This document shows positions 1-64,000 of a DNA stretch of 64,000 bases, piece by piece. How positions within the stretch are numbered: the stretch's first letter is position 1; every line of letters begins with the position of its first letter. This DNA is from Bacteroidota bacterium. Lineage in GTDB: Bacteria; Bacteroidota; Bacteroidia; B-17B0; Aurantibacillaceae. Made by a program: the position numbers and the translations under genes. The notes below the pieces were generated by a model that was not told where the DNA came from, did no database searches, and saw only the letters and a list, made by a program, of their open reading frames with translations. Location: the NCBI GenBank assembly GCA_021156365.1, contig JAJNDK010000006.1:1-64000 (forward strand), written 5' to 3'.

Positions 1-44
1 TCCTGGTAACTGAATTTTTTTGGTTCGTCTTTGTTCTCTTCCAT
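1..44 (-). CDS. N-terminal 14 codons of a gene leaving the left edge (possible transposase)
   Basis: On the minus strand an ATG at 44-42 opens a frame without stops to the window edge, reading MEENKDEPKKFSYQ. The charged start followed by K-F-x-Y is reminiscent of IS256-type transposases of Bacteroidota, and the sequence just upstream resembles an insertion-element end. Only 14 residues are visible, so the family is a guess. It could also be the start of an unrelated gene. Confidence 0.35.
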   Translation of the reverse strand, partial: MEENKDEPKKFSYQ

Positions 45-100
45 GCTACGTTAAAATTAAGTGATTTTTTAATTTTGACACAGTTTAGTGAATAGACCCC
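1..100 (-). mobile_element. Probable terminal segment of an insertion sequence
   Basis: Read on the minus strand from about base 100, the DNA begins GGGTCTATTCACTAAACTG, continues TGTCAAAATT, and reaches an ATG about 50 bases later. An end containing TGTGTCAAA just before a transposase-like start resembles IS256-family ends. Immediately outside lies a fibronectin III coding fragment with no start of its own, as expected if the element had landed inside that gene. The exact terminus is uncertain and the other end lies outside the window. Confidence 0.35.
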
Positions 101-282
101 AACACTTCGTGTGGGAGCACAGTACCGACAACACCACCTGGAACGATGCCGGCCGCGGCACCAAAAGCTCGCAGCTGGTAGAAGGCCTGCAACCCGGCAC
201 CCGCTATTGGTTCCGCGTAGCCATCATCGATAAAGACGGGCAACATCCTTTTTCGGAAGCGCTTAGTCTGATCGTGGTGTAG
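88..282 (+). pseudogene. Truncated fibronectin type III domain protein (C-terminal fragment)
   Basis: The frame encodes about 60 residues that end a fibronectin III fold: VWEHSTDNTTWND, then a glycine/arginine loop, then LQPGTRYWFRVA, closing on the TAG at 280-282. In small Bacteroidota fnIII proteins this is the last strand set of a protein of roughly 200 residues. Here the frame is blocked by TGA at 76-78 and the only start is a GTG at 88, so the N-terminal part is missing. The fragment is clearly richer in G+C than the DNA on either side. The likely cause is the insertion-element end immediately to its left. A short functional protein is unlikely. Confidence 0.6.
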
Positions 283-293
283 GATCCCGCACA

Positions 294-323
294 TCTCTTC
301 TAAATAAAAACAGGACCTGGGTG
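294..323 (+). repeat. 30-base direct repeat, copy 1
   Basis: This stretch matches 2761-2790 at 29 of 30 bases (only the T at 304 differs). It overlaps the left half of the terminator behind the fnIII fragment. The two copies bracket the propeller gene at 500-2737. Confidence 0.8.
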
Positions 324-341
324 GGGGGCCTGTTTTTTTTT
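307..341 (+). terminator. Rho-independent terminator after the fnIII fragment
   Basis: AAAACAGG and CCTGTTTT pair around a loop rich in G, followed by a run of T. It lies 25 bases after the stop of the truncated gene. Confidence 0.75.
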
Positions 342-499
342 GTTTCCGTAAGTTTTATTGAATTGCAATGGGATCAGGGATCCGGTGATTGTCGATACTC
401 CTTAGTAAACAACAAGGATTTACACAGGTACAGGGAAGCTAAACCTTTTTTTGCTATTTTTATAGACTCAAAAGCAGAAACCTGATAAAACCGAAACAA

Positions 500-2737
500 A
501 TGAAAAAGCTGGCCATCTTATTGATCATTGCACTGTATGCAAATTTGTCTGTAGCGCAATGGCGCAATACAAGCGGGCCATTCGGAGAGATCCATTGCGT
601 AGAATCCGGCAATGGAAACCTGTTTGTTGGAACAGACAAGGGTCTTTATTTATCTTCCGACAATGGAAACACCTGGACATCTGTAAATACCGGATTGCCG
701 GCTGGGCGTGCGGTTAAAGCAGTAGCAATAAACGGTACTACAATTTTTGCGGGAGTAGACAGCAACGGAGTGTACCGGTCAACGAATAACGGAAGCAGCT
801 GGACCGCGGCAAATGCAGGTTTGACCAATACGCATGCAATCTCTTTTTTGGTTTACGGCTCAACCATATTTGTAGGTACAATTGACGGTGTATTTTCATC
901 CACTAACAATGGAAATTACTGGAACCCTTCAAATACCGGAATGACCTACACTGTTGTTAATTCAATAGTATACAATGGAACCTATATATTTGCGGGAACG
1001 AGCGATGGCGTATACATCTCCTACAACAATGGCAGCAACTGGTATACAGTAAACAATGGGATAACAAACGATCATATTCATTCTTTATCTGTCAGCGGAA
1101 CTAAACTTTTTGCTGCTGCCTATACCTATGGAAGCTCAGGCGGAAGTATGTATGTATCTACGGATAATGGAACCACCTGGAATGACCTGAGTACAGGACT
1201 GGATCAGATGAATGTTTGTGCAGTCATTGAGAGCGGTTCAAATTTGTTCGCAGGGGTCAATAATGATGGTGTAATTATGTCCAGCGATAACGGGAACACC
1301 TGGACGGAGGTAAATACAGGAATGGACAGTCCGGGATTTTCTACAGATATATATACTTTGACCTTAAGTGGTTCTACACTTTACGCAAGTGGTAATGCGG
1401 GCAATGAATATAACTTATTCAAAAGCACCGATAACGGAAGCACCTGGACGGGACTAAGCACCGGGTTAACAAACAGGAGGGCATACGGATTGGCTGGCGA
1501 TGGTTCGAGGATTTTTGCAATTACTGCTCATGACGCCTTGATGTCAACTAACAACGGGAGCACCTGGACCGAGCCAAATACAGGATCGGATAATTTTTTT
1601 AGCAGCATTGCGATAAATGGTCCAACTATTTACGGAGGTCTTAACGACGATGTCGTATTCTCTACCGACAATGGGAGTACCTGGACTGGCATGAATGCAT
1701 TCCTTTCGTATGGTGCAGATGAGATCGCATTTAACGGATCTACTATTTATGTGGTGGACCATATAACCGGCCTGCAGTTTTCCACTGATAACGGACTTAC
1801 CTGGACACCGGCTGATGCTACGGTACCAACTGGTATTTATTCACTTGCCATACAGGACGGAAGCATGTACGCAGGTTCATATGGAGAATTATACATATCA
1901 ATAGATAACGCAAGCACATGGACACTATTAAGTACAGGCATTACAGATGATATTCTTACCTCGCTGGCAATAAGCGGTACCAATATATTTGCATCCACAC
2001 TTAGTCACGGTATATTTTTGTCTACCGATGGCGGTCTTACCTGGGCACCGGCAAATACCGGCTTAACAACAAATGCCATTCACTCCCTTACGATCAGCGG
2101 GACAAACATTTATGCAGGAACCGATTTTGACGGTGTATTTACCCGGCCCTTATCGGAAATGATCAATTGCGTCTCCTTTTACACAACATCGTATGATACC
2201 CTGTCGAATACGTTTACGCTGACAATCGATTCGCTTTCATCCGCTATGGCAGTTGGCTATCATTGGGATTTCGGGGACGGTGCCTCATCAGCTCTTCAGG
2301 CTCCTTCCCATACGTACGCGGTAGATTCATTATACAATGTCTGCATGACAATTTACACATCCTCCGGAGAATCCTGCAGCTATTGCCATGTAATAGGAAT
2401 TGATAGCTTAGGGAATATAATAAGAAACGCGGGTTTTAATCTTGTTGTAAATCCTTTTAATACAACGGGTAGTATTCAAAAAGAGTCAGCTGAACCAGCC
2501 ATCAGGTTTTTCCCAAACCCTTTCTCTTCCCAAACGATAATAGAGACTGACCATTCTTTTAAAGATGCAACCCTTACACTCTACAATTCCCTGGGCCAGC
2601 AGGTGAGAGAGATCAAAAACAGCAGTGGAAAGAAAATTATTTTGCACCGCGAGGATTTAGCGGGCGGAATTTATTTTCTGAAACTTAGCCAGGATAATAA
2701 AATAATCCTGGCAGAGAGAGTATTGATTACAGATTAA
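500..2737 (+). CDS. T9SS-secreted Asp-box beta-propeller protein with PKD domain
   Basis: This 745-residue protein should be exported by its signal peptide (MKKLAILLIIALYANLSVAQ) and delivered to the cell surface by T9SS. The body has 12 repeats of about 42 residues, each with an Asp-box core such as STDNGSTWT followed by a TGL-type turn, as in BNR/sialidase-like or Ycf48-like beta-propellers. A PKD-like domain follows at about 585-640 (HWDFGDG). The last 80 residues are a type A sorting domain (FFPNPF, then LYNSLGQ, ending AERVLITD). No sialidase active-site residues are evident, so binding or adhesion is more likely than catalysis. The gene stands alone, flanked by 30-base direct repeats. 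The start is chosen because the signal peptide follows directly. Confidence 0.85.
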   Translation: MKKLAILLIIALYANLSVAQWRNTSGPFGEIHCVESGNGNLFVGTDKGLYLSSDNGNTWTSVNTGLPAGRAVKAVAINGTTIFAGVDSNGVYRSTNNGSSWTAANAGLTNTHAISFLVYGSTIFVGTIDGVFSSTNNGNYWNPSNTGMTYTVVNSIVYNGTYIFAGTSDGVYISYNNGSNWYTVNNGITNDHIHSLSVSGTKLFAAAYTYGSSGGSMYVSTDNGTTWNDLSTGLDQMNVCAVIESGSNLFAGVNNDGVIMSSDNGNTWTEVNTGMDSPGFSTDIYTLTLSGSTLYASGNAGNEYNLFKSTDNGSTWTGLSTGLTNRRAYGLAGDGSRIFAITAHDALMSTNNGSTWTEPNTGSDNFFSSIAINGPTIYGGLNDDVVFSTDNGSTWTGMNAFLSYGADEIAFNGSTIYVVDHITGLQFSTDNGLTWTPADATVPTGIYSLAIQDGSMYAGSYGELYISIDNASTWTLLSTGITDDILTSLAISGTNIFASTLSHGIFLSTDGGLTWAPANTGLTTNAIHSLTISGTNIYAGTDFDGVFTRPLSEMINCVSFYTTSYDTLSNTFTLTIDSLSSAMAVGYHWDFGDGASSALQAPSHTYAVDSLYNVCMTIYTSSGESCSYCHVIGIDSLGNIIRNAGFNLVVNPFNTTGSIQKESAEPAIRFFPNPFSSQTIIETDHSFKDATLTLYNSLGQQVREIKNSSGKKIILHREDLAGGIYFLKLSQDNKIILAERVLITD

Positions 2738-2760
2738 GGAATTGCCGCTACGGGTTCCGC

Positions 2761-2790
2761 TCTCTTCTAAAAAAAAACAGGACCTGGGTG
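2761..2790 (+). repeat. 30-base direct repeat, copy 2
   Basis: Second copy of 294-323 (29/30 identical). It lacks the right arm that makes the first copy a terminator, so it looks like a fragment of that region left after duplication or recombination. Confidence 0.8.
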
Positions 2791-2810
2791 ATTTGCAGAT
2801 TCAGATAGGA

Positions 2811-3473
2811 TCATTTTGTAATAATTACTTTTTTCCTTATACAGCCTTTGATGGTCCGAACTTCAACTATGTAGAAACCTTTCCTAAGACTGCTTAAATC
2901 CAATGTGCAATTTTCCTTATCAATATATTGTACAGGCGTTTTTAATTCTGCACCTTTAACATCATATAATAGCGGAGGATTCTCTCTGTTAAAATATCTA
3001 TGTTTGCTCTGTAAAAACAACAAATTGGCATCAGGCTGTATTGCAATGGTTAGATCACTTGAAATATTGCTATACTCATATAGAGCGACAGGAGCCGGAA
3101 AGCCATATTGTTTAAATCCAAAAAACTCTATCCAATTCAGTTCTCCACCAATAGCACCATCCCATCCAATATGAATACTATCATTTTGGAAAAGCTGTCC
3201 GGCTATAGTTTGATAAACAGTATCCCAAATAGTACTATCATCCCGGACTTCATAGATACTGAAATAATATGCCTGGGGGATAGAGCAGGTAGTGTCCTCA
3301 ATAGTAATTATGGGATAGTTAGCAGTAGCTCGCACATTACAGGTAGCATAACAATCTGTTGAGGTATCAAAGTTAAACCGCCCTATACCGGTATAATGGC
3401 CCAGCAAATTATCTTTGGGTGACTGAGCCCTGAAAAGAGAAGGGAGAAGGAAAAGAAATAAGAGTTTTTTCAT
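2811..3473 (-). CDS. Small secreted protein with T9SS-like C-terminal domain
   Basis: This 220-residue protein starts with a signal peptide (MKKLLFLFLLPSLFRAQ). The middle is an acidic, beta-rich domain with several cysteines that I do not recognise. The C-terminus (LLYDVKGAEL, then LRKGFYIVEVRT, ending RKKVIITK) follows the type A sorting-domain pattern, although the usual YPNP start is degenerate. It is the last gene of a minus-strand run of T9SS cargo genes. A 21-base-period direct repeat lies 56-88 bases before its start, oriented towards it. Function unknown. Confidence 0.7.
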   Translation of the reverse strand: MKKLLFLFLLPSLFRAQSPKDNLLGHYTGIGRFNFDTSTDCYATCNVRATANYPIITIEDTTCSIPQAYYFSIYEVRDDSTIWDTVYQTIAGQLFQNDSIHIGWDGAIGGELNWIEFFGFKQYGFPAPVALYEYSNISSDLTIAIQPDANLLFLQSKHRYFNRENPPLLYDVKGAELKTPVQYIDKENCTLDLSSLRKGFYIVEVRTIKGCIRKKVIITK

Positions 3474-3528
3474 GGCTTTAATTTATATAAATATAAGGCA
3501 ATAAAAGTCCTTCATTTAATCATATTTC

Positions 3529-3561
3529 ATAAGTGGTGGGATTTTCCTTTTAAGTGGTTAA
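3529..3561 (-). promoter_or_regulatory. Candidate LytTR-type operator (two 9-mers, 21-base period)
   Basis: On the minus strand ACCACTTAA, a 12-base spacer and ACCACTTAT occur in tandem, exactly 21 bases apart. A 9-base direct repeat with a 12-base spacer is the known geometry of LytTR-domain regulator sites, which place two monomers on one DNA face. The same arrangement occurs at 48728-48760. It lies upstream of the gene at 2811-3473 and overlaps the end of the frameshifted gene. Assignment to a regulator is inference. Confidence 0.4.
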
Positions 3562-4049
3562 CTATCGAAATAAACTGACATAGCCGCGGTGCTTTTCTTT
3601 TTCACCCAGAGAGTTTTTAAACTCGACAAGGTAATAATATACCCCTTCGCTACATGCAATTCCGCCAGTGGTTCTTCCATCCCAGGCTTCCTTTGGTTTT
3701 GAAGAAGTAAACAGCATTGTTCCGTATCGGTTATAGATAGTGCAACTGTACTCTTTGGTGTAACCGTTACTCCTGAAGCATTATAATTTAACTGGAAGAA
3801 ATAAAGATCTCCACCTGAACTTGCCAAATTTACGCTATATGTACCCGAACACATATTATTAATACTGAAAGAGATTCCAGGGCCGTTAGGGCCGTTTGTT
3901 GAGATTGAGTAGAGGCCGCAAGTTCCAATCCGTAAGGTACCGTCACAAGATCCGGTGCCTGCAAAGCCACTTACGTAAAAGTCAGCCGGAGGCTGGGAAA
4001 TTCCTTTTAAGGATAATATGAATAATAAAATAACAAATTTAAGTTTCAT
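3558..4049 (-). pseudogene. Frameshifted T9SS type B sorting-domain protein
   Basis: The open frame gives 163 residues: a signal peptide (MKLKFVILLFILSLKGISQ) and a cysteine-containing domain resembling the body of the protein at 5158-6009 (CDGT-, SGTYSVNL-). From about 3780 to 3562 a different frame encodes a clear gliding-motility-type (type B) sorting domain: SCTIYNRYGTML, then KEAWDGRTTGG, YYYLVEFKN and a final RGYVSLFR, with its own stop at 3562-3564. In the annotated frame this region reads as unrelated residues. A stop in the second frame near 3787 sets the left limit, so the shift lies at about 3760-3787. This is a frameshift mutation, a sequencing error or recoding. The gene is the second of a duplicated cassette, 3 bases behind 4053-5108. 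Confidence 0.75.
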
Positions 4050-4052
4050 TCT

Positions 4053-5108
4053 TTATTTTATAATTATGATTCTTCTAATGGCATGAACTCTACCATTTAC
4101 AAAGAATTTCAAATAATAAATGCCTTCCGTTAACTTTTCAGTGTCTAATTCGCTTTTTGTCTGCTCAATTATATTGGACGCAGATACTTCTCCAAACACA
4201 TTATAAAACTTTACCTCAACAATGTTAGTATGTATGAAGTCTGGAAACTCTATTGTTAATTTATTTTTAGCGGGGTTAGGATACGCGTTAACCGCCTCAT
4301 TATCCCTTATTTTTTCTTTTATCCCAATCGCAGGCACTGTTGCACAAGCCGTATCTATGCAGTATAAAAAAACATCATCCACAAAATAGTAACTTCCGCT
4401 GTCTGACGAAGCACTGTTATAATTGGTCGGAATAATAATGCTGTTTACATCATCCCTGAAATTACCGATTGTAAACCATTTCTCGCCCCCTTGCGCAACA
4501 AAGGTGTCTGCCACCAACACCCAACCAAGTGTATCGGTGAGGTTAAAAGTAGTATCGTTTATGACTTGGGGAGTTTGTTTTATTACCCCCCATTGATACC
4601 AATCACCAAAAAAATAAGAGGAGTCATAGGCAGGTATTGAATCCGTAACAAGCAAGCCAAAATTATTGACCGAAAACCGTTTATAGCTCTCACCTAAATT
4701 AACGTAGCATCCGGCATAGTATTTTTTTCCGGCTTCCAACGGCATTAATAACTGAGTTTGTAAATACTCTCTGTAGTTAAGATTTCTATTAGGTCTATCC
4801 GTAGCACAAATTCCTGCAAAACAATCTCCTGTTCTCGGATATTGGTTGCCACCTGTACAAACCGGATAATTACCATAGAGGGTATTTGAAGGAGTACAAT
4901 AATAATACATGTAGTAATCTGTAGTCCCTTCTCCATTTCCATTCTGCCAGTAATAGAGCCATTGTGGATTGCCAACGCCAACGAACACAGCGGTATCGTA
5001 GCAAGGTTTAAGTCTTTCAAAACCCGAATCAGGAACAATATTGGTATGGGCCTGGGCGTACCCCGCAAAAGAAAAACATACCAATATGGCAATTAAGAGG
5101 CGTTTCAT
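4053..5108 (-). CDS. T9SS-secreted jelly-roll-like protein, cassette copy 2
   Basis: This 351-residue protein has a signal peptide (MKRLLIAILVCFSFAGYAQA), a body starting VPDSGFE that resembles a carbohydrate-binding-type beta sandwich, and a type A sorting domain (AYPNPAKNKLTIEF, EGIYYLKF, RRIIIIK). The body is a close paralogue of 6016-7074, with long shared stretches such as RPNRNLNYREYLQTQL and YFVDDVFLYCID. The two diverge abruptly after IGIKE, where the sorting domain begins. A hairpin directly before the start is also shared with the paralogue. A binding or adhesive role is likely; no catalytic motif is visible. Confidence 0.8.
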   Translation of the reverse strand: MKRLLIAILVCFSFAGYAQAHTNIVPDSGFERLKPCYDTAVFVGVGNPQWLYYWQNGNGEGTTDYYMYYYCTPSNTLYGNYPVCTGGNQYPRTGDCFAGICATDRPNRNLNYREYLQTQLLMPLEAGKKYYAGCYVNLGESYKRFSVNNFGLLVTDSIPAYDSSYFFGDWYQWGVIKQTPQVINDTTFNLTDTLGWVLVADTFVAQGGEKWFTIGNFRDDVNSIIIPTNYNSASSDSGSYYFVDDVFLYCIDTACATVPAIGIKEKIRDNEAVNAYPNPAKNKLTIEFPDFIHTNIVEVKFYNVFGEVSASNIIEQTKSELDTEKLTEGIYYLKFFVNGRVHAIRRIIIIK

Positions 5109-5117
5109 AACAAAAAG

Positions 5118-5144
5118 AACCTATCCCTAAGATAGGGAAAGGTT
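5118..5144 (-). terminator. Hairpin between cassettes (terminator or leader)
   Basis: AACCTATCCCTA pairs with TAGGGAAAGGTT (two imperfect positions) and on the minus strand is followed by CTTTTTG. It sits after the gene at 5158-6009 and only 9 bases before the start at 5108. The same element precedes 6016-7074. Confidence 0.6.
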
Positions 5145-5157
5145 ATAGATCTCCTGT

Positions 5158-6009
5158 TTATTTAATGATTATAAGCCGTCGGGTTGAAATAGGAAGACCC
5201 TGCGAAATGAGTGCGCAGTAGTAGATCCCATTTTCAAGTTCTTCAAACTTAAAAGTCGATGTTTGGGATTCGACAATAGTTTTTAAGATGAGTTTGCCTT
5301 CCGCTGAATAAATTAGTAATTCGGTTAATTGACTATTTTGACTCCATAATGGGCCGCAGTCTATTGTTATACCTCCATTTGAAGGATTTGGATTTATTTT
5401 CCAATTCGTTCCTAAAGTAGAATCATCCACGCCTGTAGCAGCATTGCCCGGCATAGTAAAACTTGTGGAATAATACGGGCAGCCACACGAAGACATAGGA
5501 GTAATAGTGTAAGTTGCTTGCGCAAGATTGATGATAGTATCGGTGTAATAAGTTTGAGTTGTTGATCCGGTACAATTCCCAATAAACCCTCCTCCAACAA
5601 TATACTGATCAACCGGGCATAATGAAAGTGAATCCAGCGCATGTACAACCATTGAGCCATCGCAACAAATACTCCAACCACTCATGCAACTGGCATTATT
5701 TACAACCTGGGTATAACAATTAAAAAATGCATTAAAATTGGGCAGTACCCCTATATCAGATGCAATACACCCAAGGTTATCCATAATCGTAACGGAAACA
5801 GTATCTCCGAAAGGTATTGAATCAGACATACTTGTAGTATCGCCGTTGTACCACAGATATGTAAATGGGGGTTGGCCGGAAGCGTTGACGGCAACTATGT
5901 TGTTATTGATTTGAAAACAATCTGTTTGGCTTAATGTGATCTGAACTGAACATTGCGAACGAGTAGACTTATATGAAATAAGGAGTACAAAAAATAAAAA
6001 TTGTTTCAT
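5158..6009 (-). CDS. T9SS-secreted protein with SprB-like module, cassette copy 1 second gene
   Basis: This 283-residue exported protein has a signal peptide, then a module with the SprB-repeat style (FTYLWYNGDTTSMSDS, VTIMDNLGC), then a cysteine-rich stretch (SGWSICCDGSM, SSCGCPYYS), then a type A sorting domain (INPNPSNGGITIDC, ENGIYYCAL, RRLIIIK). It follows 6016-7074 by 6 bases, so the two are surely co-transcribed. The cysteine-rich middle resembles the frameshifted gene at 3558-4049, which occupies the same place in the other cassette. Likely a surface filament or adhesin part; no enzyme motif. Confidence 0.75.
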   Translation of the reverse strand: MKQFLFFVLLISYKSTRSQCSVQITLSQTDCFQINNNIVAVNASGQPPFTYLWYNGDTTSMSDSIPFGDTVSVTIMDNLGCIASDIGVLPNFNAFFNCYTQVVNNASCMSGWSICCDGSMVVHALDSLSLCPVDQYIVGGGFIGNCTGSTTQTYYTDTIINLAQATYTITPMSSCGCPYYSTSFTMPGNAATGVDDSTLGTNWKINPNPSNGGITIDCGPLWSQNSQLTELLIYSAEGKLILKTIVESQTSTFKFEELENGIYYCALISQGLPISTRRLIIIK

Positions 6010-6015
6010 GGTCGA

Positions 6016-7074
6016 TTATTTAAGTATAATTAGTTTCTGAACAGATCGGACAAATCCATTCATTATTACTTCAACAAAATAGGCTCCGTTTGGAAGATCA
6101 GCAATTGAGGTAATACCTTTTCCAGAATGCAGCAATAATTCATCACTTTTTCTGAGGCGACCGGCCAGGTCATAAATTCTTAGTAGCGCTGATTTCTGAT
6201 CGTTAAATGCATCGATTTCTACAGTAATTTCATGTATGGCCGGATTGGGGTAAAGGCCAAAATTGTGCCGATATGTTTGTGTTTCTTTAATGCCGATAAC
6301 TGGAACAGTTGCACAAGATGTATCTATGCAGTATAAAAACACATCATCTACAAAATAATAGCTGGCACTGTCAGATGAAACACTATTGTAATTGGTAGGA
6401 ACAAAAACGCTGTGCGCATCGTTTCTGAAATTTCCAATTGTCAACCACTTTTCGCCGCCTTGCGCTATAAAAGTATCAGCTACCAATATCCAACCAAGTG
6501 TATCCATAAGATTAATAGTGGTATCGTTCATTACCTGAGCTTCCTGACGAATTGGGCCCCACTGCATCCATGATCCAAAGAAGTAAGACGAATCATAAGC
6601 GGGTACACTGTCTGTAAAAAGCAAACCAAAACTATTGACCGAAAACCGTTTGTAACTCTCCCCTAAACTAACATGACATCCGGCATAGTATTTTTTTCCT
6701 GCTTCAAGTGGTATGAGAAGTTGTGTTTGTAAATATTCTCTATAGTTTAGATTTCTATTAGGCCTATCTATGGCACAAATACCCGCGAACACACCACCTG
6801 TACGCGGATATTGAGCTCCACCTATACACGATGGGTAGTTTTCCATATACGCGTTAAATGGGGGGCCGAAATAACATCCATGGTATAAATCGGTACTACC
6901 TTTATTACCACTTTGCCAATATGTAGAAGCTGAATCAATTTGACCTAAACCATAAGTTGTACCGCATCCGGGATTTAAAATTTCAAAGCTGCTATCGGGA
7001 ACAATATTAGTGTACGCCTGGGAATACCCGGCAATGGAAGTACTTACCAATATGGCAATTAAGAGGTGTTTCAT
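6016..7074 (-). CDS. T9SS-secreted jelly-roll-like protein, cassette copy 1
   Basis: This 352-residue paralogue of 4053-5108 has a signal peptide (MKHLLIAILVSTSIAGYSQA), the same VPDSSFE start of the body, the same RPNRNLNYREYLQTQL and GGEKWLTIGNFR blocks, and a type A sorting domain (LYPNPAIHEITVEI, LRIYDLAGRL, VQKLIILK). The sorting domain is not the one of the paralogue, whereas the body is. It begins 50 bases after the end of the subtilase gene, separated by a hairpin that may terminate or attenuate read-through. Probably a surface-exposed binding protein. Confidence 0.8.
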   Translation of the reverse strand: MKHLLIAILVSTSIAGYSQAYTNIVPDSSFEILNPGCGTTYGLGQIDSASTYWQSGNKGSTDLYHGCYFGPPFNAYMENYPSCIGGAQYPRTGGVFAGICAIDRPNRNLNYREYLQTQLLIPLEAGKKYYAGCHVSLGESYKRFSVNSFGLLFTDSVPAYDSSYFFGSWMQWGPIRQEAQVMNDTTINLMDTLGWILVADTFIAQGGEKWLTIGNFRNDAHSVFVPTNYNSVSSDSASYYFVDDVFLYCIDTSCATVPVIGIKETQTYRHNFGLYPNPAIHEITVEIDAFNDQKSALLRIYDLAGRLRKSDELLLHSGKGITSIADLPNGAYFVEVIMNGFVRSVQKLIILK

Positions 7075-7083
7075 GATTAAAAG

Positions 7084-7111
7084 AACCTATCCCTAAAGAT
7101 AGGGATAGGTT
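7084..7111 (-). terminator. Perfect hairpin after the subtilase gene
   Basis: AACCTATCCCTA and TAGGGATAGGTT form a perfect 12-pair stem with a 4-base loop, followed on the minus strand by CTTTTAAT. It ends the subtilase transcript and lies 9 bases before the next start codon, the same position as in the second cassette. Confidence 0.7.
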
Positions 7112-7124
7112 CTGAATTTTACAA

Positions 7125-10100
7125 TTATTTCATTATCACAAGACGTTCGTTGGTTAACACTACACCGTTTTTACTGAATTTGATAATGTACACCCCGTTT
7201 TGAAGGTCTTTTACAGACAATTGTGCAGTATTGGAGTATACATCCAGATCGGACTTAACAAGCAGCTTACCATCCATAGCATATACACTAATAGCGGCAT
7301 TTTCGCCCGTTTTTACAGCGTCAAATTCAACTGTAAGGTTCCCCGAAGTAGGATTAGGATACAAGTTGAAGCTTACAGGCTGAGTGTTCCCTTCTTCTAT
7401 ACGTGCAATTCGGGCTTCCGCCGAAGTATTGCAGGTATGGTTAAAAGGCACATAACCCTCTGAGATTTTGTTAACCAATGCTCTTGCTTTCAGTACAGCA
7501 GGACCGGATGCTAATTCACATTCAGAAGCAATTGCATAAAGGGCATTCATTTCATTTCCAGAGTATACATAGGTTGTATTAATCAATCTATTTAATTCCA
7601 ACCGGTACACATCTGCTAAATATTGCTCCATGTTATTTTCAGGACTTACAGTATTTAGCATCGAATTAGCATCTGTATATAACCCATTTTCCATGTATTG
7701 TTCAGCTTGTGTGAGCAATCCAATGGGTGCATTTATCGTCGTCGAGTAGAAAGCCTGTAAATTGGCATTGTCAGTTAACAGATCGGAATTGTGGTGGATC
7801 TGCTCAAATGCCCATTTGTTGTTTACCCATAGGCGCTGGCTATTATATTCCAGGCTTACAGTTGTATCGTGAACCAGGCTTTCAAGAACCCTCTGCATTT
7901 CTTCATTTCCCGAACCTTCTACTTCATTTTCGCTTTCCATAGATTGATTTTCGTTATAGCCTCCGGAAGCAAGCATTTGCCCTTCTTCTTCTTCGCATCC
8001 TTCGCAATCTATTGGAGGGAAATTGTAATTGCCTCCGCAGGTTGAGGCGCAATTTAAGCAACTCGGAGGATTAATAGAAGTTGTTATGAAACCATTACCA
8101 GCAGCTGCACCTGTGGTGTATACAGCACTGCCAACTGCGAAGTCGTGATTTGTTGGTGCATATGTATATCCTGTACCTGCACCGGGGCCCGTGTAAACAT
8201 TAAATTTAGCCATTGTATTCACATTAGCTCCATTAGCGTTATAGGTTTGGAAAGTAGTAACAAATGAAGCCGCTGTACCCCATCTGTTTTTAGTACCCGC
8301 CGCTTGGGTATTAAATGCAGCCCCGCTATTCATGTATAGGCCATATCGTCCTGATGTCATCACGTTTCGCTGAATAAGTGTAGCGGTTGGATTGGTTCCC
8401 TGAAAAACCATGCAGGCACCTAAATAACGAATGTCATTCGCATCAATGGTATTGTTATTGCCAGCTGCTGTGCTATTGTTTATATAAATACCCGTAAGAG
8501 CTAAATTCGCAACCTGCGTGTTTCCGCTGCTTGTACGGATATAATTATTGAACCGATTAAACGAATTTCTGCAATTATCCAAGCGGATCACGTCAAAGGT
8601 CGCACCGCCTGCCATAGTTCCGCCAGTCGCACGATACCTAAGAGAAAGTTCATTGTTGCAGGCAATGTTTAAGCCTGACTGAACGCCCGAACAATGGATT
8701 ACTTTTTCTTCAATATTTGTAATTGTATTCCTTTTGATCTCGATAGATTCGGAAGCCATGCAGGTGGTACAGCTTGTTACGTCTTCCATAAAGACACCTT
8801 TGTTGCAATACGCATTCGTAGTGCCGTTCGCAGTAATAGTATTATCGTTTATATATATTCCTGTTCCCGTATAGGTAGAGTTACGTAAGAAGTGAATACC
8901 CAATGCACAGTTACTAATACTGTTGCTATCAATGTTCACCACCACACCTGCGCCACCTACCGGCTGCATATAGATTCCATACTGCCCCGTACGATTACCT
9001 GTTGGGAAGTTGGTGTATGTGTCGGTGAAGGAATTGTTGAAGGTGTTTTTATGGATATATACAACTTTTGTGTTGTTGCCGATATGAATGCCTCTCAGCA
9101 GGTCTTTGAATACACATCCTTCATTCGCAGCAATTCCAGTTTGAGAACAACCTACCGATATGGAAGGATCACGTAAACTGGCAATACCAACTCCTATAAC
9201 GGCTGTGCTGTTTCCTTTGCTATATTGGAACTGACAGTTTTTAACGGCAAAATAACTGTCTCCCGCAGAAATACCAAGATCGAGATTATCGAAAAGATTT
9301 ACTTTCCCTGTGCCGTGAGAATTGGTTGTTCCGGCTTCACCTATAATAAATGGATAGGTAGGACTTCCTACGCGATGTATACGAATACCACGTAATGAAC
9401 GTACTCCTGCATTGGTGGTAGACAAGGAGTATACGTTATTATACACGCTGTCTTTTATGACGGCAAAGTTTGCCTGAGCCGTAGCAACATTAGTTACTGT
9501 AACAAGTCCCGTACTGCCTATGTTGCGACAGGTAAATACACAATTATCAATAATATTATTGGTAAGTGAAGGTTGATAATTGGTAGTGTTTTGAGTGCCT
9601 AATGCTATTGTTACACCCGAAGTGTTCCGGTTAAAGATGGTTTGTGTGATCTGTATATCCGGAATAGGTGCCGCTGCAACGTACCCTTGTACGCTAACAG
9701 CGTCTACAGCATCTTCAATCCGGGAACCTGCGCCAATAACAAGCTTACCACCATTTTCCACATAAATTCCGTCCCACATACCAGTGCCGCAAGTTGAACA
9801 GCTATGAAGATAAGAAGCGGCAATAGTTAAAGTTGCAGTGCTCGCAACTGTTACTTTGACACCGGGAGCAATACGAACGTCGTTACATCCAATAACGTTA
9901 TTGCCGGTTGTGAAGGTTACATTTCCCATAACGGCAATAGAGCTGTTTATTGGTAAACCTGTTCCGAAGTTAGTTTGTACAACTGAATACACTGTGTCCC
10001 GCGGTACTTTGCCCGTGGCCGCAAAACACGTGTTTGCCGCTACGGTAATTGTTGAAGTAGCAGGCGCATTACAACCGGATGCAGTACCGGTTACTGTATA

Positions 10101-13100
10101 GGTAGTGGTAACGCTTGGGGTAGCTGTAACGCTTGCGCCGTTAATTGTATTCAATCCAGCTGAAGGCGACCACGTATAGGTTGTAGCTCCACTTGCTGTT
10201 ACATTAAGCGGTGTCCCAACACAATAAGTTGTGTTGGTAGGTGTTACGGATACAGTTGGAGTGGTATTAATCGTTATCGTACTTGTAGCCTGTGCAGTAC
10301 ATCCGGCAGCGTTAGATCCTGTAACAGTAATGGTTGTTGTCGTTGGTGGTGTTGCTGTAACAGTTGCACCCGTTGGAGAGCTTAAACTGCCTGACGGTGT
10401 CCAGGTATATCCTCCTGTAGATCCACTTCCGGTAAGTCCAACACTATTTCCACTGCACATTGTATAAGTAGTTGGGCTAACACCGACTATTGGAACCGTA
10501 TATGCGGTTACCGTTCTTATTTGTTGTGCTTGACAGCCCGCCGCACTTTGTCCGTAGAGTGTATAGGTAGTATTTGTTGTTGGAGAAACTGAAACTGTAT
10601 TGGTATTTACGCCACCGGCATTAGGGCTCCAGGTGTAGGTAGATGCCCCGCCTCCCGTAAGTGTTATTGAAGAACCTATACATACAGTAGGGGTTGTAGG
10701 TGTGATAGTAATAGTTGGAAGCGGATTAACCGTAACCGTAACAACGGCAGTATCCATACAACCGGCTTGTGTGCCTGTAACGGTGTACGTTCTCGTCGAA
10801 GGAGGATTTGCGGTAACGACACTTCCCGTTGATGCACTCAATCCTATAGGCGATACCCATGTGTAAGTAGTTGCGCCGCTCGCTGTTAAAACTACTCCCG
10901 GCCCACCCTGACAGATAGAAGCAGAAGTTGGAGCTACTGTAACAGTTGGTGTATTCACCGTGACTGTGGCCGTTGCCCAGGACTTACAGCCATTTGCTAA
11001 TACGTTTTCTACAGTATAAACAGTAGTTACCGTAGGTGCAACGTATTGCGCGGACTGATTGAAAGGCATTAAATTTCCATTTGCATACCATTGGTACGGA
11101 GAAGTACCGCCTGTTGTTGACAGTAGAACACCCCAACCAGGGCAGATAGTAGTGCTTGCAGGGCTTAATGTCATAACCGGGCCTCCTGAAACTGTTACCT
11201 TAACGGAATCAAATGTAGTAGCGCAGCCGCCATTGGTAACTTCAAGAACATAAGTAGTAGTTGTGGTTGGTGTCGCTATTGGCATGGCTACATTAGTAGC
11301 GGTAAGTCCGGCGGAAGGAGACCAAAGATAAGAAGGTCCGCCCGATCCGCTTAGCGTAACACTTTGACCATAACAGATAGCTGTATCAACTCCGGCAAAT
11401 GCCGCTGCGTCTGAAGCATTATTTCTACGTAATGAAATATCATCCAAAGCAATATCATACTGCGCAGAATGGAAATTACGAACTTGCCTGATCTGCACAA
11501 TTACCCACCCTGTATAGGAGGGATTGTTGAACAAGTAACTATTTTGTTCCCAATATCCGCCATATATTCCTTGCATAACTTTTATCGTATCGAAAAGAAC
11601 ATTGTTTAAGCTGTCCAGTATTCGGGTTTCTAAATGCACCTCCGAAGCATTTGTATAATTTTGATGCGTAAAATAATCCAGGTTATAGTTGTGGCCGGCA
11701 GTAATAACCGGAGTACTTTGCTCCCAAACCACGTTTTGAAATGTAGTGTTATTGTACATAGGCGTAAGGAATGGAGTGTTTTTTCCGCCGGGGGCTGTAG
11801 CCTGTGTAGAATGCGTCGGGCCATCATAAGCAAGTGACATATGTTTATGATAATTTGTACTATTGCCAGAGAGCATTGTTCCTACATAGGCAGGAAAGGA
11901 TGCACAGATATTCGTTGGATAAGTATTAACGCCGTAGTAACCCTGGGAAGTTGTTGTACAACTATAAATATTATCGCTTGAAAAGCCCGTATTCCCGTTT
12001 TCAAAATCTCCATTGGTTACAAGATTTTGGCAGCACTCAACAATTTGAGTGGTGTCCCTTCCAACATTGGTAGCTGTACAACCTGTTGCATCCGTTACAC
12101 TTGTCAGCGTGTAGACCGGATAGTTAGGATCAGCTACGGCGTAATAAATTGCTGTAGAGGTATTGGACGTATCAGTAAATGTAGTGTATACATTACTTAT
12201 TGTGTATTCAAATGGCGGAACGCCGCTTGTAAAATTTAATATAAAATTCTGAGGTGATCCGCTGCATACCCTGCCCGATGCCATTGAAATTATATTGGCT
12301 TCTGGTCTACTGATATTTATATAGTCTGGTTTAACGATTGTAACCGTTCCCGTAGTTGTTGTTGCTGTTAAAGTGGCACTTAGAACAGTTGGCGTAGCTA
12401 CAGAAATAATAATATTTTGTGAAGAAGAACTACCCGAAACGTAAGTAACCGCAGAGCTGAAATTCCAATTCCATGCAGTAACAGTTACACCGGGGCCAGC
12501 GAATGCGTTAAGCGAAATATCCGATCCCGGACAAACGCTTGCCGCACTTGCAGAAAAATTAGCGATAAAAGAGTTATCCGCAATTAATCCAGCTGCGTAC
12601 ATATCAATAACACCCGTACCCAGTTGCCCCGTATATGTTGGATTCACCGGGTAAACGTCCCTTGCTGTACTCAAAACAATATTCTTTATTTGAGCGGCAG
12701 TTAATGTATTGTCAATTCCGTAAATGTAAGCACATAAACTGGCTACCATTGGAGTAGCCATAGATGTGCCGCTTTTATATGTATAGTAGCCTCCTGCAAT
12801 TGGAGAGATTTCCGTATTATCTGTGCTATATATGTTTGATCCCGGGCCCATAACGTCTACCCAGGCACCATAATTTGAAAATACCGATTTGTGATCTTCT
12901 TCGTTCGTAGATCCTACACAAATAATATTATTGGCGTATGCTGGATTTTGGTTATAAGCGGCAGGAAAGGCTAACGTAGAATCAGTAGTATTTGAATTTC
13001 CGGCAGCACAAACAAAAAGCCTTCCATTTCCAACTGCCGTAGCAATAGCGTTTTCAAGTGAAAGATTAGAAAAACCACCCAATGACATACTAATAATGTT

Positions 13101-13886
13101 TGCCCCGTTTGCATCTGCATACATAACAGCTTGAATTATTGCCACATTACTTAAACTATTATAATTTACTGTCAGATCAGGTGCGACTTTAATAGGGATT
13201 ATTTTTAAGTTCGTATTACGGCCAGCTATTGAAGCAACACCCGTAGCATTATGCGTGTTCGCCCCTACAAGTCCTGCCACGTGCGTTCCATGTGAAAGTG
13301 TGGTAGGCCCAACTGTATTTGCATCAGTATCGGCCTGATCGCTTGCAAGAATAAAACGCCCAGTTAAGTCAGGATGGTTCAGGTCCATTTCATTATCAAT
13401 AACTGCTACCCTCACAGAATTGGTAGAAGCTATATCCCAACCATATTCGGCATTTACTTTTTTCAAATGCCAGTTTTTGTTGTTGAAAGTACTTAAAGCG
13501 GATTCGCTGTCATTTGGAACGAAAGCCAGTCTGTAGTAATAAACTTTGTCCGCATCTTCAATGTAGGCCAATGCCATCAAGTCAGTAATAAAGAATTGTA
13601 CTGAATCAATATTGGAGAACTCAAAGAGATAGGTTTTCTGTGTCCAGGGCGCAGCGGTATAAACTGCGAACGGCCTGGAGATCTTTGTTAAACCATATTT
13701 ACTCCAAAAGGGTACGAGATCATTGTGGAGGGTAGAAGTATCACCATTAAAATCGGCGAAGACTTCACTTGATGGATTGGTGATTTTGACAAGTAATTGC
13801 CCATCGACGGCATTAGTATCAATGGTTTGTGCTTTTGAATATGCAAAACAACATAATACAAAGAAAAGGAATAGTACTTTTTTCAT
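7125..13886 (-). CDS. Giant T9SS-secreted subtilisin-family (S8) protease/adhesin
   Basis: This 2253-residue protein opens with a signal peptide (MKKVLFLFFVLCCFAYSKAQ). The S8 protease domain spans about 140-435 with Asp164 (VRVAVIDN), His199 (SHGTHVAG), oxyanion Asn297 (AAGNSN) and Ser375 (SGTSMATP), so it should be active. After PKD/Ig-like sequence, a jelly-roll-like domain starts near 625 (NLVTNGDFENG). About 6 Ig-like repeats follow (about 815-1300), then a long right-handed beta-helix region of glycine/asparagine-rich repeats (about 1330-1900), an acidic linker (DCEGCEEEEG), and a type A sorting domain (LYPNPTSGNLTVEF to ERLVIMK). It heads the minus-strand cargo run. Likely a surface-anchored protease acting on proteins or matrix. 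Confidence 0.9.
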   Translation of the reverse strand: MKKVLFLFFVLCCFAYSKAQTIDTNAVDGQLLVKITNPSSEVFADFNGDTSTLHNDLVPFWSKYGLTKISRPFAVYTAAPWTQKTYLFEFSNIDSVQFFITDLMALAYIEDADKVYYYRLAFVPNDSESALSTFNNKNWHLKKVNAEYGWDIASTNSVRVAVIDNEMDLNHPDLTGRFILASDQADTDANTVGPTTLSHGTHVAGLVGANTHNATGVASIAGRNTNLKIIPIKVAPDLTVNYNSLSNVAIIQAVMYADANGANIISMSLGGFSNLSLENAIATAVGNGRLFVCAAGNSNTTDSTLAFPAAYNQNPAYANNIICVGSTNEEDHKSVFSNYGAWVDVMGPGSNIYSTDNTEISPIAGGYYTYKSGTSMATPMVASLCAYIYGIDNTLTAAQIKNIVLSTARDVYPVNPTYTGQLGTGVIDMYAAGLIADNSFIANFSASAASVCPGSDISLNAFAGPGVTVTAWNWNFSSAVTYVSGSSSSQNIIISVATPTVLSATLTATTTTGTVTIVKPDYINISRPEANIISMASGRVCSGSPQNFILNFTSGVPPFEYTISNVYTTFTDTSNTSTAIYYAVADPNYPVYTLTSVTDATGCTATNVGRDTTQIVECCQNLVTNGDFENGNTGFSSDNIYSCTTTSQGYYGVNTYPTNICASFPAYVGTMLSGNSTNYHKHMSLAYDGPTHSTQATAPGGKNTPFLTPMYNNTTFQNVVWEQSTPVITAGHNYNLDYFTHQNYTNASEVHLETRILDSLNNVLFDTIKVMQGIYGGYWEQNSYLFNNPSYTGWVIVQIRQVRNFHSAQYDIALDDISLRRNNASDAAAFAGVDTAICYGQSVTLSGSGGPSYLWSPSAGLTATNVAMPIATPTTTTTYVLEVTNGGCATTFDSVKVTVSGGPVMTLSPASTTICPGWGVLLSTTGGTSPYQWYANGNLMPFNQSAQYVAPTVTTVYTVENVLANGCKSWATATVTVNTPTVTVAPTSASICQGGPGVVLTASGATTYTWVSPIGLSASTGSVVTANPPSTRTYTVTGTQAGCMDTAVVTVTVNPLPTITITPTTPTVCIGSSITLTGGGASTYTWSPNAGGVNTNTVSVSPTTNTTYTLYGQSAAGCQAQQIRTVTAYTVPIVGVSPTTYTMCSGNSVGLTGSGSTGGYTWTPSGSLSSPTGATVTATPPTTTTITVTGSNAAGCTAQATSTITINTTPTVSVTPTNTTYCVGTPLNVTASGATTYTWSPSAGLNTINGASVTATPSVTTTYTVTGTASGCNAPATSTITVAANTCFAATGKVPRDTVYSVVQTNFGTGLPINSSIAVMGNVTFTTGNNVIGCNDVRIAPGVKVTVASTATLTIAASYLHSCSTCGTGMWDGIYVENGGKLVIGAGSRIEDAVDAVSVQGYVAAAPIPDIQITQTIFNRNTSGVTIALGTQNTTNYQPSLTNNIIDNCVFTCRNIGSTGLVTVTNVATAQANFAVIKDSVYNNVYSLSTTNAGVRSLRGIRIHRVGSPTYPFIIGEAGTTNSHGTGKVNLFDNLDLGISAGDSYFAVKNCQFQYSKGNSTAVIGVGIASLRDPSISVGCSQTGIAANEGCVFKDLLRGIHIGNNTKVVYIHKNTFNNSFTDTYTNFPTGNRTGQYGIYMQPVGGAGVVVNIDSNSISNCALGIHFLRNSTYTGTGIYINDNTITANGTTNAYCNKGVFMEDVTSCTTCMASESIEIKRNTITNIEEKVIHCSGVQSGLNIACNNELSLRYRATGGTMAGGATFDVIRLDNCRNSFNRFNNYIRTSSGNTQVANLALTGIYINNSTAAGNNNTIDANDIRYLGACMVFQGTNPTATLIQRNVMTSGRYGLYMNSGAAFNTQAAGTKNRWGTAASFVTTFQTYNANGANVNTMAKFNVYTGPGAGTGYTYAPTNHDFAVGSAVYTTGAAAGNGFITTSINPPSCLNCASTCGGNYNFPPIDCEGCEEEEGQMLASGGYNENQSMESENEVEGSGNEEMQRVLESLVHDTTVSLEYNSQRLWVNNKWAFEQIHHNSDLLTDNANLQAFYSTTINAPIGLLTQAEQYMENGLYTDANSMLNTVSPENNMEQYLADVYRLELNRLINTTYVYSGNEMNALYAIASECELASGPAVLKARALVNKISEGYVPFNHTCNTSAEARIARIEEGNTQPVSFNLYPNPTSGNLTVEFDAVKTGENAAISVYAMDGKLLVKSDLDVYSNTAQLSVKDLQNGVYIIKFSKNGVVLTNERLVIMK

Positions 13887-13948
13887 AGGTTTTTGGCTTT
13901 AGTGATAAGGGTGTTTAATTTCTGCCGCAAGGTATGGATTCTAATTTA

Positions 13949-13980
13949 CTTAAAAAGGGCGGAATTCCGCCCTTTTTAAG
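13949..13980. terminator. 32-base perfect palindrome, bidirectional terminator
   Basis: The stretch CTTAAAAAGGGCGG and its exact reverse complement meet around AATT, so both strands give a GC stem flanked by A and T runs. It lies 63 bases upstream of the subtilase start and would insulate that gene from the tRNA region. Confidence 0.6.
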
Positions 13981-14127
13981 ATTTAATGATTTCTTATTGC
14001 ACCAAACTTGTTTCAGGCACTGAATAAAGTTTAGAATGTCATGAGCGATTGACCGAATGCCATTTTTCAACTAATTGAGACGGAATTATATATCTGTGGA
14101 CTAATAGTAGACTATCATAAAAGCAAA

Positions 14128-14158
14128 AAACACCTATTTAATTAATAAATAGGTGTTT
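14128..14158 (-). terminator. Hairpin terminator behind the tRNA remnant
   Basis: AAACACCTATTTA and TAAATAGGTGTTT form a perfect 13-pair stem with loop ATTAA. On the minus strand it is followed by TTTGCTTTT. Its place relative to the tRNA remnant mirrors that of the hairpin behind the intact tRNA. Confidence 0.6.
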
Positions 14159-14171
14159 ACGATTTTTATTG

Positions 14172-14244
14172 TGGAGAATACCGGTCCCGATAGCTATCGG
14201 GACGAACCGGTCACCTCTTCACTGCCAGCGAAGCGCTCTAGCCA
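14172..14244 (-). pseudogene. Decayed tRNA-Ala copy interrupted by a palindrome
   Basis: The plus strand shows the 3' acceptor and T-stem piece of the intact tRNA-Ala (TGGAGAATACCGG), then an 18-base palindrome in place of ATT of the T-loop, then 42 bases identical to the intact gene through the anticodon arm to the D-arm. It breaks off at GCCA, where a second, half palindrome (14245-14258) begins. The 5' acceptor strand is missing, so it cannot fold as a tRNA. Confidence 0.85.
14185..14202. repeat. 18-base palindromic element inside the tRNA remnant
   Basis: TCCCGATAGCTATCGGGA is a perfect palindrome. A 14-base partial copy lies at 14245-14258 and another 16-base core match lies at 35494-35511. 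Confidence 0.8.
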
Positions 14245-14258
14245 TCCCGATAGCTATC
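14245..14258. repeat. Partial copy of the palindromic element
   Basis: TCCCGATAGCTATC matches the first 14 bases of the palindrome at 14185-14202 and replaces the 5' part of the decayed tRNA. Confidence 0.7.
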
Positions 14259-14330
14259 AAAATCCACTTCGTTGTTTTTACTTTTCATGCATTTATGCAA
14301 TTGGGTACAATTGCAACATTCCTGAAAAGC

Positions 14331-14359
14331 AAAAATCCCCGCTATTGCGGGGAGATTTT
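14331..14359 (-). terminator. Terminator of tRNA-Ala
   Basis: CCCCGC and GCGGGG pair around TATT, extended by AAAAT/ATTTT. On the minus strand the stem is followed by ATTTTTGCTTTT. It lies 11 bases downstream of the tRNA 3' end. Confidence 0.75.
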
Positions 14360-14369
14360 GATCAATCCG

Positions 14370-14443
14370 TGGAGAATACCGGATTCGAACCGGTCACCTC
14401 TTCACTGCCAGCGAAGCGCTCTAGCCAAATGAGCTAATTCCCC
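14370..14443 (-). tRNA. tRNA-Ala (anticodon GGC)
   Basis: The 74-base gene folds as a standard cloverleaf: acceptor GGGGAAT/ATTCTCC, D-arm GCTC/GAGC, anticodon stem CTTCG/TGAAG with loop CTGGCAG (anticodon GGC), T-arm ACCGG-TTCGAAT-CCGGT, discriminator A. CCA is not encoded. It reads alanine codon GCC. It lies 23 bases downstream of the infB stop on the same strand, with its own terminator behind it. Confidence 0.95.
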
Positions 14444-14466
14444 AATCTTATGGTGTGCAAATATAA

Positions 14467-17331
14467 TTAAAGTTTCGCTTTCACCTCTACCATTTCGTAT
14501 CCTTCGATGATATCACCTACCTGGATATCGTTGAAATTATCGATGTTCAGACCGCACTCATAACCTGCTGCCACTTCTTTCACATCGTCTTTGAAACGTT
14601 TCAGTGAACCCAAGCCGCCGGTGTGAATAACGATACCATCGCGGATGATCCGCACTTTGGTATTCCTGTTCACTTTTCCGTCCAGTACGTAGCAACCTGC
14701 AATGGTTCCCACTTTCGTGATCTTGAACACTTCGCGGATCTCGATGTTGCAGGTGATCTTCTCTTCGAATTCCGGAGCCAGCATACCTTCCATCGCCGCT
14801 TTGATCTCGTTGATAGCGTCGTAGATGATCGAATACAAACGTACATCGATCTCTTCCGTTTCTGCTAACTTACGTGCATTGGTGGTAGGACGAACCTGGA
14901 ACCCGACAATGATCGCGTTGGATGCAGATGCTAACATCACATCACTTTCGCTGATCGCACCTACTGATTTCAGGATGATATTGATCTGAACTTTTTCCGT
15001 AGACAGCTTCAGTAAGGAATCCGATAAGGCTTCCACCGAACCATCCACATCACCTTTTACGATCACGTTCAGCTCTTTGAAATCACCGATCGCCAATCGA
15101 CGGCCGATCTCATCAAGCGTAATATGTTTACGGGCACGCATACCCTGCTCACGCTGCAATTGCAGACGTTTGGTAGCTAGTTCCCTTGCTTCTCTTTCAT
15201 CAGCCAATACGTAGAATTTATCACCTGCCTGCGGAGCTCCGTTCAAACCCAATACCATTACCGGTATCGCCGGTCCTGCGGATTGGATCTTCGCGCCTCT
15301 TTCGTTGTTCAATGCTTTCACACGTCCGTGGAAAGATCCGGCAAGGATCACATCACCTACTTTTAGCGTTCCGGCCGATACAAGCACTGTTGCTTCGTAA
15401 CCACGGCCTTTATCCAGCTTGGTTTCGATAACGGTACCCACAGCGCGTTTTTTAGGATTCGCTTTCAGATCCAGCATTTCTGCTTCCAGCAATACTTTTT
15501 CCAACAGGAGATCCATGTTCTTACCCTGTTTGGCAGAAACCTCCTGGCACTGGAACTTACCGCCCCATTCTTCCACCAGTATGTTCATACCTGCCAACGC
15601 TTCGCGGATCTTCTCCGGGTTCGCTCCAGGCTTATCGATCTTGTTGATCGCGAAAACCATTGGTACACCTGCTGCCTGTGCATGGGTGATCGCCTCACGT
15701 GTCTGTGGCATGATGCTGTCATCGGCCGCTATCACAATAATAGCAATGTCAGTAACCTGTGCTCCACGTGCACGCATGGCGGTAAACGCCTCGTGACCCG
15801 GAGTATCGAGGAAGGTAATATGTTTTCCGTTCTCTAATGTAACGTTGTAAGCCCCGATATGCTGCGTGATACCACCGGCCTCACCGGCAATAACGTTCGC
15901 TTTACGGATAAAATCGAGGAGTGAGGTTTTACCGTGATCTACGTGACCCATAACTGTAACAACAGGCGGGCGTGAGATCAGGTCTTCCACTTTATCTTCT
16001 TCTTCGATGATGGCTTCCTGTGCTTCTACGGTAATGAATTCCACTTTAAACCCAAACTCTTCCGCTACGATGGAGATCGTTTCCGCATCCAGTCGCTGGT
16101 TGATACTTACGAATAAGCCCAACTGCATACAAGTGGAAATTACTTTGGTAACAGGAACATTCATCATCTGAGAAAGCTGGCTGGCAGAAATGAACTCGGT
16201 CACTTTCAGTACACTCTTGTCCGCTTCAGCCTGATTATGCTCTTCCTGCATTTTCTCGCGGATCTCTTCGCGTTTTTCTTTCCTGTACTTGGAGGCTTTC
16301 GATTTGGAACCTGTTTGACTTAAACGTGCAAGCGTTTCCTTGATCTGTGCCTGGATCTCTTCATCCGTAAGTGCCGGCTTGGCCACTCTGCTTTGTCCGG
16401 GTCCTTTACGATTGTCGCCGGGTCTGCTGAATCTGTCTTTTGCTGCAGTTGCTACCTGTTTCCCGACATTTTTAATGGTTTCCTGGGAAACACTTCCTTT
16501 TTTGATCCGTTTTCTTTTTTTCTTTTCAAAGGATCCGTCGGAAGAAGACACCGGTTTTTTCTCTACCGGGAGAATGATATTCCCTAAGATCTTCGGACCT
16601 TCCAGCTTCTGGAATTTGGTGGCGAGGAAATCCTCTTTCGGCTCTTCTCTTTCTTTTTCTTTCGGTGTTTCTACTATCTCTTTCGGAACTTCTTTTACCG
16701 GTTCTTCTTTTACTTCTTCCTCTTCTTTTTTAGATTTCGCGGTTTTCTTTTTCGCTGAAGTCTTTTCTTCTTCTTTTGCTTTCGCTTCGTCGTCCTTTTC
16801 TTTCTTCGTTTTCTTGTCCGGTTTGGTTTTTTGGTTCAATGTGCTTAAGTCCATTTTACCCAATACTTTCGGCCCGACAGTAGCAGTCACTTCAGGAGTA
16901 ACAACAACCTCTTCCGGTTCTTTTTCTTTCTCTACAACCGGTTCTTTTTTAGTTGTCAGCTCTTCGATCCGCTCGCGCTCTTTTTTCTTAATGCCTTCAA
17001 GCACTTTATCGGTCGCAGAAAGGTCTTTGATGATGATGCTATCATCAGCGTCCTCTTTTTTCTTCTGCGTAACCAGCTTGGTGTTATCCAACGCAATTGT
17101 TTCTTTTTTCTCACGAATGATCTGTCCCACCTGGGCAGCTTCTTCCTTCGCGGATTTATCACCCTGGTACTCCTTCAGCAAAAGTTTATACTCCGCCTCC
17201 CCAATTTTGCCATTGGGATCCGGCTTGATCTTGTGTCCTTTTGCGGAAAGGAAGTCAACAATCGTACTTAACGATAGGTTAAATTCTTTTGCGACTTTGC
17301 TTAAGCGATATGTTGGTTGATTTTCTGACAT
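14467..17331 (-). CDS. infB: Translation initiation factor IF-2
   Basis: IF-2 is the GTPase that brings fMet-tRNA to the 30S subunit. The 954-residue protein has an IF2_N motif at the start ([13 protein letters not shown]), a long charged linker rich in lysine and glutamate (about 60-370), a G domain with G1 GHVDHGKTS at 462-470, DTPGH and NKID motifs, and the C-terminal IF-2 domains II-IV ending [12 protein letters not shown]. The long charged N-terminal region is usual in Bacteroidota. It is the last gene of rimP-nusA-infB, 87 bases behind nusA, an arrangement widely conserved in bacteria. Confidence 0.97.
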
Positions 17332-17418
17332 ATGTTGTCTTCCCTTTTTTCTTCTTTATGTTTAAATCCCGGTCTAATTAGTTTAATCAGTGTTCATAGG
17401 AGGCTTTTTTTAAATGAT

Positions 17419-18678
17419 TTATTCTTCAAATTCAGCCAACAGAACCTTGCGAAGATGCATAATTGCTTCTTCATCCAGTGAAGTTCTGCGTTTCAATTCA
17501 TCTATCGAAAGCTCCAGTACGGATTTCGCTGTATCGCAACCGATATTTTTCAGCTCTTCCAATACTGCTTCGTTGATCTCGTCGGAGAATTCTTCCAAAT
17601 CCACATCCTCATCATCTGCATCTTCCACATCCCTGTACACATCCACTTCGTACCCGGTCAGTTTACCTGCTAATTTGATATTGTATCCGCCTTTCCCGAT
17701 CGCTAAAGAGATCTGGTCCGGTTTCAGGTATACGGATGCACGTTTTGTTTCGTCGTCTAATTTTATAGTAGTGATCTTTGCAGGGCTCAATGAACGCTGG
17801 ATGAACAGGCTCGAATTGGCAGTGTAATTGATCACATCGATGTTCTCATTTTTCAATTCGCGAACGATACCATGGATACGTGAACCTTTCATACCTACAC
17901 AGGCTCCTACCGGATCGATACGCTCATCGTAAGATTCCACCGCCACTTTTGCTCTTTCACCCGGCTCACGTACGATCTTCTTGATCGTGATCAATCCGTC
18001 TGCGATCTCAGGAACTTCCAGCTCGAACAATCTTTCCAGGAATGCGGGTGAAGTTCTCGATAAGATGATCACCGGTGTACCATTCTTCATTTCCACTTTG
18101 GAAACAACCGCTTTCACGTTGTCGCCTTTTTTGAAGAAATCGGTTGGGATCTGTTCTGTTTTCGGAAGCAATAATTCATTTCCTTCGTCATCCAGCAACA
18201 GGATCTCTTTTTTCCAGATCTGGTATACCTCTGCTGTGGAAATATCTCCCACTTTTTCTTTGTATTTATTGTATACTTCGTTTTTCTCTAATTCAAGGAT
18301 CTTCTGCACCAGGTTCTGACGAACGGCTAATACAGCCCTGCGTCCGAAATCTTCCAGTTTCACCGGCTCCGTTACTTCTTCCCCGATCTCAAAATCATCA
18401 CCGATCTTTTTTGCATCGCTGAGGCTGATATGTTTACTTTCATCGTATTCGAAAGAATCTTCTGCGAATTCATCGTCAACCACCACACGGTTTTTCCAGA
18501 TCTCCAGGTCACCTTTATCGGGGTTCACAATGATATCGAAGTTTTTATCGCTGCCGTATCTTTTAATGAGCATACTGCGGAAAACATCTTCAATAATGGA
18601 CATTAACGTAACCCTGTCAACATTTTTTATGTCTTTGAATTCTGAGAAGGATTCGATAAGATTTACTGCCTGCATCAT
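17419..18678 (-). CDS. nusA: Transcription termination/antitermination factor NusA
   Basis: NusA binds RNA polymerase and modulates pausing, termination and antitermination. The 419-residue protein has the N-terminal polymerase-binding domain (NLIESFSEF, MSIIEDVFRSML), an S1 domain around 130-200, and two KH domains (VGACVGMKGSRIHGIVRELKN and ISLAIGKGGYNIKLAGKL regions). It ends in an acidic tail with one helix-hairpin-helix-like segment, and lacks the acidic repeats of E. coli NusA. It starts 7 bases after rimP, so translation is probably coupled. Either of the two initial Met codons could be used. Confidence 0.96.
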   Translation of the reverse strand: MMQAVNLIESFSEFKDIKNVDRVTLMSIIEDVFRSMLIKRYGSDKNFDIIVNPDKGDLEIWKNRVVVDDEFAEDSFEYDESKHISLSDAKKIGDDFEIGEEVTEPVKLEDFGRRAVLAVRQNLVQKILELEKNEVYNKYKEKVGDISTAEVYQIWKKEILLLDDEGNELLLPKTEQIPTDFFKKGDNVKAVVSKVEMKNGTPVIILSRTSPAFLERLFELEVPEIADGLITIKKIVREPGERAKVAVESYDERIDPVGACVGMKGSRIHGIVRELKNENIDVINYTANSSLFIQRSLSPAKITTIKLDDETKRASVYLKPDQISLAIGKGGYNIKLAGKLTGYEVDVYRDVEDADDEDVDLEEFSDEINEAVLEELKNIGCDTAKSVLELSIDELKRRTSLDEEAIMHLRKVLLAEFEE

Positions 18679-18685
18679 AGCTTTG

Positions 18686-19156
18686 TTATTTAAATGATAA
18701 AACTAATTTTGTCTCCTTTACTTCCTGTAAAGGAATTGTTATTTGTTCTGTTATTGTTTGTTTTTTGCCTTTTTCGTTTTTTTCCGTCCTGGAGTTCTCT
18801 ATCCGGATCTCCTTTGTATCTTCCAACAGCCCAAGTAGTTTGCCTTCCAGTTTCACTCCGTCTGTTTTCAGGATCTCTACGTTCCTCCCCGTATTTTTAA
18901 CATATTGTTGCTCCATTACGAGGGGCTCATCGATACCCGATGAAGAAACCTGCAGCTCAAAATCTTCCGTCTCGCGGTCGAGTGAGGATTCAATATGACG
19001 GCTCATGTCGATACAGTCTTTTATGCTGATATTCGTCAGTCCGTCGAGCAGTATTTCAATGCGATTGTTCACGCTTACTCTAATGGAAACGATGAATCTG
19101 TCGCTGCCTGCGATCTTCTCTTCTACCAACTCTCTTATTATACTTTCTGCGATCAT
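18686..19156 (-). CDS. rimP: Ribosome maturation factor RimP
   Basis: RimP acts in late assembly of the 30S subunit. The 156-residue protein has the RimP N-terminal alpha/beta domain (IRVSVNNRIEILLDGL, CIDMSRHIESSLD, LQVSSSGIDEPL) and the C-terminal SH3-like domain (GRNVEILKTDGVKLEGKLLG). The frame extends further upstream, but the Met at 19156 is preferred: the family begins close to this residue, and the longer reading would start upstream of the promoter -10-like element at 19217-19224 and would translate through a hairpin. First gene of rimP-nusA-infB. Confidence 0.93.
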   Translation of the reverse strand: MIAESIIRELVEEKIAGSDRFIVSIRVSVNNRIEILLDGLTNISIKDCIDMSRHIESSLDRETEDFELQVSSSGIDEPLVMEQQYVKNTGRNVEILKTDGVKLEGKLLGLLEDTKEIRIENSRTEKNEKGKKQTITEQITIPLQEVKETKLVLSFK

Positions 19157-19167
19157 TTCCGGTAAAC

Positions 19168-19196
19168 AAAGAGGGGACTTTCGTAGTCCCCTCTTT
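19168..19196. promoter_or_regulatory. Strong hairpin in the rimP-nusA-infB leader
   Basis: AAAGAGGGGACT and AGTCCCCTCTTT form a perfect 12-pair stem with a 5-base loop, ending 11 bases before the RimP start codon. On the minus strand it would lie inside the 5' leader. On the plus strand the stem is followed by a T-rich tract and would act as a terminator of antisense transcription. Confidence 0.65.
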
Positions 19197-19216
19197 TTCT
19201 TTTTATATTTCGGGTG

Positions 19217-19224
19217 CAAATATA
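19217..19224 (-). promoter_or_regulatory. -7 element of the rimP-nusA-infB promoter
   Basis: The minus strand reads TATATTTG, a full match to the Bacteroidota -7 consensus TAnnTTTG. A TTTG lies 24 bases upstream, slightly further than usual. The expected transcription start near 19210 gives a leader of about 55 bases containing the hairpin. Confidence 0.55.
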
Positions 19225-19344
19225 CACACTTTTTGTTGAAATCCGAAACAAAACTGCAAAAAAACGGCCCAAAAACTACGTGTTTGTTAAATTTTAACGA
19301 ATTTCCACAGGTTTAATTTGCAAGATGCGGATTCATTGTAGCCG

Positions 19345-19564
19345 GGTGCTTAGCTGGCCAGACACAGATTTAGCTACGCTGAGAAAAGTTCACGGATGGT
19401 ACTGATAAATAGTCTGCTATAAATTTTCACGGATTCTTTTAGGGTTTAATTTTTAAGCTATGCAGGCCATCTGTGAAAATTTAAAGCTCAATCGGCCATC
19501 AGCGAAATCAGCGCAATATGTGTCTGTATTCTTAGCGTGTAGCACTGCTGTCCTGCCGCATCAG
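19345..19564. repeat. 220-base tandem repeat, copy 1
   Basis: Aligns along its whole length with 19577-19795, with scattered substitutions and one-base gaps (start GGTGCTTAGCTGGCCAGACA, end GCCGCATCAG). It contains internal inverted repeats (AAATTTTCAC with GTGAAAATTT, and GCTACGCTGAGAA with TTCTTAGCGTGTAGC). Its right end repeats the last 9 codons and stop of the neighbouring protease gene. Confidence 0.85.
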
Positions 19565-19576
19565 CGAATGGTGGCT

Positions 19577-19795
19577 GGTGCTTAGCTGGCCAGACACAGA
19601 TTTAGCTACGCTGAGAAACGTTCACGGATGGCACTGATAAATAGCCTGCTATAAATTTTCACAGATTCTTTTAGGGTTAATTTTTAAGCTATGCTGGCCA
19701 TCCGTGAAAATTTAAAGCTTAATCGATCATCCTTAAAATCTGCGAAATCTGAGTCTGTATTCTTAGCGTGTAGCACTGCTGTCCTGCCGCATCAG
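19577..19795. repeat. 220-base tandem repeat, copy 2 (overlaps protease 3' end)
   Basis: Second copy, 232 bases after the first. Bases 19763-19795 are the end of the S41-like protease gene, so the repeat unit spans a gene end plus intergenic DNA. Confidence 0.85.
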
Positions 19796-21238
19796 GGAAC
19801 GGATCTTCTCCATTTCCAGGTCTCGCCCCTGCATCAGGTCGAGGATCGTGTATTGAACCGGGTAGTCAGGCATCAGGCCTCTTTTGGTGTCCGGCACCGG
19901 GATGGTGTGGTCGATACGGTAGAGCGGAATGGTGAGCTGAGCCCCGGAGGTAGGAAGCACCACTTTGCCACTGAGCATGGCATTGCTCCCGCACTGGGTA
20001 CCGCCGGTTTCTTCTCCTATCAGCGTAGCATTGGCTTTGTATTTAAGATACGAAGAAGTTACCACGGACATGGAAAAGGACCTGCCATTGGTGATCACAT
20101 ACAATTGTCCTTTGAAACGGTTTTTGTGCTTTGGCATTTTGATGAACCAGTGCGTCCACTTCCTGTCTTTTACCCAGGAAACAGGATACAAAAAGAAGGA
20201 AACAGGAGTAATGCGTATCCCCGGACCCATTTTTAAACCCGGGTTGATCGGGAGAAGATTCGCTTTTCTGCCAAAACGAAAAGTGAAGGCTTTTGGCACA
20301 AGATAAGTGAGCATGGCATTCCCTTTGGAAACACTGCCTCCGCCATTATCCCGCAGGTCGATCGCCAGGCTGTTTATCTCCGGGTGTTTGTGAAGATACC
20401 GGAAGCTCATGCGCATCAGCTTTCTCCATTTTTTACCCCCGAAATTATTAATGTCCAGTATGGCCAGGTGCGGATCTTTCTCATCGATCTTGAACTGTGC
20501 TTTGGTGTTTTTATAAATGATGGTGTACCGCTTATTGTTTTTTGGTTTCAGTGTGTCGGCAATGGAAGAAAGCGAGCGCACTTTTAATGTTCTCAATTCA
20601 CCTTTTAGTGTCATGACATCTACCGTATAGGCAGTATCGAATTCATACGCTGCTGCATAAAAATAACGGAACCTGTCGGATTGCAAACTTTGCTTCTTAT
20701 AGGTTTCATTGAGCCCGTCACTTGGAAAAGAGGTGTAAATCCTTTTGAGGATATCCGCCACCGGAACCTGGTTGATACGCAGGATCTCATCGCCCCGGTG
20801 CAATATGGAATCTTTGTGCAGGTATGCTTTCACAAAGATGCGGTTGGTATCGGTCAGCCATACATCCACCGGGAACACCTGCCGGTCGATGCTGTCCACT
20901 GCTTTCATGTATGCTTTGGAAGGGATGAGAGAGGTATGTCCGCAGCCTACTTTCGTAACGATCTGCCTTGCATAAAAACGGAACTTGATATCTGTAAGCG
21001 GCGCATTGATCTCCTGCTTAATGCCCTGAACAAAGAGGTGCAGGGAATCGCGGCTGATGTAATGAAAAGGATCCGGATGATATTTGCAGAGTTTTTTTTC
21101 GATGATGTCCAGCTCTTTGTGCATTTCGGCAACCGTGTAGGTGCGGGTGACTGCAGTACGGTCTATTTTTTTACTTTTTTTTTGAGAGAACAGGGAACTG
21201 GTAAGAAATAGGAAAAACAGGATGCCGGCCATTTTCAT
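19763..21238 (-). CDS. Exported S41-family (tail-specific) peptidase-like protein
   Basis: S41 peptidases cleave proteins near the C-terminus using a Ser/Lys dyad and often a PDZ domain. From the Met at 21238 the protein has 491 residues with a signal peptide (MKMAGILFFLFLTSSLFSQ). The middle contains a PDZ-like segment (GDEILRINQVPVADILKRIY). The protease core shows LAIDLRDNGGGSVSKGN, the serine-containing TNGRSFSMS and GEETGG, all typical of S41. The longer frame adds 36 residues before the signal peptide and is rejected as start. Divergent from the WD40-caspase gene with about 140 bases between. The end of the gene lies in a tandem repeat. Confidence 0.85.
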   Translation of the reverse strand: MKMAGILFFLFLTSSLFSQKKSKKIDRTAVTRTYTVAEMHKELDIIEKKLCKYHPDPFHYISRDSLHLFVQGIKQEINAPLTDIKFRFYARQIVTKVGCGHTSLIPSKAYMKAVDSIDRQVFPVDVWLTDTNRIFVKAYLHKDSILHRGDEILRINQVPVADILKRIYTSFPSDGLNETYKKQSLQSDRFRYFYAAAYEFDTAYTVDVMTLKGELRTLKVRSLSSIADTLKPKNNKRYTIIYKNTKAQFKIDEKDPHLAILDINNFGGKKWRKLMRMSFRYLHKHPEINSLAIDLRDNGGGSVSKGNAMLTYLVPKAFTFRFGRKANLLPINPGLKMGPGIRITPVSFFLYPVSWVKDRKWTHWFIKMPKHKNRFKGQLYVITNGRSFSMSVVTSSYLKYKANATLIGEETGGTQCGSNAMLSGKVVLPTSGAQLTIPLYRIDHTIPVPDTKRGLMPDYPVQYTILDLMQGRDLEMEKIRSLMRQDSSATR

Positions 21239-21381
21239 GGCAAATGCCCCGGGATATATACATTTTACTGGCAACATAGAAGACGCGCGTATAAATGTAC
21301 AAAATTTTGTTCCTTTTGCATACTGAACAGGCGGGTAGATTTTCAAAAGCTTTCTATATTTAAGTGTTTTTAAACATTATT

Positions 21382-24300
21382 ATGACCAAAATCACCGGCT
21401 TTATCGCTGCCCTTCTTTTCAGCGGATCTGTATCCGCCCAGTCCCCCATACTTTCCATTAAGCCGGGCGGGCACACAGCGCTTATAAAAGCCGCCCTGGT
21501 TACGAATGACGGGAATTATATTCTCTCTGCCGGCGATGATAAATCGGTAAAAGTATGGAGTGTGGAATCGGGGGAGGTAGTGAGCGAATTCCTCGGAGAG
21601 GTGGGCCTGGGCTCAGCAGGTGTGATCAGTTGCATAGCACTTTCTCCCGATAACAAATACCTGGCGGTAGGCGGAAATTTCGGAACGAGCATGACTTCGG
21701 TCAAAGGCCTGGGCGATGTACGGATCTACGATTTTCAGACAAAAAAAATGCTTGCCCTGCTCACGGATAATGGAATGCCAACCTATGGGCTTGCTTTTTC
21801 ACCGGATGGAAAAATGCTGGCAACAGGCAGCTCCGGGAGAACGATCAGGCTGTACTCAACAAAAGACTTTTCTTTGAAAACTACCATAGAAGCTCATTCG
21901 CGGGAAGTGTGGAATATCTGTTTCGCAGGAAATAAAAAACTGGTGAGCTGTTCGCTGGATGGAACGGTGAAGCTCTGGGATGTTTCCAATGGCAAAGAGC
22001 TGAACGCTGCAAGCCTGCATACCGGTATGATCACGCGGGTAACAGCAAGCACGGATGGCAAAAAAATATACAGTGCCGGAGAAGACAAACAGATCATCGA
22101 ATACGATGCCGATCTGAAAAAAACAGATGTGACCAAAAGCTCGCAGGAAGTAGGATCCCTCGCTTTTTCGAAAGATGAGACAAAAATGCTGGTAGGTGGC
22201 TGGAGCACTCCTTTTATGTCCGAAGTGTATTCGAAAAAGGATGGGAAGTGGAAGCTGATCAGTGCCTACAACGGACACGATCAAACGGTTGCAGCCTGTG
22301 GGTTTGTAAAAGATAAACTGTTGTTTACAGCCGGCGGTCTGAACAATGAAATTCATTTGTGGAACTATGAAGAAGACAATAGCGGAAGCATTTCTTTTGT
22401 GCAGCAAAGCAGGAAGCTGGCTGGCTATGGACAAAAGATATGTGGAGTGGGATGCAAGGATACCAAAGTCGGATTTGCCGATTATTACTGTTCTGCCTGG
22501 AGAGGAAAAGCGGATCTTACTCAATCCTTCGACCTGTTCACACACGAAATAAAGAAGATCGAAAAGCAGGAGGAGCAAGCTTACGGAGATATCATGAGCA
22601 CGCTCAATGACCTGGAGATGTCTGTGCTTTCGGATCCTGAATACGGCCTGAGCGATGCGATCCTGAAAGTGACAAAAGGAGGAAAAAAAATACTGAGCAT
22701 ATTACGAAATGAATTCACCGGGTACAATCATGCCTGCTGCACATTTACGAAGCAGGGGAAAATTGTTTCGGGCGGAACCGGCAATATTCATTTATATAGC
22801 GATAAGGGAGATCTGTTGGGAGAATTTATAGGACATACCGGAGAAGTGATTGCGCTATGGGTTTCCCCCGATGGAAAGCGCATGATCAGCGGTGGTTATG
22901 ACCAAACGATCCGGATCTGGGATCTTACGAAAGTTTCCGATCAGCCAAAGCTATTGAGCCCCGACAGGATTTTGCCGGAGTTCAAAGCCACCTATAAAAA
23001 AATATTCCCTCAATACGATATAGAAACGCAGGCAGGTGTGGAGAGTATTTACAAAGCATTGCAGGACAATGGCGCAATGACAACGATCAGCTGGTTCCTG
23101 TGTGAGCCGAAAATGTATGAGCCGATCGTCAGCATTTTTGTTGGAGCGGATAATGAATGGGTGATGTGGAGCAACGATGGCTATTTCACCAGTTCGCGGA
23201 AAGGAGCGAGATACATTGGTTTTCATGTAAACCAGGGAAGCAATAAGGAAGCGAAATTTTATCCCTTCGAGCAATTCGATCTGAAATTGAATCGCCCGGA
23301 TATTATTTATGAGCGTCTTGCCATTGCGGATAAGGATTACCTCGATCTCCTGGTGGCAGCGCATGTGAAACGCATCAAAAGAATGGGGATCAAAGAAGAA
23401 GACCTTTCTGCCGAGCTGCACGTTCCCGAAATTACGATGGCATCGAAATCGGAAGAAGTAATTGCGAAAAATTACCAGTTAAATTTTACTGCACTGGATG
23501 ATAAATACGAGCTCGACAGGATCAATGTGTACATCAATGATGTTCCGGTATATGGCAAGCAGGGAATTTCACTGAAAGGCAAAGGAATGAAAAAGAGCAG
23601 CCAGAACTTAGGCATTGAGCTGATGCCCGGAAAAAATAAAGTGCAGGTATCAGTAATGAATGCGAAAGGTGCAGAGTCGCTGAAAGAAACGATCCATCTC
23701 TATTACAAGACAGCAGAAGAAAAACCAGTACTCTATATTGTAACCATCGGCACCAGTAAATATTCGGATCCGAAATACAATTTGAGTTACGCAGCAAAAG
23801 ATGCCCAGGATCTTTCTAAATTGTTTGCGGATGCTAAAAGTGCCAACAGTCCGTATTCGAATGTGGTTACCAAAACACTTACCAATGAAGAAGTGACCAA
23901 AGAAAATATCAAAACCCTGAAAGCTACATTGGCTGCGGCAAAACCGAACGATGTGGTGCTCTTGTTTGTGGCAGGTCATGGGATCCTGGATGATAAGTTC
24001 GATTATTATTTCGGAACGCACAATATCAATTTCAACAAACCGGGTGAGAACGGAATTGCCTACGAAGAAATAGAATCTTTGCTGGATGGAATAAAAGCGA
24101 TCCGCAAACTGTTGTTCATGGACACCTGCCACAGCGGTGAAGTGGATAAAGAGGATGTAGTGGCAGTGGCGAGTACTCAAACGGAGGCGGGCACCGTTGC
24201 ATTCAGGGCAGTAGGAGCCACAGTGCAGGAAAAAAACAAAAGCCTTAAAAAAACATCCGAATTGATGAAAGAGCTGTTCACGGATCTTCGCAGGGGAACG

Positions 24301-24552
24301 GGAGCAACGATCATCAGCAGTGCGGGTGGAGCGGAGTTTGCTATGGAAAGCGCGGAATGGAACAATGGATTGTTTACCTATTGCCTGATTCATGCATTAA
24401 AGGACAAAGCAGCGGATGAAAACAAAGACGGACAGGTGTGGCTTTCTGAGCTGCAAAAATATGTAACCGAAGAAGTGAAAAAACTGAGTAAGGGAAAACA
24501 GGTGCCTACTGCAAGATCAGAGAATTTAGTGCTGGATTATAGGATCTGGTAA
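21382..24552 (+). CDS. Exported WD40 propeller fused to a caspase-family (C14) protease
   Basis: This 1056-residue protein begins with a signal peptide (MTKITGFIAALLFSGSVSAQ). WD40 repeats follow at about 30-330 and 480-530 (GHTALIKAALV, SVKVWSVESG, TVKLWDVSNG, TIRIWDL), then a beta-rich linker, then a caspase-like domain from about 783 (LYIVTIGTSKYSD). His866 (VAGHGI) and Cys916 (DTCHSGE) form the expected dyad. There is no T9SS sorting domain, so it is probably periplasmic or outer-membrane associated. Bacterial caspase homologues (orthocaspases) usually cleave after Arg or Lys. ATG 21382 is preferred over the GTG at 21364 because the signal peptide starts there. It converges on the SUI1 gene, 17 bases away. 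Confidence 0.9.
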   Translation: MTKITGFIAALLFSGSVSAQSPILSIKPGGHTALIKAALVTNDGNYILSAGDDKSVKVWSVESGEVVSEFLGEVGLGSAGVISCIALSPDNKYLAVGGNFGTSMTSVKGLGDVRIYDFQTKKMLALLTDNGMPTYGLAFSPDGKMLATGSSGRTIRLYSTKDFSLKTTIEAHSREVWNICFAGNKKLVSCSLDGTVKLWDVSNGKELNAASLHTGMITRVTASTDGKKIYSAGEDKQIIEYDADLKKTDVTKSSQEVGSLAFSKDETKMLVGGWSTPFMSEVYSKKDGKWKLISAYNGHDQTVAACGFVKDKLLFTAGGLNNEIHLWNYEEDNSGSISFVQQSRKLAGYGQKICGVGCKDTKVGFADYYCSAWRGKADLTQSFDLFTHEIKKIEKQEEQAYGDIMSTLNDLEMSVLSDPEYGLSDAILKVTKGGKKILSILRNEFTGYNHACCTFTKQGKIVSGGTGNIHLYSDKGDLLGEFIGHTGEVIALWVSPDGKRMISGGYDQTIRIWDLTKVSDQPKLLSPDRILPEFKATYKKIFPQYDIETQAGVESIYKALQDNGAMTTISWFLCEPKMYEPIVSIFVGADNEWVMWSNDGYFTSSRKGARYIGFHVNQGSNKEAKFYPFEQFDLKLNRPDIIYERLAIADKDYLDLLVAAHVKRIKRMGIKEEDLSAELHVPEITMASKSEEVIAKNYQLNFTALDDKYELDRINVYINDVPVYGKQGISLKGKGMKKSSQNLGIELMPGKNKVQVSVMNAKGAESLKETIHLYYKTAEEKPVLYIVTIGTSKYSDPKYNLSYAAKDAQDLSKLFADAKSANSPYSNVVTKTLTNEEVTKENIKTLKATLAAAKPNDVVLLFVAGHGILDDKFDYYFGTHNINFNKPGENGIAYEEIESLLDGIKAIRKLLFMDTCHSGEVDKEDVVAVASTQTEAGTVAFRAVGATVQEKNKSLKKTSELMKELFTDLRRGTGATIISSAGGAEFAMESAEWNNGLFTYCLIHALKDKAADENKDGQVWLSELQKYVTEEVKKLSKGKQVPTARSENLVLDYRIW

Positions 24553-24569
24553 CAGACTTATATCTGCAT

Positions 24570-24911
24570 TTATCCCCCTGCTTTCTTCGCTTTGTATCCC
24601 GCTTTCACCAATAGATCCACGATCTTGTCGCGGTGATCACCCTGGATGAGGATCTCTCCGTCTTTCACGGTTCCGCCCACGCCGCATTTTTGTTTCAGCA
24701 TTTTTCCGAGTGCTTCGAGGTCTTCTGTTTTTCCGATAAAGCCATTTACACGGCTCAGCATTTTACCACCGCCCAGGCGATCGAGATACACCTTTAATTG
24801 TTGTTGGTTCGGCTCCGGTGTTTCTGCATCGTTCTCTTCTTCGTATTCGAACTTGAAATCCGGATTGGTGCTGTAAACAACGTCTTTTTTATTTTTTTCT
24901 TTCTTGCTCAT
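24570..24911 (-). CDS. Translation initiation factor eIF1/SUI1-family protein
   Basis: This 113-residue protein has a charged N-terminus and a SUI1 domain: LKVYLDRLGGGKMLSRVNGF, then LKQKCGVGGTVKDGEILIQGDH and KIVDLLVKAGY. The CGxGGTxKxxxIxIQGDH core is diagnostic of the YciH/eIF1 family, which in bacteria is a non-essential modulator of initiation fidelity. Its start codon overlaps the stop of the upstream TPR gene (ATGA at 24911-24908), so both are on one transcript with coupled translation. Confidence 0.93.
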   Translation of the reverse strand: MSKKEKNKKDVVYSTNPDFKFEYEEENDAETPEPNQQQLKVYLDRLGGGKMLSRVNGFIGKTEDLEALGKMLKQKCGVGGTVKDGEILIQGDHRDKIVDLLVKAGYKAKKAGG

Positions 24912-26053
24912 TTTGTTCGCCTGATTGCTACCACTAAAATTACTAAAAACACGGCTAAAACGCCAATGATGTATTTCAGCAGGTAGATCTCGTTTTTCAG
25001 CTCATGCACTTTGGTGTCGTCCACTACGGCGTTTGCTTTGCCCGGCTCTGAAAGACCGGAAGCTCCCGGACTGATCCCTGCCCCATCAACAGTCAAAAGT
25101 GTTTTTTCTTTTTCCTCGTAAAACAGTTGCTGATAGTATAGGGCCGATTCCATATTCCCTTCGGCGATATAAATATCTTTCAGGAAATTATAAATGCTGA
25201 TGGTACCTTCGGAGTATTCATTTTTCTTACAGATCACCAGCGCTTTTACAAGCAGGTCTTTGGCTTTTACGAGGTCCTTCAGCTCAAAGGAAGTGGAAGC
25301 GATATTGATATAGCTGTCGGCTATCTCCACCTGGTTGTCCATCAGCTCGCGGAGTTCCAATGCTTCTTCAAAATATTCCTGTGCCAGCTTAAAATCTTTC
25401 AGGTTCTCGTGGATGGTGCCAAGATTATTGTTGGCAAAGGCTTTCAGCTCATAGTCATTGAGCTTTTCTCCGATAGCCAGTGATTGTTTGAAGTAATTTT
25501 CTGCAACTCCGTATTCTTCCGCATCGAATTTCAGGATACCGATATTATTAAGCGTATTGGCCACCTGTTTCTGGTTGTTGGTTTTATTAAAGACCTGCAT
25601 GGCTTCAAGATAGGCCGTTTCTGCTTTTTGTGCCAGCTGCTGATCCACATACACATTTCCTATATTGAGCAGGCTCAGCGCAATACCTTCTTCATCGTTC
25701 AGCTTGCGTCGAAGGCTGAGTGCTTCCGTATGATACTGAAATGCTTTATCGAGCTTACCGGTACGGAAATACAGGATGCCCTGCAGGTTGTATGCTTTGG
25801 CCAGATGCCGCTCGCTTCCTGTTTTTTTTGCGGTAGCGAGGCAGAGGTCGGCATATTTGAAAGCGGTACTTATATCTTTTGTGCGCAGCTCATAACCGGT
25901 TTTGTAAAGCTGGCTCACTTTGCCGGTATCGTCCGGTAATGAGCTGTAAAAATTATCGAGAAGGCTGTCGGCCTGTTCGGGCGTTTGCGCATTTAGCAGC
26001 AGAGAGCAGCAACAAAACAGCAGTATCTGTATTTTTTTTAGCAGGCAGGGCAT
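24908..26053 (-). CDS. Exported TPR-repeat protein with C-terminal membrane anchor
   Basis: From the Met at 26053 the protein has 381 residues: a signal peptide (MPCLLKKIQILLFCCCSLLLNAQ), six or more TPR repeats (AKAYNLQGILYFRTGKLDKA, LSLLNIGNVYVDQQLAQKA, NNLGTIHENLKDFKLAQEYF), and near the end a hydrophobic helix (YIIGVLAVFLVILVVAI) followed by RRTK. In Bacteroidota such modules normally precede a histidine kinase or regulator domain. Here the protein stops after the membrane helix. The longer frame adds 23 residues and is less likely. Ends 4 bases inside the SUI1 gene. Confidence 0.85.
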   Translation of the reverse strand: MPCLLKKIQILLFCCCSLLLNAQTPEQADSLLDNFYSSLPDDTGKVSQLYKTGYELRTKDISTAFKYADLCLATAKKTGSERHLAKAYNLQGILYFRTGKLDKAFQYHTEALSLRRKLNDEEGIALSLLNIGNVYVDQQLAQKAETAYLEAMQVFNKTNNQKQVANTLNNIGILKFDAEEYGVAENYFKQSLAIGEKLNDYELKAFANNNLGTIHENLKDFKLAQEYFEEALELRELMDNQVEIADSYINIASTSFELKDLVKAKDLLVKALVICKKNEYSEGTISIYNFLKDIYIAEGNMESALYYQQLFYEEKEKTLLTVDGAGISPGASGLSEPGKANAVVDDTKVHELKNEIYLLKYIIGVLAVFLVILVVAIRRTK

Positions 26054-26152
26054 AGGTGATTCAAATATATTGTAAAAAAACGGAGAGAAATAAAATATCC
26101 GGATCCTCCGGCTCCTGATCAAAATAGAAAATTAATGATTAATAGATAAAAA

Positions 26153-26184
26153 TTGCTTATTTATCGTAAATAAAATTATATTTG
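26153..26184 (+). promoter_or_regulatory. Promoter of the giant adhesin gene
   Basis: TTG at 26153-26155 and TATATTTG at 26177-26184 (full TAnnTTTG match) are 21 bases apart, as in Bacteroidota housekeeping promoters. The gene starts 71 bases further on. Confidence 0.6.
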
Positions 26185-26255
26185 TCGAAAATACGTTTAT
26201 TTCGAATGTATAACGGTATACCTTTTTTGTCGAATAACCTTTAACAAAAACCCTT

Positions 26256-29200
26256 ATGAAACAGCTATCAAAAACCCTGACATTCCTGTGCCTTTGTTTT
26301 CTGCTGATCGGAAAAATATCAGCTCAAAGCTATACCATAAGCGGAACAGAAACAGTTTCAGCGTTAACGAGTCCTACACCATTGCTGACTTTATCTGTAT
26401 GTACAGATTATAAGTTTACCTACCAGTTAAGCAATGTCAGTTCGGCCAGTACTCCTGTTTCTGATATTATAACTATTGACCTGCCGAATGGCATTCAATA
26501 TTCATCGTTTGTTTCAGGTACCGGTGCCACTTTTACCAATTTATCAGGTGGTGCCAGCCCTACTTTTTTGGTAGCAGGCTGGGCAGCAAATTCTGCAGCC
26601 ACTTTGGTTATCATTGCCAAAACACCTCCGTGTAATGCTATTTCTACTCCCAATTCTGTTTCACTGATACATGGGATCAACTCCAATATACATGCAGTAA
26701 GTAATAACCTGCAAATTGTTACTCCCACACTACTGGCTATTAATAATGCCGGTAGCGGCGCTCTGTTGACAAACATCGGGGATGTGCGGGAGCTCGTTTT
26801 TAAAGTTCAGAATATAAGTACCAATGGCGCCGAGATCCCAAACATAAATTTATCTCTTAGTCCGGATGCCACTATTTCCATTTCTCCTTCGGGCTCCGCT
26901 CCGTTTTTAGGACAATATTATCTTTCCACTTCGGCTACTTCACCCACAGGCACTAATATATACACCTATACACTTCCCCCGGCGAGCGCCTCTGTTTCTG
27001 CACCGGCAACGATCGGTAGCGGAATAAGCATTGGCTCTGCCGACTGGAATTATTTTTTCAGCACCACTAATTTTGGCCCCAACCAGGTTTTATACATCCA
27101 TGTTCCCTACAAAGTTACGACCTGTGCAACCAGCGGCGGAACGTATACATTTACCTGGGGGTGTGGAAGCACTGTATGTAGCACCACCACGGTCAATTCC
27201 AACATCAATGTCGTTACAGGGAATCCGTCTGTTGCAGTTGCGGCTCTTAATCCTCCCGTTGAAGGTACTTTTTGTACGAGCGCAGGAACAACCAGCTCGA
27301 GTGTGGTGTTCAGGTATCAGAATACGGGAGTGCCGATTGCCGGTGCGCCATTCGGTAATGCCAAAGCCACTGACCTCAAATTTTATTTATACGGAGAGCA
27401 GTCGATCGGCTCTTTAAATACAAGTACTTTTAAACTGGTTTCGGGTGCGAATATTCTTCCTCTTGCTTATCCGAGCTCTTATATAACGAATTCTGTTGTT
27501 ACGTTTAGTGGTAAGGTTTATGAGATCTATGAGCTGAATCTGAATAACCTTACCATTGCGCTGGCCGGTTCCTGGAATCCGTTGGGAACAGCTAACACAC
27601 TTGCCGATCTTGACGGTGATGGAAAAGTGGATGACATGGCAGAAGGAGGAATTGTAAATTTTTCAGCTGATTACACGTATAATCCCACTTGTCTTTTTAC
27701 AGCACCCTGTGGCGGTGCAAGCTCACTTATTTCTGCTACCCAGGTAAAACATAATAACCAGTGCTTTGCTATTCCTGCTACAGATCCGCGGCAAAATCCG
27801 CTGAACCTTGGTGTAAATGTGGCCAATGTTTCCTATAACTATACCGCTATAGGTGGTGCAGCCAGTTTAACATTGCCCAATGATGTACAGGAAGGATACG
27901 GAAATGCTTTTAACGCGACCTTATGCACAGCACTTTATTATGAGCGCTTTGCTCCGATAGGATTTGATATTACCTGCCCGAACGGATATCACCAGATCAA
28001 ATATATATTAGCTCCGGGGTATCATCTTAATACCACAGGATTAATAAATGTATCAGGCTCAACTATTGGAATAAGCACAGGTGTATTCCAGCTTCCGGCT
28101 ATAACGGCTACTGCGCGATGTGGCGGAAGTACACAGACCATCACGCCAACTGTGCAGGAGTTCTGCGAGCAGGGAGCTACACCGGGTTATATCCTGGTGA
28201 AATTCGGAAGAATAAATTCTGCGGCCTGTGTGCCTGCATACGATGAGACCAGGGATCTTCCATGCATCAATCTTCCTCTCTTCATGGATTGCCAGCAATC
28301 TGCACCTTACTTCTGTTCGTCCACTCCCGCCAATTTCGGATTTGATAATATGAATTTTTCCCTGGAGTATATCTGTGATCCGGGATGCAGTACCTGCGCT
28401 TCACCAATAGCCTGTGCCGGATCCACAACCTACCATCATTGCACCGGCTTGTGCGACTCCTATTTTTCTACCAATAACGATTTCAAATTTGCAAGGAAAA
28501 CACTTGGCTTTAATAACTCGAATCCGCTATATGGCTGTACACCGATCACAGCGCCATTAACGGTTTCTACACAACCTCCGCTTGATCTGCAGGCTGCTTA
28601 TCCGGGTGATGTAATAAATGTAGGGGTTACAGGCAGTTTCTCCGGCACACATACAGGATACCCGGTGAATACCGGTACGAGCTATACAGATATATATTTG
28701 CAGGTGCGGCATGACGATATTTCTCCGGCCAGCAAACGCGCGAACTTCCGGTTGTTTGATCTGGATCTGTCGCAGGGTGGGATTACCATTACTAACACAA
28801 CAACTTCGGCAACTTTATTTGTGCCTTCGTCAGCCTTAAGTTATACCTGTTCGCTGGTTTCGGGAAGAGCGGAGATGAATTTCAATCTTTCCGCTTTGGG
28901 CAAAGCTTTCATATCAAGTTCTACGGATCTGTATACATTCAGCTCGGATATTTACCTGATCGCCCGTTCTACTCCTGCCAATCCTGGCTGGCCGACATTT
29001 TATGCACAGGGCTTTTATAAATTGACCAGCCTGCGTGCGGAATTTATGGGTACACGTCCCGATCCTGTAACATCCAATCCATTGGTCGATGGTTCCTGCG
29101 ATTCGTGGGGCGCTTCCTTTACCATGTTGCAACCCCATTCACGTGTTTATGTTCAGGCAGGTGCTTCAGGCACTTCTACCTGTGGCATCCTGCAGGTTAA

Positions 29201-32200
29201 ACATACACTGCAAACACAAAGCGCCAGGTGGGGAATCAGCCAGAACGATTTTTCAAAAGAGTTCAGGCCTTATTCCACATTTGATCCGAATGTCACGATC
29301 GAAATTCCTCCCGGATATATATACCTCGGGTCACGTTATCTTATAACGCAGTCGCCTTATTCATCTTCTGACATCAATGGTTTTTCGAGCACGGCACCAA
29401 CTTTTATTTCCCATACCATAAGCGGCGAAAATGTTACCGGCAGCCCGGCCACAGGTCATACCATTAACTACCAGGGTATTTCAGGAGGCAGTTCCTGCTG
29501 GCCGCCAATGGATCTTGATTACCTGCTTTTTTATCCGGAGGCCACTATTTTAGTTGAGCTGCAACCGACCTGTACGGCGCTCCCGCAGGACACCTTTAAA
29601 TGTTCGGGTGGCTATATGATGAGCATTAATCAGAATAATCCTGCTTACCAGGTTCATAACACGTTTAATTATTCCAATAGTGTGGTTAATCACGTGAACC
29701 CCGTTCTTTCCATCAATCCGCCGGCATCTACCATAAATGCATTTACCAATACCTTGACGTTTGATTTCAGTATTTGTAATAACTCAGTAGCTACAGCCAA
29801 CAGGCCATGGATAGCAATAGAGAATTCCATAGTGAACGGTTTAAATCTGGCAGGAGCTTCGGTTCAGATCCTGCCATCCGGACCTATACTACCGGTGTCA
29901 ACTTATCTTGATGGGTTCGGAAATACAGCCCTGATGGTGAACCTGCCCACAACAGGGACATTTTCAGTCCTTCCTGTTTCTACCTGCTACCAGTTACGAC
30001 TAATAACCACAGTGGATTCCAATGGATGTCTGCCATCGGGCTCGGGGCCTGTGTTGGATTTTATTACCGTTAAATACGGGAATGAATGTTCGGGAGCAAC
30101 TCCTGCATCTCCTGTTTTATCCTGCCAGCAAGGCTCCACGCAATTCCCGTTTCAGCGCTATCCTTCCGATCTGCAACTAATCGTTCCGTCGAATGGATTC
30201 CCGTCTGCGCCGGTAGATCTTTGTAATGGAGCGCTTCAATATAACTTCACCATCAACAGCTCGGAGATCGGCTCGGTAACGAATCCTGCATTCTGGATGA
30301 ACCTTCCAACAGGGATCTCACTTCAGAATATTACATTCACGTATCCGTGCGGAACAACTGCCTATACGGCCACAGCGCCGGATGCTTCAACTTTTGGAAC
30401 ATCAGGTACTTTGCCCGGGTGGAACATCAAGACACATTTCCCTGCAATTAATACAAATGGTTTAACAGGTACAACTACATTCCCCAACAACCAGGTGTGT
30501 GTCACTGTGAACCTGTTGACGAGCTGTGCATACAATGCTACCGATTATATTTATTTCTATGCCGGAGGTGTTTCATCCTGCAGCCAGGTTTTAGTGAAGG
30601 GACCGGCACAGCACAGACCTTCTATTAATAATATAAGTCCTGCAGATAACCTGTCGATGGCTTTAAGTATGAGCACCAGTGACAGCGCCCCGCTCGTTAA
30701 TTGTGATAATACAGCTACCTATACGGTCACTGTCACCAATAACGGCACTACTTCCAATAACCATAACAACACCGTAACAGTGAACCTTCCTGCCGGGCCA
30801 TTTACGGTAAACCCTGGCTCCGGAACTTTATCGGCAGGTACCATCACCTGGTCCCTGCCTTCGGGAAGTTTAAATGCATCGGCAAGTACCACTTATACAT
30901 TCAGCATTTCATTGAACGGAGCTTTGTATTGCCAGAACAACAATGCAGTGTCTGCTACCTTTGGCTACAATCAAAATGTAAACTGTACGGCCAGCGGTGG
31001 ATCCTGTGCGGTATCGTATGTTTCATCGCCGGTACAATCAAGCTTTGATGCCTGTTGTCAGTGCCAGATGGCAATTTCAACTACGGTGTCAAACGCTATT
31101 TGTAACGGAACAGCTACGGGCAGCGCAACGGCTACTGTCACCGGTGCAGCACTTCCCGTAACATATCTTTGGAGTGACGGACAAACTACTTCCACAGCGG
31201 TAGGTTTATCGGCCGGCACGTATTCGGTAATAGTAACGGATGCAAATAATTGCACCATCAATGCCACAGTTGTGATCACAGAACCGCCTGCAGGCTCTGT
31301 TACGGTTACGCCGATGTCTGCCATTATATGCCAGGGAAGCAGTGCAACCTTGTGCGCTTCGGGTGCGCTTAGCTATATATGGAGTGATGCGTCCACGAAT
31401 GCATGTATCACGGTTTCTCCTGCAATTACCACTACTTACAGTGTAACCGGAGCAGATATAAACGGATGTACTGCTACAGCAAGCGTAACGGTAAGCGTAT
31501 TGCCATTGCCGACGGTAACGGTAACGCCAAACCCGGTAAGTATTTGTTCGGGTGCGAGTGCAACGATCTGTGCGAGTGGCGCGTCTTCTTATTTGTGGAG
31601 CGATGGAAGTACATCTGCCTGTATAACAGTATCACCAATGTCAAACACAACGTATACGGTAACAGGTTCCGATGGTGTCTGTACAAGCCAGCCGGTAACA
31701 GCAACAGTTAATGTAACTCCTAATCCTTCTTTATGTATGTCTCCGGCACAAACCTTATGTTCCGGAAATTGTACTACGATAAGCGGAGCTTGTGATGGTG
31801 GTTTGGATCCGGCTGTCGCCTATAGCTGGAGTCCTGTTGCAGGCCTTTCCGATCCGGGCCGGCCTGTAACAACCGCCTGCCCTACAGTAACAACCACATA
31901 CTCACTTACAGCCACGAACACGATTACCGGCTGCATCTCAACGGGAATGGTGACATTAACAGTTGTTCCTACACCAACGATCACTGTGACACCGCTTACG
32001 CAAACGGTTTGCGCAGGAACAACCGTATCGGCCTGCGCGAGCGGAGCTACCACCTACCTGTGGAGCAACGGGGCTACTACACCTTGTATCTCCGGCACTC
32101 CTATAACGGCAGGTACATTTACATTGAGCGTAACAGGCTTTAACGGGCCTTGTCGTAGCAAGGCGGTAGGAATATCTGTTACGGTATTGGTAGCGCCGGT

Positions 32201-34586
32201 ATTATGTATGACACCAACTCAGTCAATCTGTTCGGGAAGCTGTGTTACCATAAGCGGGCAGTGTAATGACATACAAACACATTTCCTGTATAGCTGGAGC
32301 CCATCCACGGGTTTGCCCAATCCGAATGCACTTACAACTACTGCCTGCCCTACAGTGACAACTACATATACGCTTACTGCACTCAACCCGGGTACCGGTT
32401 GCGTTACAACAGGAACAGTACTGGTCAATGTTACACCAACACCAACAATTACTGTAACACCTCTCACACAAACAGTTTGTTCGGGAACCGCCGCAACGAT
32501 CTGCGCAAGTGGAGCATCAACCTATGTGTGGAGTAACGGTGGCATAACACCTTGCATAACTGTTAATCCTGTATCGAATACAGTATATACAGTAACGGGT
32601 TATAACGGATCCTGTGCAAGTGCAACATTAACGTCGACAGTTAACGTATTGCCTAAACCGGCTTTATGTATGTCGAACCCGCAGTCGATCTGTTCGGGAA
32701 GCTGTGTTACCATCAGTGGCAGGTGTCCGGGATTCCAGGCCTTTGTAGGCTATAGCTGGGCCCCTTCAACGGGCGTGTTAAATCCTAATTTGCTGACCAC
32801 GACCGCCTGTCCTACAGTAACTACTACCTATACGCTAACGGCAACCAATTGGCTGACCGGTTGCACGAATACAGGTACTGTTACTATAACAGTGACCCCA
32901 ACCCCATCTGTTGTGGTAACACCGGCAACGCAAAATATTTGTTCGGGAACAAGTGCAGCCATCTGTGCAGGCGGAGCGTCTGCCTATTTATGGAGCACCG
33001 GCAGCACGGCGCCTTGTGTAACTGTTACACCAACAAGCAACACTGTATATTCGGTAACAGGTTATAATGGACACTGCTCCGGTACCACAACAGCAACCGT
33101 GAATGTATTGCCGAAACCTTCGCTGTGCATGTCTCCGGCTCAGACTATATGTTCCGGCGGTTGCACAACCATAAGCGGCAAATGCCATGGGATCCCGTTT
33201 GGTGTTACTTACAGCTGGTCGCCGACTACAGGATTATCCAATCCGAATGCAGTAACTACCACAGCTTGTCCAACCGTTACCACGGTTTACACACTGACGG
33301 CAACCAATATTTTTGGCTGCTCAACGAGCGGAACGGTGACAGTAACAGTTAATTCAACGCCGACACTCACGGTAACACCGCTTACACAAACTATCTGTGC
33401 CGGAACCAGTGCTTCTATCTGTGCCAGCGGTGCTTCCACTTATTCCTGGAGCAATGGAAGCACAACGCCATGCATCACCGGCAGTCCTACAGCAGTTGGT
33501 ACGCATACGATCAGTGTGGCCGGGTCTAACGGGCCATGTTCCAGTACGGTAACAGCAACGGTAACTGTGTTATCCAAACCAGTACTGTGTATGTCAGAAT
33601 CACAGTTTGTATGTAAAGGAAATTGCGTGAGCCTGAGTGGCCGATGTCATATACCGCAACCGGGTGTAATATACAGTTGGAGCCCGATCGCAGGCCTGGT
33701 TTCTCCGAATGCAGTAACGACCACAGCTTGTCCTTCCGTTACTACGGTTTATACGCTTACTGCAACCAACACTGCTACCGGCTGTACGACAAGCGGTACG
33801 GTAACAGTAACTGTTTTCCCGACACCAACGGTAACAGTAACACCTGCCACGCAAACGATCTGCCAGGGATCTCCTGCAGTGATCTGCGCAAGCGGGGCTT
33901 CGGCCTATGCGTGGAATACGGGTGCCACCACGCCTTGCATAACGGTTACTCCTTCCTCTACGACTACGTACACCGTAACAGGTTACAACGGATTCTGCCC
34001 GGGCACGGCAACAGCAACGGTTAATGTGATCCGTCCACCGGAAATAAATATCGTTGGACCACTATTGGTTAAGTGTAAAAAATTGAAAACGTATGCCGTG
34101 AGCCCTGTTATAACGGCACCACCTACATCGTATAGCTGGACTGCAACAAATGCTTCACCGTCCAGCGGCACCGGGACTACAGCTAATATCCAGTTCTTTT
34201 CTCCGGGAGGCACAATCACCTGGACCGCTACACAGGCTGGTAATCCATGTGTTGGTGTCGCCACAATGAATGTGGTCTGTATAGAACTTCCGTTTGACAA
34301 TTCCCGGATAGCGGCAGAAGATCCGGAGGACGAAACCAAATTGCTTATGGTGTATCCGAATCCGAACGATGGTAATTTTACAATTGAATACAGTCTGGAT
34401 GGCAATTCAAGCGGTAAGGTCATTATCTATGATCTGTTGGGCAAGGTATCAGGGATCTACGATCTGAGTGAATTAGAAGGGAAGCTGATGGTCCGGACAG
34501 AGGATTTACCAAATGGCACCTATATCTATAAGCTCATTTCGAACGAAAAGATCCTCGAAACAGGAAAAATAATTATTATGAAATAA
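26256..34586 (+). CDS. Giant T9SS-secreted adhesin with alternating Ig-like repeats
   Basis: This 2776-residue protein has a signal peptide (MKQLSKTLTFLCLCFLLIGKISAQ) and a long N-terminal region of beta-rich, cysteine-containing domains of the uncharacterised-adhesin type. A DUF11-like domain lies near 1485-1580 (YTVTVTNNGTTSNNHNNTVT) and a SprB-like module near 1605-1678 (VTYLWSDGQTTSTAVGLSAG). From about 1680 to 2590 twelve Ig-like modules of two kinds alternate. A PKD-like module and a type A sorting domain (VYPNPNDGNFTIEY, PNGTYIYKL, GKIIIMK) close the protein. No enzyme motif is present; a surface adhesin or gliding-associated filament is likely. A terminator lies 18 bases after the stop. 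Confidence 0.88.
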   Translation: MKQLSKTLTFLCLCFLLIGKISAQSYTISGTETVSALTSPTPLLTLSVCTDYKFTYQLSNVSSASTPVSDIITIDLPNGIQYSSFVSGTGATFTNLSGGASPTFLVAGWAANSAATLVIIAKTPPCNAISTPNSVSLIHGINSNIHAVSNNLQIVTPTLLAINNAGSGALLTNIGDVRELVFKVQNISTNGAEIPNINLSLSPDATISISPSGSAPFLGQYYLSTSATSPTGTNIYTYTLPPASASVSAPATIGSGISIGSADWNYFFSTTNFGPNQVLYIHVPYKVTTCATSGGTYTFTWGCGSTVCSTTTVNSNINVVTGNPSVAVAALNPPVEGTFCTSAGTTSSSVVFRYQNTGVPIAGAPFGNAKATDLKFYLYGEQSIGSLNTSTFKLVSGANILPLAYPSSYITNSVVTFSGKVYEIYELNLNNLTIALAGSWNPLGTANTLADLDGDGKVDDMAEGGIVNFSADYTYNPTCLFTAPCGGASSLISATQVKHNNQCFAIPATDPRQNPLNLGVNVANVSYNYTAIGGAASLTLPNDVQEGYGNAFNATLCTALYYERFAPIGFDITCPNGYHQIKYILAPGYHLNTTGLINVSGSTIGISTGVFQLPAITATARCGGSTQTITPTVQEFCEQGATPGYILVKFGRINSAACVPAYDETRDLPCINLPLFMDCQQSAPYFCSSTPANFGFDNMNFSLEYICDPGCSTCASPIACAGSTTYHHCTGLCDSYFSTNNDFKFARKTLGFNNSNPLYGCTPITAPLTVSTQPPLDLQAAYPGDVINVGVTGSFSGTHTGYPVNTGTSYTDIYLQVRHDDISPASKRANFRLFDLDLSQGGITITNTTTSATLFVPSSALSYTCSLVSGRAEMNFNLSALGKAFISSSTDLYTFSSDIYLIARSTPANPGWPTFYAQGFYKLTSLRAEFMGTRPDPVTSNPLVDGSCDSWGASFTMLQPHSRVYVQAGASGTSTCGILQVKHTLQTQSARWGISQNDFSKEFRPYSTFDPNVTIEIPPGYIYLGSRYLITQSPYSSSDINGFSSTAPTFISHTISGENVTGSPATGHTINYQGISGGSSCWPPMDLDYLLFYPEATILVELQPTCTALPQDTFKCSGGYMMSINQNNPAYQVHNTFNYSNSVVNHVNPVLSINPPASTINAFTNTLTFDFSICNNSVATANRPWIAIENSIVNGLNLAGASVQILPSGPILPVSTYLDGFGNTALMVNLPTTGTFSVLPVSTCYQLRLITTVDSNGCLPSGSGPVLDFITVKYGNECSGATPASPVLSCQQGSTQFPFQRYPSDLQLIVPSNGFPSAPVDLCNGALQYNFTINSSEIGSVTNPAFWMNLPTGISLQNITFTYPCGTTAYTATAPDASTFGTSGTLPGWNIKTHFPAINTNGLTGTTTFPNNQVCVTVNLLTSCAYNATDYIYFYAGGVSSCSQVLVKGPAQHRPSINNISPADNLSMALSMSTSDSAPLVNCDNTATYTVTVTNNGTTSNNHNNTVTVNLPAGPFTVNPGSGTLSAGTITWSLPSGSLNASASTTYTFSISLNGALYCQNNNAVSATFGYNQNVNCTASGGSCAVSYVSSPVQSSFDACCQCQMAISTTVSNAICNGTATGSATATVTGAALPVTYLWSDGQTTSTAVGLSAGTYSVIVTDANNCTINATVVITEPPAGSVTVTPMSAIICQGSSATLCASGALSYIWSDASTNACITVSPAITTTYSVTGADINGCTATASVTVSVLPLPTVTVTPNPVSICSGASATICASGASSYLWSDGSTSACITVSPMSNTTYTVTGSDGVCTSQPVTATVNVTPNPSLCMSPAQTLCSGNCTTISGACDGGLDPAVAYSWSPVAGLSDPGRPVTTACPTVTTTYSLTATNTITGCISTGMVTLTVVPTPTITVTPLTQTVCAGTTVSACASGATTYLWSNGATTPCISGTPITAGTFTLSVTGFNGPCRSKAVGISVTVLVAPVLCMTPTQSICSGSCVTISGQCNDIQTHFLYSWSPSTGLPNPNALTTTACPTVTTTYTLTALNPGTGCVTTGTVLVNVTPTPTITVTPLTQTVCSGTAATICASGASTYVWSNGGITPCITVNPVSNTVYTVTGYNGSCASATLTSTVNVLPKPALCMSNPQSICSGSCVTISGRCPGFQAFVGYSWAPSTGVLNPNLLTTTACPTVTTTYTLTATNWLTGCTNTGTVTITVTPTPSVVVTPATQNICSGTSAAICAGGASAYLWSTGSTAPCVTVTPTSNTVYSVTGYNGHCSGTTTATVNVLPKPSLCMSPAQTICSGGCTTISGKCHGIPFGVTYSWSPTTGLSNPNAVTTTACPTVTTVYTLTATNIFGCSTSGTVTVTVNSTPTLTVTPLTQTICAGTSASICASGASTYSWSNGSTTPCITGSPTAVGTHTISVAGSNGPCSSTVTATVTVLSKPVLCMSESQFVCKGNCVSLSGRCHIPQPGVIYSWSPIAGLVSPNAVTTTACPSVTTVYTLTATNTATGCTTSGTVTVTVFPTPTVTVTPATQTICQGSPAVICASGASAYAWNTGATTPCITVTPSSTTTYTVTGYNGFCPGTATATVNVIRPPEINIVGPLLVKCKKLKTYAVSPVITAPPTSYSWTATNASPSSGTGTTANIQFFSPGGTITWTATQAGNPCVGVATMNVVCIELPFDNSRIAAEDPEDETKLLMVYPNPNDGNFTIEYSLDGNSSGKVIIYDLLGKVSGIYDLSELEGKLMVRTEDLPNGTYIYKLISNEKILETGKIIIMK
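31293..34030 (+). repeat. Coding tandem repeat: 7 A and 5 B Ig-like modules
   Basis: A modules (about 71 residues) carry TVTP-TQTICSG, ICASGASTYLWSNG and CITV. B modules (about 80 residues) carry LCMSPAQTICSG, TISG-C, YSWSP and TTACPTVTTTYTLTATN. The order is A A B A B A B A B A B A, with starts near 31293, 31516, 31723, 31973, 32200, 32435, 32660, 32895, 33118, 33360, 33575 and 33815. Module boundaries are approximate. Confidence 0.8.
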
Positions 34587-34604
34587 GGGGATCGATCATT
34601 GAAT

Positions 34605-34634
34605 AAGGCTACCTCAAAAGGGTAGCCTTTTTTT
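34605..34634 (+). terminator. Terminator of the giant adhesin gene
   Basis: AAGGCTACC and GGTAGCCTT pair around a short loop and are followed by a run of T. Confidence 0.85.
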
Positions 34635-34716
34635 ATCATTTTTTATCGCCGGCCGCATGGCTGCTATTATCCGGCGATAAAGGGCAAGTGGTACTTAATA
34701 TTTTGTTAATTAATAA

Positions 34717-34749
34717 TTTGCTCAATCAGGCATAAAGCAAGTATTTTTA
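34717..34749 (+). promoter_or_regulatory. Promoter of the transaldolase gene
   Basis: TTTG at 34717-34720 and TATTTTTA at 34742-34749 (one mismatch to TAnnTTTG), 21 bases apart, about 70 bases before the start codon. Confidence 0.5.
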
Positions 34750-34819
34750 CGGGCTCAACCCGCATTTTCTTCTGGAATAATTAGTATCCCACTGACAAAA
34801 TGTAAAAACAAAAAACAAT

Positions 34820-35473
34820 ATGAAATTTTTTATTGATACAGCTAACCTTGCTCAGATCAAAGAAGCACAGGAATTAGGTATTTTAGATGGTGTTACTACC
34901 AATCCTTCATTGATGGCAAAAGAGGGCATCAAAGGGATCGATGCGATCAAAAAGCATTATGTGGACATCTGCAATATCGTGGATGGCGATGTGAGCGCAG
35001 AAGTAATCTCTACGGACCTGGCCGGAATGATCAAAGAAGGCGAAGAGTTTGCTGCCCTGCACCCGCAGATCGTAGTGAAAGTTCCGATGATCCCGGAAGG
35101 TATCAAAGCAATAAAATATTTCACAGGAAAAGGTATCCGTACCAATTGTACATTGGTGTTCTCGGCCGGACAAGCATTGCTGGCTGCCAAAGCAGGAGCA
35201 TCGTATGTTTCTCCTTTTATTGGTCGTTTGGATGATGTAAGCACGGATGGTTTAGGCCTGATCGAAGATATCCGCCTGATCTATGATAACTATGGTTTCG
35301 ATACAGAGATCCTCGCAGCTTCCGTTCGTCATCCGATGCATATTATCGAGTGTGCAAAGATCGGAGCAGATGTGATAACAGGACCGCTCTCCGCTATCAC
35401 CGCGCTTGCCAAACACCCGTTAACGGATACCGGTCTGGCAACTTTCCTTGCTGATGCTAAAAAATTCGCATAA
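34820..35473 (+). CDS. Transaldolase / fructose-6-phosphate aldolase family protein
   Basis: Members either transfer dihydroxyacetone units in the pentose phosphate pathway (small transaldolase) or split fructose 6-phosphate (FSA). The 217-residue length is that of the small TalC/FSA subfamily. Visible marks are [18 protein letters not shown], the Schiff-base lysine Lys87 in [23 protein letters not shown] and [12 protein letters not shown] and TalC differ by few active-site residues and cannot be separated with confidence here. It precedes enolase by 116 bases, fitting a central-carbon role. Confidence 0.93.
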
Positions 35474-35493
35474 ATCAATTTGAAAATGTGTTG

Positions 35494-35511
35494 CCCCGAT
35501 AGCTATCGGGG
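35494..35511. repeat. 18-base palindromic element between fsa/tal and eno
   Basis: CCCCGATAGCTATCGGGG is a perfect palindrome sharing the 16-base core CCCGATAGCTATCGGG with the element in the tRNA remnant at 14185-14202. Confidence 0.75.
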
Positions 35512-35514
35512 TGA

Positions 35515-36882
<1,368 letters not shown>

Positions 36883-36899
36883 GTTGCATTATTTTATGG

Positions 36900-36935
36900 A
36901 AAGTCCGTCGTATCATGGGATCGACGGGCTTTTTC
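36900..36935 (+). terminator. Terminator of eno
   Basis: AAAGTCCGTCG pairs with CGACGGGCTTT (one G-T pair) and is followed by TTTTC, 18 bases after the stop codon. Confidence 0.8.
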
Positions 36936-36945
36936 TATTTGGAAT

Positions 36946-37182
36946 CGGATCTATCCAAACCCCTTTACCGAGGCAGATCTCGTTACCATAGATCTTTCGC
37001 TTACCGGAAAAAATGCAGAATTCAATCTTTTTGATATAAACGGCAAACAGGTGCTGCATATAGCAAATATCAGTACTTCTACGCCCCTGATCCGGAAAGA
37101 CCAGCTGGAAAGCGGTATCTATTTTTATAATTTCATCAATAATGGGCAGAAAACAGGTTTTGGAAAACTGATTATTAACTGA
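36946..37182 (+). pseudogene. Orphan T9SS type A sorting domain (gene remnant)
   Basis: A 78-codon frame without a plausible start encodes a complete type A sorting domain: RIYPNPFTEADLVTIDLS, EFNLFDINGKQVLH, LESGIYFYNFINNGQ and GFGKLIIN, then TGA. It begins immediately after the eno terminator, so neither promoter nor signal peptide is present. It is the end of a cargo gene whose body was lost by deletion or recombination. There is no internal stop, so the loss may be recent. Confidence 0.85.
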
Positions 37183-37302
37183 TTTTCAGAGGCCCCGGAT
37201 ACCCGAAGATCGCTCAAACTGCCTGCGGACGGGTACGAACCGGGCAGATAAGATGGTTGAAAGAAATTTTAAAAGGATAGGCAGAAAGTAACGTAAAATT
37301 AT

Positions 37303-37332
37303 TTGTTTATTAAGGTGAAACGACTAATTTTA
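37303..37332 (+). promoter_or_regulatory. Promoter of the citrate synthase gene
   Basis: TTTG at 37303-37306 and TAATTTTA at 37325-37332 (one mismatch to TAnnTTTG) are 18 bases apart, with the start codon 34 bases downstream. Confidence 0.45.
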
Positions 37333-37365
37333 GTGCGATAATAAACGACAAAATCAAGACACAAC

Positions 37366-38688
37366 ATGGATAGGTTAAAAGAACAATTCAAAGAAAAAGC
37401 AACGGCTCTTTCTGCGGACATCAAGGACATCATTAAAAATCACGGCGATGTAAAATTAGGTGAAATTACTGTAGCCCAGGTATACCAAGGTATGCGTGGT
37501 ATGGTAGGTATGGTTACTGAAACCTCTAAACTGGATCCTGAAGAAGGAATTCGTTTCAGAGGATACAGCATTCCTGAATTACGTTCAAAGTTACCAAAGG
37601 CACCAGGTGGTACAGAGCCACTCCCCGAAGGGATCTTTTATTTGATGTTAGTTGGTGAATTGCCTAGCCAGGATGATGTTTCGTACATCACAAATGAATG
37701 GGCAAAGCGTTCTCACGTTCCAAAGCACGTATTTGATATTTTAGATAAAATGCCTGTTGATGCGCATCCAATGACGCAATTCATCACCGCGATCCTTGCA
37801 ATGCAAACTGAATCCGTTTTCGCAAAAGAATATTCAAAAGGGATCAATAAAAAAGACTACTGGGATCCGGTATACGAAGATGCAATGAATATGATCGCAC
37901 GTTTACCGCGTGTAGCTGCATACATCTATCGTAGAAAATATAAAAACGGTGTGCACATTGAGCCGGATCCGAAATTGGATTGGGCTGCAAACTTTGCTCA
38001 CATGTTGGGTTACGAAGCAGTTGATTTCCGTCGCCTGATGCGTTTATACATGACCATTCATGTGGACCATGAAGGAGGTAACGTTTCTGCGCATGCAACT
38101 CACTTAGTTGGTTCTGCTTTAAGCGATCCTTATTTGTCTTTCTCGGCTGGTATGGCTGGTTTAGCAGGCCCTTTACACGGATTGGCAAATCAGGAAGTGT
38201 TGGCCTGGATCATGGAATTGAAAGAAACTTTAGGTGGTGGTTTACCAACAAAAGAACAAATTGCTGATTACATTAAGAAAACATTGACAGAAGGAAAAGT
38301 TGTTCCTGGTTACGGACACGCGGTGTTACGTAAAACGGACCCTCGTTTCTCTGCCCAGCAGGATTTCTATAAAACATGGATCAAGCATGATGATATCTGC
38401 GAGATCGTTCAAATGGTTTACGAGGTTGCTCCTCCGATCCTTGAAGGAACAGGCAAGATCAAAAATCCATGGCCGAACGTTGATGCGCATTCAGGTGCAT
38501 TGCTGGTTCACTACGGAATGCATGAGTATGAATTCTACACTGTATTATTTGGTGTATCACGTGCATTAGGTGTAATGGCAAGTTTGATCTGGGACAGAGC
38601 AACAGGTGCTCCGTTAGAGCGTCCGGGTTCTGTTACTACCGAATGGATCCAGAAAAAGATCAAAACGGAAGCAGCTGCAAAAGCATAA
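37366..38688 (+). CDS. Citrate synthase, mitochondrial (eukaryotic) type
   Basis: The enzyme condenses acetyl-CoA and oxaloacetate to citrate. The 440-residue sequence follows the animal/plant mitochondrial type rather than the hexameric GltA type: HVDHEGGNVSAHATHLVGS, GPLHGLANQEV (His271), VPGYGHAVLRKTDPR (His318) and NVDAHSG (Asp373), matching pig His274, His320 and Asp375. The first 30 residues are not a targeting peptide in any obvious sense. This form is the allosterically simple, dimeric one by family knowledge. It has its own promoter and terminator. Confidence 0.95.
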   Translation: MDRLKEQFKEKATALSADIKDIIKNHGDVKLGEITVAQVYQGMRGMVGMVTETSKLDPEEGIRFRGYSIPELRSKLPKAPGGTEPLPEGIFYLMLVGELPSQDDVSYITNEWAKRSHVPKHVFDILDKMPVDAHPMTQFITAILAMQTESVFAKEYSKGINKKDYWDPVYEDAMNMIARLPRVAAYIYRRKYKNGVHIEPDPKLDWAANFAHMLGYEAVDFRRLMRLYMTIHVDHEGGNVSAHATHLVGSALSDPYLSFSAGMAGLAGPLHGLANQEVLAWIMELKETLGGGLPTKEQIADYIKKTLTEGKVVPGYGHAVLRKTDPRFSAQQDFYKTWIKHDDICEIVQMVYEVAPPILEGTGKIKNPWPNVDAHSGALLVHYGMHEYEFYTVLFGVSRALGVMASLIWDRATGAPLERPGSVTTEWIQKKIKTEAAAKA

Positions 38689-38707
38689 TCAATAAAATCC
38701 CTTGTTT

Positions 38708-38735
38708 AAATCCACATCGAAAGATGTGGATTTTT
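38708..38735 (+). terminator. Terminator of the citrate synthase gene
   Basis: AAATCCACATC and GATGTGGATTT form a perfect 11-pair stem with loop GAAA, followed by TTC. Confidence 0.85.
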
Positions 38736-38751
38736 CATTTCAATATATACC

Positions 38752-39174
38752 ATGGCTTACCGGCAGGATTATTTAAAAAAGCAGATAGATCAGATGGCCC
38801 GCGTATTGGGCAAGCTGCTGGCTGATGTATTGGGGCTGAAAAGCGATGGGAATATCCTGGATGCAAACGAGTTGGTGCAGGAAGTGTTCACAAAGGAATT
38901 GGGTTTTGAATTCGATGAGATCCTACAAACACCGGTCGATGATCAGCTCAGGTTTTGTAGGGAAGAGAAGAAGTTCACTGAGGAGCATATGGAACACATT
39001 GCCAATATACTGTTTGAGCTCGGAATGGAAAAAGAGCTGAAAGGGGAGAAGGAGATCTATTATTCGAGAGCAAATGTATTGTACACTTTTTTGAACACTA
39101 CGCGGAACACGTTTTCGTTTGACCTGCTGCTGAAAATGAACAGGATTAAAGACGAACTGAATGGTACGACATAA
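38752..39174 (+). CDS. Small all-helical protein, DUF6483-like
   Basis: This 140-residue soluble protein has no signal peptide and appears wholly alpha-helical. The start (YRQDYLKKQIDQMARVLGKLLADVLGL) resembles DUF6483 proteins, whose function is unknown. The rest has alternating charged helices (EEHMEHIANILFELGMEKEL). The start follows the citrate synthase terminator by 16 bases, and the next gene begins 12 bases after its stop, so it may head the short run with the TlpA-like and DinB-like genes. Confidence 0.7.
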   Translation: MAYRQDYLKKQIDQMARVLGKLLADVLGLKSDGNILDANELVQEVFTKELGFEFDEILQTPVDDQLRFCREEKKFTEEHMEHIANILFELGMEKELKGEKEIYYSRANVLYTFLNTTRNTFSFDLLLKMNRIKDELNGTT

Positions 39175-39186
39175 AAATGATTTAAG

Positions 39187-40404
39187 ATGAAAAAGATAGT
39201 TATGCTATTCATACTTGTAACATCGGGTCTTTTTTCTCAAACACTGAAAAAGGGTATCTGGCAGGGAGTTCTGACGCTTCATGAAAAAGAAGAGATCAGG
39301 CTGCCATTCAATTTCGAAACAAAGCTCATTGGAAAGAAAACCGTACTTGTTATCTGGAACGATACGGAACGTATTAAAGCAGATGAGGTGATCGTAAAAA
39401 AAGATTCGGTCAATTTTAAAATGCCGGTCTTCGATTCGGAGTTCAAAACAAAGAATTACGGCGATTCCTTAGTTGGAGTATGGATCAATCATGCAAGGAA
39501 AGATAATAAGGTCATTCCTTTTAAAGCGTATTTTGGAAAAAGCAATCGTTTCGATTTTCCACCCGGTAAACCCTATTCGGCTTATGAAGGCCGATGGGAT
39601 GTGACTTTTAGTCCCGGCACTAACGATAGCAGCAAAGCCATCGGTGTTTTTAAACAGGGAGGCTCGGTGTATGCAGACGGGACTTTTTTGACTGAGACCG
39701 GGGATTATCGGTATTTGCAAGGCATGCAGCACAATGGTAAACTATATCTTTCGTGTTTCGATGGCTCACATGCATTTTTGTTTACAGGAAAACAGAACGA
39801 GAAAGGAATGATCGAAGGGGATTTTTATTCAGGTGCACACTGGCAGGAGAAATGGATCGCGGTGCGCAATGATAGTATTCAATTACGGAATGCCAATGAT
39901 ATTACAAAGCTCAATCCGGGTTTCGAATCGGTGTCCTTTGCATTTAAGAATAGCGACAAGAAGACCGTTTCTATCAACGATGAACGCTATAAGAATAAAG
40001 TGGTGATCGTTCAGCTGATGGGAAGCTGGTGTCCCAACTGTATGGATGAAACCAATTACCTGTCGGGGATCTATAAAAAATACAAATCAAAAGGGCTGGA
40101 GATCATCGGGCTGGCTTACGAACGTACAAATGATTTTGATAAAGCGGCTGCCAATGTAAACCGGTTGAAGAAACGTTTCGATGTTGGTTATGAGATCCTG
40201 ATCACCGGTCTCACGGGGAAAGAAAAAGCTTCGGAGAGTCTGCCGATGCTGAGTAAGATCAGCGCCTTTCCCACCACCTTGTTCATCGACAGGAATGGCA
40301 AAGTACAACGTATCCATACCGGTTTCTCCGGCCCTGCTACCGGTGAGGACTATGAAAAATTCAAAGCAGAAACAGAAAAGCTGATAGAAGAGCTGTTGAA
40401 ATGA
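39187..40404 (+). CDS. TlpA/thioredoxin-family exported protein
   Basis: The 405-residue protein starts with a signal peptide (MKKIVMLFILVTSGLFSQ). An N-terminal beta-rich domain of about 230 residues precedes a TlpA-like thioredoxin fold with GSWCPNC (Cys282 and Cys285), then IYKKYKSKGLEIIGLAYERT and the cis-proline region AFPTTLFIDRNGKV. It is likely a periplasmic thiol-disulfide reductase acting on exported proteins, as in the TlpA/ResA group. The CPNC centre differs from the more usual CPPC or CPYC. It follows the helical gene by 12 bases. Confidence 0.88.
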   Translation: MKKIVMLFILVTSGLFSQTLKKGIWQGVLTLHEKEEIRLPFNFETKLIGKKTVLVIWNDTERIKADEVIVKKDSVNFKMPVFDSEFKTKNYGDSLVGVWINHARKDNKVIPFKAYFGKSNRFDFPPGKPYSAYEGRWDVTFSPGTNDSSKAIGVFKQGGSVYADGTFLTETGDYRYLQGMQHNGKLYLSCFDGSHAFLFTGKQNEKGMIEGDFYSGAHWQEKWIAVRNDSIQLRNANDITKLNPGFESVSFAFKNSDKKTVSINDERYKNKVVIVQLMGSWCPNCMDETNYLSGIYKKYKSKGLEIIGLAYERTNDFDKAAANVNRLKKRFDVGYEILITGLTGKEKASESLPMLSKISAFPTTLFIDRNGKVQRIHTGFSGPATGEDYEKFKAETEKLIEELLK

Positions 40405-40423
40405 TAATTCAATACAAAAGCAT

Positions 40424-40906
40424 ATGACCCCAACTGCACAAATAGCAAAGCATGTAAGAGACGTTCATTTCGGCGGGAACTGGACCTTCTCCAATCTTAA
40501 AGACACCCTGAAGGATGTGAGCTGGCAACAAGCCATCACACAGGTACATTCGTTTAACACCATTGCGGTGCTCACGTATCACGTGAATTATTTTGTTGAC
40601 GCGGCATTGAAAGTACTGCAGGGAGGGCCACTCGATTCCAAGGACATCTATAGTTTTGATCACCCGCCGATCCGGTCTGCGGAAGACTGGCAAAAATTGC
40701 AGGATAAAGTATGGGCAGATGCGGAAAAATTTGCTGCGTTGATTGAACAGCTGCCGGAGAGCAGGCTGTGGGAAGACTTTACGGATAAAAAATATGGGAA
40801 TTACTACAGGAACTTCCACGGGATCATCGAACATATGCACTACCATTTGGGGCAAATTGCCCTGATAAAAAAAATACTTTTGTCGGAAGATAAAACGAAT
40901 AAATAA
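40424..40906 (+). CDS. DinB-family four-helix protein
   Basis: The 160-residue protein matches the DinB/YfiT fold: HVRDVHFGGNW, NTIAVLTYHVNYFVDAALKVL (first metal-site histidine) and the C-terminal HGIIEHMHYHLGQIALIKK with the histidine pair. DinB-like proteins are four-helix bundles with a divalent metal, used in thiol transfer or with unknown substrates. It begins 19 bases after the TlpA-like gene and converges on 40945. Confidence 0.85.
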   Translation: MTPTAQIAKHVRDVHFGGNWTFSNLKDTLKDVSWQQAITQVHSFNTIAVLTYHVNYFVDAALKVLQGGPLDSKDIYSFDHPPIRSAEDWQKLQDKVWADAEKFAALIEQLPESRLWEDFTDKKYGNYYRNFHGIIEHMHYHLGQIALIKKILLSEDKTNK

Positions 40907-40944
40907 GTACCAGGAATTTTTTGACAATGGGCTTCTTAACCGGA

Positions 40945-42456
40945 TCAGCTCTTTTTAAGCGGAATATGGAAATAGGAAGCTAAGCTGGCGATCAGCTTGC
41001 GGATATGGTGCAGGTTGTTTTTTCCTTCAGTTGCATCATAGGTAAGCTGTAGCTTTTCCGAATACTGCTTACGCTCGGACACGATCCATTGCGAAGCATA
41101 ATAGTAAGCCGAAATAGTGAGATCGTTTTCTTCGTTAACAGAATTTCCGTTCGTGGCTTTCTTATAACGCTTGTAGCATTCCGCCACTTTCTCATATTGT
41201 TTGAGACTGAAATAACCAATGATCATGCTGGCAAACATACCATCAAGGAATTTTTGAAATGGGATCTGCTGGTAGGTGATAAGCGTTTCTTCGGTAAGCT
41301 GCACGGCCTGCTCTATCTCCTGTTTGGTACCTAATAACAGTAAGCCGCTGTACAGACTTCGTGTATTGATGAGCTTTACAATATATCCTTCGTTCCAGAT
41401 CGGTTTATCCAGCTCATTCTCCAGTCTGCCTTTCAGGTAATTGATGTTTCGTTTGATGTCCTCCGGCAGATTGCGGAAATTGTCTTCCCTGAACGTTTCG
41501 CCGTAATGGCTTACATAATGGCTTGCCTGGATAGCGATCGCAAACAGCTCGGGAATATTGACATAGCTCTGCCAGAATTTAAGATGGGAGCTTTCTTCAA
41601 TGATGCGGAGCGATTCTTTCATCATACCCTGCGAATCCATCTTGTGTATCATGTATTGAAGCTTTAATCCCAGTACTTTAAAGAAAACATCATCGAGGAA
41701 AGAGAATACGACAAAGCTGTTGTTGCTGAGGTCACGCTCGATCTTCTCCAGCTCGGCAAGTGTGGAATCATTGAAAAAATCAGGATTGTTCAGGAAGCTC
41801 AGCTCATAATACTTGCCAAATCGTGCCAGGATACTTACAGAAAAACAGGGATGGTCGATGTATTTGTCGAAAAGGCTTTTTGTGAAGTTCTTTTTGTTTT
41901 CGACCAGCAGGTTCTCTTTGCGTTTAAAGTGAAGATTCTCACGGAGCAATAAATACGTTTCGTTCAGTGCTTTTTCGTTCTCTATGAGCTCGGCAATTTT
42001 TTTATGATGTTTTACCTGGTCTTTTGATTCAATGATAAAACCCTGTTGCGACAGGAATTTGAGCGCATTGATATGTGTGGTAAAGTCTTCGATCTTTTCA
42101 GCGATGTCACACAAATATTCCGCAATTAAATTCGCACGCGGACTATCACCGATATTGGTCCTTTCTTCTATCAGCAGCAGGTTGTGTTTCAGGTACGAAG
42201 GATAATTCCGGCTCAGATAAGAGCTGAGCTTAAGTGTGTGATGTGTAAGCTGCAGGAATTTCTTTTTTGTTTTTTCATCAGCGGATCCATATACACGCTC
42301 ACACAATTTATCCGATTCCGGTTGTTCCCATCCGAAATTCCGTATCTCATTGATCAGTTTATGTGATAGCTCAGCCTTCACCGTTCGCAGGTGTGCGCAG
42401 AATTCCTGGAAATGGAAGTCATTAAGAAGTAGTATGTGTTTCTGAATGCTTAACAT
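40945..42456 (-). CDS. Uncharacterised helical (possibly TPR-like) protein
   Basis: I do not recognise this 503-residue cytosolic protein. It lacks a signal peptide and is helical throughout, with helix pairs of the TPR/SEL1 spacing in the second half (LLLGTKQEIEQAVQLTEETL, MIIGYFSLKQYEKVAECYKR) and basic stretches in the middle (HFKRKENLLVENKKN). It ends in the basic tail HIPLKKS. It is on the minus strand 60 bases behind the cysteine-peptidase-fold gene and could be the last gene of that operon or a separate unit; no promoter match was found. Confidence 0.75.
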   Translation of the reverse strand: MLSIQKHILLLNDFHFQEFCAHLRTVKAELSHKLINEIRNFGWEQPESDKLCERVYGSADEKTKKKFLQLTHHTLKLSSYLSRNYPSYLKHNLLLIEERTNIGDSPRANLIAEYLCDIAEKIEDFTTHINALKFLSQQGFIIESKDQVKHHKKIAELIENEKALNETYLLLRENLHFKRKENLLVENKKNFTKSLFDKYIDHPCFSVSILARFGKYYELSFLNNPDFFNDSTLAELEKIERDLSNNSFVVFSFLDDVFFKVLGLKLQYMIHKMDSQGMMKESLRIIEESSHLKFWQSYVNIPELFAIAIQASHYVSHYGETFREDNFRNLPEDIKRNINYLKGRLENELDKPIWNEGYIVKLINTRSLYSGLLLLGTKQEIEQAVQLTEETLITYQQIPFQKFLDGMFASMIIGYFSLKQYEKVAECYKRYKKATNGNSVNEENDLTISAYYYASQWIVSERKQYSEKLQLTYDATEGKNNLHHIRKLIASLASYFHIPLKKS

Positions 42457-42516
42457 TTAATTTACTTCGTTAAATTTAAGCAAAGTAAATTAAATAGTGA
42501 AGGGGATTGATAAAAT

Positions 42517-42960
42517 TTATTTACTAACCGGCCGGAATGCTTCCAGTTTGCCACCTGCAAGATCGCCCAGGTTGATGGTAAGTGTGTCCACTTTCCGTTT
42601 GCCGTTGTAGTTCTGGTGAAAGATCGTGATCAGCTTGTTCTTTGCTTTATACACAATGGCTGTATGCTGCGGAAAGGTAGAAGAGTAATATTGTCCTTTG
42701 AACTTTACATTCTCGAACTGCAGGATATCTGCCGGCAGCAAGGGGTTTGTTTTGAAGTCGATCTTCGTGCCAAAATTCAGTGATCCGTCCCATTTGGCGC
42801 CCGCATTGTTCAATGCAAAGGCCGCGAGGTCCCAGCACTCGCCACGGTCCACTTTTTTGCCCATATTACTTAACGAATAAGCAACGATCTTATCTGCAAC
42901 CGTTGCAGGCTGGTCAAAAGACAAGCAAAGAAGCAGGCATACCGAAAGAAGAAGTTTCAT
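42517..42960 (-). CDS. Small exported cysteine-peptidase-fold protein (NlpC/BBC1-like)
   Basis: The 147-residue protein has a signal peptide (MKLLLSVCLLLCLSFDQPAT) and a compact domain with Cys42 in DRGECWDLAAFAL, His99 in FPQHTAIVY and HQNYN at 115-119. This Cys/His layout matches the papain-like NlpC/P60 superfold and in particular the BBC1/AIM3-type domain known from fungi and plants. NlpC relatives cut peptidoglycan peptides; for the BBC1 branch activity is unproved. It starts 2 bases after the YfhO gene, so it is co-translated with it. Confidence 0.7.
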   Translation of the reverse strand: MKLLLSVCLLLCLSFDQPATVADKIVAYSLSNMGKKVDRGECWDLAAFALNNAGAKWDGSLNFGTKIDFKTNPLLPADILQFENVKFKGQYYSSTFPQHTAIVYKAKNKLITIFHQNYNGKRKVDTLTINLGDLAGGKLEAFRPVSK

Positions 42961-42962
42961 TT

Positions 42963-45554
42963 TTATGTTGTTTGAATTTCTTTCCGATAACCAATTATTA
43001 TGCCACCCACGACCAAAAGTACCAGCAGGATAGAACCAGCCATAGCGATCTTCTCGCCATTTGCATACACTTCCGGTTCGAAACGGTATTCGATCACGTG
43101 TTTGCCGGCCGGCACCTTCATCGCACGCAATACGTAATCTGCATTGATGTGTTCGGTGAGCGCTCCATCTATGTAGGCATTCCAGCCTTTGGGGTAATAG
43201 ATCTCCGAAAACACGGCTAACTGGTCTTTTTTCGCATTTGTTTCATACACCAGCTTATTGGGAGCATACGAGGTGAGCTTTATAGTGGCAGTAGAATCAA
43301 ATACCGGATCGAAACCATTCAGCACCGGTTTGAATTTTTCATTTACGACCGCATACCATCTCGGGTTTATTTCGCCAAGCGTAGTTATCTCTTTGTCAGC
43401 GTCCGGAACATAGTTCACTTTTGTAACGAACCAGGCATTTCCGAAAGCAGATTTGTTGATAAGCGGTGGAGATTCCGGATCGTAGATCACATATTTTGCG
43501 TTCAGCATATTCAGCGTATATTGTTTTTTGAACATGGCCTGGATGCTACTGTCTGTGGCTCCTACTCTCAGGGCGCCTACCACATTAGCGTATTCGGGAT
43601 CGATCCTGAAATCGATCAGCTCTGCATAGCGCTTCAGTTTAGCTCCGTGGTATCCTCCGATCGATTTGTGGAAATAGGAAGCCGAGGCATCATTGAACGG
43701 ATTGCCTAACTTTAGTACCCTGAAGTCAGGTGTTTTGTCGGACAGAATGAACTCATCCGCTTTACTTGCAAAGAACGGCGTTGCATTCTCCGGTTTCGAA
43801 ACATAGTTCTCTTTGTTCAGGTAACGTGCTGCTACCGGCCACATATCAGCCAGTACAAATACGCCGAGTAAAATGCCTAACACAGGCAAGGTGATGGTTT
43901 TCCGGATGAACAGAATAACAACAACAGCTGTGAGGATCACAAACAACAATGTACGCGCCACATCTGCTTTGAAAATGGTTTCGCGGGCCGTTTCTACTTC
44001 TGCCATAAACGGAGCCACGTAATTTTCGATCTCCTGTTGAGATACTTTCGGATTGGATTGTTTTTGTGAAGCTACGATCTGTGCAAATTCATCACTGCCC
44101 TGGAAGGTATTGAACATACCCGGCATCAGCCAACACAATAAAAGAAATCCGGCCACCACACCAAAAACGATGTACGTTATTTTGGTGATTTTTATTTCTT
44201 TTGAAAATACTTTTCGTAAGAAGAATACCGGTTTTATTTTACCTTCGCCGCCTTCTGCCGAATTTTTGATAAGGGAATCGATGGCAAGTATGGCAAGCAA
44301 AGGAATGGTGAGCTCGGCGATCACAAGTATCATGGACACCGCCCTGAATTTATTGTAGCCCGGCACATAATCAAAGAACAGATTGCTCAGTCCCATAAAA
44401 TTTTTCCCCCACGAAAGCATAATGGTAAGCAGGGTACCCACCAGTAATGCCCATTTCAGAGGCCCTTTGATAACGAAGAGGCCAAGAAGCGCCAATACGA
44501 ACATGATCGCTCCTGCATACACAGGGCCGGAAGTAAAAGGCTGATCGCCGAAATAAGATCCGAAACCACCTACGTTATCCCTCATCTCCGGATTTACTTT
44601 TTTCAAAGCATCCTTGTTGCCCTTACTGATCGGTTCGGATGCACCGCCTTTGAAGTTCGGGATCAGTAATGTAAATGTTTCATCCACACCGTAGCTCCAC
44701 TGGGTGGCATAATCTTTATTCAGACCACTTTTGGTTTTAATGTCGTCGTTGCTTTCCTTGTTGGATTTGATGGTAAGCTCTGTGGCACCGCGTGTGGAGA
44801 ATTTTCCGTATTCATAGGTTGCCCACAGGCTGGTGATATTTGGCAACAGACCGATCACTGTAGCCATTCCAATAAATACGCAGGAAGTGAAAAAAGATTT
44901 TACTGTTTTCTTTTGGATCGCATCTCCGAGCTCAAACAACAGGATGATGAACACAAGTATGAAAAAGTAGTAGGTGATCTGCACGTGATTGCAATACAGC
45001 TCGAGCCCCATGAATAGGGCCGTGAGGGAAGCACCCAATATTCGTTTGCCCCGTAAGGTTAAAATAATGGAGCCCAGGAGAGGTGCCATATAGCCGATAG
45101 CATGCGCTTTGGAATTATGCCCCGCTTCAAGTATAATAAAGAAGTAGGATGAAAAACCGAATGCCAGCGCTCCCACAATCGCCAACCAGGGATTGATCCG
45201 AAGGCAGGCCAGTAAAATATAGAACCCGATAAAATAGAGGCACACCTGCCCCACAGGATGCGGTAGCCCAAGTGAGAATGCCTTGTCGATATACTTCAGC
45301 CAGTTGTTCGGATACAGCGTTGAGATCTGGTAAGCAGGCATTCCACCGAACATAGAGTTGGTCCAGAGTGGCTCCTGTTTGGTCTCCGCTCTGAAATCGG
45401 CGATCTCTTTGCTCATTCCCTTGAAATTGATGATATCACCCTGCTTCAGTTCTTTTTTATCAAACACAACCGGCTTGAAATAAAAAACGGAAATGCAAAT
45501 GAACAGCAGGATAGCAACTGCCGGTGGAATAAGTTTTTTAATATCGAATTTCAT
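42963..45554 (-). CDS. YfhO-family polytopic membrane protein
   Basis: YfhO proteins are large membrane proteins of the GT-C-like superfamily. In Bacillus and Listeria YfhO glycosylates teichoic-acid components; in Bacteroidota the substrate is unknown. The 863-residue protein shows a first helix after MKFDIKKLIPP, an early loop with acidic residues (TKQEPLWTNSMFGGMPAYQIST), about a dozen transmembrane helices and a C-terminal beta-rich domain (FSEIYYPKGWNAYIDGAL, VIEYRFEP). The W-T-N-x-M-F-G-G-M-P-A-Y loop is typical. It lies in a row with DUF4834 and other surface-related genes. Confidence 0.92.
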   Translation of the reverse strand: MKFDIKKLIPPAVAILLFICISVFYFKPVVFDKKELKQGDIINFKGMSKEIADFRAETKQEPLWTNSMFGGMPAYQISTLYPNNWLKYIDKAFSLGLPHPVGQVCLYFIGFYILLACLRINPWLAIVGALAFGFSSYFFIILEAGHNSKAHAIGYMAPLLGSIILTLRGKRILGASLTALFMGLELYCNHVQITYYFFILVFIILLFELGDAIQKKTVKSFFTSCVFIGMATVIGLLPNITSLWATYEYGKFSTRGATELTIKSNKESNDDIKTKSGLNKDYATQWSYGVDETFTLLIPNFKGGASEPISKGNKDALKKVNPEMRDNVGGFGSYFGDQPFTSGPVYAGAIMFVLALLGLFVIKGPLKWALLVGTLLTIMLSWGKNFMGLSNLFFDYVPGYNKFRAVSMILVIAELTIPLLAILAIDSLIKNSAEGGEGKIKPVFFLRKVFSKEIKITKITYIVFGVVAGFLLLCWLMPGMFNTFQGSDEFAQIVASQKQSNPKVSQQEIENYVAPFMAEVETARETIFKADVARTLLFVILTAVVVILFIRKTITLPVLGILLGVFVLADMWPVAARYLNKENYVSKPENATPFFASKADEFILSDKTPDFRVLKLGNPFNDASASYFHKSIGGYHGAKLKRYAELIDFRIDPEYANVVGALRVGATDSSIQAMFKKQYTLNMLNAKYVIYDPESPPLINKSAFGNAWFVTKVNYVPDADKEITTLGEINPRWYAVVNEKFKPVLNGFDPVFDSTATIKLTSYAPNKLVYETNAKKDQLAVFSEIYYPKGWNAYIDGALTEHINADYVLRAMKVPAGKHVIEYRFEPEVYANGEKIAMAGSILLVLLVVGGIIIGYRKEIQTT

Positions 45555-45601
45555 ATGGGATATGTTGTTTGTTGATGATTGGTAGTAGCTTGGTTTTGGG
45601 A

Positions 45602-45811
45602 CTATTTTATTTCTTCGAAATCGGTGTACTCAGCGTCATCGATATTCCTTTTTGTTTTGGTGTCGGTTGTCTGATTTATTTTTACTTCCGGTTCCGTATG
45701 ATAATGATGATGTTCGTTTTTCTGGTAAACGGTGGAATTTCTGCTCACAAACGCAGTGTATAATTTATAAAACACCCAAATTCCTATTATCGTCCAGATT
45801 ACGTCGCGCAT
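45602..45811 (-). CDS. DUF4834 family small membrane protein
   Basis: From the Met at 45811 the protein has 69 residues: a single N-terminal membrane helix (VIWTIIGIWVFYKLYTAF) and a cytosolic tail with a histidine cluster (EHHHYHTEPEV) and an acidic end (DDAEYTDFEEIK). This matches DUF4834, a Bacteroidota family of unknown function. The longer frame adds 10 residues and was not chosen because the helix begins right after MRD. Confidence 0.75.
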   Translation of the reverse strand: MRDVIWTIIGIWVFYKLYTAFVSRNSTVYQKNEHHHYHTEPEVKINQTTDTKTKRNIDDAEYTDFEEIK

Positions 45812-45860
45812 GATTTTGAAATAGATTGACAAAAATAACAAAATAAGTCAGGTACGGCTA

Positions 45861-47261
45861 TTATTTTACGTACACATTTTTGCAGGGAATTTCGTTAAAA
45901 ATGCAGAAATAGACAGTCAGGCTGTCCTTCGGAAAACGCACAAACTTATCGTAGTACAAAATGTCGGGATCGGGAAGTTTTTTGCTGATGTATATTTCGT
46001 TTTCCGGGGTGATCGCACATGCATTCGCGATCTCTGACCGGCGTTCGAAATAGGCCTCCGAAAATGAGCGCACTTTCGGGTAATGCCTGATGCTATAGGT
46101 AAGAATAAACAGCAGGGACACGAAAGCCGCTCCGGTAGATACAGCAATAGCTCCGGAAGTACGGAGCCTTGTGCCGGCATACAATAAAACAGCAACAAGC
46201 AATAAGCACATATGAAAATTTACCGGGTACCAGATCCGCAGGTATCCATACGAATCAAAGATAAGTTTTGTTATGGCCAGGTGGATCAGCACAGAGATCG
46301 CAAAAGACCAGCAACACCAGTAGAATATTTTTTTTACCAGGCCTTTTTTTTCACCCGGGATGAGTGTGCCGAGGTAGATGAACCAACACAACAACAGCAC
46401 ACCGGCAAGGTTGGAGATATGAAAGTATTTGCCAAGGAAAATATCCAGCTGATGCGGAGCGAAAAGTGCATTCGATTTCAGCAGTAAATTGGTGGCCTCC
46501 TGTGCGGCCCTGTTGCTCGCCCCCGGAGCAGTGTATGCAATAAGAGTAAACAGGGAAGTGAGGAGCACAAACACAAAAAGCTTCAGGATGCGTTTGTCGG
46601 CAAACAGGATCCGCAGATCGAATTTACTGCGCAGGACAGCAACCAGGAAAAAGATCCCCGCGCAGGCCAGGAAGGAAGCAGAAACATTTTCTGCCGAACC
46701 GCCAACGGAAAAGGAAGCAATGAACAGCATCAGCCAGCTCCGGAAGCCGTTTTTTTCGGAGATAATGACGCTCAGTGCCAGGCAGAAAAATGCCACCGGC
46801 ATAAAATAACTGTAAAAACTACTTGTATAGGTGTATATCTCCACGATCTGTGAGGTCAGATAATAGAGCCCTGCCCCAGTGATCAATGCGGAAACAAGAA
46901 GATGCAAACCGGAAATTGCCATGTTCAGCCAGCTGCGGAAGATCGTTTTGAAAACAGCGTACAGGGAAACGAGGAGAATGGAAAATGTAAAAAGCTGGCT
47001 GATGAAAACAAAGATCCTGTAGCTTGCAGGTCCGCTGAAGTTAAAGGTAAGGTAGATATAAAAATGTGTTGAATACCGGAAGCTCATCGAGTCATATATA
47101 TGCCGGAAGAAGCCGGAGAAACCATGCCGTTCATACAGTGTTTTCCAGATGTACTCATCGTATCCGAAACAAAGATGAGAAAACAGGAGCAGCAGGAACA
47201 GCAGGAAGGCGATTCCTGTCACCAGCCATATATTTAGTGTTATGTTGTACTTATTGAACAC
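45861..47261 (-). CDS. Polytopic membrane protein, possible glycosyltransferase-like (DUF6056-like)
   Basis: The 466-residue protein has about 11 hydrophobic helices. Early loop residues GYDEYIWKTLYERHG resemble the acidic first loop of GT-C glycosyltransferases, and TSSFYSYFMP and GSAENVSAS recall DUF6056 proteins. It overlaps the methyltransferase gene by 11 bases, a strong sign of co-expression. A role in building or modifying surface glycans is inferred, not shown. Confidence 0.7.
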   Translation of the reverse strand: MFNKYNITLNIWLVTGIAFLLFLLLLFSHLCFGYDEYIWKTLYERHGFSGFFRHIYDSMSFRYSTHFYIYLTFNFSGPASYRIFVFISQLFTFSILLVSLYAVFKTIFRSWLNMAISGLHLLVSALITGAGLYYLTSQIVEIYTYTSSFYSYFMPVAFFCLALSVIISEKNGFRSWLMLFIASFSVGGSAENVSASFLACAGIFFLVAVLRSKFDLRILFADKRILKLFVFVLLTSLFTLIAYTAPGASNRAAQEATNLLLKSNALFAPHQLDIFLGKYFHISNLAGVLLLCWFIYLGTLIPGEKKGLVKKIFYWCCWSFAISVLIHLAITKLIFDSYGYLRIWYPVNFHMCLLLVAVLLYAGTRLRTSGAIAVSTGAAFVSLLFILTYSIRHYPKVRSFSEAYFERRSEIANACAITPENEIYISKKLPDPDILYYDKFVRFPKDSLTVYFCIFNEIPCKNVYVK

Positions 47262-48111
47262 GTTTTGCGATCAGGAATATACTGGAGTTACTGATTTTTA
47301 TATGAGAGCGGCCTAAAAAAAACAAACGCCCGAATAAAGAGAACAGGAAACCTAAAAAAGAATAGTGATACCTCCGGAGCCGGTCGTTTATAAATTCATG
47401 ATCCACAAGAGAAACTCCTCTTCCGGCATGCAGCGTTTCGAAGCCATTGTCAGATAGCAGGCCGATCAATCTTTTCCGGGTGAAATAATTGATATGCTCT
47501 TTGGGCTTGAACTGGAACCATTTGCGCCCATACACTTTTCTTGCAAGACTTCCGTAATCGGGTGTAAGGATAACAAGAAGCCCGTCCCTTCGGCAGATAT
47601 CATGCAGCTTCCGGCAGGCGTTCTTCAGATCCGGGATGTGTTCCAGTACATCAAAAAGAGTAATAAGGTCATACTGGTTTTTTGTGTCGAACAATTCCAG
47701 CGGTTGATCATAAACCGTAAATTCTTTAGATGCAGCAGTAAACATTTCCTCGTTCAGCTCGATCCCTTCATTTTTTTCGAAACTGTTCTGTTGTGTAATG
47801 CGCAGAAAGCTGCCGTCGGAGCAACCAACATCCAGCACACTTTTTTTGCGTACCAGGTATTTTTGAATAAGACGGAAATAATAACTGAACGTAACTGCAC
47901 GGATCCTGCTGTCCTTTTCATAATTGCGGTATCCCAGCTCTTCCGTACTGTTGAAATACCGGTGTTTGTATAATGCATGGATCGATGCCTGCACATCCAG
48001 CGGTGTGATATAGGCAAAGCCGCATTGGCTGCATTCCAGTACAGTGTATTCTTTTATGGAGTATTTTGTAAAAGCGTCCGTTGAGCCGCACAATCTGCAG
48101 ATTTTGCTCAT
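47251..48111 (-). CDS. SAM-dependent methyltransferase with N-terminal zinc ribbon
   Basis: The 286-residue protein begins with a C4 zinc ribbon (CRLCGS at Cys5/Cys8 and CSQCGF at Cys27/Cys30), followed by a class I methyltransferase domain: VLDVGCSDGSFL at 92-103 (SAM binding), FDVLEHIPDLKNACRKLHDI, and GLLVILTPDYGSLARK. Such proteins often methylate sugars or lipids in polysaccharide clusters. It starts 3 bases after pth and overlaps the following membrane gene. Confidence 0.88.
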   Translation of the reverse strand: MSKICRLCGSTDAFTKYSIKEYTVLECSQCGFAYITPLDVQASIHALYKHRYFNSTEELGYRNYEKDSRIRAVTFSYYFRLIQKYLVRKKSVLDVGCSDGSFLRITQQNSFEKNEGIELNEEMFTAASKEFTVYDQPLELFDTKNQYDLITLFDVLEHIPDLKNACRKLHDICRRDGLLVILTPDYGSLARKVYGRKWFQFKPKEHINYFTRKRLIGLLSDNGFETLHAGRGVSLVDHEFINDRLRRYHYSFLGFLFSLFGRLFFLGRSHIKISNSSIFLIAKRVQ

Positions 48112-48114
48112 GAT

Positions 48115-48681
48115 TTATTTGACGTTGAATGTATTCATGGTCCGCTCGATACCTATAAATGCAAAGGAACGAATAGCATCGCAGGCAATTTTGATCCGTT
48201 CGCTCAATATTTTCTTTTCTTCATCCGTCCATTTGCCCAGCACATAATCCACCTGCTGGCCTTTGGAGAATTCTTTACCGATACCAAAACGAAGGCGGGG
48301 ATATTCGGCATTTCCTATGCTTTCCTGGATGCTTTTGAGCCCATTGTGCCCACCGTCGCTGCCTTTTGGTGTGATGCGGATTTTCCCTAAGGGCAAAGCC
48401 ATTTCGTCTACCAGCACCAGTATATTTTTCGGATCTATCTTTTCGGCCTGCAGCCAGTAATTCACTGCTTTTCCACTCAGGTTCATGTAAGTAGTGGGTT
48501 TGATCAGTACGATCGGTTTGCCCTTTAATTTTAAATGAGCGACATCTGCATGCCTGTCGCTTGAAAATTGGACTTTTTCTTCCTGTGCAAGAACGTTTAG
48601 TATATCAAAGCCGATATTATGCCGGGTGCCTTCATAGTCGGAGCCAATATTGCCCAGTCCGACGATCAAAAACTTACTCAT
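48115..48681 (-). CDS. pth: Peptidyl-tRNA hydrolase
   Basis: Pth releases peptides from prematurely dropped peptidyl-tRNA. The 188-residue protein has the family start FLIVGLGNIGSDYEGTRHNIGF with catalytic His21 (His20 in E. coli), then LIKPTTYMNLSGKAV, VLVDEMALPLGKIRITPKGSDGGHNGLKS and RLRFGIG. It is the first gene of a minus-strand run. TAATTTTG lies just before the ATG, which would put the transcription start almost at the start codon. Confidence 0.97.
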   Translation of the reverse strand: MSKFLIVGLGNIGSDYEGTRHNIGFDILNVLAQEEKVQFSSDRHADVAHLKLKGKPIVLIKPTTYMNLSGKAVNYWLQAEKIDPKNILVLVDEMALPLGKIRITPKGSDGGHNGLKSIQESIGNAEYPRLRFGIGKEFSKGQQVDYVLGKWTDEEKKILSERIKIACDAIRSFAFIGIERTMNTFNVK

Positions 48682-48727
48682 TTTGCAAAATTAGCTTTAA
48701 TTTAACTATTTCTTCGATAATCTTTGC

Positions 48728-48760
48728 CCGACCACTTATTCCCCAAAGCCGACCACTTAT
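48728..48760 (+). promoter_or_regulatory. Candidate LytTR-type operator (two identical 12-mers, 21-base period)
   Basis: CCGACCACTTAT occurs twice, 21 bases apart (48728 and 48749), so two identical faces are presented on one side of the helix. ACCACTTAT with a 12-base spacer also occurs, slightly degenerate, at 3529-3561. It lies between pth (-) and the T9SS gene at 49015 (+), oriented towards the latter. Confidence 0.45.
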
Positions 48761-48940
48761 CAAATGGAAGCTACCGGTTATTGGAAAATTTGCAAAAATC
48801 CGGCAAATTTGGTAATTTGGAGGAACCAAAGACTACCCTTGTATTTTAGAATTAAGTCACTGAAAATTAACTTTTAACGAAAGGGGGAAATCAAATACAA
48901 AATGAAAAAATCGATGATAAACGGCAAAATGTTAAATTAA

Positions 48941-48971
48941 TTTGTTTCAAAAAAACAAATAGTTATGTTTG
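48941..48971 (+). promoter_or_regulatory. Promoter of the first T9SS paralogue
   Basis: TTTG at 48941-48944 and TATGTTTG at 48964-48971 (full TAnnTTTG match) are 19 bases apart. The start codon is 44 bases downstream. Confidence 0.65.
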
Positions 48972-49014
48972 CCATTCTGAATTAGTAACAATTGTTTAAT
49001 CTAAAATCAATAAA

Positions 49015-51153
49015 ATGAAAAAATCATTACTTTTAAGTACTGCTTTATTAGTTGGAGTTGGTGCATTTGCTCAGTCACACCGGATTCTGAATAATAAGGC
49101 TTACAAATTGAACAAAATACCAAAGCTGGAAGCTACGCTTCCGGTGAATAGCGGCCTTCAGCCAAAAGCGAACAATCACAACAGCGTAGCAGTGGCACCG
49201 CCATATACGAGGTTCTCTTCTGCCAGAAATGCTTTTGGTTTCGCCGTAGCTGAGACGAATGCGCTTACTTATAACCAGGATCTGAACTGTGTGGCATTCT
49301 TTCAGCGTATGACCCAGGATTGGCCGGGTAATGCATTTACTCCTCCTCAAAATGCAGCTACTTCTACTTCTATTAGCGGTTACCAGGCGGTGAAATTTAC
49401 CACTGACAACGGTGTTACATGGGATTCGGTATCGTACTTTAACAATACTACAAACTGGGCGCGTTACCCAAGCGGGCAGATCTATAACCCTGCAGGTAAC
49501 ACAACCCTTGGAAATGCATGGTTTGTTGGTACAGGTCCTTGTACAGGTGCTTCTTCTATATGGCAGTCCGCATTCTTTGCAAGTACACAAATTCCAACGG
49601 GAGCTATGCCAAGAACATTATCTACAAACGATCAGCAGGCACATTCAACCAATCTGGCAGGATCTATCGCTGATAATACGTATTTCTCTTCCTACTCTAC
49701 CACTCAGGGTGGACCTGCAGCTAACAGAACGATCTACTCAGGTGGAATTAAATATTCCAACACAGGTGCAACTACTCCAACCGGCCTGTATGGTGTTGCT
49801 ATCTTCAAAGGTGTATTCAACGGAACAAACGGATTTACCTGGACACAGGATTCATCACTGATCAACAAGTGGACTGTTTCCGGTGGCGATCAGGATGTAA
49901 GTGCTCCTAAAATTGCATTTGGTCCTGATGGAATGACAGGTTACATTCTGACTTGTGGTGGAGATGCTACAGCTACTTTACCTACTGCAAAACAATCCTA
50001 CCAGCCAATGGTTTGGAAAACGATTGACGGTGGTGTTACCTGGAACAGGGTAAATGCTGATTACGACTGGGCTACAAACAACCCGGAAATTTTCGGTAAC
50101 CTTCGTCCGACTGTAGCGCAAAATATCACTTTGCCGGCTTTCTTCGATACATGGGGTGGCGGGATCGCTGTTGATGCCAACGGCAAGTTGCATTACGTAA
50201 CAGCTACTACACCTTCTTATTCAACAGATCCGGATTCTTTGGGATATGGTTTTGCTTATCCGTTCGGTTACCAGCAATATGTTTGTGACGACCGCCCTTG
50301 GGTATTCGATTTTATGACAGATGGTAACGGAACATGGACTACTGCTAAAGTAACAGATCTGTTCACTCCGAAATTGGGAAGAACAACAACAGCTGACTCC
50401 AATGCTGCAGATAATATCTGGTCAGGACAAGCTGCCGGCGAATACTTCGATTACGACAACCGTCTTCGCATTTCCCGTTCCAATGACGGAACAAAGATCT
50501 TCTATAGCTGGACAGATGGTGATACAAACAGTGTGATCCCATACATCGACGGATCTACTGTACTTTACAATGCATACCACACCAACGATTACCCATGGAT
50601 ATATTACAGAGGTATGGATGTTAACACAGGAATGTTCACCCCGATCCATGAAAATACCGGAGCTAACTCAAACTCGGGTGGTTATTTCTTCTTTTATGCT
50701 CCGGATATTATTCCTACAACACCAGGCGGTTACAATCTGCCAATGACGTATATCGATTCAAGATCAGGTTTATATGCTTCTACAACAGCAGTGGATCTGT
50801 ATTACATCGATGATAACGATATATCTTCTACTGAATTTACAATGTCTCCATATGAAGCTTGTATTATAGGTATTAAAGAAATGGCAGGTACAACTGTATC
50901 TAATGTGAGCCAGAACTTCCCTAACCCGACTGATGGTACTTCTATCGTGAAAGTAAGCCTGAACAAAGCGGAAGACATCACACTGAATATTACCAACAGC
51001 ATCGGACAGGTAGTTGCTACACAAACAGTAAAAGGTACTGCAGGTGAGAACCAACTGACCATCGACGCTACTTCACTGAACAGTGGCATCTATTTCTACA
51101 CAGTTGTTTCCGGTAACTCTAAGGTTACACGCAAAATGTCTGTTACGAAATAA
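49015..51153 (+). CDS. T9SS-secreted beta-propeller-like protein, paralogue 1
   Basis: The 712-residue protein has a signal peptide (MKKSLLLSTALLVGVGAFAQ), a body with Asp-box-like motifs (TTDNGVTWDSVS, TIDGGVTWNRVN, RSNDGTKIFYSWTDGDTN) suggesting a BNR-type propeller, and a type A sorting domain (NFPNPTDGTSIVKVSL, LNITNSIGQVV, SGIYFYTVV, TRKMSVTK). It is closely related to 51312-53447 over its whole length, sharing long blocks such as DRPWVFDFMTDGNGTWTTAK. A full-consensus promoter lies just upstream. Surface exposure is predicted; no catalytic site is visible. Confidence 0.85.
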   Translation: MKKSLLLSTALLVGVGAFAQSHRILNNKAYKLNKIPKLEATLPVNSGLQPKANNHNSVAVAPPYTRFSSARNAFGFAVAETNALTYNQDLNCVAFFQRMTQDWPGNAFTPPQNAATSTSISGYQAVKFTTDNGVTWDSVSYFNNTTNWARYPSGQIYNPAGNTTLGNAWFVGTGPCTGASSIWQSAFFASTQIPTGAMPRTLSTNDQQAHSTNLAGSIADNTYFSSYSTTQGGPAANRTIYSGGIKYSNTGATTPTGLYGVAIFKGVFNGTNGFTWTQDSSLINKWTVSGGDQDVSAPKIAFGPDGMTGYILTCGGDATATLPTAKQSYQPMVWKTIDGGVTWNRVNADYDWATNNPEIFGNLRPTVAQNITLPAFFDTWGGGIAVDANGKLHYVTATTPSYSTDPDSLGYGFAYPFGYQQYVCDDRPWVFDFMTDGNGTWTTAKVTDLFTPKLGRTTTADSNAADNIWSGQAAGEYFDYDNRLRISRSNDGTKIFYSWTDGDTNSVIPYIDGSTVLYNAYHTNDYPWIYYRGMDVNTGMFTPIHENTGANSNSGGYFFFYAPDIIPTTPGGYNLPMTYIDSRSGLYASTTAVDLYYIDDNDISSTEFTMSPYEACIIGIKEMAGTTVSNVSQNFPNPTDGTSIVKVSLNKAEDITLNITNSIGQVVATQTVKGTAGENQLTIDATSLNSGIYFYTVVSGNSKVTRKMSVTK

Positions 51154-51190
51154 AGATTATCAGGTCACTGATACATTAACATAATTCAAC

Positions 51191-51232
51191 AAAGCCCCCC
51201 ACAATTAAATTTAATTTATGGGGGGCTTTTTG
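51191..51232 (+). terminator. Terminator between the T9SS paralogues
   Basis: AAAGCCCCCCA pairs with TGGGGGGCTTT around a 17-base loop and is followed by T residues. Confidence 0.8.
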
Positions 51233-51260
51233 CTAAATCGCGTACAAAATCGTAACTTAG
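51229..51260 (+). promoter_or_regulatory. Possible promoter of the second T9SS paralogue
   Basis: TTTG at 51229-51232, inside the preceding T-tract, and TAACTTAG at 51253-51260 (one mismatch to TAnnTTTG), 20 bases apart, 52 bases before the start. Confidence 0.4.
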
Positions 51261-51311
51261 CAAAAAAGAAAAAACGAAATTTCTTTAATTAATTGTTTAA
51301 ATAAATTCATC

Positions 51312-53447
51312 ATGAAAAAATCAATACTCTTAAGTGCAGCGTTGTTGATTGGTGCAGGGGCTATTGCTCAAACGCAGTACCAGACCAACACTAATAAAAA
51401 GTACAAACTGAATAAAGGTGCCAAAATAGAGGCACAAAACTTCCAGTTTAATACAAACCTGCAGCCAAAAGCAAGCAATCATAATAGTGTGGCAACTGCT
51501 CCACCTTATGTAAAGTTCTCTTCACAAAGAAATGCTTTCGGTTTTATCGAAAGCACTCAAAACTGTTTATCCTATAACCAGGATCTGAATTGTGTGGCAT
51601 TGTTCCAGCGTATGACCCAGGACTGGCCGGGTAATGCATTTACTCCAACTGTGAATCCTGCAACCTCTACTTCTTTCAGTGGTTACCAGGTGGTGAAATT
51701 CACTACTGACAACGGAGCTTCCTGGGATTCGGTAGCTTATTATCAGAATGCAACAAACTGGGGTCGTTATCCAAGTGGTGTGATCTACAATACTGCAGGT
51801 AATACTGATATTTCAAATGCACGATTTGTTGGAACGGGTCCTACAGTTAACGGATCTACCTGGATGGGTAACTGGTTTGCAAGCGTTCAGCCTCCTACAG
51901 GTGCTATGCCAAGAACCGTGCAAAACAATGATCAACAGTCGCCTTTAGCAACCGCCGCAGGTTCTGCGTCTCTGAGAACTTATTTCTCCTGCTACTCTAC
52001 CTGTGTAGGTGGATCTGGTGCAAATATGAAAGTATATACTGGCGGGTTCAAAGCGTCTGATCCGGGTGCTCCTGCAGGTACATACGGCGTTGCTATTTTC
52101 AAAGGAACTTACAATGGTACTAACGCTTTCACATGGGAGCAGGATTCTTCTCTTGCAAATATGTTTACCATCTCTGATGGAGAGTCGGATAACCAGACAC
52201 CGCATATTGCTTTCGGACCTGATGGTATGACCGGATATATTCTGGTAGACGGTTCAGATGTCAATGCAACATTGCCACTTTCTAAACAATCCTACCAGCC
52301 AATGGTTTGGAAAACAATTGACGGTGGTGTAACCTGGAATAGGGTAAACCAGAATTATGACTGGGTAGCGAACAACCCTGAAATTTTTGGTAACCTGCGT
52401 GAAACTTCTCCTGGATCAGGAGTAGCTCTGCCAGCTTTCTTCGACCTTTGGGGTGGTGGAATCGCGGTGGATGCAAACGGAAAATTACATTACGCAACTG
52501 CAGCATGCTCTGCGGGATCTACTAATCCTGATTCTTTAGGGTTTTATACAAAATTTGCTTACCCTCAGTTTGGTTGTGACGACCGTCCATGGGTATTCGA
52601 CTTCATGACAGATGGTAACGGAACATGGACTACTGCTAAAGTAACTGACCTCTTCACCTCTGATCTTGGAAGAACAACAGCTGCTGATACGAATGCAGCG
52701 ATGAACATCTGGAGCAATGTAGCTGAGCGTTTTGATTACGATAACCGTATCCGTATCTCCCGTTCGGCTGATGGAACAAAAATGTTCTACTCCTGGACCG
52801 ATGGCGATACGAATTCGGTAATCTCTGTTTATAATGAAGCAAGCGGAACTTTTTACGATGCATACAGACCAAACGATTACCCGTGGATCTCTTACAGAGG
52901 TATGGATGTAAATACCGGAATGTTCACACCGATCCACACGAACTCAGGTGCTAACTCAAACTCAGGTGGTTATTTCTTCTACTATCCTACGGATATAGCT
53001 ATGACAACCCCGGGCGGCTATACTCTTCCTATGACGTATCTGGATTCAAGAGCAGGTTTATACGATGCTACAGCAGCGGTGGATGTATATTATATCGATG
53101 ATAATACTATTGCTTCTACTGAATTTACAGAGCCGGCATACCCTGTTTGTCCTCTTAGTATTGGGATCAAAGAAGTGGCAGGTACTACTGTATCGAATGT
53201 AAGCCAAAGCTTCCCTAACCCGACCAGCGCTACTTCTATCGTGAAAGTGAACCTGAACAAATCAGAAGACATCACCTTGAACGTAACGAACAGTATCGGA
53301 CAGGTAGTTGCTACACAAACAGTAAAAGGTACTGTAGGCGAGAACCAGCTGACTATCGATGCTACTTCACTGAACAGCGGTATCTATTTCTACACAGTTA
53401 TTTCCGGTAACTCTAAAGTTACACGCAAAATGTCTGTAACGAAATAA
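51312..53447 (+). CDS. T9SS-secreted beta-propeller-like protein, paralogue 2
   Basis: The 711-residue protein (signal peptide MKKSILLSAALLIGAGAIAQ) is a tandem paralogue of 49015-51153. The order of motifs is the same (TTDNGASWDSVA, TIDGGVTWNRVN, RSADGTKMFYSWTDGDTN) and the sorting domain (SFPNPTSATSIVKVNL to TRKMSVTK) is almost identical. The two differ mainly in the 190-320 region and in loop inserts. Own promoter and terminator indicate separate transcription, so the pair may be expressed differently. Function unknown beyond surface exposure. Confidence 0.85.
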   Translation: MKKSILLSAALLIGAGAIAQTQYQTNTNKKYKLNKGAKIEAQNFQFNTNLQPKASNHNSVATAPPYVKFSSQRNAFGFIESTQNCLSYNQDLNCVALFQRMTQDWPGNAFTPTVNPATSTSFSGYQVVKFTTDNGASWDSVAYYQNATNWGRYPSGVIYNTAGNTDISNARFVGTGPTVNGSTWMGNWFASVQPPTGAMPRTVQNNDQQSPLATAAGSASLRTYFSCYSTCVGGSGANMKVYTGGFKASDPGAPAGTYGVAIFKGTYNGTNAFTWEQDSSLANMFTISDGESDNQTPHIAFGPDGMTGYILVDGSDVNATLPLSKQSYQPMVWKTIDGGVTWNRVNQNYDWVANNPEIFGNLRETSPGSGVALPAFFDLWGGGIAVDANGKLHYATAACSAGSTNPDSLGFYTKFAYPQFGCDDRPWVFDFMTDGNGTWTTAKVTDLFTSDLGRTTAADTNAAMNIWSNVAERFDYDNRIRISRSADGTKMFYSWTDGDTNSVISVYNEASGTFYDAYRPNDYPWISYRGMDVNTGMFTPIHTNSGANSNSGGYFFYYPTDIAMTTPGGYTLPMTYLDSRAGLYDATAAVDVYYIDDNTIASTEFTEPAYPVCPLSIGIKEVAGTTVSNVSQSFPNPTSATSIVKVNLNKSEDITLNVTNSIGQVVATQTVKGTVGENQLTIDATSLNSGIYFYTVISGNSKVTRKMSVTK

Positions 53448-53469
53448 TCACTATTGAATACTAAACTTG

Positions 53470-53507
53470 AAAGCCCTTCCGTTTTAACGGAGGGGCTTTT
53501 TTTTATT
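53470..53507 (+). terminator. Terminator of the second T9SS paralogue
   Basis: AAAGCCCTTCCGTT pairs with AACGGAGGGGCTTT (14 pairs, one G-T) followed by a run of T. Confidence 0.85.
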
Positions 53508-53667
53508 CTCCCCTATTATCGTAAAATGGCACCTGTGAAGTAGTTAGGGTCCCTGTAGTTTTCCACTTTTGTTAATAACCTGTTCGCTAACTTTTATAAT
53601 TTTTTTAAAGCCACAAGCCGTAGGAATTCCGTATTTTTAAAGTCCGGCTTTAATTCCGGAAACACCA

Positions 53668-55254
53668 ATGAATCCTATTGATAATAAGAACAGGCCCAAG
53701 CTAAAATCGACTACCTATTCACCCATTTTATTGGATGGAAAACTACAGCCCCAGGCTGTGGAACTGGAAGAAGCGGTGCTTGGAGCGATGATGCTCGAGA
53801 AAGAAGCCCTGAGCCAGGTTATTGATATTTTGAAACCCGAGTCTTTTTACAAACCTGCGCACCAGGCTGTTTACAGGGCGATTGTTGAGTTGTTTAAAAA
53901 TTCAGAACCGGTAGATATTCTAACGGTGACTACGCAGTTAAAAAAATCGGCTGAATTAGAAATTGCAGGTGGGGCTTATGCTATATCGCAACTGACCAAC
54001 CGCGTAGCATCTTCTGCCAATATAGAATACCATTCGCGTATCGTAGCACAGAAATTCCTGCAACGTGAATTGATCCGCCTGAGTACTGATACTATCCATA
54101 AATCCTACGAAGAGTCTACCGATGTATTCGACCTGTTGGATACTGCTACTAAAAATATTTTCGAGCTGGTAGATTCCAACGTACGTAAGCAGCATGATAA
54201 AATGAGCACGCTCGTGGCGGAAGCGATCAAACAGATCGAGATCGCCGGTCAGCAAACCAGTGGTGTAACAGGTGTTCCAAGCGGTTTTACAGCGCTCGAC
54301 CGTATTACAGCCGGTTGGCAGAAGAGTGATCTTATTGTATTGGCTGCCCGTCCCGGTATGGGTAAGACTGCATTCGTATTGACTATTGCACGGAATGCGT
54401 CGGTAGAATTTTCGAAGCCTACAGCGGTTTTCTCACTCGAAATGTCTTCGCTTCAGCTTGTAAATCGTTTGATCTCAGGGGAAGCAGAGCTGAACCAGGA
54501 TAAGATCCGGAAAGGAAACCTGGAACCTTATGAATGGCAACAATTGAACTCACGCATCAATTCATTGACCAAGGCACCTTTATACATTGATGATACCCCC
54601 GCGCTCTCCATATTCGAATTAAGAGCCAAAGCGCGCCGTTTAAAAGAGAATTTCGGTATTGAGATGATCATTATTGATTATCTGCAGCTGATGACTGCCG
54701 GATCGGATAACAAAGGAAATCGTGAGCAGGAGATCAGTTATATCTCCCGTTCATTAAAAGGTCTGGCCAAAGAATTGAATATTCCGATCATTGCCTTGTC
54801 GCAGTTAAGCCGTAGTGTAGAAACAAGGGCATCGGGAAGCAAAAGACCAATGTTAAGTGACCTCCGTGAGTCCGGAGCTATCGAGCAGGATGCGGATATG
54901 GTATTGTTTATTTATCGTCCCGAATACTACGGACTTACCGAAGATGAAAATGGTAATTCAACCAAAGGGCGCGCTGAAGTTATTATTGCTAAAAACCGTA
55001 ACGGATCCCTGGAAGATGTGCCTTTGCGCTTTATCGGGCAGTTCGCCAAATTTGCGGATCTCGATTACCAGGAAGATACGAATGCGCTTTACAATGCAAG
55101 CTCAGGCCTCACACCATCGGATGAGTTTTTAGCAGGTGGCCCGCAAACCAAAACCGTTGCCTCCAAGAACTGGGGGAATGACGATGTGACAAATTTAGGT
55201 GCAAGCGATATAAAAAGAGGAAGTCCGAATCACGATATTGAAGAGCCGTTTTAA
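53668..55254 (+). CDS. dnaB: Replicative DNA helicase DnaB
   Basis: DnaB is the hexameric 5'-3' helicase of the replication fork. The 528-residue protein has the N-terminal domain (QAVELEEAVLGAMMLEKEAL), a linker, and a RecA-like ATPase with Walker A ARPGMGKTAF (Lys233), Walker B MIIIDYLQLM, the SQLSRSVETRASGSKRPMLS segment and the arginine finger region. The C-terminus (GSPNHDIEEPF) is a short acidic tail. No intein is present. It is followed by the amidohydrolase gene after 31 bases. Confidence 0.97.
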   Translation: MNPIDNKNRPKLKSTTYSPILLDGKLQPQAVELEEAVLGAMMLEKEALSQVIDILKPESFYKPAHQAVYRAIVELFKNSEPVDILTVTTQLKKSAELEIAGGAYAISQLTNRVASSANIEYHSRIVAQKFLQRELIRLSTDTIHKSYEESTDVFDLLDTATKNIFELVDSNVRKQHDKMSTLVAEAIKQIEIAGQQTSGVTGVPSGFTALDRITAGWQKSDLIVLAARPGMGKTAFVLTIARNASVEFSKPTAVFSLEMSSLQLVNRLISGEAELNQDKIRKGNLEPYEWQQLNSRINSLTKAPLYIDDTPALSIFELRAKARRLKENFGIEMIIIDYLQLMTAGSDNKGNREQEISYISRSLKGLAKELNIPIIALSQLSRSVETRASGSKRPMLSDLRESGAIEQDADMVLFIYRPEYYGLTEDENGNSTKGRAEVIIAKNRNGSLEDVPLRFIGQFAKFADLDYQEDTNALYNASSGLTPSDEFLAGGPQTKTVASKNWGNDDVTNLGASDIKRGSPNHDIEEPF

Positions 55255-55285
55255 AATTCTCCATTAGCTAAACAGATCATACTGT

Positions 55286-56278
55286 ATGTTCACAATTGAT
55301 ACCCACACGCACATCATTCCAAAAGAAATTCCGGACTTTGCAAAGAAATTCGGCTATGGCGATTTTATCCGACTCGAGCACCACGAAAAAGGAAAAGCCT
55401 GGATGATCCAGGGCAACAAGCGTTTCAGGCAGATCGAAGAGAACTGCTGGAATGAAGGATTGCGTATGCAGGAAATGCAACAGCATCAGGCGGATATGCA
55501 GGTGATCTGCACGATCCCTGTTATGTTCAGCTACTGGGCGCAGGCAAAGGATGCATTGGAAGTATCTGTTTTTCTGAATGATCACATTGCTGAGGTAGTG
55601 AACAAATATCCTCAACAGTTTATTGGCCTTGCCACCGTTCCCATGCAGGATACAAAGCTTGCAATACAGGAGCTGGAACGCTGCATGAAAGTAGGTTTCA
55701 AGGGAGTGCAGATCGGCAGTAATGTAAATGATAAAAACCTGAACGAACCGGAGATCGTTGAGTTCTTTGCTGCCTGCGAAAGCCTGAATGCAGCTGTATT
55801 GATCCATCCCTGGCAAATGATGGGGCAGGAGCACATGTCGAAATACTGGCTGCCCTGGCTGGTAGGAATGCCTGCAGAGATCAGCAGGGCTATCTGCTCG
55901 ATGATCTTTGGCGGTGTTTTCGAAAAACATCCCGATCTGAAAGTATGTTTTGCGCATGGCGGAGGTTCTTTTCTGCCGACTATAGGCCGGATAGAGCATG
56001 GATGGGATTGCCGGCCCGACCTGGTTGCTATAGACAACCCGGAGAATCCAAAAAAATATTTGGGAAAATTCTGGGTGGATTCGCATGTATGTGATCACAA
56101 GATGTTGCAATACGTGATAGATCTTGTAGGAGCGGATAAAATAATGCAGGGCTCGGATTACCCTTTCCCGCTGGGAGAAGCCGTTCCGGGTGAGCTGGTG
56201 CGTAGCGCTCCTATTACAGATACAGAAAAAAGAAAGATACTCGGCGACTCCGCAAAGGCCTGGCTGGGGATCAACTGA
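55286..56278 (+). CDS. ACMSD-like amidohydrolase (2-amino-3-carboxymuconate-6-semialdehyde decarboxylase family)
   Basis: ACMSD decarboxylates a kynurenine-pathway intermediate and steers tryptophan breakdown away from NAD synthesis. The 330-residue protein has the metal-binding start IDTHTHIIPKE (His7, His9), RMQEMQQHQADMQVICTIPVM, LIHPWQMMGQ (third histidine), CFAHGGGSFLP and GSDYPFPLGE (metal Asp). The HPWxMMG and YPFPLGE segments are typical of the ACMSD subgroup. No other kynurenine-pathway gene is in the window, so the physiological substrate is inferred. Probably in one transcript with dnaB. Confidence 0.88.
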   Translation: MFTIDTHTHIIPKEIPDFAKKFGYGDFIRLEHHEKGKAWMIQGNKRFRQIEENCWNEGLRMQEMQQHQADMQVICTIPVMFSYWAQAKDALEVSVFLNDHIAEVVNKYPQQFIGLATVPMQDTKLAIQELERCMKVGFKGVQIGSNVNDKNLNEPEIVEFFAACESLNAAVLIHPWQMMGQEHMSKYWLPWLVGMPAEISRAICSMIFGGVFEKHPDLKVCFAHGGGSFLPTIGRIEHGWDCRPDLVAIDNPENPKKYLGKFWVDSHVCDHKMLQYVIDLVGADKIMQGSDYPFPLGEAVPGELVRSAPITDTEKRKILGDSAKAWLGIN

Positions 56279-56354
56279 TAAATGCCCGGTGCGGCTATTC
56301 AATAACACCTTTTTTCGTACATTCGTTAAAACAGGAATCTACACTTTATCGGAA

Positions 56355-58457
56355 ATGAATAATCAGAAGGTCTTTCAGCTGCTTGGTTTGCTTCTTGTTC
56401 TTTTCCCTGCAACCTTATTTTCACAAACTCCCACTTCGGATTCCCTTCAGCAGATTTTAAAGTCGGCGAAAACGGATACGGCAAAATGCCGTATACTCAG
56501 CGCATTGGTCGATTCGGAGTACGATGATAAGATCTGGCCTCAATACAACAGGCAGATAGAAGAAATATGTGAATCGAATCTTAAAAGAACCGATCTGGAC
56601 AGTGTGTCCGAAAGAATCTTCAAGACCAGCCTGGGAGCCTCCTATACCAATTCCGGATACATTAAAAAGCAACACGGTGATATTCACACTGCCCTGGACT
56701 TTTACTTCAAAGGCCTGAAAATACTGGAGGAAATGGGAGACAAAAAAGGGCAGGCTGAAGCGTACAACAATATCGGTTTTATTTATAAAAGCCAGAATGA
56801 ATATCAAAAAGCCCTCGATTATTTTAAGAAGTGCCAGGCGCTCTTTGAAGGATTAAAAGATAAGAAAGGAATAACTACTTCTTTAAACAATATGGGTTAC
56901 ATTTATCATGCTCTGGCGAATGTGAAGCAGGATAACAATAAGAAACAGGAATTGCTGGATAAGGCCCTTTTTTATTATGAGCAATCACTGACCAATAACC
57001 AGGAGCTGAAAAATGAGCGTGGAATAGCAATGTCGCAATACAATGTCGGCTATGTATATCTCGACAAAGGAGATACAACAAAGGCCCTGGATTACTTTGC
57101 AAAAAGTCTTGAGATCAGGCGTGGCCTTAATGAAAAGCTTGGCATTGCTCAGACAGTTAATGTTGTCGGAGAAATATTGTTTTCCAGGGGGGAAACTTCC
57201 GAAGCCCTGAAAAAAGCGGAAGAAGGTTTCAGGATAGCCAAAGAAAACGGTTTTGCCAAAGCATTGGAAAGCTCAAGTAAGACACTCGGTAAGATCTATG
57301 CCGGAACCGGCAACTGGAGAGGAGCGTATGAAATGCAGCTGCTGTATAAACAAATGAGTGACAGCATATCCAATGAAAAAAATCAAAAAGAATTGTTTCA
57401 GAAAGGATATCAGTACGAGTATGAAAAAAAGGCTGCTGCGGATAGCGTAAAAGCGGAAGAAGAAAAAAAGGTGGTTGCCATTCAGCTAAAACAGGAAAAA
57501 ACACAGCGATTCGCCTTGTATGGAGGGCTGGCATTGGTACTGGTGTTTGCAGGGTTTATTTTTAACCGGTTTAAAACAACACAGAAACAGAACAGGATCA
57601 TTCAGCTTCAAAAGGAAAAGGTGGAAAAGCAAAAAGAAGAGATCGAGCATCAAAAAGAGCTGGTAGATGATAAACAAAAGGAGATCGTAGACAGCATTAC
57701 GTATGCGAAACGCCTGCAACAGGCTATATTACCTCCTGCGGCTTATCTGGACAGGTACCTCGGCTCTAATTTTGTCCTGTATCGTCCCAAAGATATAGTA
57801 GCCGGTGATTTTTACTGGATGTTCGAATCGGAAGGCCTGGTGCTTATAGCGGCTGCCGATTCTACAGGACACGGAGTTCCGGGAGCAATGGTAAGTATTG
57901 TTTGCAGCAATGCATTGGACAAGGCCGTAAAAGAATTTAAACTGCGTGAGCCGGGTGAGATCCTGGACAAAGTAACGGATCTGGTGCTGGATACCTTTGC
58001 AAAAAGCGGGGAAGAGATCAAAGATGGAATGGATATTTCCCTGCTGTCTATTGATAAAAAGAATCAATCCATCAAATGGTCCGGTGCCAATAACCAATTG
58101 TGGTATGTAAAGCCAGGGATTGCCGGAGGTGTTTTTACAGAAATAAAAGCTAACAAGCAACCCATTGGAAAAAGCGACCACCGGGTGCCATTTACAACGC
58201 ATACCATTGATTGGATACCCGGAACACTGTTTTATCTGCTCACGGACGGGTATCCCGATCAGTTTGGTGGGCCGGATCTGACCAGTCGTCAGGCAGGTGG
58301 AAAAAAATTCAAGTACAAACAATTGGAAGAGCTTTTGCAGGAGATCCATTATCTTCCCCTACAGGAGCAATCCCGGATTTTGGATCAGCGTTTTGAAAGT
58401 TGGAAGGGTAGCCTGGAGCAGGTGGATGACGTTACGATCATAGGTGTCCGGATCTGA
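56355..58457 (+). CDS. TPR sensor protein with SpoIIE-type (PP2C-like) phosphatase domain
   Basis: From the Met at 56355 (signal peptide MNNQKVFQLLGLLLVLFPAT) the protein has 700 residues: several TPR repeats (AEAYNNIGFIYKSQNEYQKAL, TSLNNMGYIYHALANVK), a membrane helix at about 384-402 (FALYGGLALVLVFAGF), a coiled coil, and a SpoIIE phosphatase domain with KDIVAGDFYWM near 480 and AADSTGHGVPGAM near 500, ending in QVDDVTIIGVRI. Domain order suggests periplasmic sensing and cytosolic dephosphorylation, perhaps of an anti-sigma-factor antagonist. A longer frame from 56190 overlaps the amidohydrolase and is rejected. Confidence 0.9.
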   Translation: MNNQKVFQLLGLLLVLFPATLFSQTPTSDSLQQILKSAKTDTAKCRILSALVDSEYDDKIWPQYNRQIEEICESNLKRTDLDSVSERIFKTSLGASYTNSGYIKKQHGDIHTALDFYFKGLKILEEMGDKKGQAEAYNNIGFIYKSQNEYQKALDYFKKCQALFEGLKDKKGITTSLNNMGYIYHALANVKQDNNKKQELLDKALFYYEQSLTNNQELKNERGIAMSQYNVGYVYLDKGDTTKALDYFAKSLEIRRGLNEKLGIAQTVNVVGEILFSRGETSEALKKAEEGFRIAKENGFAKALESSSKTLGKIYAGTGNWRGAYEMQLLYKQMSDSISNEKNQKELFQKGYQYEYEKKAAADSVKAEEEKKVVAIQLKQEKTQRFALYGGLALVLVFAGFIFNRFKTTQKQNRIIQLQKEKVEKQKEEIEHQKELVDDKQKEIVDSITYAKRLQQAILPPAAYLDRYLGSNFVLYRPKDIVAGDFYWMFESEGLVLIAAADSTGHGVPGAMVSIVCSNALDKAVKEFKLREPGEILDKVTDLVLDTFAKSGEEIKDGMDISLLSIDKKNQSIKWSGANNQLWYVKPGIAGGVFTEIKANKQPIGKSDHRVPFTTHTIDWIPGTLFYLLTDGYPDQFGGPDLTSRQAGGKKFKYKQLEELLQEIHYLPLQEQSRILDQRFESWKGSLEQVDDVTIIGVRI

Positions 58458-58520
58458 GCGGAGCATGTTAATTTACCTTTAATCCGGTGAGCAGGCCGGT
58501 TTTTGTAGCCCAAAAAAGCC

Positions 58521-58528
58521 TATTTTTG
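58521..58528 (+). promoter_or_regulatory. Possible -7 element before ispG
   Basis: TATTTTTG is a full TAnnTTTG match 19 bases before the start codon. The nearest TTG is only 15 bases upstream of it, shorter than usual. Confidence 0.35.
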
Positions 58529-58547
58529 TTGAAGATTTTTAAAACTG

Positions 58548-60482
58548 ATGAGTAAGCTTTACTGCAACAGCCTTACCGAATACAGCCGTTTTGTAACGAG
58601 GGAAGTAATGGTAGGAACCATCGGCTTCGGGGGCAATAATCCGATCCGACTGCAATCCATGACCACTACCGATACCATGGATACGATCAAAACGGTGGAA
58701 CAAAGCATCCGGATGATAGAGGCTGGTTGTGAGCTGGTACGTATCACAGCGCCCAGCCTGAACGAAGCAAAGAACCTCGAAGTCATAAAAGCGGAGTTAG
58801 TAAAACGCGGGTATCACACCCCCCTGGTAGCGGATATCCATTTCACACCGAATGCAGCAGAACATGCGGCGCGGATCATCGAAAAAGTTCGGATCAACCC
58901 GGGTAACTACGCGGACAAGAAAAAATTCGAGCACATTGATTACACCAACGAATCCTATGAAGCGGAACTGGAACGCATTCAAAAACGTTTTTTGCCTTTG
59001 GTGAAGATCTGTAAAGAGTATGGAACTGCTATGCGCATAGGGACCAATCATGGTTCGCTGAGTGACAGGATCCTGAGTCGTTACGGAGACACGCCACTTG
59101 GCATGGTGGAATCGGCATTCGAATTTCTACGCATTTGCGAAGCGGAAAATTATCACAATATCATTCTTTCGATGAAAGCCAGCAACACACAGGTGATGGT
59201 GCAGGCATACCGTTTACTCGTTCAGAAAATGATGGAGACGGGCAGGAATTATCCTTTGCATTTAGGTGTTACGGAAGCAGGTGAAGGGGAAGACGGGCGT
59301 ATCAAATCGGCTGTGGGTATCGGAACCTTGCTGGAAGATGGCCTGGGTGATACCGTACGCGTGAGCTTAACGGAAGAACCGGAATTCGAGATCCCTGTTG
59401 CACGGGCATTGGTAGAACGCTACAGTAACCGGAAAGGACACGGTCCTATTAAAAAGATCGATGGAGCGCTTCCGTACGATCCGACAGATTACAAACGCCG
59501 GGAAACCCGCGAAGTGATCAATATCGGTGATCACAATGTAACACGGGTGATCGCTGACCTCAGTGCAAAAGAAACGATCACGCCTGCCAATTTTTATGCT
59601 TACGGGTATACCTATGCGCCACAGCTCGACAAATGGAACCTGAGCGACATGGCAGTGGATTATATGTATCTCGGGAACAACCGTATTGATTTTGATATCC
59701 CCGGAACGCTGGGCCTGATCTATAATTCGGAAGTGTGGAAAGAATTGAAGGGCGCTGTCCGTTCCTATCCCTTGTTTTGCGGAAACGAATTTTTTGCATC
59801 GGACAAAATAAGCAATGAACTGAATTTTGTAGTGGCAGATTCAAACGTGCTGACGAAAGAGTTTATCGAAAAATTAAGTGCACAAAAAAATGTGACATTG
59901 ATCCTCGACACCTTCAATGCGCATGCCATGGCCGACCTACGCCGGATGTTCATCGACCTGGAATTAAACAAGTGTAAGATCCCTGTTATTATAAAACGCA
60001 ATTATGTAGACCTGGATGACCAGGATTTTCAGATGCATGCCGCAACGGATGTAGGCGCATTGCTGATCGACGGAATGGGCGATGGTGTCTGGATCAAACA
60101 ACAGAATTGTGTTTCACCTGTTGTCTGCAATTCAACGGTATTCGGGACTCTGCAGGCGGCACGTACACGGATCTCCAGAACGGAATACATTTCCTGTCCG
60201 AGCTGTGGGCGTACACTTTTTGATCTGCAGGAAACGACTGCAAAGATCAGGGTGCGCACCGATCATTTGAAAGGGATCAAGATCGGCATCATGGGCTGTA
60301 TTGTGAACGGTCCCGGTGAAATGGCTGATGCGGATTACGGTTACGTGGGAGTAGGAGTAGGCAAAATTTCCTTGTACAAAGGAAAAGAAGTGGTAAAGAA
60401 AAACGTGCCTGCAGAAGAAGCCGTGGATGAGCTGATCTCCCTGATCCGTGAGCACGGTGACTGGGTGGAGAAAGTTGTATAG
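58548..60482 (+). CDS. ispG: 4-hydroxy-3-methylbut-2-enyl-diphosphate synthase, three-domain type
   Basis: IspG (GcpE) converts MEcPP to HMBPP in the MEP isoprenoid pathway using a [4Fe-4S] cluster. The 644 residues include the TIM-barrel domain (IRLQSMTTTDTMDT, LVADIHFTPNAAEHAA), an inserted domain from about 290 to 530 that is absent from the E. coli enzyme but usual in Bacteroidota, plants and Chlamydiae, and the C-terminal cluster domain with Cys550, Cys553 (SCPSCGRTLFDL), Cys584 and Glu591 (MGCIVNGPGEM). It has its own promoter-like element. Confidence 0.97.
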   Translation: MSKLYCNSLTEYSRFVTREVMVGTIGFGGNNPIRLQSMTTTDTMDTIKTVEQSIRMIEAGCELVRITAPSLNEAKNLEVIKAELVKRGYHTPLVADIHFTPNAAEHAARIIEKVRINPGNYADKKKFEHIDYTNESYEAELERIQKRFLPLVKICKEYGTAMRIGTNHGSLSDRILSRYGDTPLGMVESAFEFLRICEAENYHNIILSMKASNTQVMVQAYRLLVQKMMETGRNYPLHLGVTEAGEGEDGRIKSAVGIGTLLEDGLGDTVRVSLTEEPEFEIPVARALVERYSNRKGHGPIKKIDGALPYDPTDYKRRETREVINIGDHNVTRVIADLSAKETITPANFYAYGYTYAPQLDKWNLSDMAVDYMYLGNNRIDFDIPGTLGLIYNSEVWKELKGAVRSYPLFCGNEFFASDKISNELNFVVADSNVLTKEFIEKLSAQKNVTLILDTFNAHAMADLRRMFIDLELNKCKIPVIIKRNYVDLDDQDFQMHAATDVGALLIDGMGDGVWIKQQNCVSPVVCNSTVFGTLQAARTRISRTEYISCPSCGRTLFDLQETTAKIRVRTDHLKGIKIGIMGCIVNGPGEMADADYGYVGVGVGKISLYKGKEVVKKNVPAEEAVDELISLIREHGDWVEKVV

Positions 60483-60613
60483 TCTTTTGATGCCGTTGTT
60501 GGTGTTGTCACCAAGGAACCGGATATTTCCTTTATACAATCTGTAGTAGAAATGCGCTGGATGAAACGACATGTCAGTACCCATCATCCGCGTTAATTTA
60601 ATTCAGCTAACAA

Positions 60614-60654
60614 TTATCTGCGCAATCCGCGCAATCTGCGTCTGGCCAGCTAAC
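60614..60654. repeat. Partial inverted copy of the 220-base repeat
   Basis: ATCTGCGTCTGGCCAGCTAA is the reverse complement, with one mismatch, of part of both repeat copies near 19349 and 19581. The preceding CTGCGCAATCCGCGCAATCTG resembles CAGCGAAATCAGCGCAATATG of the first copy. The 203-base gap between ispG and the propeller gene holds nothing else recognisable. Confidence 0.6.
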
Positions 60655-60685
60655 CTATACTCGTAGAAGCAATATAAGCTACAGA

Positions 60686-61720
60686 TCATTTGTTCCCCAC
60701 TGCAAATATCTTATCCGAAACAGAAAGAATGATCTTTTCTTTTGTTGCACGCGGTGCTGTATAGGTCTTGCCGGACAAGGAATAGAAAAGCTGTATCTCT
60801 CCTTTTTTATCAATAACAAGCAGCCTTCCTTCTTTACGTGAGTAATAATAAAAACGTTTCTCAAAAATAAAGGGATAGATATACCATTCATGCCTGCCGG
60901 GAAGGCTCCAGGCTTCTTTCCCTGTTTTTATGTCGTAGGCATGCAGGCCTTCATCTGTAGCGCTTACCGCGTACTCATCAAAACCGAACAGGAAGGGTGA
61001 CTTGCCCTGTTGTGTCCAGATTATTTTTTGAGAAGTAAGTGATATTGCTGTAATTACCTGTCCCGTATCACTGAGCACAAGTATATTATCATAGATAACA
61101 GGTGGCATATACATCGCTCTTCGTTTCGCTCCACCGAAGCTTATTTTCGGTCCCGGTTTTCCGGTTTGTTTGGAGACCTGGTAAATATATCCGTTGGCAC
61201 AGGTAACCACTACCATATCGCCGTTCAGCACAGGAGGGGAAGTAATGCCGCCTGCCTTGTATTTCCATAGCTCTTTGCCCGAATGGATATCCAATGAGAC
61301 AATGGTAGAATCGAGTGAATTAAAAATAACCTGGTTCCCGTTTTTCACAAGGAGGCAGGGAGCATCGTCGTCAAAATTATAACCGTTTTGTGCTTTCCAG
61401 TTTTGCATTCCGGTTTTTTTATCAAGGGAGAGCACAACATCGGAAGATTTTGCACAGGCCATGATAAGAGCTTTATCGGTGCTCACCATATTGTGATACA
61501 GTCCTCCGTCTACCTTGCTTTCCCAGAGCAATTTTCCGCTGGCCACCTCGATTGCCATTACTTTCCCTTTTTCATTAGCGGTATAGAATACTCCATCTTC
61601 CAGTAAAGGATTCCCTATGCAGTATTTTTCGGTTTTGAGGCTCCATAAAGTATCCGTTGCGAGCTGGGCCCGGACATCCTGCAGAATAAGGAATAAGAAA
61701 ATAACAGCGATCGTTCTCAT
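60686..61720 (-). CDS. Exported PQQ-type beta-propeller protein
   Basis: The 344-residue protein has a signal peptide (MRTIAVIFLFLILQDVRAQ) and about seven propeller blades with the PQQ-like pattern of a W at each blade end (GKLLWESKV, GMQNWKAQNG, GKELWKYKAGG, QKIIWTQQG, GKEAWSLPG). Such propellers either bind pyrroloquinoline quinone or, as in BamB, serve as scaffolds. No dehydrogenase residues are obvious. It is the last gene of a minus-strand run after the BtuF-like gene (11-base gap). Confidence 0.85.
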   Translation of the reverse strand: MRTIAVIFLFLILQDVRAQLATDTLWSLKTEKYCIGNPLLEDGVFYTANEKGKVMAIEVASGKLLWESKVDGGLYHNMVSTDKALIMACAKSSDVVLSLDKKTGMQNWKAQNGYNFDDDAPCLLVKNGNQVIFNSLDSTIVSLDIHSGKELWKYKAGGITSPPVLNGDMVVVTCANGYIYQVSKQTGKPGPKISFGGAKRRAMYMPPVIYDNILVLSDTGQVITAISLTSQKIIWTQQGKSPFLFGFDEYAVSATDEGLHAYDIKTGKEAWSLPGRHEWYIYPFIFEKRFYYYSRKEGRLLVIDKKGEIQLFYSLSGKTYTAPRATKEKIILSVSDKIFAVGNK

Positions 61721-61731
61721 AAAGTAATTTT

Positions 61732-62514
61732 TTATAGTTCTTGGTTTAAATTTTCGAAATAAGCCGGAGAATGGATCAGGCGGGACCCGTACCAGCTGAA
61801 GAGCTCCCCATCGACTATCCGTATTTTTGCTTCCGGAACGATAGCCTGGAATTCGTGGATGTGTTTTTCATTGAATGGGTAAGGCTCTGAGGAAAGCAGG
61901 ATCAGCTCGGGATTCAGCTCTCTTAATTCCTTCTCGCTGATCTCGGGGTATCTTGAATCGGGATCATTGAGGATGTTCTCAAAGCCACATCGCGAAAGCA
62001 TATCGTTGATAAAGGTATCACGGCCAGTCATCATCAGCGGATTTTTCCAGATGAAATAAGCGGTACGTTTGGTCACGATTTGAATGGGCAGCTTTGCAAA
62101 GCCTTTTGCGATCAGGTCCCGGATCTTCTCTGCCGTTTTTCGTTTTTCGAAAATAGCTCCAAGATTTGTGATCATGTCAAGGGAGTCAGAAAGATTTTTT
62201 ATATCACTGATCCAGACCGGGAACAGCCTGCACAGCTCTTCGATCTGTTCTTTTTCATTTTCTTCCTTATTGGCAATAATGATATCCGGATTCAGCTCTT
62301 TTATTTTTGCTATGTCCAGTTTTTTCGTTCCGCCTATACGTGTTTTGGTACTGAACATTTCTTTGGGATGAATACAGAATTTGGTAATACCGGTCAGTTC
62401 TTCCTGCAAGCCAAGATCCCAGAGCAATTCACTCTGTGAAGGAACGACAGAAACGATCCGCCTGGGCGTTGCGTTTAGCTCAATGGTTCTGCCGGTTTGG
62501 TCTGTAAATTGCAT
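61732..62514 (-). CDS. BtuF/FhuD-like metal-receptor protein without signal peptide
   Basis: This 260-residue protein has the two lobes and long helix of class III ABC binding proteins: TPRRIVSVVPSQSELLWDLGL, KELNPDIIIANKEENEKEQIEELCRL, FIWKNPLMMTGRDTFINDML and NPELILLSSEPYPF. Homologues bind vitamin B12, haem or siderophores in the periplasm. No signal peptide or lipobox is present, and an in-frame TGA lies 10 codons upstream of the Met, so the protein is probably cytosolic. It begins 16 bases after the adenine deaminase stop. Confidence 0.85.
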   Translation of the reverse strand: MQFTDQTGRTIELNATPRRIVSVVPSQSELLWDLGLQEELTGITKFCIHPKEMFSTKTRIGGTKKLDIAKIKELNPDIIIANKEENEKEQIEELCRLFPVWISDIKNLSDSLDMITNLGAIFEKRKTAEKIRDLIAKGFAKLPIQIVTKRTAYFIWKNPLMMTGRDTFINDMLSRCGFENILNDPDSRYPEISEKELRELNPELILLSSEPYPFNEKHIHEFQAIVPEAKIRIVDGELFSWYGSRLIHSPAYFENLNQEL

Positions 62515-62530
62515 GCTGATTTCTTTATGA

Positions 62531-64000
62531 TCAGGAGCTCATGGCCCGTTCGTTGTTTATAGCAACACTGGTAAATTCAAAAGTGGATCCGTTGAACAAT
62601 CCTTTATCACTTAGTTTTAATTGAGGGATTACCAGAAGCGCCATAAACGAAAGTGTCATAAAGGGCGCATCCAGCTTACTTCCGAGTTCTTTTGCCTTTT
62701 TATCGATGTTCGTATATTCTTCCGCAATGGTGTATCCGTCCTTATCTGTCATGATCCCCGCGATCGGCAATGCAATGCTCATGCTCTCCGATCCCGAATT
62801 CAGAGAAAGCCCGCCTTTATTCTCAATGATCGTATTCACGGCTTTACACAGGTCTTCGTCATTCGTGCTCACTGCGACGATATTGTGACAATCGTGTGCT
62901 ACACAACTGGCGATCGCTCCTTTTTTTAGCCCGAAATTTTTGATGTAGGCCACACTTACCGGTGCATCGTTGTATCGGTTCACTACGACAATTTTCAGGA
63001 TGTCTTTCTCCACATCCGACTGGAAGTTGTTGCCCTCCGGTAGTATGTTCTCATGGAGCTCTTTCGTGATCAATTGCCCGTTCAGCGCTTCTATTACGCG
63101 GATGGTATTTCCGTTTATGTCCAGCGCGAAGTCAGCCTGCGATCTTTTCTTGCAGGAAAAGTTGTTGATGGTAGCGGCAGGGATACTTGCTATCAGCGGT
63201 TTTCCGTTTTCTGCCACCAGTATTCCTTTGATGTAGGTTTTAAGGATATTAAAATCATCCAGTGTATCGATCTGAATAAAATCTGCAGATTGTCCTTGTT
63301 GTAGCACGCCTACCGGCAATTGATAATGATTGATCACATTCATGGAGGCGGCCTGCAACACATCGAACAGATCGTAGCCTGCTTTCAGTGCACGTTTTAC
63401 ATGTCCATTGATATGCTCGTGGATCAGGCTGTCCGGATGTTTATCATCACAGCAGAACATGATCTTAGAGGGATAATAATTCAGCAGGGGGATCAGCTCG
63501 TTGAAATTTTTAGCTGCACTTCCTTCGCGAATCATAATATTCACACCCTGATCCAGCTTTCCATCCGCTTCGTCAAATGTAAAACATTCATGATCGGTAC
63601 TGATCACCGGCCAGCGGTCTTCGGTGCCTGCATAAAAGTAGTTGCGCATCTGTTCGCCCTGTAAGCCCGGAGCATGGCCATCAATTGGCTTATTGTGTTT
63701 TTGTGCGATCTTTATTTTTTCGTGTACTTCTTTGTCTCCGTATATCACGCCCGGGTAATTCATCATTTCGGCCAGGTAAACGATCTCCGGCCTGCTTAGC
63801 AGCGCATCGATATCAGCGGCATTGATCTCCGCTCCCGCTGTTTCGAATTTGGTGGCAGGAACGCAGGATGGGGCGCCAAAGAAAAAATGAAAAGGAACTT
63901 TTTTGCCATTCTCTATCATGTAATTTACGCCTTCCATTCCCATTACATTCGCTATTTCATGCGGATCGGAAATGGTAGCTACTGTTCCGTGCACCGTCGC
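62531..64000 (-). CDS. Adenine deaminase (N-terminus beyond the window)
   Basis: Adenine deaminase converts adenine to hypoxanthine and ammonia in purine salvage. The visible 489 residues begin in frame at the window edge (ATVHGTVATISDPHEIANV) and contain PSCVPATKFET, EMMNYPGVIYGD, IDGHAPGLQGEQ, STDHECFTFDEA, MIREGSAAKNF, MFCCDDKHPDSL and SVAINNERAM, all typical of the Ade family. The usual length is about 550 residues, so roughly 60 residues are missing. First visible gene of a three-gene minus-strand run. Confidence 0.93.
   Translation of the reverse strand, partial: ATVHGTVATISDPHEIANVMGMEGVNYMIENGKKVPFHFFFGAPSCVPATKFETAGAEINAADIDALLSRPEIVYLAEMMNYPGVIYGDKEVHEKIKIAQKHNKPIDGHAPGLQGEQMRNYFYAGTEDRWPVISTDHECFTFDEADGKLDQGVNIMIREGSAAKNFNELIPLLNYYPSKIMFCCDDKHPDSLIHEHINGHVKRALKAGYDLFDVLQAASMNVINHYQLPVGVLQQGQSADFIQIDTLDDFNILKTYIKGILVAENGKPLIASIPAATINNFSCKKRSQADFALDINGNTIRVIEALNGQLITKELHENILPEGNNFQSDVEKDILKIVVVNRYNDAPVSVAYIKNFGLKKGAIASCVAHDCHNIVAVSTNDEDLCKAVNTIIENKGGLSLNSGSESMSIALPIAGIMTDKDGYTIAEEYTNIDKKAKELGSKLDAPFMTLSFMALLVIPQLKLSDKGLFNGSTFEFTSVAINNERAMSS

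What the first reader, a model, noticed from the sequence alone, without database searches (positions are those of the whole stretch)
3558..7074. Duplicated two-gene T9SS cassette with exchanged sorting domains
4053-5108 and 6016-7074 share a closely similar body but differ abruptly after IGIKE, where the sorting domain starts. Their partner genes (3558-4049 and 5158-6009) share a cysteine-rich body but carry type B and type A sorting signals respectively. This suggests recombination that swaps the secretion tag while keeping the cargo.
Basis: partly seen in the sequence, partly recalled or inferred. Interest (0 to 1): 0.65.

Follow-up and report, generated by a model that had tools for sequence, protein, structure and literature searches.

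The report
Twin secreted proteins with unlike tags
Two neighbouring bacterial genes encode near-twin secreted proteins whose export tags are no more alike than two random tags of the same genome; in related genomes such tags appear to have been swapped between proteins, so the tag seems to evolve as a replaceable part.

Summary
Partly confirmed. b1 (4053-5108) and b2 (6016-7074) are tandem paralogues: 74% identical up to IGIKE, 24% after it. The break is sharp (95% range 261-263 aligned residues; lnL gain 33.1, permutation maximum 9.6). The two-gene cassette is not real: the partner genes share no body. The type B signal of p1 lies in another reading frame, so p1 is broken or misread. b1, b2 and p2 all carry type A signals, so no class of tag was exchanged.

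The b1/b2 tags are 28% identical, the median for 160 type A tags of this genome (46th percentile). Other tandem paralogues with cargo at least 60% identical keep tags 46-91% alike; b1/b2 has the most extreme tag/cargo distance ratio of 27 pairs (5.1). No donor was found. A tree test does not reject the b1 and b2 tags as sisters (p 0.10 and 0.41), so replacement here is likely but not proven against fast divergence.

In related genomes, replacement in the same protein family is supported: tag trees reject the cargo grouping at p about 1e-6 in two loci. Best reading: cargo duplication with tag replacement, domain shuffling in type IX secretion cargo.

The parts
6283..7074 (-). b2 cargo part: signal-peptide-like start and body up to IGIKE
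   Evidence: 74% identical to b1 up to the change point; no Pfam family for the body
6016..6282 (-). b2 tail: linker, type A sorting domain, stop
   Evidence: PF18962 3.3e-9, TIGR04183 9.6e-9; best-scoring relative in the genome is the sorting domain of the upstream protease gene, 53.9 bits against 36 for the next
4314..5108 (-). b1 cargo part up to IGIKE
4053..4313 (-). b1 tail: linker, type A sorting domain, stop
   Evidence: PF18962 4.3e-13; 28% identical to b2's, the genome median for any two type A tags; best match elsewhere 38-39%
7075..7112 (-). hairpin followed by a T run directly before the b2 start codon
   Evidence: folds at -22.5 kcal/mol, z -7.3; terminator-like; the core occurs only twice in the genome
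5109..5145 (-). same hairpin directly before the b1 start codon: 5' edge of the duplicated unit
5158..6009 (-). p2: repeat-like body with a type A sorting domain (about 5161-5397)
   Evidence: PF18962 1.5e-8; not related to p1
3558..4049 (-). p1: ORF that runs out of frame before its sorting domain
   Evidence: no T9SS domain in frame
3562..3759 (-). type B (CHU_C) sorting half-domain in another frame than p1
   Evidence: PF13585 1.2e-12, model positions 27-86; TIGR04131 33.3 bits, just below its cut-off of 35
7125..13886 (-). S: 2253-aa subtilase with Ig-like domains and a type A sorting domain (7134-7364), upstream neighbour
   Evidence: PF00082 2.1e-44, PF18962 6.1e-13

Best explanation
b1 and b2 arose by tandem duplication of one T9SS cargo gene; the recognisable unit runs from a hairpin just before the start codon to IGIKE at the end of the cargo domain. 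In at least one copy the sorting domain after IGIKE was replaced by another, non-orthologous type A domain, either by exchange after the duplication or because only the cargo part was copied and joined to a resident tag. Both products still have what the T9SS route needs (hydrophobic start, type A domain; PorV in the genome), so both are probably exported and processed on the PorV route with the same cargo. Shown: paralogy, sharp edge, tags at background similarity, outlier status, tag/cargo tree conflict in related loci. Inferred: that replacement rather than divergence produced the b1/b2 difference, the direction, and any effect on destination.
For: Change point exactly at IGIKE, 0.74 to 0.24, gain 33.1 against a permutation maximum of 9.6. 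b1/b2 tag identity 0.276 equals the median of all pairs of 160 tags. Among 27 same-strand neighbouring paralogue pairs, b1/b2 has the highest tag/cargo distance ratio, 5.08; the next is 2.5. The other five pairs with cargo at least 0.60 identical have tags 0.91, 0.89, 0.67, 0.84 and 0.46. Same body family elsewhere: three G071 copies have bodies 0.71-0.77 and tags 0.87-0.90 identical, two G073 copies 0.66 and 0.96, yet G071 against G073 is body up to 0.78 and tag 0.25-0.33. Body tree groups G071+G073 (100/99) and the G084 pair (100/100); the tag tree splits both across a 98/99 branch, and the AU test rejects the cargo grouping, p=9.5e-7 and 5.6e-7. The change point in those pairs lies at the cargo/tag junction. 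The same body also occurs with type B and OmpA ends. PorV present, E=1.1e-67.
Against: The AU test does not reject b1 and b2 tags as sisters (p=0.099 among 25 tags, 0.41 among 30). No donor tag above 45% identity in the held part of the genome. Type A tags are generally below 40% identical (PMC12618676), and the presumed orthologues G052/G054 have body 0.80 and tag 0.61, so tags can outpace cargo without exchange. Several tandem pairs with cargo 0.52-0.59 also have tags of 0.32-0.42.
Confidence: 0.66

Rival explanations
1. No exchange: the whole gene was duplicated with its tag, and the two tags diverged to background because type A tags are recognised by fold and a few motifs, while the cargo stayed under strong constraint.
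For: AU test does not reject sister tags; published type A tags share a fold at under 40% identity; orthologues G052/G054 show tags diverging faster than bodies.
Against: Other paralogue pairs of the genome with the same cargo identity keep tags at 46-91%, and tags often diverge more slowly than cargo (ratios 0.12-1.0); the edge is a step, not a slope; trees support true replacement in sister loci.
Confidence: 0.27
2. A narrower form of the best explanation: the tag of b2 came from the adjacent upstream subtilase gene S, by gene conversion or unequal crossing-over between neighbouring tags.
For: b2 and S tags are reciprocal best by score, 53.9 bits against 36 for the next; in G084 the body gene next to the large upstream gene groups with that gene's tag (52% identity, 95/80); all three G071 copies have tags in the same clade as the upstream genes' tags, up to 74% identical to the G073 one.
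Against: Only 35% identity between b2 and S tags; the tree leaves it unresolved (AU p 0.28 and 0.46 for holding them together); genome-wide, neighbouring unrelated cargo do not have more similar tags (p=0.29).
Confidence: 0.25
3. Duplicated two-gene cassette with exchange of type A and type B signals in the partner genes.
For: Gene order alternates b, p, b, p, with gaps of 3-6 bases between b and p.
Against: p1 and p2 bodies do not align; p1 has no sorting domain in frame; b1 and b2 tags are both type A.
Confidence: 0.03

Closest known systems
T9SS type A sorting domain (PF18962, TIGR04183)
   Same: b1, b2, p2 and S all end in it above the curated cut-offs
   Different: Nothing unusual in the domains themselves; the unusual point is two near-twin cargoes with unrelated versions
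Domain rearrangement and allelic exchange in Porphyromonas gingivalis surface proteins (PMC5266723)
   Same: Modular T9SS-exported surface proteins recombine domain by domain
   Different: There cargo modules change and the C-terminal domain is described as conserved; here the cargo is kept and the C-terminal tag differs
Engineered swaps of T9SS C-terminal domains in Flavobacterium johnsoniae (PMC12618676)
   Same: A tag works on a foreign cargo and can change its destination
   Different: Those swaps were made in the laboratory and exchanged type A and type B; here the change is natural and stays within type A

Membership tests
T9SS type A cargo (b1, b2) | C-terminal match to PF18962/TIGR04183 above cut-off | tested here: met
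   49.8 and 37.4 bits against 27; 32.8 and 35.1 bits against 23
T9SS type A cargo (b1, b2) | Domain at the very C-terminus, ending in the conserved lysine-containing motif | tested here: met
   Matches end 2 residues before the stop; proteins end IIIK and IILK
T9SS type A cargo (b1, b2) | N-terminal Sec signal peptide | tested here: inconclusive
   Hydrophobic starts MKRLLIAILVCFSFAGYAQA and MKHLLIAILVSTSIAGYSQA seen by eye; no predictor run
T9SS type A cargo (b1, b2) | Genome encodes the T9SS shuttle PorV | tested here: met
   PF19572, E=1.1e-67, C8:111536-112264
T9SS type A cargo (b1, b2) | Secretion and tag cleavage | not testable with these tools
   needs experiment
T9SS type B cargo (p1) | In-frame C-terminal CHU_C domain | tested here: not met
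   Half-domain only, in another frame
Duplicated two-gene cassette | Both genes of the pair paralogous | tested here: not met
   b genes yes, p genes no
Tag replacement between cargoes | Tag phylogeny conflicts with cargo phylogeny | tested here: inconclusive
   Congruence rejected in G071/G073 and G084 (p about 1e-6), not for b1/b2 (p 0.10, 0.41)
Tag replacement between cargoes | Identifiable donor tag | tested here: not met
   No tag above 45% identity to either in the held part of the genome; a donor outside this genome or since diverged is not excluded

The most novel reading that the evidence does not exclude
In this bacterial family, T9SS sorting domains evolve as exchangeable cassettes uncoupled from their cargo: within a locus they are homogenised among copies or replaced from a neighbouring cargo gene, so that near-identical surface proteins are re-addressed by changing tag subtype within type A.
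Probability: 0.3. Interest if true: 0.6.

Novelty: new variant of a known kind. Interest (0 to 1): 0.4.

Why it matters
Laboratory swaps show that T9SS tags carry both an export signal and a destination signal (PMC12618676). Natural tag replacements on near-identical cargo would be ready-made experiments for asking whether subtypes within type A differ in destination or processing, and they mean that tag similarity cannot be used to infer cargo orthology. I found no paper in the searched library that reports natural tag replacement, but that library misses most subscription journals.

Tried and rejected
Two-gene cassette: rejected. Type A/B exchange between the p genes: rejected. Donor in the genome: none. 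General homogenisation of tags among neighbouring unrelated cargo: not significant, p=0.29, 47 near pairs. Search scores that rank the b1 and b2 tags fairly close to each other include the shared IGIKE stretch in the query, so I rely on the tag-only comparisons. Identity of the body domain: AlphaFold model useless (mean pLDDT 34.5, three sequences), no solved relative except for the tag, weak CBM_4_9 hints in 3 of 26 relatives (best E 0.0029). Close orthologues in the genome collection: only one distant locus, L039. Literature searches for tag shuffling gave nothing specific.

Full report
What is there. On the minus strand the order is S (7125-13886, 2253 aa, subtilase with Ig-like domains and a type A sorting domain), b2 (7074-6016), p2 (6009-5158), b1 (5108-4053), p1 (4049-3558). 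b1 and b2 share their whole cargo part. A maximum-likelihood change point on the alignment falls after IGIKE with a 95% range of three residues; identity is 0.74 before and 0.24 after, and the gain of 33.1 log units compares with at most 9.6 in 1000 permutations. The local DNA alignment also stops there. At the 5' side homology starts at a hairpin with a T run placed directly before each start codon; the core pattern occurs only at these two places in the genome. Inside the cargo, residues 31-88 are also less similar (38-47%), so the body is not uniform, but the drop at the tag is far larger. Half of the identical residues use different codons (107 of 214 codons identical), so the duplication is old.

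What is not there. The partner genes are not recognisable paralogues, so there is no duplicated two-gene cassette. p2 has a type A domain. p1 has none in frame; a type B half-domain, positions 27-86 of the model, lies in another frame, so p1 is a broken gene or a sequence error. b1 and b2 are both type A, so no exchange between classes took place between them.

Is a low tag identity unusual? I collected 160 type A sorting domains from about 100 stretches of the same genome. Any two are on average 28% identical; b1 and b2 are 28% (46th percentile). Of 27 neighbouring same-strand paralogue pairs with collinear cargo, b1/b2 has the largest ratio of tag distance to cargo distance, 5.1; the range of the rest is 0.12 to 2.5. 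The five other pairs with cargo identity of at least 0.60 have tags 0.91, 0.89, 0.67, 0.84 and 0.46 identical. One of these controls is in the same window (49015-51153 and 51312-53447: cargo 0.71, tag 0.91). The pairs are not independent, and the ratio uses a simple Kimura distance. Below 0.60 cargo identity, several pairs also have tags near background, so decoupling of tag and cargo is frequent here and b1/b2 is its extreme.

Relatives. The body occurs in 68 of 87 genomes of the family searched, ending in type A, type B or OmpA domains. Two groups show replacement by trees. Bodies of three G071 copies and two G073 copies form one clade (100/99), and the two G084 copies another (100/100). In the tag tree the G073 copies fall with G084_bB on one side of a 98/99 branch, while the G071 copies fall on the other side with tags of the large upstream genes, and G084_bA pairs with its own upstream gene (95/80). 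Forcing the cargo grouping on the tags is rejected, p=9.5e-7 and 5.6e-7. The groups were defined by cargo, not by the tag tree, but the loci were picked after seeing the identity table, so the p values are somewhat optimistic. For b1/b2 the same test is inconclusive (p=0.10 and 0.41).

A large gene with a type A tag lies upstream of body genes in the window, G071, G073 and G084, and the body gene next to it has a tag most like the upstream one in G084 and, weakly (35%), in the window. This suggests a neighbouring donor, but a genome-wide test of neighbouring unrelated cargo shows no such trend (p=0.29).

Mechanism. Two routes fit: a whole-gene duplication followed by tag replacement, or a duplication of the cargo part alone that was joined in frame to a resident tag. 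I cannot separate them. The published work shows that tags work on foreign cargo and can alter destination (PMC12618676), that type A tags use PorV and are thought to be recognised mostly by fold and a few motifs (PMC12618676, PMC10202324), and PorV is in this genome; so both proteins are probably still exported. Whether they go to different places is unknown.

Comparison and verdict. This is domain shuffling in a known class of modular secreted proteins. Natural replacement of the tag with the cargo kept is, as far as the searched open library shows, not described, but the search was limited. The local pair is a likely but unproven case; the stronger evidence lies in the related loci.

Noticed in passing
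window 5109-5145 and 7075-7112: A strong hairpin with a T run sits immediately before both b start codons; only these two copies exist in the genome. The first 15 codons of b1 and b2 agree at 13 of 15 third positions, against about half elsewhere, so the 5' end is unusually conserved.
   Followed up: partly
window 500-2737: The sorting domain of this 745-aa gene is 58% identical to that of a gene at C12:46459 with unrelated cargo, a possible shared tag across cargoes.
   Followed up: no
L040 and L041 (G073, G071): Body genes in matching loci with 62-78% identical bodies and 25-33% identical tags, while copies within each genome have tags 87-96% identical: homogenisation within and replacement between genomes.
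   Followed up: yes
L042 (G084) 11625-15501: Tandem body genes with tags of two different subtypes, one like the upstream gene's tag and one like that of G073.
   Followed up: yes
window 49015-53447: Tandem T9SS cargo pair with 69-71% cargo and 91% tag identity, a control for the finding.
   Followed up: yes
G000 C8:94576-112264: The PorV gene lies next to a cluster of several type A cargo genes on the same contig as the window.
   Followed up: no
L025 2383-3318 and L032 1282-2217: A type B body gene is 99-100% identical between two genomes of one genus counted as different species (G075, G080): recent transfer or a binning artefact.
   Followed up: no
window 3558-4049: p1 runs out of frame before its type B sorting domain.
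   Followed up: partly
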